From Alistipes sp. (GTDB lineage Bacteria; Bacteroidota; Bacteroidia; Bacteroidales; Rikenellaceae), in NCBI GenBank assembly GCA_017503575.1, contig JAFVSV010000018.1, positions 1 to 37,034 of the forward strand: a DNA stretch of 37,034 bases. Direction: 5' to 3'. A model generated the notes under the pieces. The model saw only the letters and a program-made list of their open reading frames with translations, was not told the origin of the DNA and did no database searches. Position numbers and translations under genes: made by a program. Of the stretch, positions 1-37,034 are shown piece by piece (the stretch's first letter is position 1; every line of letters starts with the position of its first letter).

Positions 1-380
1 AATTTGTTGTCAGAAGGGGTTAGATGTGGCCTCGACATGAAATTGGGCTGGATAGGAGATACTTGGCGTATTTCCTATACGTTCTTTGGATTGAGGCGTC
101 GCAGATGACTCAGTATCACAGCAAACTAATTTGTTGTCAGAATGGGTTAGATGTGGCCTCGACATGAAATTAGACTGGATAGGAGATACTGAGTGTATTT
201 CCTATTCGTTCTTTGGATTGGGGCGTCGCAGATGACTCAGTATCACAGCAAATGAATTTGTTGTCAGAAGGGGTTAGATGTGGCCTCGACATGAAATTGG
301 GCTGGATAGGACATACTTGACGTATTTCCTATTCAGCCCAATGATTGAGAGGTCGCAGATGACCCCTTATCACAACAAAT
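1..380. repeat. Three tandem copies of a ~127-bp quasi-palindromic repeat
   Basis: Copies lie at 1-127, 128-254 and 255-380. The first ~50 bases are almost identical in all three and the right arms are more diverged. Each copy can fold on itself: the centre pairs ATAGGAGATAC-like bases with GTATTTCCTAT across a 5-nt loop (TTGGC, TGAGT or TTGAC). In copy 3 the pairing continues outward (TTGGGCTGGATAGGA with TCCTATTCAGCCCAA, then AAGGGGT with ACCCCTT, and ATTTGTTGT with ACAACAAAT), making nearly the whole unit one long imperfect hairpin. Copy 3 ends in the stop codon of the phosphofructokinase gene. The array may continue left of the window. No credible gene is present. Function unknown; a terminator, an RNA-processing element or a small mobile palindromic element are all possible. 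Confidence 0.85.
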
Positions 381-1612
381 TACCAGTTGAGAATCTTACG
401 GAAGTCATACTCCTCAGGGTTGGGAAGATATGCCTTTGCTGCCTCATAGTCATCCTCGGTGATGTAGTGCATGAGGTTGTCGATAACCTGGTGAATCTTG
501 TCGGCATTGATATCTACCAAGCGTGGTGGAATCTTGCCTGTCTCGGGATCCTGCAAGTCGCGTAGGTAGAGGGGCGATACATAACCCTCCTGGCTGATGT
601 ATACCATGCAGCCTGTCTTGCCCTCCGAGAAGAGCTTGTAGACACCCATACCGAGCTGTGAGCAGTATACGAGGTCGAAGGCACATGGCGTCTGGCAACG
701 TACCTCGTAGCCGATCTCCACAGGACGTGACTTAACCTTGATACCCAACTCCTTGCAGCGCTTCTCGAGAAGCGTGTTGAACATCTCGGCCTTAGATACC
801 TTGCCGAGCTCTGGGTGGCCGTGGTCGTCGTACGAGAAGTGAATGCCTGACTTAAGAATCTCCTCCTCGTCGAGAGCGTGGAACACACCCTCCGATACCA
901 TTGCAGCACCGTAGTCCATGTTGAGAAGCTTACGCTTCACGATAGCCGAGACGATAAGGCTGATAATCTTGTCGATGGTAATCTTTGTCTTGTTGAACAT
1001 CTCAGGGATGATGATCATAGGGTAGTGGCATGCCGATGCGATACCGAAAGCAAGGTGACCTGCCGAGCGACCCATGGCTGCTACCACAAACCAGTTTGCC
1101 GAGGTACGAGCGTCGTTGTATACGGCACGACCGATAACGGCACCTGCGTTCTTTGCCGACTGGTAGCCGAAGGTAGGCATGCCTGCGGGCAATGGAAGGT
1201 CGTTGTCGATAGTCTTGGGAACGTGGATGTTGGCAATAGGATACTGCTTCTCCTCGAGGAACTTGGCGATGCGGTTAGCTGTAGATGCGGTGTCATCACC
1301 ACCAACGGTAACGAGTAGCTTGATGTTGTTCTCCTTGAAGAAGTCAAGGTTGAAGTTCTTCTGGAAGTCCTCATTCGATGGCTTGAAGCGGCTCATAGTG
1401 AGATATGAACCACCCTGGTTGAAGATGTAGTCGACGCGGAACATGTCGAGATCCTCGTAACGTGGATTGGGGTTGAAGAGTCCCGAGTAGCCGTAGTGCA
1501 AGCCGATAACACGATAACCCTTTGCAAGGAATGTCTTGGCAACAGAGCCCACAACGGTGTTCATGCCGGGAGCAGGACCGCCACCTGTAAGAATAGCAAT
1601 AGCCTCTTTCAT
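380..1612 (-). CDS. Pyrophosphate-dependent 6-phosphofructokinase
   Basis: This 410-aa cytoplasmic enzyme phosphorylates fructose 6-phosphate to fructose 1,6-bisphosphate in glycolysis, probably with pyrophosphate as donor, which makes the step reversible. The sequence shows a glycine-rich start (GGGPAPGMN, residues 10-18), GGDDT at 104-108, PKTIDNDL at 132-139 with the catalytic aspartate, and MGRSAGH at 180-186. An aspartate after GGD (GGDD, not GGDG) and the lysine in PKTIDNDL are the known signature of the PPi-using branch, so ATP use is unlikely. Length is normal for the short PPi-type enzymes. It is monocistronic and divergent from the plug-protein gene, with its own promoter at 1657-1690. 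Its stop codon touches the 127-bp repeat array. Confidence 0.93.
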   Translation of the reverse strand: MKEAIAILTGGGPAPGMNTVVGSVAKTFLAKGYRVIGLHYGYSGLFNPNPRYEDLDMFRVDYIFNQGGSYLTMSRFKPSNEDFQKNFNLDFFKENNIKLLVTVGGDDTASTANRIAKFLEEKQYPIANIHVPKTIDNDLPLPAGMPTFGYQSAKNAGAVIGRAVYNDARTSANWFVVAAMGRSAGHLAFGIASACHYPMIIIPEMFNKTKITIDKIISLIVSAIVKRKLLNMDYGAAMVSEGVFHALDEEEILKSGIHFSYDDHGHPELGKVSKAEMFNTLLEKRCKELGIKVKSRPVEIGYEVRCQTPCAFDLVYCSQLGMGVYKLFSEGKTGCMVYISQEGYVSPLYLRDLQDPETGKIPPRLVDINADKIHQVIDNLMHYITEDDYEAAKAYLPNPEEYDFRKILNW

Positions 1613-1656
1613 AGTGATTTATATGTTTTAATTAGTAATTGTCCAATTTCGTTGCA

Positions 1657-1690
1657 CAAAGATAATAAATAATTTTAAGAATAGAGCAAA
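1657..1690 (-). promoter_or_regulatory. Predicted promoter of the phosphofructokinase gene
   Basis: On the minus strand a perfect Bacteroidota -7 box TATCTTTG (1657-1664) is preceded by TTTG (1687-1690) at a 22-bp spacing, slightly longer than usual. The leader would be about 40 nt. Confidence 0.6.
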
Positions 1691-1702
1691 TATTTTGTGA
1701 CT

Positions 1703-1734
1703 ATTGCATAATTTATAATTAATGTATAAATTTG
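1703..1734 (+). promoter_or_regulatory. Predicted promoter of the plug-domain gene
   Basis: A -33-like ATTG (1703-1706) lies 20 bp before the -7 box TAAATTTG (1727-1734), which matches TAnnTTTG. Transcription would start about 1740, leaving a very short leader of ~16 nt before the ATG at 1757. It is back-to-back with the phosphofructokinase promoter. Confidence 0.65.
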
Positions 1735-1756
1735 TAGAGGCTAAAAACGAAAGACT

Positions 1757-2434
1757 ATGAGAAGATTAACACTCGTTATGCTGCTACTTGGTATCGCTGT
1801 GGGAGCCATGGCGCAGACTCCGTTTAATGGGCGTATTACGCGTAGTGATGGCAAGGGTGTCAAGGCGCGTATATCTGTTGTTGGCAAGGATAAGCATACT
1901 ACATCGGATGGTAAGGGTCGCTTTGGCCTTACGGATGTTGAGGCTGATGATGCACTTGAGATTGTCGTTAAGCGCGATACATTGCGAGTTGCTCTTGAGG
2001 GTCGCCGCAGTATAGATGTCGTCTGGGATATGGGTGGTAGTGAGTATGTTGCCGAGGAGTCGGAAGACCTGATGAACTATGGCTATGGCTATGTTAAGCG
2101 CCGCGAGAGTACCGATTATTCGTCGGGAATATCGGGTGATAGACTGCGTGCTACGGGTGCTATGGGCCTTGTCGAGGCCATACAGATGTGCTACCCAGGC
2201 TTGAGGTATATCAATGGTGAGCTATGTTTGCGCACGCAGAATACGATAAATGGCTCGTCGGCAGTCTTGGTGCTGTGCGATGGCATGGAGATTCGCCCCG
2301 AGCTGGTGAGTATCTACGATGTTAAGTCCGTTGAGATAATCAAGGGCTCGAACATGTATGGCTTTAGAGGTGTCAATGGTGTGGTGCTTATCACGACGAT
2401 GAATGGCGCGGATGCTATGAAGCGTGAGCGTTAG
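1757..2434 (+). CDS. Secreted stand-alone TonB-receptor plug domain protein with carboxypeptidase-regulatory-like domain
   Basis: The 225-aa product has a signal peptide (residues 1-19, ending AMA-Q), a short beta-sandwich of the carboxypeptidase-regulatory/SusC N-terminal type (about 22-95, with the typical 'G.V....G.PV....K.T.SD..G.F.L' pattern in relaxed form) and a plug-like module (about 120-220, with VLVLCDGMEI, IYDVKSVEIIKG and GFRGVNGVVLITT, the hallmark end of a SusC plug). A SusC/TonB receptor would then continue for ~700 residues of beta-barrel, but the reading frame stops here and nothing downstream resembles a barrel. It is therefore a natural plug-only protein or a trimmed receptor. 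The location is probably periplasm or outer-membrane inner face. It stands alone, divergent from the PFK gene. Confidence 0.75.
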   Translation: MRRLTLVMLLLGIAVGAMAQTPFNGRITRSDGKGVKARISVVGKDKHTTSDGKGRFGLTDVEADDALEIVVKRDTLRVALEGRRSIDVVWDMGGSEYVAEESEDLMNYGYGYVKRRESTDYSSGISGDRLRATGAMGLVEAIQMCYPGLRYINGELCLRTQNTINGSSAVLVLCDGMEIRPELVSIYDVKSVEIIKGSNMYGFRGVNGVVLITTMNGADAMKRER

Positions 2435-2483
2435 TCTGCACCTTGATAACTTAATGGATAAGCTCCTACGGTACTATCAAAGA

Positions 2484-2625
2484 TTGCGAAGCAATGCACG
2501 GCGCAGCCTTGCCACAAACCTCCCTTATCAACGTTGCGATTAAGGCGAGAGCAGAACAAACTCGTTTGTTTTGCCGAGCCGTAGCAACGAAAAGGAGCTA
2601 GCGAACTTAAAGGGAGGTTTGAAGG
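2484..2625. repeat. Interspersed palindromic repeat, copy 1
   Basis: This stretch is related to 6985-7050: both begin GATTGCG-AGCAATGC, continue with CTTGCCACAA, and carry an inverted repeat on CCTCCCTT/AAGGGAGG (copy 1) or CCCTCCTT/AAGGAGGG (copy 2). Copy 1 has ~70 extra bases in the loop, including a nested hairpin AACAAA-CTCG-TTTGTT. The whole 2435-2799 intergene holds this repeat, the 74-bp direct repeat, two terminators, and no gene. Confidence 0.7.
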
Positions 2626-2699
2626 GATTGTATATATGAGCCGGAGGCCGACCCCCGCTACAAAAAAAGGAGAAACCGTAAGTTTCTCCTTTTAAGTAG
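2626..2699 (+). repeat. 74-bp direct repeat, left copy
   Basis: The 74 bases are identical, by eye, to 7051-7124. They hold CCGGAGGCCG, then CCCCCGCTAC, then a terminator-type hairpin, and end GTAG. The two copies are 4425 bp apart and bracket the BspA-like gene. Confidence 0.92.
2665..2693. terminator. Bidirectional intrinsic terminator
   Basis: Perfect 12-bp stem AAAAGGAGAAAC / GTTTCTCCTTTT with loop CGTAA. It can end transcription from the plug-protein gene (plus), and on the minus strand it is followed by a run of seven T. Confidence 0.75.
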
Positions 2700-2744
2700 G
2701 ACACCCCATCGAAATTTCTAACAGACTTGTAGCATAGGAATATT

Positions 2745-2779
2745 AACGAAAACGGCAGCCACTCGTAAGGTGACTGCCG
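2745..2779 (-). terminator. Intrinsic terminator of the BspA-like gene
   Basis: Minus-strand stem CGGCAGTCAC / GTGGCTGCCG (one G-U pair, 7-nt loop) at 2753-2779 followed by TTTTCGTT, 21 bp beyond the stop codon. Confidence 0.8.
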
Positions 2780-2799
2780 ATCTTGTATTGATTTGGATG

Positions 2800-5700
2800 T
2801 TATTCAACCACTACTCCATTATCAAAGTCGTAGCCGACAATAGAGTCAGCATAATCCGCCCAGCCATCCGCGCTCTTGTACGCATCTACTGACTCCATAG
2901 GGACATAAATCTTACGACCCGAGGCGTTGTAATCAAATGCTCCCCAATCGCCGTAAGTAATTAATGCTACTGGCGGTGTTGTAGCCTTGCAATATACACT
3001 TGTAAGGCTGCTGCAAGAAGAGAATGCATAATCTCCAATCGAAGTTACGCTATCTCCAATAGTTACACTTGTAAGGCTACTGCACCCATTGAATGCACCA
3101 TATCCAATTGTAGTTACGCCCTCAGGAATAGTAACACTTGTAAGGCCGCTGCAACCAAAGAATGCCTCATCTCCAATCGTAGTTACGTTAATAGGAATAG
3201 TTACACTTGTAAGGCTGCGGCACCAAGTGAATGCACGAAATCCAATTGTAGTTACACCCTCAGGAATAGTTACACTTGTAAGGCTGCGGCAACCATAGAA
3301 TGCCTCATCTCCAATCGAAGTTACGCTATCAAGGATAGCGTATTCAGTTAGTCCTGCGGGAGCAAATGCTACTAACACACCATCAATAACCAATATTCTA
3401 CCATTATCCTCTGCAAACTTACCATTAAACTCTTGTAGGCTGCTGCAATCAGCGAATGCAGCCTCTCCAATCGTAGTTACGATATCAGGGATAGTTATAC
3501 TTGTAAGGCTGCTACAATAATTGAATGCATAACTTCCAATCGAAGTTACGCTATCACCAATAGTTACACTTGTAAGGCCGCGGCAACCAAAGAATGCATA
3601 ATTTCCAATCGTAGTTACGCTATTAGGAATAGTAACACTTGTAAGGCCGCTGCAACCAAAGAATGCATAATTTCCAATCGTAGTTACGCTATCAGGAATA
3701 GTTACACTTGTAAGGCTGTAGCAACAACAGAATGCCTCATCTCCAATCGAAGTTACGCTATCTCCAATAGTTACACTTGTAAGGCTGCTGCAATCACAGA
3801 ATGCATAATCTCCAATCGAAGTTACGCTATCTCCAATAGTTACACTTGTAAGGCTGCTGCAATCACAGAATGCCCAATCTCCAATCGAAGTTACGCTATC
3901 ACCAATAGTTACACTTGTAAGGCTACTGCAAATTTCGAATGCCCTCTCTCCAATCGTAGTTACGCTATCAGGAATAGTTACACTTGTAAGGCTGTAGCAA
4001 CAACGGAATGCCTCATCTCCAATCGTAGTTACGTTATTAGGAATAGTTACACTTGTAAGGCTGTAGCACTCATTGAATGCACACTGTCCAATCGTCGTTA
4101 CGCTATCAGGGATAGTTACACTTGTAAGGCTGTAGCACTGATAGAATGCATAATCTCCAATCGTAGTCAGTGGTTCAAAAAATACTACCATACCGACGCC
4201 ATCTGTATAGTTGTGCGATAGCACAGTGCGGCCATCAACAGGATATACTCCAAGTTTCTTGTTGTCGTTAGTAGTATAGTATAAACGACAACTATCAGGG
4301 ATATTGTTAATATCGGCAAGTTCTATAATAGCTCGGCGATAGTCGTATGGCCAGTCGCAGGTTAGATATGCCTCGACAGCCTCAACAGGAATGCTGATTT
4401 GAAGATTATCTATGCCAGCAAAAACATTTGCGCCAAGAGTTGGAGGTGTGGTTGACTCAAATCTAAAGAGCGAAATATTAGTGCAGTTAGCAAATACACT
4501 CTCCTCGATATATGTGATATCGGCAGGAATAGTATATTCATCAATGCCACACGCCTTTGCAAACGCTATAAGCGTGCCATTAAAGACAAGAGCATAACCA
4601 TCCTCTGTGGCAAACTTACCGCTAAATTGCTCAATGGAGTCACATCCTGTGAACATCTCTTTATTGATACTCTCGATATTAGCACCCAAAGATATGCTTT
4701 TCAATGAAGAACAACCCGCAATAATACCACTACCGATACTCTTCACGCTATCAGGAATGGCAATAGAGGTAAGACTACCGCAGTTCTTGAATGCCTCAGA
4801 GCCAATTGATGTTATCTTATCATGGATGTTAATATGTTCAATACCATAGAAATCTCTAAATACACCATCACCGATAGTTATTGCCTCAGTAGGAACGCCA
4901 TACTCTGTGCCAATGCCTGCAGGGGCGATAGCAACAAGAGTGTTATCAAAAATAAGACTAATGCCATCATCTGCGACCATATCACCTGTAAACTGTACAA
5001 TCGACGAACCAGTAAAGGCTTCCGAGTTTACACCGTAGAGGGATGCTGGGAGATTAAGCGTATGGATAGCACAACCCTCAAATGCGCGAGAGCCGATATA
5101 GCCAAGCGACAAGCCAAGAGATATATCCGAGAGGTTATAGCAACTAGAGAATGCGTAATCGTCAATCGAAGATATACTATTTGGCAATACAACACTACGT
5201 AACTCAACCTTGCCACCAAAGTAGTCAGCAGGAATAGAGTAGATATCCTCCTCAAAGGTTACAACATATACCTCGTTAGATGGGTCGAAAGTATTAGATA
5301 CAATCTTTGGACCATAACCCTGTTGGATGTCGATAGGTGTCTTGCCTGTAACGGTGTACCAAATCTGATTATTGGGGATTTGGCTACGCTGTGGAACAAT
5401 AGGTATATACTCGGATGTGAGGTCGTTATTGCCATCAGAGATATACATAATTACACGAGCCATAACATCTTCGTTATAGAACTCCCAGCTGAGGTTGTCG
5501 CACGCAGCAACAACCGAAAGTAAGCCCTGATCGGCGTAGGCAGTGCAGCTTACAACAGGCAAATCGGTCATAATAGGCGAGCCTGTATATAGCGCCTTGA
5601 CACTGACAACCTCCTGCCATACCGCAACCAGATCCTCAGCAGCATCGCGTGGCGAAATGGTAAAGTCGAGCTGCACGGTGCTACCCTCCAGACCCTCATT

Positions 5701-6579
5701 AGGGCATAGAACACGCGCGGTGTTATCGTCGTAGAGAGGAATATAGGTGATAGACTGTATGCGCTTTAGAAGGTCGCTCACAGAGCCCTCCAACTGCGAA
5801 AGTCGCTCCTCGATATCGTCAATACGCTTATTCAACTTCTCGACCTCATCGTCGATGCGGGAGTTAACAGCCTCAATCTCCTTGGTTAGTTGCTCATTAA
5901 GTCTGCCGTTATTCTCCTCGATAGCCTCGCGGATAGCATCACGATAGGCATCCTCCATATCGTTAAACTGCTTGTCGAGTTCATTGCGTAGAGCCTCTAT
6001 CTCAGAGCGTATAGCAGCATCCTCGGCAGATAGACCCTCCAAGAGTTTTGCAAAAATAGCATCAATAGTAGCAATGTCGTAGTAGCCTGTAAGGAGTTCA
6101 TTCACCCACGACTTCATAGAGTCAACACACTCCTCGATAGACTCCAAAACATCCTCATACTGAGCATCGTTCTGACCCTTCAGTGCATCAATCTCTGCCT
6201 GAAGTTCGGCAAGGAGCGCAATGGTCTGCTCATACATATCCAAAGTGGCATAGGTGGTATCCATCCAGTCTCCCTCGCCACCACCTGCGATATACTCCTC
6301 CAAAGCAGCGATGCGCTCCTCCAAAGCCTCAATCATAGTTTTGACACCGTTATTGCCATCACCACGAGTCTCTGATATTTGCTCCGAAACAAGAGCCCTT
6401 GCTTTCGTTGCAGTGTTATGCAACTTGGGTAATGATGCCTCTATTGCATCCATCTGCTCAGACACTGAAGCAATATGCTCTCCATCTATAGATGGCTTAA
6501 TGGTGTTATCTCCATCCGTAGAACAGCAAACCAGCAGACTAAGCAATGCTAAAAGTAAAATTGGTAAAAACTTTTTCAT
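2800..6579 (-). CDS. BspA-like leucine-rich-repeat surface lipoprotein with N-terminal coiled coil
   Basis: The 1259-aa product begins with a lipoprotein signal (hydrophobic 4-17, lipobox LVCC, acylated Cys likely 19). Residues ~40-290 are rich in Glu/Leu/Ile heptads (EALEERIAALEEYI and SRIDDEVEKLNKRIDDIEERL), a predicted coiled-coil stalk. A beta-rich linker follows (~295-420). From ~430 come BspA/LRR_5-type repeats of 23 residues; the second half has 16 nearly identical units of the form T(T/S)IG--AF--C-SLTSVTI, broken once by an island (AEDNGRILVIDGVLVAFAPAG). The end (YVPMESVDAYKSADGWADYAD) is the usual cap of this family. BspA-type proteins are cell-surface adhesins or binding proteins. 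The repeats are also near-identical at the DNA level (69-bp period), so copy number may vary. It is monocistronic, with a long leader containing a terminator-like hairpin, and is flanked by 74-bp direct repeats. Confidence 0.9.
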   Translation of the reverse strand: MKKFLPILLLALLSLLVCCSTDGDNTIKPSIDGEHIASVSEQMDAIEASLPKLHNTATKARALVSEQISETRGDGNNGVKTMIEALEERIAALEEYIAGGGEGDWMDTTYATLDMYEQTIALLAELQAEIDALKGQNDAQYEDVLESIEECVDSMKSWVNELLTGYYDIATIDAIFAKLLEGLSAEDAAIRSEIEALRNELDKQFNDMEDAYRDAIREAIEENNGRLNEQLTKEIEAVNSRIDDEVEKLNKRIDDIEERLSQLEGSVSDLLKRIQSITYIPLYDDNTARVLCPNEGLEGSTVQLDFTISPRDAAEDLVAVWQEVVSVKALYTGSPIMTDLPVVSCTAYADQGLLSVVAACDNLSWEFYNEDVMARVIMYISDGNNDLTSEYIPIVPQRSQIPNNQIWYTVTGKTPIDIQQGYGPKIVSNTFDPSNEVYVVTFEEDIYSIPADYFGGKVELRSVVLPNSISSIDDYAFSSCYNLSDISLGLSLGYIGSRAFEGCAIHTLNLPASLYGVNSEAFTGSSIVQFTGDMVADDGISLIFDNTLVAIAPAGIGTEYGVPTEAITIGDGVFRDFYGIEHINIHDKITSIGSEAFKNCGSLTSIAIPDSVKSIGSGIIAGCSSLKSISLGANIESINKEMFTGCDSIEQFSGKFATEDGYALVFNGTLIAFAKACGIDEYTIPADITYIEESVFANCTNISLFRFESTTPPTLGANVFAGIDNLQISIPVEAVEAYLTCDWPYDYRRAIIELADINNIPDSCRLYYTTNDNKKLGVYPVDGRTVLSHNYTDGVGMVVFFEPLTTIGDYAFYQCYSLTSVTIPDSVTTIGQCAFNECYSLTSVTIPNNVTTIGDEAFRCCYSLTSVTIPDSVTTIGERAFEICSSLTSVTIGDSVTSIGDWAFCDCSSLTSVTIGDSVTSIGDYAFCDCSSLTSVTIGDSVTSIGDEAFCCCYSLTSVTIPDSVTTIGNYAFFGCSGLTSVTIPNSVTTIGNYAFFGCRGLTSVTIGDSVTSIGSYAFNYCSSLTSITIPDIVTTIGEAAFADCSSLQEFNGKFAEDNGRILVIDGVLVAFAPAGLTEYAILDSVTSIGDEAFYGCRSLTSVTIPEGVTTIGFRAFTWCRSLTSVTIPINVTTIGDEAFFGCSGLTSVTIPEGVTTIGYGAFNGCSSLTSVTIGDSVTSIGDYAFSSCSSLTSVYCKATTPPVALITYGDWGAFDYNASGRKIYVPMESVDAYKSADGWADYADSIVGYDFDNGVVVE
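2997..4170 (-). repeat. 69-bp tandem repeat array inside the BspA-like gene
   Basis: Sixteen 69-bp units share the core ATAGTTACACTTGTAAGGCT (plus-strand reading), with an interruption around 3335-3435 that codes the non-LRR island. Two variants alternate: units with CCAATCGAAGTTAC (Thr-Ser-Ile) and CCAATCGTAGTTAC (Thr-Thr-Ile). Confidence 0.9.
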
Positions 6580-6616
6580 ATTAGCAAATTTTATTTGTTA
6601 ATAATTCGTTGTACTG

Positions 6617-6665
6617 CAAAAAAACAAAGGGAAACACTCAAACTACAGCGGTCGAATGTTTCCCT
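6617..6665 (-). terminator. Terminator-like hairpin in the BspA gene leader
   Basis: Minus-strand stem AGGGAAACA / TGTTTCCCT (6657-6665 with 6628-6636, 20-nt loop) followed by TTTGTTTTTTT. It lies ~40 nt before the start codon of the BspA-like gene and downstream of its best promoter candidate, so it could act as an attenuator. Confidence 0.6.
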
Positions 6666-6789
6666 CTATGGCATACGATTAGTGTGAGCGTATTTTACAA
6701 AATACCTCTCCTATTGCTATATTATTGATTTCCAATATATTGCACATATATCACGCCTATACAACCTCGCTTAAATTCAAAAGATATAA

Positions 6790-6821
6790 CAAATGTAGTA
6801 AAATATTACCAATCAAACAAG
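6790..6821 (-). promoter_or_regulatory. Candidate promoter of the BspA-like gene
   Basis: Minus-strand -7 box TACATTTG (6790-6797) matches TAnnTTTG; CTTG (6818-6821) lies 20 bp upstream as a weak -33 element. The leader would be ~205 nt. The region 6580-6860 shows no gene. Confidence 0.4.
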
Positions 6822-6879
6822 TATCGAGGCTGAAATGTACATATAACTAAGGACATCAGCCCCCCCGCTACCATAAAAA

Positions 6880-6906
6880 AGAGGAAATCCGATTTGGATT
6901 TCCTCT
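6880..6906. terminator. Intrinsic terminator hairpin
   Basis: Perfect 11-bp stem AGAGGAAATCC / GGATTTCCTCT with loop GATTT, flanked by A6 on the left (T-run on the minus strand). The flanks CCATA and TATGG extend the pairing past the A-run. It is preceded by CCCCGCTAC and followed by GTAGGACAC, the same frame as the other two hairpin modules here. Confidence 0.7.
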
Positions 6907-6909
6907 ATG

Positions 6910-6930
6910 GTAGGACACAGCATCGAAATT
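6910..6930. repeat. Short repeat GTAGGACAC--CATCGAAATTTC, right copy
   Basis: The same bases, with a 2-nt difference, occur at 2697-2717, in both cases directly after a terminator hairpin ending GTAG. In this copy TCGAAATTTCGA is a perfect 12-bp palindrome. Confidence 0.6.
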
Positions 6931-6984
6931 TCGAACCCATTTATTGAGGATTACAAGCGTGTAATTCAGTGCGTCGAGTATATA

Positions 6985-7050
6985 CGATTGCGTAGCAATG
7001 CAAGGCGCTGCCTTGCCACAAGCCCTCCTTATCAAAGGAGGGTTTGGGAG
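6985..7050. repeat. Interspersed palindromic repeat, copy 2
   Basis: Shorter relative of 2484-2625, with the stem GCCCTCCTT / AAGGAGGGT closed by a tiny loop. It is directly followed by the right 74-bp direct repeat. Confidence 0.65.
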
Positions 7051-7124
7051 GATTGTATATATGAGCCGGAGGCCGACCCCCGCTACAAAAAAAGGAGAAA
7101 CCGTAAGTTTCTCCTTTTAAGTAG
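7051..7124 (+). repeat. 74-bp direct repeat, right copy
   Basis: Identical to 2626-2699. Its last three bases are the 3' end of the initiator tRNA gene on the other strand, so the repeat border coincides with a tRNA 3' end, as integration sites often do. Confidence 0.92.
7087..7118 (-). terminator. Intrinsic terminator of the initiator tRNA gene
   Basis: Read on the minus strand, the stem AAAAGGAGAAAC / GTTTCTCCTTTT (7107-7118 with 7090-7101) is followed by seven T. It begins 4 nt past the tRNA 3' end. Confidence 0.85.
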
Positions 7125-7194
7125 CGGGGGGAGGACTCGAACCTCCGACCTCCGGGTTATGAGCCCGACGAGCTGCCAACTGCTCTACCCCGCG
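7122..7194 (-). tRNA. Initiator tRNA-fMet (anticodon CAT)
   Basis: The 73-nt gene folds as a cloverleaf. The acceptor stem is GCGGGG/CCCCGC with an unpaired first position (C1 opposite U72), typical of initiators, which carry a mismatch there. The anticodon stem-loop TCGGG-CTCATAA-CCCGG has the three G:C pairs that distinguish initiator from elongator tRNA-Met. The T arm is GGAGG-TTCGAGT-CCTCC and the discriminator is A73. CCA is not encoded. A promoter at 7257-7288 and a terminator at 7087-7118 make it a stand-alone unit. Confidence 0.93.
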
Positions 7195-7256
7195 ATGTAT
7201 CGTTAAACGGTCTTGCACCCCAAAGGGCCGCGACCTATTTTCCTTGTTTGATGGTG

Positions 7257-7288
7257 CAAAGATAATACAAATATTCTTTACCCGCAAA
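7257..7288 (-). promoter_or_regulatory. Promoter of the initiator tRNA gene
   Basis: Minus-strand -7 box TATCTTTG (7257-7264), 20-bp spacer, -33 box TTTG (7285-7288): a near-perfect Bacteroidota promoter. The predicted start is ~55 nt before the mature tRNA. Confidence 0.75.
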
Positions 7289-7357
7289 TATTTTTTTCGG
7301 CGGATGACGATATTATACCTTGATGTGCGATGCTATGTGTTGTGTATCAAGATGTTA

Positions 7358-9151
7358 TTACTTGGTAATTTTTTTGGCCACTACCTCTGCTACATCCTCC
7401 GCAGGGCGTGATGATGCGCGGTTTACAGCCTTGTTACATAGTGGGCAAGCGGTGACTACCACATCGCATCCCGTAGCCTCCAACTCGCGTGTCATACGCT
7501 GTGCTATGCGCAGCTGCTGGCCATCGTCAATCACGGTATTTGCCAGTGACGAACCGCAACAGAGGGCATCGCGGCGGCTATGCTGAGGCTCTATAATACG
7601 GCCCACGGCCGCGAGTACGCGACGTGGCTCGTCGTAGATGCCAAGGCCACGGCCAAGCTCACAGGGGTCGTGGTAGGTGTAGCTCTCGTTGCCACCCTCT
7701 ACATGTAGGCGTCCCGAGGCTATGAGGCGGTCTATATACTCTGTATGGTGCACTATCTCAATGCCTTCGAGGTCGTAGTTCTCCTTGAATACACGCAGAC
7801 ATATAGGACACGATGTCACGAGTGTTGTGATGCCATGCTTGCGGAAGAGGTCGCTGTTGTACTCCATCATCTTGCGTGCTGCGTCGGTCTCTCCCGAGAG
7901 CATCAGCGGGCGTCCGCAGCATACGCCGCCCTCACTGTCGGCATACCATACGTCGTCACCTGCGGCGTCGAATATCTCCTTCATGGAGCGTTGTACGCCT
8001 GGTGTCAGCGATGTCATGCACCCCGCGAAGAAGCCCACCTTGCCGTTGCCCGACGAGCGGTCCAAACCCTGAAGGTACTTGTAGCGTCCCTCGTGGGGTA
8101 TGTTACGGCGCTTGGCGCGCGAGTTAAGGCGTAGCGTGTTGAGGTTGATGCCTACGGGGCACTTCGTCTCACAGCGACCACACATAAGGCAGTTGTTGGC
8201 AATCTTCAGCGACAGCATGTTGTAGCGGCGGTCGCGCAGGAAGTATACCGACTGCGTGTCGTTTATGCCGAGGTCCTCTTGAAGCTGGCAGGGGTCTATA
8301 CATATACCGCAACGCGAGCACGCCTCGACCTCGAAGTTGTCGTACGACTTACGCTGTGCCGTGGGACGTAGCTTCCAGCGACGCAGGAAGATGAGTGGTA
8401 TCTCGGTGAAGATGTGCATGTAGCGCGAGAAGGGTAGTGCTACAAAGAAGAGGCACAATAGTGATGAGTATACCCACCACGATGGGTCGTACAGTGTCAC
8501 TAAGGTCTCGTGGGGTATGGTGTTGGCCATCCAGCCGCCAATGCTGCCTGTGAGGAAGCCGTGACCACCATAGAGGGCGGCGTTCATGCTCTCGGCGATA
8601 AGGCGTGTGGGGAAGATAAACCATAGTGCCGAGAGGGCTATCCTATCGAAGAGTACATGTTTTGTGGTGCGGCGCATACCCATAAACTTCGAACGTAGAC
8701 GCTTAAACCACGCCATGGCGACGCCAATGAGCACTACGAGGAGCAGTGCATCCATAAGCTGCTCGAAGAGGGATATATGCTCTGTGATGCCATTTACGGG
8801 CATGAAGTACTTGAAGAATACATGTCCTTGAAGTGGTACCCACTCCATGCCTAAGTAGGCTATGGTCTCTATCCATCCCACGAGGATGAGCAGAAACCAG
8901 CCGAATGCCAATGAGGCGTGCATAAAGCCGAGCATAGGGTTTACGCGGAAGATGCGCACATGCAGTAGCGACTCGCGTATCACCTCCCACACGCCCTTGA
9001 GCGTCTCAAGAGATAGTATGTTGCGCCTTATCAGCCTCTTGTCTGTACGCGGTAGGCGCACAAGCCATATAATCCACTTCGTGGCTATGGCCACCAAGAG
9101 GAAGAAGCATCCCACGGTGAAGGGTATGGTAAATGGAGCGTCAAATGTCAT
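7358..9151 (-). CDS. Membrane HdrE/DsrM-like plus HdrD-like fusion, Fe-S oxidoreductase
   Basis: This 597-aa protein joins an N-terminal membrane domain (about five or six hydrophobic segments between residues 10 and 255, cytochrome-b/NarI-like) to a soluble redox part. Two 4Fe-4S motifs follow (C278/281/284/288 and C321/324/327/331). Then come two complete cysteine-rich CCG modules: C378, CCG 411-413, CPIC 448-451; and C497, CCG 531-533, CPLC 569-572. This order matches HdrE fused to HdrD, or DsrM fused to DsrK. Such subunits pass electrons between quinones in the membrane and thiol/disulfide or ferredoxin chemistry in the cytoplasm. It is the last gene of the five-gene operon, 20 bp after the small ferredoxin gene. 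The physiological substrate cannot be read from the sequence. Confidence 0.85.
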   Translation of the reverse strand: MTFDAPFTIPFTVGCFFLLVAIATKWIIWLVRLPRTDKRLIRRNILSLETLKGVWEVIRESLLHVRIFRVNPMLGFMHASLAFGWFLLILVGWIETIAYLGMEWVPLQGHVFFKYFMPVNGITEHISLFEQLMDALLLVVLIGVAMAWFKRLRSKFMGMRRTTKHVLFDRIALSALWFIFPTRLIAESMNAALYGGHGFLTGSIGGWMANTIPHETLVTLYDPSWWVYSSLLCLFFVALPFSRYMHIFTEIPLIFLRRWKLRPTAQRKSYDNFEVEACSRCGICIDPCQLQEDLGINDTQSVYFLRDRRYNMLSLKIANNCLMCGRCETKCPVGINLNTLRLNSRAKRRNIPHEGRYKYLQGLDRSSGNGKVGFFAGCMTSLTPGVQRSMKEIFDAAGDDVWYADSEGGVCCGRPLMLSGETDAARKMMEYNSDLFRKHGITTLVTSCPICLRVFKENYDLEGIEIVHHTEYIDRLIASGRLHVEGGNESYTYHDPCELGRGLGIYDEPRRVLAAVGRIIEPQHSRRDALCCGSSLANTVIDDGQQLRIAQRMTRELEATGCDVVVTACPLCNKAVNRASSRPAEDVAEVVAKKITK

Positions 9152-9171
9152 AGCTTCCAGATGTTCGTTAG

Positions 9172-9507
9172 TTAGAAGTCACCAAGCTTACGCTTGATAA
9201 GCATTATCAGGGCTCGGGTGTTGATGCCTCGGGGGCACACCAGGCGGCACTTGCCGCAGAGCATGCACTTGTTGAGTTCCTCGTAAGCTCCCTTGTACTC
9301 ACCACGGCGTACGGCGGTGTGTAGCTTACGGAAGTTGAAGTCGGTGAGGTTGCCCGCCGTGCACGATGCCGTACATGAGCCACACCCAATGCAGGCTTGA
9401 AGCTCGGGCATCTCGGCAATGATGTCGTTGCTCTTGCGTAGGTCGTTGTTGTCGAGGTCTATGGCTCGCGGACGACTTATACCATAGCCGAAGTTGAGGT
9501 TACGCAT
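9172..9507 (-). CDS. HdrC-like dicluster 4Fe-4S protein (small)
   Basis: 111 aa with two CxxCxxCxxxC motifs (C39/42/45/49 and C81/84/87/91, the second followed by PRGIN) separated by the helical spacer common to HdrC and the N-part of HdrD-type proteins. It likely relays electrons between the FAD subunit upstream and the membrane subunit downstream. Spacing is 5 bp from the HdrA-like gene, so translation is probably coupled. Confidence 0.85.
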   Translation of the reverse strand: MRNLNFGYGISRPRAIDLDNNDLRKSNDIIAEMPELQACIGCGSCTASCTAGNLTDFNFRKLHTAVRRGEYKGAYEELNKCMLCGKCRLVCPRGINTRALIMLIKRKLGDF

Positions 9508-9512
9508 GGCTA

Positions 9513-10535
9513 TTATAGGTGGTTAAACTTATCTTTGATATACTCTGCTACAGCCGAGGCTGTCATCGACGCCTCGGCAAGGGTGTCGGCAAGGCTCTTG
9601 GGTGCTGTGGCAGCGCCAACATAGAAGATACCCTCCTGATTGCTACGCACAGCGCCGAGGAACGAATCGTTGTACTTGAAGAAACCGTTTGGCGCGAGAG
9701 CTAATGACGACCTCTCGGCGAGCTCCTCATTCTCGTAGTTGGGGCTCATGCCAACGAGCAGTACGAGCATATCTACGGTCATGCGCAGTGGACGTCCCGT
9801 GAGCGTATCCTCGGCCTTAATCTGTATGCGTTGGTTTATGGTCTCGGCGGCCTCCGAGATGCGGCCACGCACGAAGTGCACGTTGTACTTCTGCTGCGCC
9901 TCGCGGTATAGCTCCTCGTAGCCAGGACCGAACATGCGGATATCCATGTAGAAGTTGAAGACGTCGGCCGTGGGGAACATCTGCTTGAGCTCTATGGCCT
10001 GCTTGACGCCTGTTATACAGCACACCTTTGAGCAGTGGCGCTGACCCACCTTCTCGTCGCGTGAGCCTACGCAGTGGAGTATGGCTATGCGTCGTGGCTC
10101 TGTGCCGTCGGCAAGCATCACCTTGCCGCTGTTCATCATGCGCTCGAGGTCTACCGATGTTATGACATTGTTGTATAGGCCGTAGCCATACTCCTGCTTG
10201 CGGTGTGCATCGAATAGCGTAAAGCCTGTGGCCACGACCACAGCCTCGCCAGGGATACGCTCGTTGGAGCGTAGTGTTACACCATCTGGCGATATCTGTC
10301 GCACCTCCTGGCCGAGGAAGCAACGTATGCGCTCGCTCTTTATGCGCTCGGCAATGGGGCGCATCACCTCGTCGGCGGGTGTGAACGAGGGGAAGAGCTT
10401 ATGCCATCCTCGCACCTTGCCGCCAAGCTCGATGTCGCGCTCGACGATTACGGGCTCCAAGCCTCGTGCCTTGAGCTCGAGGGCTGTCTGCATACCTGCG
10501 GCACCTCCGCCTACTATAACAACACGTTTTGCCAT
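9513..10535 (-). CDS. HdrA-like FAD-dependent oxidoreductase
   Basis: 340 aa. It has a Rossmann FAD-binding start (GGGAAG at 9-14) and the conserved HdrA region CVGSRD....HCSKVCC (C155, C168, C172, C173), which in HdrA proteins holds an Fe-S cluster beside the flavin. It lacks the extra ferredoxin domains of methanogen HdrA (~650 aa), so it is the short form, as in QmoA-type and other bacterial Hdr-like complexes. It is probably the flavin subunit exchanging electrons with NAD(P)H or ferredoxin; electron bifurcation is possible but unproven. It is the third gene in the operon. Confidence 0.87.
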   Translation of the reverse strand: MAKRVVIVGGGAAGMQTALELKARGLEPVIVERDIELGGKVRGWHKLFPSFTPADEVMRPIAERIKSERIRCFLGQEVRQISPDGVTLRSNERIPGEAVVVATGFTLFDAHRKQEYGYGLYNNVITSVDLERMMNSGKVMLADGTEPRRIAILHCVGSRDEKVGQRHCSKVCCITGVKQAIELKQMFPTADVFNFYMDIRMFGPGYEELYREAQQKYNVHFVRGRISEAAETINQRIQIKAEDTLTGRPLRMTVDMLVLLVGMSPNYENEELAERSSLALAPNGFFKYNDSFLGAVRSNQEGIFYVGAATAPKSLADTLAEASMTASAVAEYIKDKFNHL

Positions 10536-10553
10536 ACTATATCTTGCTTATTC

Positions 10554-11642
10554 TTATCGCTTAATCTCGTATATACGTCGCGCATGCTCGCAGTTGACGG
10601 CGGCATCCGCAGGCTTACCTATATACTTACCATCCTTACCCAAATATTTTGCGCTTGCATCGTACTGAATGCCCATCTTGTCGAGTAGCGACTCGACATT
10701 CACTTGGTGCATCTGCATGCCGAGCTCCCAAGGGTCGTAGCCGAGTACCAAGCCGGCCATCTCCTCGTAGGTGAGTACGGGGATGCCCTTGCCATCGGCA
10801 CCGTATGTCGTACCCTCCATCTCGGCTATGGCATACTGCCACTTGTCGAGGAACATGGTGCAGCCAGGGCAGTTGGCGACGATGAAGTCGGGCTTGTAGG
10901 GTGCCATGCTCTCGAGCTTCTTGTGTGAGTTGGCTATCGACGAGCCGCGGTTTGCCTGAACGAGGTAGTTGCGGAAGCCAAAGCCGCAGCAGTGACGACG
11001 CTCGGGGTAGTCGACAACCTCGCCGCCCCACGCGTCAATCATACCTGCGAGGACGTAGGGGAACTCCGAGCCTCCGATACCAGACTTGGGGAATATCTTG
11101 GCGTAGTGGCAGCCGATGTGCTCTACAACCTTCAGAGGCTCACCCGTATGTACATTCACCAGACGATGCTTCGCCTTACACGCTATGGCGTGACGGTGGT
11201 GGAAGATGATATCCGAGGTGTGGGCTATTGTCTTGGGCTTTACAAGGTCGCGTCCTGTAGCCTCCTTGAGGTAGCGGCGTGTACGCTCCTCCGTCTCGGG
11301 AAACTCCTCCCATGTGGACAACACCTCGTTGTAGATGCCAAACGATGTTATGCACGACGATATAAAGTTCTCGTAGCCCGCCTCTGCCATCAATGCAAAC
11401 TGACGTGCTACGACGGTCATTATTGTCTCCAGGGGCACAACGTCGCTGTGGTAACCAATACCCGTACACGAGGTGTGTAGTGGGTCGTCGAAGATGTCGC
11501 GTCCGAGGTCGTTGTGCAGTATGTCGAGGAATGCCTTTTCGCTTCCTGGAAAGAAGTTCTGGCGTATGCAACTACGCGCGTAGTAGTATTTATCTGAGGC
11601 TATATCTTTCTGATACTCTTGCCATGATGCTCTGCGTGACAT
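10554..11642 (-). CDS. HdrB-like cysteine-rich (CCG domain) subunit
   Basis: 362 aa, HdrB family, the subunit that carries the non-cubane 4Fe-4S clusters which reduce a disulfide in methanogens. The C-terminal CCG motif is complete (C178, CCG 218-220, CPGC 258-261). The N-terminal one is degraded: single C25, SCTG at 58-61 instead of CCG, and SCIT at 96-99 instead of CxxC. Only one such cluster is therefore expected. It starts 3 bp after the HdrC-like gene. Confidence 0.85.
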   Translation of the reverse strand: MSRRASWQEYQKDIASDKYYYARSCIRQNFFPGSEKAFLDILHNDLGRDIFDDPLHTSCTGIGYHSDVVPLETIMTVVARQFALMAEAGYENFISSCITSFGIYNEVLSTWEEFPETEERTRRYLKEATGRDLVKPKTIAHTSDIIFHHRHAIACKAKHRLVNVHTGEPLKVVEHIGCHYAKIFPKSGIGGSEFPYVLAGMIDAWGGEVVDYPERRHCCGFGFRNYLVQANRGSSIANSHKKLESMAPYKPDFIVANCPGCTMFLDKWQYAIAEMEGTTYGADGKGIPVLTYEEMAGLVLGYDPWELGMQMHQVNVESLLDKMGIQYDASAKYLGKDGKYIGKPADAAVNCEHARRIYEIKR

Positions 11643-11645
11643 ATC

Positions 11646-12341
11646 CTAATAGTGGTTTTCAGAGTTAGTTGTGTAGGTCTCCATCATATACTCGTCGGTG
11701 GCTCCGTCGTAGCCCATCTCGCGTGCCTTGCGGTCGGAGTGACGCTCTATGGTGTCGTAGAACTCCTTGCCTCCCGACACCTCGAAGATGCGGTGTATCT
11801 CCTCCATCGACTTGTCGTCAATGCGGCGTAGGGCGCCAGCGCCCTCCTTGCCGTAGCAGTCGGAGAACTTACCGAATATGTCATTGTCGTTCTCGTATAT
11901 CCACTCCCATACGGTGCCCTGCTCGGGGTGTAGCTCGGGGCGTATGTTGCGCGGTGTTAGGCAGTATCCCGTGGCAAGGATGTTGTCGCCTATGAGACGC
12001 TTGAGGGCGAGTTGCTGACGCCCCTTCTCACTCTCGACAAAGAAGCCGAGTTGCTGCGATAGCTTGCGCAGTGCCTGGATGACATAGCCTGGAGTGTTGC
12101 CACGCGGACAACGGGGACGGCACGACATACACTCACCACAGTACCAGATGGTGTCGCTCTTGAGAAGCTCCTCTATCTGCTCGTCGTCGCGCGACTGCAC
12201 GATTACGACAATCTGTCGTGGATCGTAGTTGTAGAACTCTGCTGCGGGACATACTGCGGTGCATACACCACAGTTCATACACGCCTTGAGACCCTCCTCG
12301 AGACGCACGTCCTGCATCAACATATCGAAATACTTGCTCAT
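11646..12341 (-). CDS. HdrC-like dicluster 4Fe-4S protein, first gene of the hdr-like operon
   Basis: 231 aa with C21/24/27/31 and C68/71/74/78 in CMNCGVC and CGECMSC settings, as in HdrC. It should connect the HdrA-like flavin subunit to the HdrB-like catalytic subunit. The C-terminal ~130 residues are longer than in classic HdrC and of unclear role. The gene order C-B-A-ferredoxin-membrane unit suggests a complete membrane-linked Hdr-like complex. Confidence 0.86.
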   Translation of the reverse strand: MSKYFDMLMQDVRLEEGLKACMNCGVCTAVCPAAEFYNYDPRQIVVIVQSRDDEQIEELLKSDTIWYCGECMSCRPRCPRGNTPGYVIQALRKLSQQLGFFVESEKGRQQLALKRLIGDNILATGYCLTPRNIRPELHPEQGTVWEWIYENDNDIFGKFSDCYGKEGAGALRRIDDKSMEEIHRIFEVSGGKEFYDTIERHSDRKAREMGYDGATDEYMMETYTTNSENHY

Positions 12342-12428
12342 ATCTGTTGCTTTAACCTGTCGTTAATGGGTTGTGTGATAGCTGCTTAATGCTTATGTCT
12401 GCATCACAATACTCCTATTTTGACACGG

Positions 12429-12436
12429 CAAAGTTA
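12429..12436 (-). promoter_or_regulatory. Candidate -7 box for the hdr-like operon
   Basis: TAACTTTG on the minus strand matches TAnnTTTG and would give a leader of ~80 nt. No good -33 element is seen. The 12342-12646 intergene also holds two short inverted repeats, TGTCGC/GCGACA (12556-12581) and TGTCTC/GAGACA (12611-12632), just ahead of the recombinase gene. Confidence 0.45.
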
Positions 12437-12646
12437 TAAATTTTCGTGTGGCGAATTGGTAGTATAAATACCTAAATTCGCATACGAGAATGTTAATTAG
12501 AACTATATGGTTACTTTATTTTGTGTACTACGCGAATCCTACTATAAAGGAGTATTGTCGCTACTTCTCGATTTGGCGACAGATGAACGTAGGGCATCAA
12601 TCGTTTAACTTGTCTCTACTCATGGTGAGACACAATCTGTATTATT

Positions 12647-13846
12647 ATGGTTAATTTAAGAATTGTAGTCAGAAGACTAAATTGCTCAATGCAAGAGGCT
12701 GAGATTGTTTATGAAATCTGCCACAAGGAGTACACGCGCAGTGTTGCCAGTGGGCATATCATCTATTATGACGAGTGGGATTGGTGTGAGTCGAGAGTGA
12801 AAATTGATGTTGGTGATAACGCGAGATGTGGGTATCTGCAGCTGATAATCAATTCGATAGCCAAGGACATGGCTTTGTTGCGACACATTGTTTCGATGTC
12901 ATCTGAGCATGGAGATACTGATTATTCGCACCTGCTGGAGATCTATCGTAAACAGACTACGGTGTTGGAGTTTATGCGTGAGACTATCAAGCATAAGCGA
13001 GAGATTGGGAAGAGTAGAACGGCGGAGACGTATCAGGCAACATTGAATAGTTTTGGCCTATTTTTGCATAACGATGACGTGCTATTTGAGGATATGAATT
13101 TCGAGTTGATATGCTCCTATGAGGCCTTTTTACGCGAGAAGAGAGTGTCGCTTAATACCTCATCATTCTATATGCGCAATCTGCGTTCTATCTATAATCG
13201 TGCAGTGGAGCGTGGAATAGCCGAGCAGCACAATCCATTTCGCGGTGTCTATACGGGGGTGTGTAAAACCCAGAAGCGTGCAATTGGGTTGAATGAGATA
13301 CGGCGTATAATAGCCCTCAATCTCGTGCATGACAGTATGTTGGAACTTACTCGAGACATCTTTCTTTTTTCGCTTTATGCGCGTGGCATGTCATTCGTTG
13401 ATATTGCTTATCTCGAAATCTCCGATATAGAGAATGGGGTGTTATCATACACTCGAAGAAAGACGGGGCGACGTCTACATATCCGTTTGGAGAGATGTAT
13501 GCAGGATATAATCTGTAAGTACTACTCGTCAGGGTCGGCTTACATTTTTCCGCTACTTGATGAGCACGCTGATAATATCCGTAGAAGTTATCTGAATATG
13601 CTACACATGGTTAATAGAAAGTTGAAAGTCATTGGGTCAATGGCTAAGATAGATGCCAATCTATCAATGCATGTGGCTCGACACACTTGGGCGAGTTTGG
13701 CAAAGCGTATTAATATCCCAATATCGGTTATCAGCGATGGCCTTGGTCATGACTCCGAGAAGACGACACTAATCTATATTTCGTCCATAAATAACAATCT
13801 TATTGATAATGCGAATAGGGCGATTATAAGTCAGATACTTAAATAG
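12647..13846 (+). CDS. Tyrosine site-specific recombinase (probable DNA invertase)
   Basis: 399 aa. The N-terminal part (1-115) is an arm-type binding region. A SAM-like core-binding domain follows (~120-205, YQATLNSFGLFL ... FYMRNLRSIYNRAVERG). The catalytic domain (~210-399) has the expected residues: R246 (ARGMSF), K272 (RRKTGR), H342 and R345 (HVARHTW), H368 (LGHDS) and Y377 (LIYIS). This is the Bacteroidota integrase type that catalyses local DNA inversions or transposon integration. No excision gene or other mobile-element genes accompany it. The inverted repeat 46 bp past its stop bounds a promoter-carrying segment, so it most likely flips that promoter. No clear promoter was found upstream. 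Confidence 0.92.
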   Translation: MVNLRIVVRRLNCSMQEAEIVYEICHKEYTRSVASGHIIYYDEWDWCESRVKIDVGDNARCGYLQLIINSIAKDMALLRHIVSMSSEHGDTDYSHLLEIYRKQTTVLEFMRETIKHKREIGKSRTAETYQATLNSFGLFLHNDDVLFEDMNFELICSYEAFLREKRVSLNTSSFYMRNLRSIYNRAVERGIAEQHNPFRGVYTGVCKTQKRAIGLNEIRRIIALNLVHDSMLELTRDIFLFSLYARGMSFVDIAYLEISDIENGVLSYTRRKTGRRLHIRLERCMQDIICKYYSSGSAYIFPLLDEHADNIRRSYLNMLHMVNRKLKVIGSMAKIDANLSMHVARHTWASLAKRINIPISVISDGLGHDSEKTTLIYISSINNNLIDNANRAIISQILK

Positions 13847-13892
13847 TTATTTGGGGTGTTTGCTTGGTTTATTTGACGCCTGTTTGTGCGCG

Positions 13893-13914
13893 CCATCTCT
13901 ATATAAGAGATGAA
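13893..13914 (+). repeat. Left inverted repeat / recombination site
   Basis: The core CATCTCTATATAAGAGATG (13894-13912) consists of two inverted 7-bp arms, CATCTCT and AGAGATG, around the asymmetric 5-bp centre ATATA. It plus one base on the left and AA on the right is the exact reverse complement of the right site. Confidence 0.9.
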
Positions 13915-14231
13915 TAGCTGTTTGATTTTATTCGCTCATTTGCCTTGTATTAGGTGATTTATAATCATCGTATTACTAATCTTGGTTAACCCGCGGTGCT
14001 TTTTTCGATACGCCCATATCAGTTTTGCCCCCCCCCTCCGCCATAGCATCGCAGGGAATAAAGTTCGCTATTTCCATATTTTTTTTGTGTTCGATGATAG
14101 ATTGTCTCTATTGACCGCCTCTATATGCACAGAGCGATCGATAATTGTGGGTGTTGAAATAGATCTGCGGATCGTATAATTAATTTGATGTTGAATGGAA
14201 TTTAATGTCGCCAATTTTTTATGGGTAAAAA

Positions 14232-14263
14232 CTTGGATATAACCTAAAAAAATATTATTTTTG
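14232..14263 (+). promoter_or_regulatory. Promoter of the kinase/FHA operon, carried on the invertible segment
   Basis: -33-like CTTG (14232-14235), 20-bp spacer, perfect -7 box TATTTTTG (14256-14263). The predicted start is near 14269, just before the right inverted repeat, so the transcript would start ~67 nt before the first ATG (14337). Confidence 0.75.
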
Positions 14264-14275
14264 TACAACGATTGG

Positions 14276-14297
14276 TTCATCTCTTATATAGAGATGG
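14276..14297 (-). repeat. Right inverted repeat / recombination site
   Basis: Core CATCTCTTATATAGAGATG at 14278-14296: same arms, centre TATAT, the reverse complement of the left site. Opposite orientation predicts inversion and not deletion. It lies inside the operon leader in the ON state. Confidence 0.9.
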
Positions 14298-14336
14298 TCA
14301 AAAAACAGACAATTTTAACTTTAATTCACTATAATT

Positions 14337-15098
14337 ATGTCTACAAGTAAAACCGTGTTCCCAGGTATGGACGCGAACTATGATGCACAGTCGTCATCTG
14401 ACGCACACAGAACTAACCTAAACGCTGACGCACAGAAGACTTATTCAACAAGTTATGATGGTAACCGTGGCCGTTGCGGTACATTCTTCCCAGGTATGCA
14501 CAACGTAGCTGCTCCTGCTTCCGCCGAGTCAAGATGTGCTGAGCCAGCACAGCAGGCAAGAAGAAAGCCATTGGTGGGCTTCCTATACTCTATCTCTCGT
14601 GGCGAGATAGGCGAGTATTGGCCATTGTACATTGGTCAGAATAGCGTGGGTGCATCGCCAAAGAGTGATATATATCTCAAGGAGGCTACCGTATCACAGG
14701 ATCATGCTCTAATCGTCATCCGTAAGATGAAGAACCCCGAGAAGGTTATCGCATCTATTAGCGATGCTCGTTCTACAAATGGCACGATGATTAATGGCGT
14801 GAGCTTGGGCTTTGCTGCCGAGGAGTGTAAGAATGGCGATATCTTGACCTTTGGTGAGAACTATCAGTGTATGCTAATTCTTATCGATGTCAAGGAGCTT
14901 GGTCTCAGTGTCTCTGAGTCGTTTATCCCTGTTCAGGATGAGTCGGAGATGCAGGCGCAGATGCAGAGTGTTAATGTCGCTGACAACAATGTTGTTAATG
15001 CGCCAGGTCGCTTCGATATGAACCGCAGTAGCAATGCTACTGTTGGTGTGGATGGTGAGACTCCAGTATATAGTGGTGGTGGCACCGTAGGTATGTAA
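14337..15098 (+). CDS. Soluble FHA-domain adaptor protein
   Basis: 253 aa, no signal peptide or membrane segment. A disordered N-terminus (1-75) is followed by an FHA domain (~80-185): IGQNSVGASPKSDIYL, VSQDHALI and RSTNGTMING give the phosphothreonine-binding pattern, although the usual Arg after the first Gly is Gln102 or nearby. A disordered tail follows. The motif T-(V/F)-F-P-G-M occurs twice in the N-terminus (6-11 and 49-54), and the protein ends T-V-G-M; these threonines are candidate targets of the kinases encoded next. FHA adaptors of this layout (compare GarA in actinobacteria) switch between self-binding and partner binding when phosphorylated; that role here is inference. It is the first gene of the operon. 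Confidence 0.85.
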   Translation: MSTSKTVFPGMDANYDAQSSSDAHRTNLNADAQKTYSTSYDGNRGRCGTFFPGMHNVAAPASAESRCAEPAQQARRKPLVGFLYSISRGEIGEYWPLYIGQNSVGASPKSDIYLKEATVSQDHALIVIRKMKNPEKVIASISDARSTNGTMINGVSLGFAAEECKNGDILTFGENYQCMLILIDVKELGLSVSESFIPVQDESEMQAQMQSVNVADNNVVNAPGRFDMNRSSNATVGVDGETPVYSGGGTVGM

Positions 15099-15121
15099 AT
15101 TATCAAAAACGATGGTAATTT

Positions 15122-16777
15122 ATGTCGGTTATTAGAATAGATAGCGGCAGTTTTACATCAAACGTATATTATGAGTACGACCCCTCTGCAACTCCTCTGG
15201 GTTGCGGAGGTATGGGTCGTGTCTTTAAGGGTCGAAGTTTTGACAAGAAGAGCGGAATAACTCGTGATGTTGCTATAAAGTGTCTGTATGAGGATCTCCC
15301 CGACCATGTTATAGCTCGAGCAAGACGCGAGGCATCAATACGACTACGCAACGACAGCCTGATAGAGATGATAGATTTCATCGAGTGCGATGGCGATGGT
15401 AGCAATGGATCTACTCAAAAGACTTACTACGTTGTTAGTGAGTATATTGATGGCGTGTCGTTGGACGAGTTCCTGGATGGCAAGCTGAAGAACAAGGATG
15501 GGGTAGTGTCGGCCGAGATAGAGTCGCTATACGCTCTGTACAAGAAGGATTCGTGCGATTTCGCTATTAAGGTTGTCAATAAGGTGTTGGCGGGCATGAT
15601 GGCCTTGCATGATGCAAACTATGTGCATCGTGATATCGACCCCTCAAACATTATGATTGATACTCACGGTGGTATCAAGTTGATTGACTTTGGTATTGCC
15701 AAGAAGATTAGTACAATCAATACTGGTGATAAGCAGTATACGGTTAATGGGCAAATTATAGGTAAGCCATTTTATGCTGCCCCAGAGCTTGTTACGGGAG
15801 ATGTGAAAAACCATAACTCTACAACAGATACCTATGCTATTGGTATTCTCCTCTTTCATCTCATTACGGGTCATGTTCCATTCAAGGGTGCCATTCACGA
15901 GGTGATTGATAAGCAGTTGCACAGCAACGTGCCATTGAAGGAGATTCAGAATAGGGCGGTGAGAGCCATTATTGAGAAGGCGACAAATAAGCGTCAGACG
16001 TTGAGATACCGAAGCGCTGCGGAGTTTAGAGTGGCTCTCGAGTCTGTCGATTTGTCTCGCGGCAATGGTGGTGGTAGAGGCGCCAAGGTGGCTATCGCGT
16101 GTATCGCCGTACTTGCAATCGTTGGCGGTGCAGCGTTCTTCTTAATGAAACCTGATGAAAAGAGTGCGGAGGATGGTGAGGATACAAAGGGACAGATAAA
16201 TGTTGTGGCTTTGGAAAAGGATACTACTTCTACGGCGGGTACTATCCCATCTCCTACTCCCCATAAGGAATCAGATACATATTCCTCGGCAGTGAAGATG
16301 CTAAAGTCGCCTGATAGTGTCGAGGTTCGTAATGGTTTCAAGGCAATTCAGGAGCTCGCCGACGCTGGCGACAACGAAGCAATGTTGTTGCGTAGTCGTA
16401 TTTACTATCAGAAGGCGAAATCAGATGTGGACCTTTTGGACTTTGGTGTCGTGATAGAGGATATCCGCAAAGTACTTGGTATTGTCGCTGATAAGAAAAA
16501 GGCGCATAATTACTTGGTCGAGTATGTCAAGGATAATGAGGATGATTATCGTGCTTGGTTTGAGTTGGGGTGCGACTACTATGCTGGTCCGCAGCGAGGC
16601 GTTGACCGTCGTGATATGAGTTTTGCAAAGTATTGTTTTCTTCATGCGGACACTCTCTTGTCGAATGTTGGTGGTGAGATCTCTAAGCAGTATAGGGAGG
16701 AGATTGATATAAAACTTGTTCAGATTGATAAGAGGAGGATATACGAGCCTAAATGGCCCAAAGAGTTAGCAAACTAA
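15122..16777 (+). CDS. Membrane-anchored Hanks-type Ser/Thr kinase with unusual catalytic loop
   Basis: 551 aa. Kinase domain ~18-308: glycine loop GCGGMG (27-32), AIK with K53, helix-C Glu about E70, HRD (169-171), N176, DFG (189-191) and APE (220-222). The catalytic-loop lysine is Asp (HRDIDPSN, D173) and the conserved Thr of the P+1 segment is Lys (GKPFYAAPE, K215), a possible charge swap. A transmembrane helix at ~322-342 is followed by a C-terminal part (~385-551) with helical SEL1/TPR-like repeats that would lie in the periplasm. It probably senses an envelope signal and phosphorylates operon partners. 23 bp after the FHA adaptor gene. Confidence 0.92.
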   Translation: MSVIRIDSGSFTSNVYYEYDPSATPLGCGGMGRVFKGRSFDKKSGITRDVAIKCLYEDLPDHVIARARREASIRLRNDSLIEMIDFIECDGDGSNGSTQKTYYVVSEYIDGVSLDEFLDGKLKNKDGVVSAEIESLYALYKKDSCDFAIKVVNKVLAGMMALHDANYVHRDIDPSNIMIDTHGGIKLIDFGIAKKISTINTGDKQYTVNGQIIGKPFYAAPELVTGDVKNHNSTTDTYAIGILLFHLITGHVPFKGAIHEVIDKQLHSNVPLKEIQNRAVRAIIEKATNKRQTLRYRSAAEFRVALESVDLSRGNGGGRGAKVAIACIAVLAIVGGAAFFLMKPDEKSAEDGEDTKGQINVVALEKDTTSTAGTIPSPTPHKESDTYSSAVKMLKSPDSVEVRNGFKAIQELADAGDNEAMLLRSRIYYQKAKSDVDLLDFGVVIEDIRKVLGIVADKKKAHNYLVEYVKDNEDDYRAWFELGCDYYAGPQRGVDRRDMSFAKYCFLHADTLLSNVGGEISKQYREEIDIKLVQIDKRRIYEPKWPKELAN

Positions 16778-16796
16778 TCAGTGATTCCCAATTACT

Positions 16797-17711
16797 ATGA
16801 GTAGTATATTTCAGCGACCTGGCGATCCATACCTATATTTATATGTAGAGCGAAGGTGGTATTGCTACGATCCAAGTGAGACCCCTATTGGTGGTGGCTC
16901 TATGGGTACGGTATACCGCGGTTATGATGTCGAGACTAAGGAGCGTATTGCTATCAAGCGTGTTATTGACAGATATGCCAATAATTCGATGATTCGCGAG
17001 CGTGCAAAGTTGGAGGCTTCGTTGGCGTTCCGTCATCAAAACCTTGTGGAGATGATTGGATATTGCGAGTATGAGAATGGACAGGGCCCAATATTTATCC
17101 TCAGTAAGTTTGTAAATGGTGAGAATGTCGATAAGTTTATCGCCAACTTGCCAGATACACCCGATAGGATAGAGAAGATTTGCAGGATTGCATATATGGT
17201 GTTGGACGCCTTGGAGTATATCCATGAGAAGGGTGTTGTGCATAGAGATATCAAACCCTCGAACATAATGGTTGAGTACGGGTCAAACGTGCGACTTATG
17301 GACCTGGGTATTGCTCGAATGAATAGCGGTAACTCCTTCTCTCACTTGGGATTTATCGGCACGCCCCAGTACTCGGCGCCAGAGCAGATCTTGCGCGATA
17401 GTACAGGCACCACGCCGATAAATGCTTCAACCGACATCTATGCCCTTGGCATCACGCTCTACGAGTTGATGACGGGTGCAAACCCATTTGAGAGCACTGT
17501 TGAGGCAGAGACGCTGATGCGTCAGATGAGAGATATACTCCCTGATAACAAGAAGATACCAAAGAAACTATTAGCAGTTCTCCGTAAGGCAACGGCCAAG
17601 AATCAGGCCGAGCGCTACCAGACGGCTGCCGAGTTTCGAGCAGCCATTGAGGAGGGATTGATACCCTCAAAATCATTGTGGCAGAGATTTGTTAATTGGC
17701 TAAAAATGTAG
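16797..17711 (+). CDS. Soluble Hanks-type Ser/Thr kinase
   Basis: 304 aa, kinase domain only, no transmembrane segment. Glycine loop GGGSMG (32-37), K54 in AIK, helix-C Glu ~E73, HRDIKPSN (149-156), DLG in place of DFG (169-171), and a canonical GTPQYSAPE (188-196). All catalytic residues are present; DLG is an accepted variant. Both kinases share the lead-in 'YDPS-TP(L/I)G-G-MG', so they are paralogues. The C-terminus (LWQRFVNWLKM) is amphipathic and might touch the membrane. It starts 19 bp after kinase 1 and is followed 7 bp later by the phosphatase. Confidence 0.92.
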   Translation: MSSIFQRPGDPYLYLYVERRWYCYDPSETPIGGGSMGTVYRGYDVETKERIAIKRVIDRYANNSMIRERAKLEASLAFRHQNLVEMIGYCEYENGQGPIFILSKFVNGENVDKFIANLPDTPDRIEKICRIAYMVLDALEYIHEKGVVHRDIKPSNIMVEYGSNVRLMDLGIARMNSGNSFSHLGFIGTPQYSAPEQILRDSTGTTPINASTDIYALGITLYELMTGANPFESTVEAETLMRQMRDILPDNKKIPKKLLAVLRKATAKNQAERYQTAAEFRAAIEEGLIPSKSLWQRFVNWLKM

Positions 17712-17718
17712 TTGTAAG

Positions 17719-18591
17719 ATGGAACTTATAAGGATAGATACAGAACATGAGTTGCTTGCCTATGCAGAGTCGCGTATAGGTGGTCGAGTGGAGAACCAAG
17801 ACTCGTACGGCACGGCAGATACTCCATTAGGTTTCCTTGCTGTGGTGTGTGATGGCATGGGTGGTGGCCCTGCGGGTAAGTTGGCCTCTACGATAGCTGT
17901 CAATGCCATTATTGAATATGTCAACGAGGCTGACCAAGAGAAGTCCACCAAGGATGTGTTGGTAGAGGCGATATGGAAGGCTAATGACGATATAATGGCG
18001 CAGGGTGTTGAGAATCCAGCGTTGGCCGGTATGGGCTCGACATGTGTAACACTTCTCATCAATGAGCATAGTGCCACTATCGCATACGTTGGCGACAGCC
18101 GAGTATATCAGTTCAGAGGCTCAAATAAGATATATAGGTCGTTTGACCACTCGATGGTGTTTGACCTTGTTAAGCAGAAGATTATCACCGAGGAGCAGGC
18201 TCGTTTGTCGGTGCAGTCGAATGTCATTACCAAGTGTTTGGGCGCTCGTCCAGAGCTTGAGCCCGATGTCGTTGAGGTGTCGTATCGTAGCGGAGATAGA
18301 TTCCTGTTGTGTACCGATGGCATTCATGGTTCACTACCAGAGAGCGAGCTAATTGCGATGGTGACAAATAAGGATGCGTCGTTAGGTCAGGTCGTTGACG
18401 AGGTGGCAACGCATGTCGATGGCCATGGTCGTAGCACTGGTGGCGGTCATGATAACTTGACACTTTTGATGACCGAGATGAAGAGTAATTCACTGCTGAA
18501 GTCGGCATCAAATGGTAAGTGGATTGCTGCTGTTGTTGGCGCAGTTGTCGTGTTAGTTGCTTTAGTGGTATTGGCCTTTGTACTATTGTAA
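17719..18591 (+). CDS. Membrane-anchored PP2C-type Ser/Thr phosphatase
   Basis: 290 aa. The PPM/PP2C metal-binding motifs are present: ENQD (25-28), DGMGGG (45-50), GDSR (125-128), CTDGI (198-202) and GGHDN (242-246). A single C-terminal membrane helix (~268-290) tail-anchors the catalytic domain on the cytoplasmic side. It should remove phosphate from the targets of the adjacent kinases. PrpC/Stp-type enzymes are usually encoded next to the cognate kinase, as here. Confidence 0.93.
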   Translation: MELIRIDTEHELLAYAESRIGGRVENQDSYGTADTPLGFLAVVCDGMGGGPAGKLASTIAVNAIIEYVNEADQEKSTKDVLVEAIWKANDDIMAQGVENPALAGMGSTCVTLLINEHSATIAYVGDSRVYQFRGSNKIYRSFDHSMVFDLVKQKIITEEQARLSVQSNVITKCLGARPELEPDVVEVSYRSGDRFLLCTDGIHGSLPESELIAMVTNKDASLGQVVDEVATHVDGHGRSTGGGHDNLTLLMTEMKSNSLLKSASNGKWIAAVVGAVVVLVALVVLAFVLL

Positions 18592-18650
18592 CAGGTTGAG
18601 CTGCTTAATAATACAAATGTAAGAATATATAATTATAAAACTTAAACAAT

Positions 18651-19778
18651 ATGAAAACCTATTCAATCGGAAGAGACCCGGAGTGTGACATTGTTATCAA
18701 TGACGCAACCGATGTGATTAGCCGTAGACATGCGATTTTGAATATCGCACCATCCGGCAAGATGACAATCGTTGACCAGAGTACCAATGGTACCTATGTC
18801 AATGGTATTCGAATTAGTTCAAATGTCCCCGTTCCCGTTACAAGAAAGGATACGGTGTCGTTTGCCCATGTGGCAAAGATGGACTGGGGCCAGGTGCCCT
18901 CGAGTGGCGGTAGCGGCAAGACCTTCTTTGTAATCTTGTTGATACTACTCCTTGGCGCTGGTGGTGGATACTACTTTATGACTCAGTCAGAGTCAAAATC
19001 TAAGTCGGAGTCAGCCGATAAATCGGAGAGCCTGGCTGTAGGCAGCTTTGGTGGCGTTGACCGTGACGGTGCTGACCGTGAAGATGATGACCGTGGTGGC
19101 GCTGGCAGTGGTATTAGCGATGATGAGATAATTCTCGAGAAGACCACTATTGATTGCTCGGCAAAGGGTGGCGATCAACTGCTCAACTATAAGTTGGGAA
19201 CAGATGAGACTGTTGAGGTGACCACAGATTCTGAGTGGATAACCATCAAGGAGGTCAACCATGTGCATCAGTTTATCAAGTATAGCATATCAACCAACGA
19301 GAGTGACACATGCCGCACGGGTAAGATTGTTCTTGCATACGGTGATGGCCAGAGCGTTGAGGTTACTGTAAATCAGCTTGGTCAGCCAGTATTCAGACTC
19401 ACATCTGATAGTGACGTGACTTATAGAGCTGGTGGTGAGGCTGGTACTATCACCTTCGTTCTCAACAATGCAATTGAGGGTGTAGATGTTAAGGTCGAGG
19501 TGTCTAAGAGTGTGACCTGGATTACCAATATCAAGGTTGAGAATGGTATGGTTACATATAATGTAGCACCAAACCATAGCAGCTCAACCCGTCAGGCTAA
19601 TATTGTCGTTCGCTATGGCGATGCCTCGTTCAGGGTTACCGTACGCCAGAAGCCTGGCAAGGTGACACCGAAGCCACCGGTTGAGGACGATAAGACGGAC
19701 GATAAGACGGACGAGAATACGGGCGAGAAGAAGGAGGAGGTGCCATCGGCTTATAGCTCAGCTGCAGTTGGAGCATAA
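18651..19778 (+). CDS. FHA-TM-(BACON)2 transmembrane protein
   Basis: 375 aa. N-terminal FHA domain (1-85: SIGRDPECDIVI, ISRRHAIL, DQSTNGTYVNG) with the full phosphothreonine-binding set. One transmembrane helix (~91-110) is followed by a Ser/Lys then Asp/Gly-rich linker (111-158) and two BACON-type Ig-like domains (~160-244 and ~246-334; SEWITI, RTGKIVLAYGDGQSVEVTVNQ and VTWITN, RQANIVVRYGDASFRVTVRQ). The tail is an Asp/Lys-rich repeat (DDKTDDKTDENT). Topology: FHA in the cytoplasm, BACON in the periplasm. BACON domains are usually found on glycosidases and surface proteins; here they may bind glycan, peptidoglycan or a protein. It is 59 bp after the phosphatase gene with no promoter seen between. 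Confidence 0.87.
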   Translation: MKTYSIGRDPECDIVINDATDVISRRHAILNIAPSGKMTIVDQSTNGTYVNGIRISSNVPVPVTRKDTVSFAHVAKMDWGQVPSSGGSGKTFFVILLILLLGAGGGYYFMTQSESKSKSESADKSESLAVGSFGGVDRDGADREDDDRGGAGSGISDDEIILEKTTIDCSAKGGDQLLNYKLGTDETVEVTTDSEWITIKEVNHVHQFIKYSISTNESDTCRTGKIVLAYGDGQSVEVTVNQLGQPVFRLTSDSDVTYRAGGEAGTITFVLNNAIEGVDVKVEVSKSVTWITNIKVENGMVTYNVAPNHSSSTRQANIVVRYGDASFRVTVRQKPGKVTPKPPVEDDKTDDKTDENTGEKKEEVPSAYSSAAVGA

Positions 19779-19823
19779 TTTTAAGGACACAAATTCAGTA
19801 AATAACATTAAACTACTAATTAT

Positions 19824-21386
19824 ATGAGACTATTAAAGATTGGTAGATCTGTATCGTGCGATATCGTTCTACGTAGTGACAAGGTGAGTTCTATTCATGC
19901 TGAGATTACAGTTTTGAATAATGGTGATATTATCCTCGAGGATAAGGGTAGCCACAATGGTACATACGTTATGAATCAGCGTATCGCATCGGATACGCCG
20001 GTTAATATCAGACGTGGTGATACAGTGCGTTTTGCCGATGTAGAGCTTGTGTGGGATCAGGTGCCTATGCCCGAGCGCAGCGACAACTACAAGGCGATAT
20101 ACAGCATTGGCTCTAACTTCCGCAACGAGATTCAGATTACGGGTCATACCGTGAGCCGTTTCCATGCTACACTTAAGATTGACAAGAGTGGTCGCGCATA
20201 TATCCAGGACCACAGTAAGAATGGAACAATGGTCAATGGCAACCGCATTAACTCGGGTCAGAACGTAGCTATCAAGCGTGGCGATTCTGTGACCTGTGGT
20301 GGTGTACCAGTGGATATTAAGCGATATATCCCTGGCTCAATGATGCCAAAGTTGTTGATGATTGCGGCTTGCCTTGCGGCTGTTGTTGCTGTCGGCTTCG
20401 CTGCTTATACTTTCTTCATGAATGATAAGGAGACTCTTAAGCCTGTCGAGCACGACAAGCATTATAGAAAGACGGTGGTGTTGACTTATTTTGAATACAG
20501 TTATGATTTGTATATCAAGGACAACCCATTTGTGGGTTATGCGTCTACCTCTGAAATACCTGTTTATTCTATCTCAGGTGCTACTGGCAGAGGAACAGCG
20601 TTCTTTGTTAATAAAGATGGTATGCTTGTTACCAACAAGCATGTTGCGAACCCATGGTTGTATGCAGAAGCAGATGAGAGAACTGATTTAGGCTTGATAC
20701 GAGAAGCTGTAATGAGTAAACTTTTGCCAAATATACCTGTTTATGATTTAATAGGACTTTTTAATAATGATAATGATAAGGATTATGAATATGAGCCAAT
20801 TCTTAAGAGGATATATCGTAATAGTGGTAGAGATGCTTCACTGATCGCAATGCTCGTAAGTCAATTCCATAAGTGTGATTGTGAGTGGGTAGGTAGAATT
20901 ACTGATTTGTCGATTGCTATTCCAGGTGTGGGATATCGTGGTTATTCCGACTTCGAACCATGTACCGTATGTACTGTGTCAGATAAGTATGACATAGCAC
21001 TTATTCAGTTGCATTCGAGAGTTACCCCAGAGGGCGTAAACGTCGTTAATCTAAATGATTATGTGGCGATAGAGGACCTCTCTGTAAAGGAGGACTATTA
21101 CTATATGGGTTATCCTCAAATTACAGGTGCTAATATCAATTATGACCACGACAATGAGGAGTTTTCATGTAAATATGGTAGCTTCAAGTTGAGCCGTACT
21201 CCAAAGTCTAACAAAATAGAGTTCAATAGAAAAGACCTTGGTGGTGTCAGTGGCTCTCCAATATTCGATACCTATGGACGCTTGGTCGGTATGATTCACT
21301 CTGGTAATGATTACGCAGAAACATTGATTGCTGCACCTGCTAAGCTTATATACAATATGTACAAGGAGTACATGGAGGATAAATAG
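19824..21386 (+). CDS. (FHA)2-TM-trypsin-like serine protease
   Basis: 520 aa. Two FHA domains (1-77: KIGRSVSCDIVL, SSIHAEI, GSHNGTYV; and 88-165: SIGSNFRNEIQI, VSRFHATL, SKNGTMVNG), a transmembrane helix (~174-197), then a chymotrypsin-fold peptidase (~220-512). The triad candidates are H273 (TNKHVA), D390 (YDIALIQL) and S476 (GGVSGSP). The FHA pair would be cytoplasmic and the protease periplasmic, so kinase activity inside could recruit or gate proteolysis outside. The protease half is visibly richer in A/T codons (about 20460-20870) than the FHA half, suggesting a swapped effector domain. Substrates are unknown; neighbouring secreted proteins are candidates. Confidence 0.88.
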   Translation: MRLLKIGRSVSCDIVLRSDKVSSIHAEITVLNNGDIILEDKGSHNGTYVMNQRIASDTPVNIRRGDTVRFADVELVWDQVPMPERSDNYKAIYSIGSNFRNEIQITGHTVSRFHATLKIDKSGRAYIQDHSKNGTMVNGNRINSGQNVAIKRGDSVTCGGVPVDIKRYIPGSMMPKLLMIAACLAAVVAVGFAAYTFFMNDKETLKPVEHDKHYRKTVVLTYFEYSYDLYIKDNPFVGYASTSEIPVYSISGATGRGTAFFVNKDGMLVTNKHVANPWLYAEADERTDLGLIREAVMSKLLPNIPVYDLIGLFNNDNDKDYEYEPILKRIYRNSGRDASLIAMLVSQFHKCDCEWVGRITDLSIAIPGVGYRGYSDFEPCTVCTVSDKYDIALIQLHSRVTPEGVNVVNLNDYVAIEDLSVKEDYYYMGYPQITGANINYDHDNEEFSCKYGSFKLSRTPKSNKIEFNRKDLGGVSGSPIFDTYGRLVGMIHSGNDYAETLIAAPAKLIYNMYKEYMEDK

Positions 21387-21397
21387 AGCCCAGAATT

Positions 21398-22981
21398 ATG
21401 AGGATGACTTCCAAGTATATAACAAGAATACTAACACTCTGTTTGACAACATTTACTGTCTGCGCAGCAACGGCGCAGACGGTGATGTGGTCAATACCGC
21501 CTAAATACGACAGTATTGAGGAGTACACCGCAGATGCCTATCTGTGCTCGGCCGATGGGAAATGTGGTGTGGTGGCATCCAGTGGAGAGGTGATTGTCCC
21601 AATTGAGGTTGACGATATTACTGAAAGCTATGAGGGTAAGGCTCTGGCTCTTGTCAAAGATAGCGATAGTAGGTGGCGTATTGTCGGCATCTTGCATGTC
21701 CATGATATGAAGTACTCTCCTCTTTCGGAGCGATACTACATGAATAAATATAGCCACTTCTCTGAAGGTTTGCTCAGCGTGATGAATCAACAGGGTGCGG
21801 CTGGCTATATCGATGATGAAGGCAATGTGGTCATCGACTGCCAGTTTGCATCGGCATGCCCATTCAGCCAAGGGTTAGCATTGGTGGTGCGCCCCTCATC
21901 AAAACAGGAGTGCCTCTACATCAAGCGCGACTACGGCAAGACGCGAATGCCGCTTATCGTGGATTTTGCAAATGGCCGACTGACGGCTGGTACGACATTC
22001 AAGAATGGCAGGGCTCTCGTGGCACATTACTCAAGCCTTGCATATATCAATACCCAAGGTAATGTTATCGAGAAGTTTAAGGGTGAGTTCTCATCCGACA
22101 TGATCGACTCGTTTGATTACTCTTTGAAGGGTGAGGGTGGTGAGGAGCATAAGCCAGATGTGCCACAGCCATCATATCGCGATCTGGGCATAGAGCTTAT
22201 AGATGATAATGGCTACTATGGCTATCGCATGAGTAATGGTGTGGTCATACCTGCCCAGTTCGACGCTGCAGAGCCCTTCAAAGGCGAGTACGCCAAGGCG
22301 AAGTATCAGTCGAAGTATGGCGTATTGAAGTATGTAGCGACACCCTTGACTGTAACCTCTGATACGAAAGAGATTTTCGTCATGACCAAGGAGTCACCAG
22401 CGCTGTATAAGTTCTCAATGTTGGCGCCTCGCGAATTCGAAGCATCTAAGTTGAGTGTTAAATTTGATGCAGGCAGCGGTTTTCTGGAGGATATCACAAT
22501 GAGTGTTGATGGTGGCGGCAATTATAGCTATCAGTGTAAGCCACAGTTTACCTTGGGCGCGCTTGAACTTGATACAAAGATTAGGGTGTGGTATGATGGC
22601 ATCTTGATTGCCGATGTGCCTCGCACCATACCTATCACCTATCCCATGGACTTTACGATATCGGGAATTCAGGCAGTCGGTAGTAATGCCGATGAGAATG
22701 ATTGCCAGACGGTTATGGCCTATGTGACCAATAATACCGCAATTCCTGTGAAGGCAAAGATTGAGATTACGGCAACCTCGCAAAATGATAGCGAGGGTGG
22801 CCTGTCGAAGGTGTCAAATCCCTATGTCGTCACATTGAATAGTGGTGAGCGTATGCGTATTAGCGTTGATTGTAGTGTATACACAAGATATAACTCGATC
22901 GTCGAGGTCGCTGTATATGTAGACGATGAGCGCGTGGGCTATAGTTCAATTCCCGTCGCCATGGTTCCTTTTTATGAGTAA
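21398..22981 (+). CDS. Secreted WG-repeat protein with one C-terminal Ig-like domain (pair 1)
   Basis: 527 aa. Signal peptide to about residue 27 (AATAQ). Residues ~30-315 hold WG-type repeats (KCGVVASSGEVIVPIEVDDI, AAGYIDDEGNVVIDCQFASA, YYGYRMSNGVVIPAQFDAAE, SKYGVLKY). After a linker comes a beta-rich region and one ~100-aa CARDB/Ig-like domain (FTISGIQAVGSNADENDCQTVM ... PFYE). WG repeats form binding surfaces in secreted or periplasmic proteins; the function here is unknown. It is closely related to the gene at 23788 and is followed 23 bp later by a beta-barrel gene. Confidence 0.82.
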   Translation: MRMTSKYITRILTLCLTTFTVCAATAQTVMWSIPPKYDSIEEYTADAYLCSADGKCGVVASSGEVIVPIEVDDITESYEGKALALVKDSDSRWRIVGILHVHDMKYSPLSERYYMNKYSHFSEGLLSVMNQQGAAGYIDDEGNVVIDCQFASACPFSQGLALVVRPSSKQECLYIKRDYGKTRMPLIVDFANGRLTAGTTFKNGRALVAHYSSLAYINTQGNVIEKFKGEFSSDMIDSFDYSLKGEGGEEHKPDVPQPSYRDLGIELIDDNGYYGYRMSNGVVIPAQFDAAEPFKGEYAKAKYQSKYGVLKYVATPLTVTSDTKEIFVMTKESPALYKFSMLAPREFEASKLSVKFDAGSGFLEDITMSVDGGGNYSYQCKPQFTLGALELDTKIRVWYDGILIADVPRTIPITYPMDFTISGIQAVGSNADENDCQTVMAYVTNNTAIPVKAKIEITATSQNDSEGGLSKVSNPYVVTLNSGERMRISVDCSVYTRYNSIVEVAVYVDDERVGYSSIPVAMVPFYE

Positions 22982-23004
22982 TAATTAATAAAAAAAATAG
23001 CATT

Positions 23005-23721
23005 ATGATTAGAAAAACTTTAATGTTGCTTCTCGCCTCGCTATTTGTGGTGAGCGCAAATGCACAGGTCGGTAAGTATGAGGAGATTGACGATACTCCT
23101 ACTAATAGCAAGTATGTGGAGATTGACGAAGATGATAATGGCTTGTTCAATGCCGATCTCTCGTATCGTTTATCATTAGGCCCTAAGGTTGGCTTCAACT
23201 GTGTCATGGGCAAGCGTGTGGACGTAGTTAATGACACAGCCTTTGATGCAAAAGGTGGTGTAGGCTTCAATGCAGGTCTTGCGTTCAATGCCCATTTTGG
23301 TCGTCGCTCAATGTCGAGCAAGGGCGGTACAGGCTGGATAGGTCTTCAGTTGGAGGCGCTTTACTCAAACAAGGCTATCAAGGTTGAGGACGAGAAGATT
23401 GGTTTCCACAGCTTCGAGATTCCAGTGTTGGCACAGTGCTACCTCATACCTAACCTTTATGTCGAGGTGGGCCCAACTTTCACAGGCTCTTTTGCACACC
23501 CATCGTCTAAGCAGATAATCAAGAATGGCGATGTCTATGGTGTCGGCCAAATCAAGGCCTACGATGTGATGTTATCTATTGGCTTGGGCTACAAGAGCAA
23601 GGGCGGTTTTATGGTTAACGCCCGATACAACCTCGGTAACAGCAAGCTTGCAGGTAACTTCCCGATCAAGATGAGCACCTTGACAGTGTCGGTAGGTTGG
23701 TTGTTTAACGTTGCGAAGTAG
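23005..23721 (+). CDS. Outer-membrane beta-barrel protein (pair 1)
   Basis: 238 aa with a signal peptide (1-21, SANAQ) and alternating beta-strands ending in an aromatic-rich C-terminal strand (TLTVSVGWLFNVAK). It has the PorT/OMP_b-brl layout of small barrels (~8 strands; SLGPKVGFNCVMG, GFNAGLAFNAHFG, GLQLEALYSN, YVEVGPTFTG, SIGLGYKSKGGFMVNARYNLG). It has a clear paralogue at 25724. It probably provides the outer-membrane partner of the preceding WG-repeat protein. Confidence 0.85.
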   Translation: MIRKTLMLLLASLFVVSANAQVGKYEEIDDTPTNSKYVEIDEDDNGLFNADLSYRLSLGPKVGFNCVMGKRVDVVNDTAFDAKGGVGFNAGLAFNAHFGRRSMSSKGGTGWIGLQLEALYSNKAIKVEDEKIGFHSFEIPVLAQCYLIPNLYVEVGPTFTGSFAHPSSKQIIKNGDVYGVGQIKAYDVMLSIGLGYKSKGGFMVNARYNLGNSKLAGNFPIKMSTLTVSVGWLFNVAK

Positions 23722-23787
23722 TGCGTTAAACCAATTTCTGCGTGGCTCTTATATATTGTGCTGCGCTTTGTAATGTGGATTATAATT

Positions 23788-25704
23788 ATGAATAGATTAT
23801 CAAATATTGTAAAAAGAGTCCTCTTGCTATGTGTGGCGACGTTAGCTACAACCGTTGTCGGCGCACAGACAGTGACGTGGTCTATACAGCCTATCTATGA
23901 CAACCTCGAGGAGTACGCCCCAAACGCCTATAAGTGTACTATTGGCGATAAGCACGGCGTGGTACTCGCTAATGGTGAGGTCGTCGTCCCCGTTGAGGCC
24001 GATGAGATTACGCCTGCATACGAGGGCAAGGCGTTGACACTCGTCAACAGAGGCGACCTGCAACTCATCACCGGCTTCCTCGATATAGAGACTATGAAGT
24101 ACTATAAGCTCGAGGAGACGTACTATACAAACGATCAGTATAGCCACTTCTCTGAGGGGTTGATATCTGTTAGAAATTACAAAGGTCTGATGGGCTACCT
24201 CGATGTTCAGGGTAATGTCAAGGTGGACTTCAAATATGACACGGCGTACCCATTCAGCGAGGGCTTGGCTTTGGTGCATCCCGTCGGTGGCAAGAAGAGC
24301 GAGATCTATATCAGCAAACACGGGCAGATTTTGCAGATGGGCTTCGACAATGGTAAGATACAGTATGGCACTACCTTCAAGGATGGTAAGGCTATCGTAT
24401 GCCACGGCTCGAGATTGTACACCATCAGAAAGGGACAGCGCCCCGAGTACTTTGCTGGTGAGATTAAGTATGATCCTTTCGATCACTCACTAATGGGCGA
24501 GACAAGCAAGGCAGATGACTACTACAAGTTTGAGCCCGAGCCATTCTGTGCGGATGTCGAGATCTTTCAGCTTGGCGAGTTCAAGGGCTATCGCTTTGGC
24601 GATGGCACTACCATACCTGCCCAGTTTGAGCATATAGAGAACTTCCGTGGCCTCTATGCTAAGGCATGGCAGAACTCTAAGTGTGGATTGTTCAAGTTGG
24701 TGAATATCTCGTTCGATATCGCCTACTCTACCGATGATCTTATAATCAATGCAGATGGTCAACCAACAGAGTATGAGTTGACGTTGGATATTGTTGGCGG
24801 ATATAGCACCAACAAGTTGCGCGTTGAGTTTGACTCGGGTAATGGTGTTTTGGAGCCTATCGAGATGAGTGGTGATAGCGAGCACCTTGTTTACCGCGCA
24901 GTGCCCAATATGGCTGATGGCGCCGAGAAACTTGCTACACGTTGTAAGGTGTGGTACGATGGCTTCTTGGTGAGGGATGAGCGCCACACAATCAATGTTA
25001 AGTATCAGGTTAATATCTCTATTTCGGAGATTATGGCAGTGGGCACCAAGGCAAGCAAGGATAATATACAGTGTGTTACGGCTACTGTTACCAACAAAAC
25101 TGCAAAGACTCTTATCGTAGATGTGAAGTTTACGGCTCAGTCTCAAACTAAAGATGAAAATGGTCAAATCCGTGTCTCAAGAGGTAGTCAGTCATATCCC
25201 GTGACATTGAGAAGTGGCGAGAGCAGGGCTATTGAGCATAAGTGTCATGTCTACAAGGACTTCTATTCGGAGGTAGAGGTTGAAGTATTGGACGATGCTG
25301 GTAATCACATGATTGGTGACGAGAATGTAGTTCTCTTGACTCGCAATGATGCCGATGATAGCTTTGTTATCTCTAATATCTATGCGGTAGGCGATGCGGC
25401 TAATGACGCTGATAAGCAGACTGTCATGGCTACGGTGACTAACAATACTATTGAGGCGGCAACTGTCACAATTCAGATTGCGGCAACATCTCAGCAGAGA
25501 AACGAGAGTGGTGATATCAGCGATGCGACCATCACGAATACGATCTCGGAGATAACCCTCGAGGGTGGTCAGAGCATTAATATCCCGTTGGAGTGTACTG
25601 TGTTGAATGGCTATACTACGCCGGTTGATGTTCGTGTCGAAGTAGATGGCGTGAAAAGGGCCGAGAAGACACGATATGTGGTATTGACACCTTTCTACGA
25701 GTAA
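23788..25704 (+). CDS. Secreted WG-repeat protein with two C-terminal Ig-like domains (pair 2)
   Basis: The start at 23788 gives 638 aa and a clean signal peptide (MNRLSNIVKRVLLLCVATLA..VVGAQ); the frame is open to a GTG at 23758, which would add a poor leader. The WG region (~20-330) aligns block by block with the pair-1 protein (TVTWSIQPIYDNLEEYAP, KHGVVLANGEVVVPVEADEI, YSHFSEGLISV, FKGYRFGDGTTIPAQFEH). It then carries two tandem CARDB/Ig-like domains (IMAVGTKASKDNIQCVTATVTN ... and IYAVGDAANDADKQTVMATVTN ...), where the paralogue has one. Both proteins end PFYE. Secreted, probably periplasmic or surface. Confidence 0.82.
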   Translation: MNRLSNIVKRVLLLCVATLATTVVGAQTVTWSIQPIYDNLEEYAPNAYKCTIGDKHGVVLANGEVVVPVEADEITPAYEGKALTLVNRGDLQLITGFLDIETMKYYKLEETYYTNDQYSHFSEGLISVRNYKGLMGYLDVQGNVKVDFKYDTAYPFSEGLALVHPVGGKKSEIYISKHGQILQMGFDNGKIQYGTTFKDGKAIVCHGSRLYTIRKGQRPEYFAGEIKYDPFDHSLMGETSKADDYYKFEPEPFCADVEIFQLGEFKGYRFGDGTTIPAQFEHIENFRGLYAKAWQNSKCGLFKLVNISFDIAYSTDDLIINADGQPTEYELTLDIVGGYSTNKLRVEFDSGNGVLEPIEMSGDSEHLVYRAVPNMADGAEKLATRCKVWYDGFLVRDERHTINVKYQVNISISEIMAVGTKASKDNIQCVTATVTNKTAKTLIVDVKFTAQSQTKDENGQIRVSRGSQSYPVTLRSGESRAIEHKCHVYKDFYSEVEVEVLDDAGNHMIGDENVVLLTRNDADDSFVISNIYAVGDAANDADKQTVMATVTNNTIEAATVTIQIAATSQQRNESGDISDATITNTISEITLEGGQSINIPLECTVLNGYTTPVDVRVEVDGVKRAEKTRYVVLTPFYE

Positions 25705-25723
25705 ATAATTAAAAATACAGGAT

Positions 25724-26422
25724 ATGTTAAGAAAAACTTTTTTACTACTAATCGCATCTCTCTTTGCTTTGAGTGTTAATACTCAAGCTCAGGAGAATGA
25801 GACATCATCTGTTGATGTTGAGGATGCGACATACGACGAGTCGCTCGATAACGCGTTTGTTGTCTCGGATCCTAAATGCCGTGTGGGCCTTGGCCCCAAG
25901 GTGGGTGCGAACTACTCATTGGGTCAGATCCATCAGAATGCAAATTTCAACGTTCAGAATGGATTTGGCTATCAGGCAGGTCTTGTTCTGAATGCGCACT
26001 TTGGCCGTCGTTCGATATCGAGCCGTGGTGGTACAGGCTGGTTTGGTCTTCAGGTTGAGGGCCTCTATTCAAAGAAGTCTGTGGTTATCAACGAAGCAAA
26101 GCACGATTTCCAGAGCTATGAGATTCCATTTATGTTGCAGCTCTACTTAGCTCCTCGCTTCTATATCGAGGCAGGCCCAACGTTTATGGGTTATTTCAAG
26201 TATAGCACCACTGCTAAGGAGCCTCAGGAGATGATTTTTACGCCTGGCAAGATTGATACATTCGATGTGATGCTCTCTGTTGGTCTTGGTTATAAGAGCA
26301 GAAGTGGCTTTATGTTGGGTGCTCGCTACAATATAGGACACCTTGAGCTTGCTGGCGACTTCCCTATCACCACGAGTACGGTTATGATCTCGATGGGCTG
26401 GGCTATTAATATGGTTAAGTAG
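25724..26422 (+). CDS. Outer-membrane beta-barrel protein (pair 2)
   Basis: 232 aa, paralogue of the 23005 gene: signal peptide (to ~23, NTQAQ), then GLGPKVGANYSLG, GYQAGLVLNAHFGRRSISSRGGTGW, YIEAGPTFMG, SVGLGYKSRSGFML and a C-terminal strand VMISMGWAINMVK. The N-terminal acidic region after the signal is diverged. It follows the WG-repeat gene by 19 bp, repeating the gene order of pair 1. Confidence 0.85.
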   Translation: MLRKTFLLLIASLFALSVNTQAQENETSSVDVEDATYDESLDNAFVVSDPKCRVGLGPKVGANYSLGQIHQNANFNVQNGFGYQAGLVLNAHFGRRSISSRGGTGWFGLQVEGLYSKKSVVINEAKHDFQSYEIPFMLQLYLAPRFYIEAGPTFMGYFKYSTTAKEPQEMIFTPGKIDTFDVMLSVGLGYKSRSGFMLGARYNIGHLELAGDFPITTSTVMISMGWAINMVK

Positions 26423-26451
26423 ATAGAATTACAATAAAAAATTAGTAAACA

Positions 26452-27471
26452 ATGAGACGTTTTTTACTTTTAGCAATAGTTGCAGTTGCAACACTTTTCA
26501 ACTCGTGTCAGAATGAGAATATTACTGTTAGACGAGCAATAGATTTGAAGATTAATCTTGAGACAATTATTGAGCCATTCACATACGAGGAGTTAGACGG
26601 TGAATTGAGTAAGCCTTATGCTGATTACGAGTTGCGTACACAAACGTTAATTTATGATATTGATGGCGACTTGGTTGAGTCATATACAGACTACTCTGAT
26701 AGCTACAATGCTATTATTAAAAGATCATTATCTTTGGGTAATGGTACATATCGTATAGTTGTTATCAATGATGTGATTAATCGTACACCAGGTGATGAGT
26801 CGCACTATTGGGATATAAAGAATGTAAGTAACCTGAATAATTTAACACTTATCCCTTCTGATGAATATTGGGTTTCGCGAAGTGCTACACTTGGATTGGC
26901 ATGTCAGGAGATTAATATCTCTGATAACCTCAATGGGGCTTTGGAGATCAATGTGGAGCCAGCTGGTGCTTTATTGTTATTCAATGTCAAGAATGCACAT
27001 AAATACGATGATATCGACTATACTGTATTTAGAAGCTCAACGATAGGTAAATCAATATTGTTTGATAAATCTGGAGAAATAATATATCAAAAAGAGGTGG
27101 CAGACGCTGGTCGTACCAATGCACTAAGTCTAATTCCCCCAGGTTCAGAGGGTAAAATTGTGTATGGTTATCTGTTTTTAATGCCTATCGGCGAAACTGA
27201 TATTGATTTTCGAGCCATTTCAACTAGTGGCGAAGTGTTATATGATAGCGAAGTGTTGCGTGTAAACCTTAAGAAGGGTGATGAGTGGCGCTTTGCGTTA
27301 GATTATCGTGATGAAACAACGGGTGAGACAACACTTCGTTGCGAGTTGATGAATGGCGATGATAATACCCGTGGTACATTGCCTGCAATAGATAGCGATA
27401 ACATTGTTGAGATGGGTAACACCTTCCAGGAGCTTGGTCCAAAGGAGTATAGAGTGTTGGATCTAATCTAA
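26452..27471 (+). CDS. Lipoprotein, fimbrial-anchor-like (uncertain)
   Basis: 339 aa with a lipoprotein signal (hydrophobic 4-16, FNSC, Cys19). The rest is beta-rich in two halves (~25-150 and ~165-300). The pattern of 'IYDIDG-LVESYTD ... L-NGTYRIVVINDV' resembles FimB/Mfa2-type fimbrial anchor lipoproteins, but this is a weak impression. The gene is more A/T-rich than its neighbours, suggesting a separate origin. It is followed 4 bp later by the S41 peptidase gene. Confidence 0.65.
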   Translation: MRRFLLLAIVAVATLFNSCQNENITVRRAIDLKINLETIIEPFTYEELDGELSKPYADYELRTQTLIYDIDGDLVESYTDYSDSYNAIIKRSLSLGNGTYRIVVINDVINRTPGDESHYWDIKNVSNLNNLTLIPSDEYWVSRSATLGLACQEINISDNLNGALEINVEPAGALLLFNVKNAHKYDDIDYTVFRSSTIGKSILFDKSGEIIYQKEVADAGRTNALSLIPPGSEGKIVYGYLFLMPIGETDIDFRAISTSGEVLYDSEVLRVNLKKGDEWRFALDYRDETTGETTLRCELMNGDDNTRGTLPAIDSDNIVEMGNTFQELGPKEYRVLDLI

Positions 27472-27475
27472 CCTT

Positions 27476-28828
27476 TTGATGATGCGTGTGTCCATCGTCA
27501 TATGTGCGGCGTCTCTACTACTTTGTGGTTGCTCACCCGACGACATAGAGTCGGGTGGGTCAACCGTGGTGGTAGAGTACACATATACGGATGAGAATAG
27601 GTGGATTTATGAGACCATGAGTCGCAACTACTTCTGGCGCGAGGATCTACCGGACTCACTATCATGTGACTACAATCTACACCCACGTCTGTTCTTTGAA
27701 TCGTTACTATCCAGAGAGGATAGATTCTCCTATTCGTCAGAAAATGGTAGCTTTTCTCGTGCGACAGAAGATATGCCATGCGAGGGCTTCGCATATCAGC
27801 GCTACGTCGATGCCGAGGGCGATACCTACTACCAGGTCTTGTATGTTACCTCGGACGAGTTGCGCAAGCAGGGTCTGCGCCGTGGCGACTTCTTGACTCG
27901 TATGGGTGCCGACGAGCATGGAGCACTGTTTCGCAGGGTGCGTTTTAATAATGGTGTTGCCAGCGATGATGGCCTAACGATACGTTGCGATAATAGGAGT
28001 CGTGCGACATCAGATAATAGTGTCTTGTTGGATACGATATACCATATCGAGGGCAGGAAGATAGGTTATCTGTGTTACTTAAGCTATGACGAGGTGCATG
28101 AACTTACCGATGCGCTGGTTGGCTTCAAGGAGAATAACATCGATCACTTAATACTCGACCTGAGGTATAATTCGGGAGGATATGTTAATACATGCAACTA
28201 CCTATGTTCGAGGATAGCCCCAGAAAAGGCGCAAGGAGAGATATTTCAGATCCATGAGTATAACGATATCATCGCGCTGGAGAACTACCGTGAGACGGGC
28301 GACAGCTTAACATATACATATTTTAGTCCTCTACCTGATCCCGATGGCAACTTCTTGGGAACTCCAGTATTTGGGTTGAATATGCCCCGATTGTATGTTA
28401 TCACCTCTCGTCGTACTGCTTCAGCGAGCGAGGCTACCATAATGTGCTTAAGACCATATATGCCTGTGCATGTCATTGGTGAGCGCACTGTGGGCAAGGG
28501 GCTTGGAATGACCACATACTCAACCTCGCGATGTAGAGTGAATATTGCGCCAATCACATTCAGATACTATAATGCCGATGGCGTGAGTGTCCCAGACGTT
28601 GGTATTATTCCCGATCGCTACTGCCCCGATGGATACGAGACGCTGAGACGCGATATAGGTGATATACGAGAGCCCCTATTATTGACAACGCTTAAATATA
28701 TGGGGGTATGTGTTGATGTAGAAGATGTAGACGAGGAGGTGGTGACTCGTAGTGGAAATATCCCATATTTGACTCCTTTGGGGGAGCCATCATTTGTTAT
28801 AGAACATAAACTTAAATACACATATTAG
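27476..28828 (+). CDS. S41-family (C-terminal processing) peptidase lipoprotein
   Basis: 450 aa with a lipoprotein signal (LCGC, Cys19, followed by SPDDIE, acidic like surface-export signals). An N-terminal helical region (~35-90) is followed by a PDZ-like part (~105-175, LRRGDFLTRMG) and the S41 core: DLRYNSGGYVNT (about 230), TASASEATI with the catalytic Ser (about 323), and VGKGLG with the catalytic Lys (about 348). Tsp/Ctp proteases cleave C-termini or process envelope proteins. It may act on operon partners. It overlaps the operon tightly (4 bp upstream, 1 bp downstream). Confidence 0.88.
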   Translation: MMMRVSIVICAASLLLCGCSPDDIESGGSTVVVEYTYTDENRWIYETMSRNYFWREDLPDSLSCDYNLHPRLFFESLLSREDRFSYSSENGSFSRATEDMPCEGFAYQRYVDAEGDTYYQVLYVTSDELRKQGLRRGDFLTRMGADEHGALFRRVRFNNGVASDDGLTIRCDNRSRATSDNSVLLDTIYHIEGRKIGYLCYLSYDEVHELTDALVGFKENNIDHLILDLRYNSGGYVNTCNYLCSRIAPEKAQGEIFQIHEYNDIIALENYRETGDSLTYTYFSPLPDPDGNFLGTPVFGLNMPRLYVITSRRTASASEATIMCLRPYMPVHVIGERTVGKGLGMTTYSTSRCRVNIAPITFRYYNADGVSVPDVGIIPDRYCPDGYETLRRDIGDIREPLLLTTLKYMGVCVDVEDVDEEVVTRSGNIPYLTPLGEPSFVIEHKLKYTY

Positions 28829-28829
28829 T

Positions 28830-30077
28830 ATGAGAAGAAAACTTATTTACCTTGTTGCACTGCTTGTTGGCGCTGTTACTTCTGCCAATGCGCAGTCTGT
28901 TCAAACATTGGTGTTGAGCAATGGCTCGGAGTTGGATGGCTACATCTCGGCTCAGCGCCCAGGTGTCGACCTCACCTTTAGCTCAAACCGCGCACTCATG
29001 TATCTCAACCCCGCAGAGGTGAAGAGCATCGTTGACCATGAGGTAGGCATTGCTGATCTCAGCGATGAGTGGAAGGCATGGGCGGAGGCAGAGGATGCCT
29101 ACATCGGTATTGGCGACAACCGAGTATTTGTTTTGAGCGATATCATCATGAAAGATGGCAGCCCTATCAGTGGTGTGCGAGTACTCGAGAGAGGTGGCCG
29201 TGTGAAGTATCTGGAGTATAAATCTAATAAGCATCTGCTCAAGTGGGATCAGATATCACTTATTAAGAGCGTTAAGCGTACTCGTTCACAGCTTACAGGT
29301 ATCGACCGTGTATATAAGCTCGCCAATGGTAGCGAGTTCGCTGGTCAGTATGCCGAGGAGGTACCAGGCAAGACCGTATGTCTATATAACAACAACGGTT
29401 TTGTTGAGGTTATTCCTATGGATAAGGTGGTTAAGGAAATGCGAGTGAAGGTTAACCCTCATCAGTCGCTCTTCGAGCAGAGTGAGTATCTCGATATCGT
29501 GGAGATGAAAGATGGCTCTAAACATACTGGTATTGTCATTGAGCGTAATTTTACCGAGGACGCCGTATCGAGCTATCTCCTTATTCAGATCGACAACGGC
29601 TCTATTATCAGCCTTAAGTTAAACCAGGTTGTTGAGTACCGCAAGGCGCAGAATATGGAGTTTAAGCCTCTCTATGATGTCTTGCTTCGCGAGGGCGAGT
29701 TCATGGTAAACCGCACCGAGGTCAAGGCACAGACAGCGACGATTGATGATGATATGGTCTTTGTAGATGAGACCCAGTGTGGTGTAGATGTAGCGTACAT
29801 GGCACCATTCGTTGAGATCTCTGTGGAGTCATGCTTCGCAAAGGAGGAGGATTATCACAACATCAAACTCATCAAGATGAGAAAGTATCGTGATGATAAG
29901 CAGAGTATCCTCCATGGCTTTGCAAAGTCGAATCTCGAAAAGTACAGCCTCCATCCATTGAGTGTTATTACAAGCTGCAATAATACTACAAAGATGACCT
30001 ATAACGTATACGAGCCAGGTTTGTACGCCATTTATAATGTCGCTACAAATGAGACCTATCTGTTCAATGTGAAGTAG
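28830..30077 (+). CDS. Secreted protein with four Sm/SH3-like repeats, unknown function
   Basis: 415 aa with a signal peptide (1-22, ANAQ). Four related ~45-residue units begin with the pattern hydrophobic-x-(N/D)G(S)-x-x-x-G and end with a 'hydrophobic-x-x-V-(V/K)' strand: residues ~26-68 (LSNGSELDGYI), 104-147 (MKDGSPISGV), 161-203 (LANGSEFAGQY) and 221-271 (MKDGSKHTGIV). Such short five-strand barrels are common in Bacteroidota secreted proteins. The C-terminal ~130 residues are unrelated. It is the last gene of the operon, 1 bp after the S41 gene and before the terminator. Confidence 0.75.
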   Translation: MRRKLIYLVALLVGAVTSANAQSVQTLVLSNGSELDGYISAQRPGVDLTFSSNRALMYLNPAEVKSIVDHEVGIADLSDEWKAWAEAEDAYIGIGDNRVFVLSDIIMKDGSPISGVRVLERGGRVKYLEYKSNKHLLKWDQISLIKSVKRTRSQLTGIDRVYKLANGSEFAGQYAEEVPGKTVCLYNNNGFVEVIPMDKVVKEMRVKVNPHQSLFEQSEYLDIVEMKDGSKHTGIVIERNFTEDAVSSYLLIQIDNGSIISLKLNQVVEYRKAQNMEFKPLYDVLLREGEFMVNRTEVKAQTATIDDDMVFVDETQCGVDVAYMAPFVEISVESCFAKEEDYHNIKLIKMRKYRDDKQSILHGFAKSNLEKYSLHPLSVITSCNNTTKMTYNVYEPGLYAIYNVATNETYLFNVK

Positions 30078-30115
30078 TGCATATCGAGCATAAATAACAT
30101 CATTTTATACAGACC

Positions 30116-30155
30116 GTGGGGATGGCTAAAACAGATTAGTCATCCCCACTCTTTT
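30116..30155 (+). terminator. Intrinsic terminator of the kinase operon
   Basis: 14-bp stem GTGGGGATGGCTAA / TTAGTCATCCCCAC (one G-U pair), 6-nt loop, then TCTTTT. It lies 38 bp after the last stop codon. Confidence 0.92.
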
Positions 30156-30177
30156 GTGCTGCTTGGTGAGATATATA

Positions 30178-32517
30178 TCACTCGAAGTCAACGCGCGTCT
30201 TCATGCCACGACGACACTTAACCTCTGCCTTGCGGCCATCTGGTGTGCATATCACAACGCGCTGGTTGCTACCACTCACCACCCACGCCTCGACAACGCG
30301 ACCATCGCGCCAGCGGCATGACACCTCGATGTTGCCACGCGCCTTAAGACCGCGGAACTCGCCCGATGACCATGCCGTGGGAAGAGCTGGCAGTAGCGTT
30401 ATTCGTCCATCGTGGCTCTGCAGTAGCATCTCCATGATGCCCGCCGAGCCTCCAAAGTTGCCATCAATCTGGAATGGCGGGTGAGAGCAGAAGAGGTTGG
30501 GGTATGTGCCACCATGGTGGGCGCCATCTACAATGGCGGGCTCGAGGAGTGCCCCGAGGAGTCTATGGGCCCTATCCCCATCACCAAGGCGTGCCCAGAA
30601 GCATATCTTCCATGCGCGTGACCACCCCGTGCCAGCGTCGCCACGAACATCAAGGGTGCGACGCGCTGCCGCCATAAGCTCTGGGGTATGACGTGTTATC
30701 TGCGTGCCTGGGTATAGGCCGAAGAGGTGTGACACATGTCTATGTTGCGGCTCTACCTCCATATACTCCTCCATCCACTCCATAATCCTACCATCCGTGG
30801 CTATGCGGTTAGGTGCGAGACGCTCGATAGTAGCCTCGAGATTGCGGCTATACTCATCGTCATAGCCGAGTATCTTGGCAGCCGTAATGACAGCCTTAAA
30901 TAGCTCGCGAGCTATCTGGTTGTCCATCGTCGAGCCGAGGCATACATGGGTGACGATACCGCGTGCAGCATCCTCTTTGTTAAGATAGAAGCCATTCTCG
31001 GGTGATGTGGTGGGCGCTGTGACGAGATAGTCCGTATCGGGGTACTCCACAAGTATAGAGTTCAGAAACGTGGCGGCACCTCGCATAATAGGGTATGCCC
31101 TCGCAAGGTACTCCTTGTCGAGCGTATATAGATAGTGTTCCCAGAGGTGTAGGGCGAGCCATGCTCCGCATGTGTTTGTGGCGCCCCATGATGGGTCCTC
31201 CGACGGCGCTGTGAAGCCCCATGCGTTAGCTAATACATGAGCGCACCAACCATCGGCATTGTAGAAGTGATGTGCCGTGTGCTCGCCCAATATGGATAGT
31301 CGCTCTGCATATCGCGTTAGTGGGTCTATAAGTTCGGTGAGGTTGCCCACCTCCAATGGCCAGTGGTTCATCTGTTGGTTGATATTTAGGTGCATATCGC
31401 CATTCCACGGACACCATGTCGTGTTTGCCCATATACCCTGGAGGTTAGGTGGTAGCACGGCGTTGTGTGCCGAGGCGATTAGTAGGTAGCGCCCGTATTG
31501 AGCATAGAGTGCAGCGAGTGCCGCATCATCGCTACCAGCAGCATAGCGCTGAAGACGTTCGTCAGTAGTAATATCCGAGGGTTGCTCTCCTATGTTGATG
31601 ACGACTCTGTCGAATAGCTCGCGGTGCGCTTCGATATGCCTGCGACGTAACCTGTCATAACTCTTATGAGTCGCCAGCGCCCTCTCCACACGCTCGCGAT
31701 AATCTGCCTCTGCGTAGCTTGTGGCTGCGGCAATAAGTATGGTTGTCTCGCGGCTATTGTTGATGGTTAGAGTGTCGTCCGACGCCTCTACGGTGCCATC
31801 CCCTATGATGCGAATGCGACCGTAGAATGATACTCCATCGGCATCGCCACCACTCGGTAGGGTGCCACTTATCGAGAGGGTATTACCCGCAGCTTCAACA
31901 TTCATGCCCATGGGGTGGGATAGGGTGATACGATAGCTTGTTGCACTATCGGCGCTGAGACGAATTGCGGAGATGTTGTCGGCCATGGAGCAGAAATACT
32001 CGCGCCTATACTTTCGGCCATTAGCATGGTAGCTGGTGCGTGCTATGGCCTCCGAGAGGTTTAGCTCACGGTGGTAATCCTCAATCAAGAGCTCCTCGAC
32101 GCCTATGTGGTCGATATGCAGGTCGGCAAACATCGAGTAACTGCCATACTCGGGTGATGATGAGCCACCGCCCGAGCATGTGAAGTGCCTGTACATCAAT
32201 AGCTCTGCACTGCGGTTGTCACCACGGCGGAGGGCTTCGCGTATTTCGGGTAGATATTTAGCCGCCTCGCTGTTATCGGTGTGTTGCACACCTCCTGCCC
32301 ACATAGTACCCTCGTTGAGTATAATGTGGTCTGTAGCTACGCCTCCCGACATCATCATGCCCATGCGGCCGTTGCCCAGAGGTAGGTACTCCTCCCATAT
32401 TGTTGCCGCCTTGTCGTACCATAGCCGAAGATTGGCATTTGGTGATTGCGCCCATGAACTGCTAATGTTTATAAGAAGTAGCAGTAGGATAACTCTTTTT
32501 ATGGCATGTGTTCTCAT
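30178..32517 (-). CDS. GH95 alpha-L-fucosidase-type glycoside hydrolase
   Basis: 779 aa with a signal peptide (1-23, SWAQ). The N-terminal beta domain (~30-280, LPLGNGRMGMMMSGG, LNEGTMWAG) leads to an (alpha/alpha)6 barrel (~310-700). Residues expected for the inverting mechanism are visible: N378 and N380 (WNGDMHLNINQQMNHWP), acid E507 (SPENGF) and D685 (FQIDGNFGG). The family removes terminal alpha-1,2-fucose (some members alpha-L-galactose) from host mucin, milk or plant glycans; which substrate applies here is not clear. Length is typical. It is monocistronic, convergent with the kinase operon. Confidence 0.93.
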   Translation of the reverse strand: MRTHAIKRVILLLLLINISSSWAQSPNANLRLWYDKAATIWEEYLPLGNGRMGMMMSGGVATDHIILNEGTMWAGGVQHTDNSEAAKYLPEIREALRRGDNRSAELLMYRHFTCSGGGSSSPEYGSYSMFADLHIDHIGVEELLIEDYHRELNLSEAIARTSYHANGRKYRREYFCSMADNISAIRLSADSATSYRITLSHPMGMNVEAAGNTLSISGTLPSGGDADGVSFYGRIRIIGDGTVEASDDTLTINNSRETTILIAAATSYAEADYRERVERALATHKSYDRLRRRHIEAHRELFDRVVINIGEQPSDITTDERLQRYAAGSDDAALAALYAQYGRYLLIASAHNAVLPPNLQGIWANTTWCPWNGDMHLNINQQMNHWPLEVGNLTELIDPLTRYAERLSILGEHTAHHFYNADGWCAHVLANAWGFTAPSEDPSWGATNTCGAWLALHLWEHYLYTLDKEYLARAYPIMRGAATFLNSILVEYPDTDYLVTAPTTSPENGFYLNKEDAARGIVTHVCLGSTMDNQIARELFKAVITAAKILGYDDEYSRNLEATIERLAPNRIATDGRIMEWMEEYMEVEPQHRHVSHLFGLYPGTQITRHTPELMAAARRTLDVRGDAGTGWSRAWKICFWARLGDGDRAHRLLGALLEPAIVDGAHHGGTYPNLFCSHPPFQIDGNFGGSAGIMEMLLQSHDGRITLLPALPTAWSSGEFRGLKARGNIEVSCRWRDGRVVEAWVVSGSNQRVVICTPDGRKAEVKCRRGMKTRVDFE

Positions 32518-32544
32518 CTCTATGGTGGTGTTTGTACTCTTCTA

Positions 32545-32552
32545 CAAAGTTA
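32545..32552 (-). promoter_or_regulatory. Candidate -7 box of the GH95 gene
   Basis: TAACTTTG on the minus strand (TAnnTTTG type), 28 bp before the start codon. No matching -33 element is seen. Confidence 0.45.
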
Positions 32553-32631
32553 CATATTTTTTTGTAAATATATTTTCACTTTTCTGTTCAATTAGTAGTG
32601 AGGAGTGGGAGGGCGCTATGCTTTATTGGGC

Positions 32632-32646
32632 GCAGGCGATGCCTGC
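32632..32646. other. Small hairpin in intergenic region 32553-32834
   Basis: GCAGGC-GAT-GCCTGC. The surrounding 32553-32834 stretch has further short palindromes (GAGCTTTAGCTC, GCTCTCTGAGAGC) but no gene or promoter that I can support. Confidence 0.5.
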
Positions 32647-32833
32647 TTGTTCGGGCGCTTCGCTTGATAAATGTCAATGAGCTTTAGCTCCTGCCCGACT
32701 AAAGGGACTTTGCTCCCGCCCTTGGTCGAGCGCGGACGGAACGAGAAGAGAGGGGGAAATTTGGCGCTCTCTGAGAGCTCCATGTTCTCTCTGTTATCTC
32801 TCTGTTGTCGCTGTTGTCATTTTTATCGGGTGC

Positions 32834-32870
32834 AAAAAAATGCGCTCGACCGAAGCCGAGCGCATTTTTT
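32834..32870. terminator. Intrinsic terminator of the beta-helix protein gene
   Basis: Stem AAAAAATGCGCTCG / CGAGCGCATTTTTT with an 8-nt loop, 20 bp past the stop codon; works in both directions. Confidence 0.88.
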
Positions 32871-32890
32871 AGATACAAGTGTACAATATA

Positions 32891-35800
32891 TTACTTTGCT
32901 ACATAAGGATAAGCAGCCTTAGTTGCCTCGTCAGTATTCTCTGTAACGAATGTTGCAATACCACCATTTGTATTGAACATACCACCTGTTACATTGATAG
33001 TACCACCATAATAGTACTCAAAAATTCTGTTAACAGAGCCTGAAGTCCAAAGACTTATAAACTTACCACCGTTGATCTGGATGTCGCAACCAGCTGCAGC
33101 ACCGCAGAAGAAGCAACCACCAGCAGAAGAGTTTGCCGCGCCATAGAACTCGCCATCATTGATAGTAATAGGCGCTGAAACATAAGCAAAGTGGCGTGTA
33201 ATACCCTTCTCAACAACATTCTCAAACTTACCACCATTGATAGTTACTGTTGAGCCAACATTGATCATACCGTTGTTTGACTTGAACGTACCACCATTTA
33301 CAACCAACTCACCACCCTCACGGCAATCAAGACTATAACGATATGTTGAAGGGCTATCAGCAGCAGTACCTGTAGATGTGTACTCACCGCTCTCAATAAT
33401 AGCCTTACCGCCAATAGCACGCACTGTTGACTCATAAGCCACAACCTTACCATTCTTGATTGTAAGCTCTGCGCCACTCTTAACCTCAAATGCGCTGAAT
33501 AGTGGAGCAGTTACAGTCTTACCATTAAGGTCAAGAACAACCTTCTTACCCTCGATAACAACAGACTCCAAAAGTGTAATATCAGCAGCCAATGTAACCT
33601 CGCCACCCTTAGCGATAGCAGCCTCAAAGTCTGCAAGAGCCTGTGACTTACCAACAGTCCAAATACCGTTCTCCTCTACACCCATGTATCCAGCGACTAC
33701 ATAGTTTGCAGGGGTTGAGTTGAAGTTACCGCCCTTGATGTTAATCTGAGCGTCGTCTGGCTCAACACCAGGGCCCGAACCCCAACAATCGTAACCACCC
33801 TTGAATGTACCGCCAGTTACATTTAGAATAGACTTGCACGCCCAACCTGACTCATAACGATTGTTCTGCGATACTAATACTGCATTATTACCAGTAGCAA
33901 AAGTACCATCATTATTGGCGATCCACTCACCACCAGAAACATTGATAGTAGCACCTGTGCTCATAACGATAATACCGCACTTAGCACTCTTACCATAACC
34001 ACCATAAATGTTCATGGTAGCGTTATAGCTTGCACCAAGAATGCCTCCTACATTGCTGCCTGTACCATTCTGATAAATATTTACATTATCATAGATATTA
34101 ACAACTGTGTTATTACCTACAGCCTCGATACCAACATAGTTATTCTTACCAGTGATTACTGTGCCAGCATTAACATTAAGCTCTGAGCCACCGCGAATCT
34201 TCGCAACAGCACCATTTGGGTTGTTACCAACAAGGTTTATATTCTCAAAGTTAATGGTTATCTTCTGTTTGTTTGAAGAAGCAGTAGCAAAAGCGCAGTA
34301 AGCTGTTGTGCCAGCATCAAGAGTACCATTCTTCAATGTAATGGTATTAGCCTTAGAACCATCATTTTTAATCCATATCAAATAATCATCGAGAGCACCA
34401 TCCTGACGGATAGTCTTGCTGTTAAGATCAATAGTAAAGCTCTTGTCGCCGCTATAGCCTAAACCATCCTTCCAACCACCGTTGTCGTAATAGTTATTCT
34501 CGGTAAATACCTCATCTGCAACAAGGGTGATAGTCCCACCATCATTAACTGCAGCTACAGCCTCAGCCAAAGATGTATAACCTACCTCGCCAATCTTAGC
34601 AACAACTGGCTTGCGCACAACAGTCCAAACACCATTCTCCTCAACAACTTTGTAGCCATCTGCGATAGAGATAAGATCGCTTGCGTACAATCCAGATATG
34701 CGAGGATCAGCAGAGAATACACCACCAGAGATTGTAGCTGATGGATTTCTTGATGCATCGCCCAAGTTGTTTGTCATGTCGATTATAGCCTTTACTGCGT
34801 TGAAAGTACCACCCTGAATCTGAATGTTAGCACCTGTATCAGCAAGAAGCAAACCACGAGCATAAGTAGCAAGAGTATTCTCACCGAAGTTGTCATTTGA
34901 GAATGTACCACCCTTGATGATAAGTGTACCACCAGAGTTTAGAACACCGGCACACCAAGGGCCGTGTGATGTACCCTGATTGTTAGCCTCCTCTGCTGTA
35001 ATGCACTCAGTTGAGTAAGTGCCGCTATTAACAGTCACTGTACCGCCACCATTTACAGAGATAGCCATAGAGTTATAAGGAGCAGTGTACATACCCTTCT
35101 GCTCAACCTTAACATTGGTCAACTCGATGATACCACCAGCAGCCTCAATACCACCACCATACTGTGAGTAAATCTCAGTATCATTAATAGTAACAGTAGT
35201 ACCAGACAAAGCCTTTACATTTAGGCCATTACCACGATAGTTATATAGTTTTACACCCTCCAAAGTTACATTTGCAGTACCCTCTGTACGAAGTGTACCA
35301 TAAGCACCAGAAGAGTAGTTGCCCGCTGCTACCATAGTACCATTCTTGATGGTTACTACAGATGAGCCGTTAACCTTGAAGTTACGATTATTGGTACTTG
35401 CACCATTAGAAACTGTAAATGTATTGCCATTCAAGTCAATAGTGATATTCTTATCTGTAATAATAACACCATCCTCCTGCTCTACATCTGCAATAAATAG
35501 AACTGTATCGCCATTCTGTGCTGCTTCAACAGCCTTAGCCAAAGATGTGTAACATACCTCGCCAATCTTAGCAACATCGCTCACAACAGTCCAAACACCA
35601 TTCTCCTCAACAACGTTGTAGCCCTCAGGAACGTTGCCAGTCAAAACCTCACCATTAACAGCTGAAGCAGCGATAGAAACGCTTACAGGCCACTCTGTAG
35701 AACCCGCGCAAACATAGAGGTAAACATCGCCATTAAGAGTTGCACCCTCGTTTACAACCAATGTACCAGTGTTAGCATTTGCGTTTGGATCCTGCATCCA

Positions 35801-37034
35801 GATAGACTTGTTATTACCCTCGACAACTGCGCCAGCGTTTACAGTAAGGCTGTTGTTTGCCTCAACACCATTGAGGAACTGACGAATTGCACGGTAAGTA
35901 GACTTAACAATTGCTCCCTCGTTGATAGTTGCTACTGCAGATGTACCCTTACCATTTGTAAGGTTGTCGATACCGTAAGCCATATCAGTACCACCGAGGT
36001 GCTCAAGAGTTACACCCTTAACGGTAAGTGTACCACCAACGGTGTTGGCGATAACTGCCGAGTAGTTATTCCAACCGCGGTTGTTAGTAGCCTCAACAGT
36101 GATCTTACCCTCACCCTCGATAGTAAGGGTACCCTGATTCTTGATAAGCTCGAAGTTTTTATTAGTAGATGTATCAACGATGCTCAATACAACACCCTCA
36201 TTGATTGTAAGTTTCAACACCTTGCCTTGTGCAAGTGCGAGTGGCTGCTCAAGTGCTATGTTTGCGCCCAAAGTGTACTCACCACCATCAGCAAATGCCT
36301 GAACAAGACCTGCGTAGTAGTTGGTTACATCACCTTCAACAACGTTGTCGTTGATGTTATTGCCAGTGATGATAACATTACCACTGTTGTTATCGACAGC
36401 ACCCTCCTCGAGGATACCGCCCTTAATCTCAACATCACCACCGTTGTTCTCGATAGCACCCTCATCGATGTTACCGCCCTCGATAGTTACGTTACCCTTG
36501 TTCTCGATACCAGCATCGTTGCCAGTCTCGATCTTACCTTCCTGATTCTCAGACTCATCCTTAATGATAAGAGTGTTGTTCTCAGGAACCTCTACCTTAG
36601 CACCATCCTCAAATGTGATAGTGAAGCCGTTAAGGTTGATAGTAGTAGTCTTGCCAGCAGTAGAACGTGTCTTAGATGCCTCATAAGCAGCGAAGTCGCC
36701 AGAAGACAAGTTGATATCACTACCAAGAACGAAATTTCCACCATTCTCGAGTGCACGAAGGAGCTCAACACCAGATGTGATGACATTAACATCGTAGTCA
36801 GGATCGGTGTTATTGCCATTGTTGTCGATATTCTCAAAACCGTCCACAACAGTAACAGTGAAGCCCTTGCCGTCAGTTAGGATATTACCCTTGATGGTGG
36901 TCAAGTAGTTAGCTTTAACATTGATATCGGTCTGGAAAGAGTTGGACTTGATAAGATTATTCTTAGCCTCATCCTCGTAAACGTTGAAGTTGAACTTTAC
37001 AACGTCGTTCTCGGCAAAGAAGTAGTCAGTGAAG
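32891..37034 (-). CDS. Giant repetitive beta-helix surface protein with fimbrillin-like N-domain (5' end outside window)
   Basis: The frame is open through the window edge, so at least 1380 residues are present and the N-terminus is missing; a TTG near 36904 is only an internal leucine codon. The first visible part (FAENDVVKFNFNVYEDEAKNN and NYLTTIKGNILTD) resembles the C-terminal end of fimbrillin-like/DUF6562 domains. The rest is a right-handed beta-helix of short Gly/Asn/Thr-rich rungs (INGGKF, VNGGTF, GGTINVTGGMF) in at least three blocks joined by a recurring boundary: ENG(V/I)WTV, then KIGEV-YTSLA-AV-A (twice) and IDLNG-TF or VLDLNGKTV. Signal, anchor and function cannot be seen. Likely a surface or secreted adhesin-like protein. 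Asn/Gly-rich codons and long near-repeats suggest growth by duplication. Confidence 0.8.
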   Translation of the reverse strand, partial: FTDYFFAENDVVKFNFNVYEDEAKNNLIKSNSFQTDINVKANYLTTIKGNILTDGKGFTVTVVDGFENIDNNGNNTDPDYDVNVITSGVELLRALENGGNFVLGSDINLSSGDFAAYEASKTRSTAGKTTTINLNGFTITFEDGAKVEVPENNTLIIKDESENQEGKIETGNDAGIENKGNVTIEGGNIDEGAIENNGGDVEIKGGILEEGAVDNNSGNVIITGNNINDNVVEGDVTNYYAGLVQAFADGGEYTLGANIALEQPLALAQGKVLKLTINEGVVLSIVDTSTNKNFELIKNQGTLTIEGEGKITVEATNNRGWNNYSAVIANTVGGTLTVKGVTLEHLGGTDMAYGIDNLTNGKGTSAVATINEGAIVKSTYRAIRQFLNGVEANNSLTVNAGAVVEGNNKSIWMQDPNANANTGTLVVNEGATLNGDVYLYVCAGSTEWPVSVSIAASAVNGEVLTGNVPEGYNVVEENGVWTVVSDVAKIGEVCYTSLAKAVEAAQNGDTVLFIADVEQEDGVIITDKNITIDLNGNTFTVSNGASTNNRNFKVNGSSVVTIKNGTMVAAGNYSSGAYGTLRTEGTANVTLEGVKLYNYRGNGLNVKALSGTTVTINDTEIYSQYGGGIEAAGGIIELTNVKVEQKGMYTAPYNSMAISVNGGGTVTVNSGTYSTECITAEEANNQGTSHGPWCAGVLNSGGTLIIKGGTFSNDNFGENTLATYARGLLLADTGANIQIQGGTFNAVKAIIDMTNNLGDASRNPSATISGGVFSADPRISGLYASDLISIADGYKVVEENGVWTVVRKPVVAKIGEVGYTSLAEAVAAVNDGGTITLVADEVFTENNYYDNGGWKDGLGYSGDKSFTIDLNSKTIRQDGALDDYLIWIKNDGSKANTITLKNGTLDAGTTAYCAFATASSNKQKITINFENINLVGNNPNGAVAKIRGGSELNVNAGTVITGKNNYVGIEAVGNNTVVNIYDNVNIYQNGTGSNVGGILGASYNATMNIYGGYGKSAKCGIIVMSTGATINVSGGEWIANNDGTFATGNNAVLVSQNNRYESGWACKSILNVTGGTFKGGYDCWGSGPGVEPDDAQINIKGGNFNSTPANYVVAGYMGVEENGIWTVGKSQALADFEAAIAKGGEVTLAADITLLESVVIEGKKVVLDLNGKTVTAPLFSAFEVKSGAELTIKNGKVVAYESTVRAIGGKAIIESGEYTSTGTAADSPSTYRYSLDCREGGELVVNGGTFKSNNGMINVGSTVTINGGKFENVVEKGITRHFAYVSAPITINDGEFYGAANSSAGGCFFCGAAAGCDIQINGGKFISLWTSGSVNRIFEYYYGGTINVTGGMFNTNGGIATFVTENTDEATKAAYPYVAK

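Follow-up and report, generated by a model that had tools for sequence, protein, structure and literature searches.

A probable recombinase-driven promoter switch upstream of an FHA/kinase/PP2C operon in Alistipes

Units composed of an invertase gene, an invertible promoter and an operon are established in the Bacteroidales, and have promoters with a −33/−7 (TTTG/TAnnTTTG) consensus (PMC8748976). The sections of that paper on local tyrosine invertases describe the same order of invertase gene, repeats plus promoter, and operon as is seen at the locus considered here, report the convergent recruitment of such units for resistance genes, and place the plasmid pMMCAT in a tree. Also in the Bacteroidales, the Mpi promoters of Bacteroides fragilis switch polysaccharide loci through DNA inversions, the mechanism that we also propose here; in the passages of PMC5903667 that treat them, Mpi is described as a serine recombinase with at least 13 scattered target regions, whereas the enzyme described here is a tyrosine recombinase adjoining one site. 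The same passages indicate that RecV, a master recombinase of C. difficile, serves some switches, but not all (PMC5903667). The known cargo of invertible promoters in the Bacteroidales comprises capsules, surface receptors and resistance genes.

Here, we describe a locus in a 37,034-nucleotide stretch of Alistipes sp. DNA (the window), drawn from an assembly of 1.82 Mb in 100 contigs, which, judging from sequence comparisons, is very probably a recombinase-driven phase-variation switch controlling a run of 13 genes.

Architecture of the switch locus

Reading from the left, the recombinase gene is followed by 46 bp, a 22-bp arm, 361 bp, the complementary arm, a further 39 bp and then the 13-gene run. 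The features of the switch itself are:

12647..13846, + strand: tyrosine recombinase, 399 aa, the proposed local invertase (PF13102 and PF00589, above cut-off)
13893..13914, unstranded: left inverted-repeat arm, 22 nt, 100% complementary to the right arm; CATCTCT-N5-AGAGATG palindrome
13915..14275, unstranded: candidate invertible segment, 361 bp between the arms
14233..14263, + strand: Bacteroidota-type promoter, TTG-N20-TATTTTTG, facing the operon (ON as assembled)
14276..14297, unstranded: right inverted-repeat arm, 22 nt, 100% complementary to the left arm

A preliminary description of this DNA had claimed perfect 22-bp inverted repeats around a 361-bp segment, one good promoter facing the operon and a complete tyrosine recombinase gene 46 bp from the left arm, and each of these parts is borne out. 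The pair of arms occurs once in the assembly: the only two perfect copies of CATCTCT-N5-AGAGATG are those at the arms, and 11 further palindrome sites each carry 2 mismatches (a reversed control pattern gives 5). The 5-bp centres of the two palindromes, ATATA and TATAT, are reverse complements of each other, such that pairing of the centres would favour inversion rather than deletion. The promoter is made up of a TTG (14233–14235), a 20-nt spacer and TATTTTTG (14256–14263), and it stops 34 bp short of the segment's right end; the TTG...TAnnTTTG motif is absent from the opposite strand of the segment. TAnnTTTG is frequent by itself, with 34 sites in the window versus 20.46 expected, and thus the weight of the motif comes from where it lies. 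Between the right arm and the first operon gene, which begins at 14337, there are 39 bp, and this interval contains a sigma-70-type match (14306–14335) that we counted against the switch model, although such matches occur there no more often than by chance (9, versus 9.0 in shuffles).

The recombinase frame is open, with its stop 46 bp from the left arm, and the active site is well preserved: the columns of the Lys, the second Arg, both later His residues and the nucleophilic Tyr do not vary across the 39 aligned rows (window included), and 38 rows have the Arg of an RGM motif. At the first His position of the HxxRH motif, 37 rows carry Tyr, and the window recombinase carries His. In an alignment to solved recombinases, the usual position of the first Arg is occupied by Ser in the window recombinase, the conserved Arg of RGM lying three residues earlier; IntDOT, a related integrase, reportedly also lacks the usual first Arg.

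The 43 family segments described below include none longer than that of the window, which measures 405 bp with its arms (157–348 bp for the others). No second genomic or inverted copy of the window segment was found in 180 genomes of the genus, where G185 matched it over 27 bp only, at the promoter; likewise, no copy of the arm was found in viral contigs, and a megablast comparison of 12647–17711 with plasmids gave no match. Elsewhere in the window, a 225-aa ORF at 1757–2434 encodes a TonB-receptor plug domain alone, and may represent a truncated receptor.

The recombinase family and promoter inversion

Relatives of the recombinase were taken from 25 of 61 relatives' genomes at E 1e-30 (own genome included), together with 52 loci from named genomes. 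The repeat survey comprised 72 loci (the window, the 52 named-genome loci and 19 of the 32 other matches from relatives' genomes), of which 4 were dropped for having too little downstream DNA. An inverted repeat is present within 700 bp downstream of the recombinase in 40 of the remaining 68 loci (window included), and a comparable repeat was seen in 1 of 3400 first-order Markov shuffles of the downstream regions; the 28 loci that have no such repeat are counted against the switch model. The recombinase–repeat layout is a trait of the family. Its arms also share a pattern, since 28 of 43 family segments follow CT-N5-AGA and 17 follow TCTCT-N5-AGAGA; covariation of arm with recombinase sequence was not significant in a Mantel test (r 0.135, with 260 of 5000 permutations as high). 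Three-arm elements lie downstream of the recombinases of G001 (L108) and G024 (L107), in each of which one right arm is shared by two left arms, an arrangement that would permit two segment lengths. Additionally, a recombinase encoded on a contig labelled Roseburia (Bacillota; L060) sits among the Bacteroidota rows of the tree, which probably reflects either a mis-binned contig or transfer.

Promoters were surveyed in 43 segments, using one repeat pair wherever a locus has several: these are from 39 of the 40 repeat-bearing loci, the exception being L058 (unlike repeat, 65-bp spacer), and from the operon loci L115, L117, L145 and L147. A strict TTG...TAnnTTTG promoter lies 20–70 bp from one end in 20 of them, compared with 0.6 predicted from shuffles; 8 point forward, 12 point backward and none do both, although removal of the position limit reveals motifs on both strands of G024a and L083. 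The 23 segments without a strict promoter are again counted against the model. Homologous segments of different species (G024a/G027b, L063/L079 and L078/L079) align in opposite orientation over 81–87 bp, which exceeds the length of the arms.

The clearest case of inversion is provided by pMMCAT-type plasmids, whose recombinase is 40% identical to that of the window and whose switch precedes an UpxY gene. Thirteen plasmid regions (L181–L193), out of 46 matching plasmid records, were compared, with L194 (plasmid) and L195 (phage-labelled) kept outside the comparison; 12 of the 13 are near-identical copies (L181–L190, L192 and L193), albeit L193 is alike in segment and recombinase, but has 400 mismatches in the 700 bp downstream. 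One of these 12, L187 (from B. uniformis CL06T06C18), is exactly inverted: against the inverted form, its 178-bp inner segment shows 0 mismatches, compared with 138 against the uninverted form, and its flanks have 0 and 1 mismatches. The other 11 are in the opposite orientation, which is shared by L191, a divergent version of the plasmid. Each of these plasmids has a pair of adjoining switches after a single recombinase gene (4357–4942 in L181–L193, shifted by an insertion in L188 and L189, where a transposase lies between the recombinase and the switches); only the distal switch is inverted in L187, the second, neighbouring switch keeping the uninverted orientation in each of the 12. In the inverting segment, the −7 box is 31 bp from the segment end, versus 34 bp in the window. 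Taken together, the family repeats, the two promoter orientations in relatives and the exact plasmid inversion lend support to the earlier suggestion of a recombinase-driven promoter switch.

The cargo of these switches is diverse. In a sample of ten first genes picked from clusters and singletons (not a census), four encode UpxY-like NusG proteins, and the others a TonB-dependent receptor, a type ISP restriction enzyme, an SNF2/PLD helicase protein, SrfB, a DUF3575 protein, and a product with a sub-cut-off sigma-70 match alone. The switches preceding the type ISP restriction–modification enzyme (L055, 1454–6442) and the SNF2/PLD helicase protein (L043, 7575–10955) suggest phase-variable defence at those two loci. 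FHA/kinase/PP2C genes are a minority cargo, found with 2 (L064 and L084) of the 38 segments besides the window.

The operon and the distribution of its switches

The run consists of 13 same-strand genes (14337–30077) spaced by 1–59 bp:

14337..15098, + strand: FHA-domain protein, first gene of the operon (PF00498)
15122..16777, + strand: Ser/Thr kinase A, one TM-like segment, HRD and DFG motifs (PF00069)
16797..17711, + strand: Ser/Thr kinase B, no TM-like segment, HRD and DLG motifs (PF00069)
17719..18591, + strand: PP2C phosphatase, C-terminal TM-like segment (PF13672 above cut-off; NF033484 below its cut-off)
18651..19778, + strand: FHA – TM-like – BACON protein (PF00498, PF13004)
19824..21386, + strand: FHA – FHA – TM-like – trypsin-like peptidase (PF00498 in two stretches, PF13365)
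21398..22981, + strand: WG-repeat protein, N terminus signal-peptide-like by eye (PF14903)
23005..23721, + strand: outer-membrane beta-barrel protein (PF13568)
23758..25704, + strand: WG-repeat protein 2 (PF14903)
25724..26422, + strand: outer-membrane beta-barrel protein 2 (PF13568)
26452..27471, + strand: family-less protein (no Pfam or NCBIfam hit), with relatives in L143, L144 and L148
27476..28828, + strand: S41 peptidase, N terminus lipoprotein-like by eye (PF03572, PF18294)
28830..30077, + strand: secreted-looking family-less protein, last gene of the run (no Pfam or NCBIfam hit)

Topology was assigned from hydropathy, and signal-like N termini were judged by eye. Kinase A, the PP2C phosphatase, the FHA–BACON protein and the FHA–FHA–trypsin protein have one TM-like segment each, and signal-like N termini are seen in WG-repeat, barrel and S41 proteins and in the two family-less proteins. 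A Cys following the hydrophobic N terminus suggests that the 26452–27471 product is a lipoprotein, although a lipobox pattern matched none of the operon proteins scanned, this one and the S41 peptidase included. The product set would thus appear to reach from the cytosol to the outer membrane. The preliminary description had presented the cargo as a phospho-signalling operon, and the kinases, phosphatase and FHA proteins agree with this; signalling alone, however, does not account for two barrels, two WG-repeat proteins and both trypsin-like and S41 peptidases, given which the operon looks like an envelope system that goes beyond signalling. A defence-system reading was also considered, but is not the one preferred here. 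In a PADLOC scan of 10 of the 13 products (the first WG-repeat protein, the first barrel and the second WG-repeat protein being left out), both kinases match the PD-T4-6 and mad6 models, as kinase domains may, and these matches look generic; of the other 8 products, the phosphatase matches PDC-M21C (56.2 bits), the trypsin protein matches RT-Protease_XI (35.3 bits) and 6 are unmatched. The NCBIfam MAD6 match is far below cut-off.

The FHA/kinase/PP2C operon recurs in the Bacteroidales. The genes that recur in relatives are those for the first FHA protein, kinases A and B, the phosphatase, the FHA–BACON and FHA–FHA–trypsin proteins and the last gene, with kinase A located either before kinase B or at the end. 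Relatives of the last gene (28830–30077) occur in L113–L117, L143–L146, L148, L156 and L064, that is, in 12 of the 15 operon loci compared, the window aside. Within the genus, 7 of 180 genomes have a kinase B match (E 1e-45, own included); matches were also obtained in 15 of 393 genomes of the order (E 1e-35; not all true operons), in 9 of 251, 9 of 173 and 1 of 8 genomes of three other families, respectively (E 1e-60, centre genome included), and in 2 of 395 of the class (E 1e-50), these two being the window's own and one known already. No relatives of kinase B were confirmed in viral contigs.

The frequency of switching was assessed in 23 kinase-found operons with at least 1.5 kb upstream. 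A recombinase and repeats in the order of the window precede 4 of these (L117, L145, L147 and L226, the last apparently the same contig as L084), and 2 have repeats only (L115 and L227; recombinase absent from the stretch compared); the remaining 17 have neither, and it follows that the operon does not need the switch. Counting the window and L064, six operons have both recombinase and repeats. Among the first 10 of the 23, a same-strand recombinase lies within 2 kb upstream in 3, versus 0.008 expected (P 7.5e-8), the expectation coming from a crude model based on genome-wide counts, and the later 13 operons added only one. Weaker kinase matches (G046, G052, G307, G331, G350, G500, G502 and G570) fell outside the census, and G252 (L149; no FHA gene in the stretch) and the cut loci L114, L216, L225 and G1140 were left uncounted. 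L148 was treated as the other half of the L147 operon (G416), and the repeat of L143 (16 bp with one mismatch, non-palindromic, 65-bp spacer, 704 bp before the operon) was not counted as a switch. In the window and in L064, L117, L145 and L115, the TAnnTTTG box faces the operon, and in L147 it faces the other way, whereas no intact box was found in L084 or L227; the upstream TTG half is imperfect except in the window and L115, so that the other orientation calls are weaker.

Some of these switches seem to have been lost, as judged from the sequences of L145, L116 and L156. In L145 (G437; 5879–8206 as oriented), the recombinase gene is interrupted by ~1 kb, and therefore the switch may be frozen unless another recombinase acts; the repeats and an ON-pointing −7 box remain, and the first operon gene is ~515 bp past the repeats, with no ORF of >60 aa between. 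L116 (~2180–2235) and L156 (~6270–6330) have a promoter and right palindrome homologous to those of the G076 switch, without a recognizable left arm, and each may be a relic or a forerunner of a switch; gain in G076 would also explain them. The same gene set with a switch, an apparently decayed switch or none thus provides a natural comparison for asking when phase-varying signalling pays.

The intact recombinases that precede FHA operons (window, L064, L147, L084 and L117) are scattered among the 69 rows of the recombinase tree, from which L145 is absent, its gene being interrupted. Five changes are placed on this tree, at least three of which are forced by well-supported branches, and the operon-linked recombinases form one clade in 0% of 200 bootstrap trees. 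A single ancestral switch for FHA operons was rejected by the AU test (p 5e-87), with the caveat that long branches share the pull of the model; the branch of the window recombinase is itself long (1.55), and its placement unsure. The test did not reject the clades formed by the window, L064 and L147 (p 0.433) and by L084 and L117 (p 0.188), and so we claim at least two recruitments. The L117 recombinase is nested beside three with different cargo. In the operon tree, too, the switched operons are not together, although L148, half of the switched operon of G416, is labelled as unswitched there.

The switch model, its alternatives and known systems

In the model that we favour, the recombinase (12647–13846) would bind the palindromic sites in both arms, and recombination at their 5-bp centres would flip the 361-bp segment. 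As assembled, the promoter at 14233–14263 would read into 14337–30077 (ON), presumably giving a single 13-gene transcript; once inverted, it would face the recombinase, leaving the run without a recognizable Bacteroidota promoter and presumably silent (OFF). Clonal cells would then differ in building a kinase/phosphatase/FHA system spanning cytosol to outer membrane, such that the ON/OFF trait may lie in the presence of an envelope system.

The locus could instead be a former switch locked ON, in which the pair of sites persists and the recombinase is inactive; decay of this kind is seemingly found in relatives (the interrupted L145 gene, the missing left arms of L116 and L156, and the repeats without recombinase of L115 and L227), but in the window the two arms match perfectly along all 22 bp and the open recombinase frame has the conserved residues, making this unlikely. 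We consider it quite improbable that the switch is genuine but worked in trans by another recombinase, with the adjacent gene incidental: master recombinases exist, as exemplified by Mpi of B. fragilis in the relevant part of PMC5903667, and the assembly is just 78% complete, yet it contains one strong family member (the other match is 26% identical, E 2.7e-4), and the adjacency recurs across the family.

Each arm is palindromic, and a 7-bp hairpin would fall in the predicted leader, as might be expected if the repeats were hairpins or regulator sites in a fixed promoter region that does not invert; the opposite promoter orientations in relatives, the exact plasmid inversion and the failure to find a terminator-like site at the arms render this highly improbable. 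It is scarcely credible that the recombinase is a mobile-element integrase and the repeats are traces of insertion: although the enzyme has phage-integrase domains, matches the XerC/XerD models far below cut-off and has relatives on plasmids and phage-labelled contigs, the sites form inverted rather than direct repeats, with a promoter alone between them, and the cargo varies among loci while the recombinase–repeat layout is kept.

The threonine phosphorylation modules of Type VI secretion systems (T6SS) encode a TagH-like FHA protein, a kinase and a PP2C phosphatase together, and the window operon likewise pairs FHA, kinase and PP2C genes. However, the operon was rejected as such a module: its VI_FHA matches are weak (38.8 and 61.8 bits versus a cut-off of 120.25), no T6SS structural family is among the Pfam matches of the 13 gene products, and peptidases, WG repeats and barrels are present instead.

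Kinase, FHA and phosphatase terms are absent from the main texts of PMC11892184 and PMC10939037, and no eukaryotic-like serine/threonine kinase appeared in the best-ranked literature on phase variation and DNA inversion. Searches combining invertible promoter, Bacteroides, kinase and FHA returned nothing, and those combining FHA, PP2C or WG-repeat with Bacteroidetes returned off-topic papers only; overall, no description of FHA/kinase/PP2C genes as inverton cargo was found in the literature covered, to which subscription papers mostly do not belong. The switch is, therefore, of a known kind, with a cargo that we did not find described. We lean towards the view that an envelope machine, apparently undescribed, has been placed repeatedly and independently under local invertible promoters, and that it is the first inverton cargo of its type.

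The cargo is what separates the window from the local invertases of the Bacteroidales, which, in the sections of PMC8748976 that describe them, control upxY/glycan synthesis or resistance genes rather than a kinase/PP2C/FHA envelope operon. A parallel in logic is CmrRST of Clostridioides difficile, where DNA inversion upstream makes a signal-transduction operon phase-variable, as we propose for the window; as portrayed in the pertinent parts of PMC6837544 and PMC8844915, CmrRST is a two-component histidine kinase system without a Ser/Thr kinase, PP2C or FHA protein, unlike the window operon. If our model is correct, some cells of a clone would carry a eukaryotic-like phospho-signalling apparatus and others would lack it, and bistable control of a complete Ser/Thr phosphorylation system, one that seemingly crosses the envelope, would extend the cargo of invertible promoters to signalling capacity itself.
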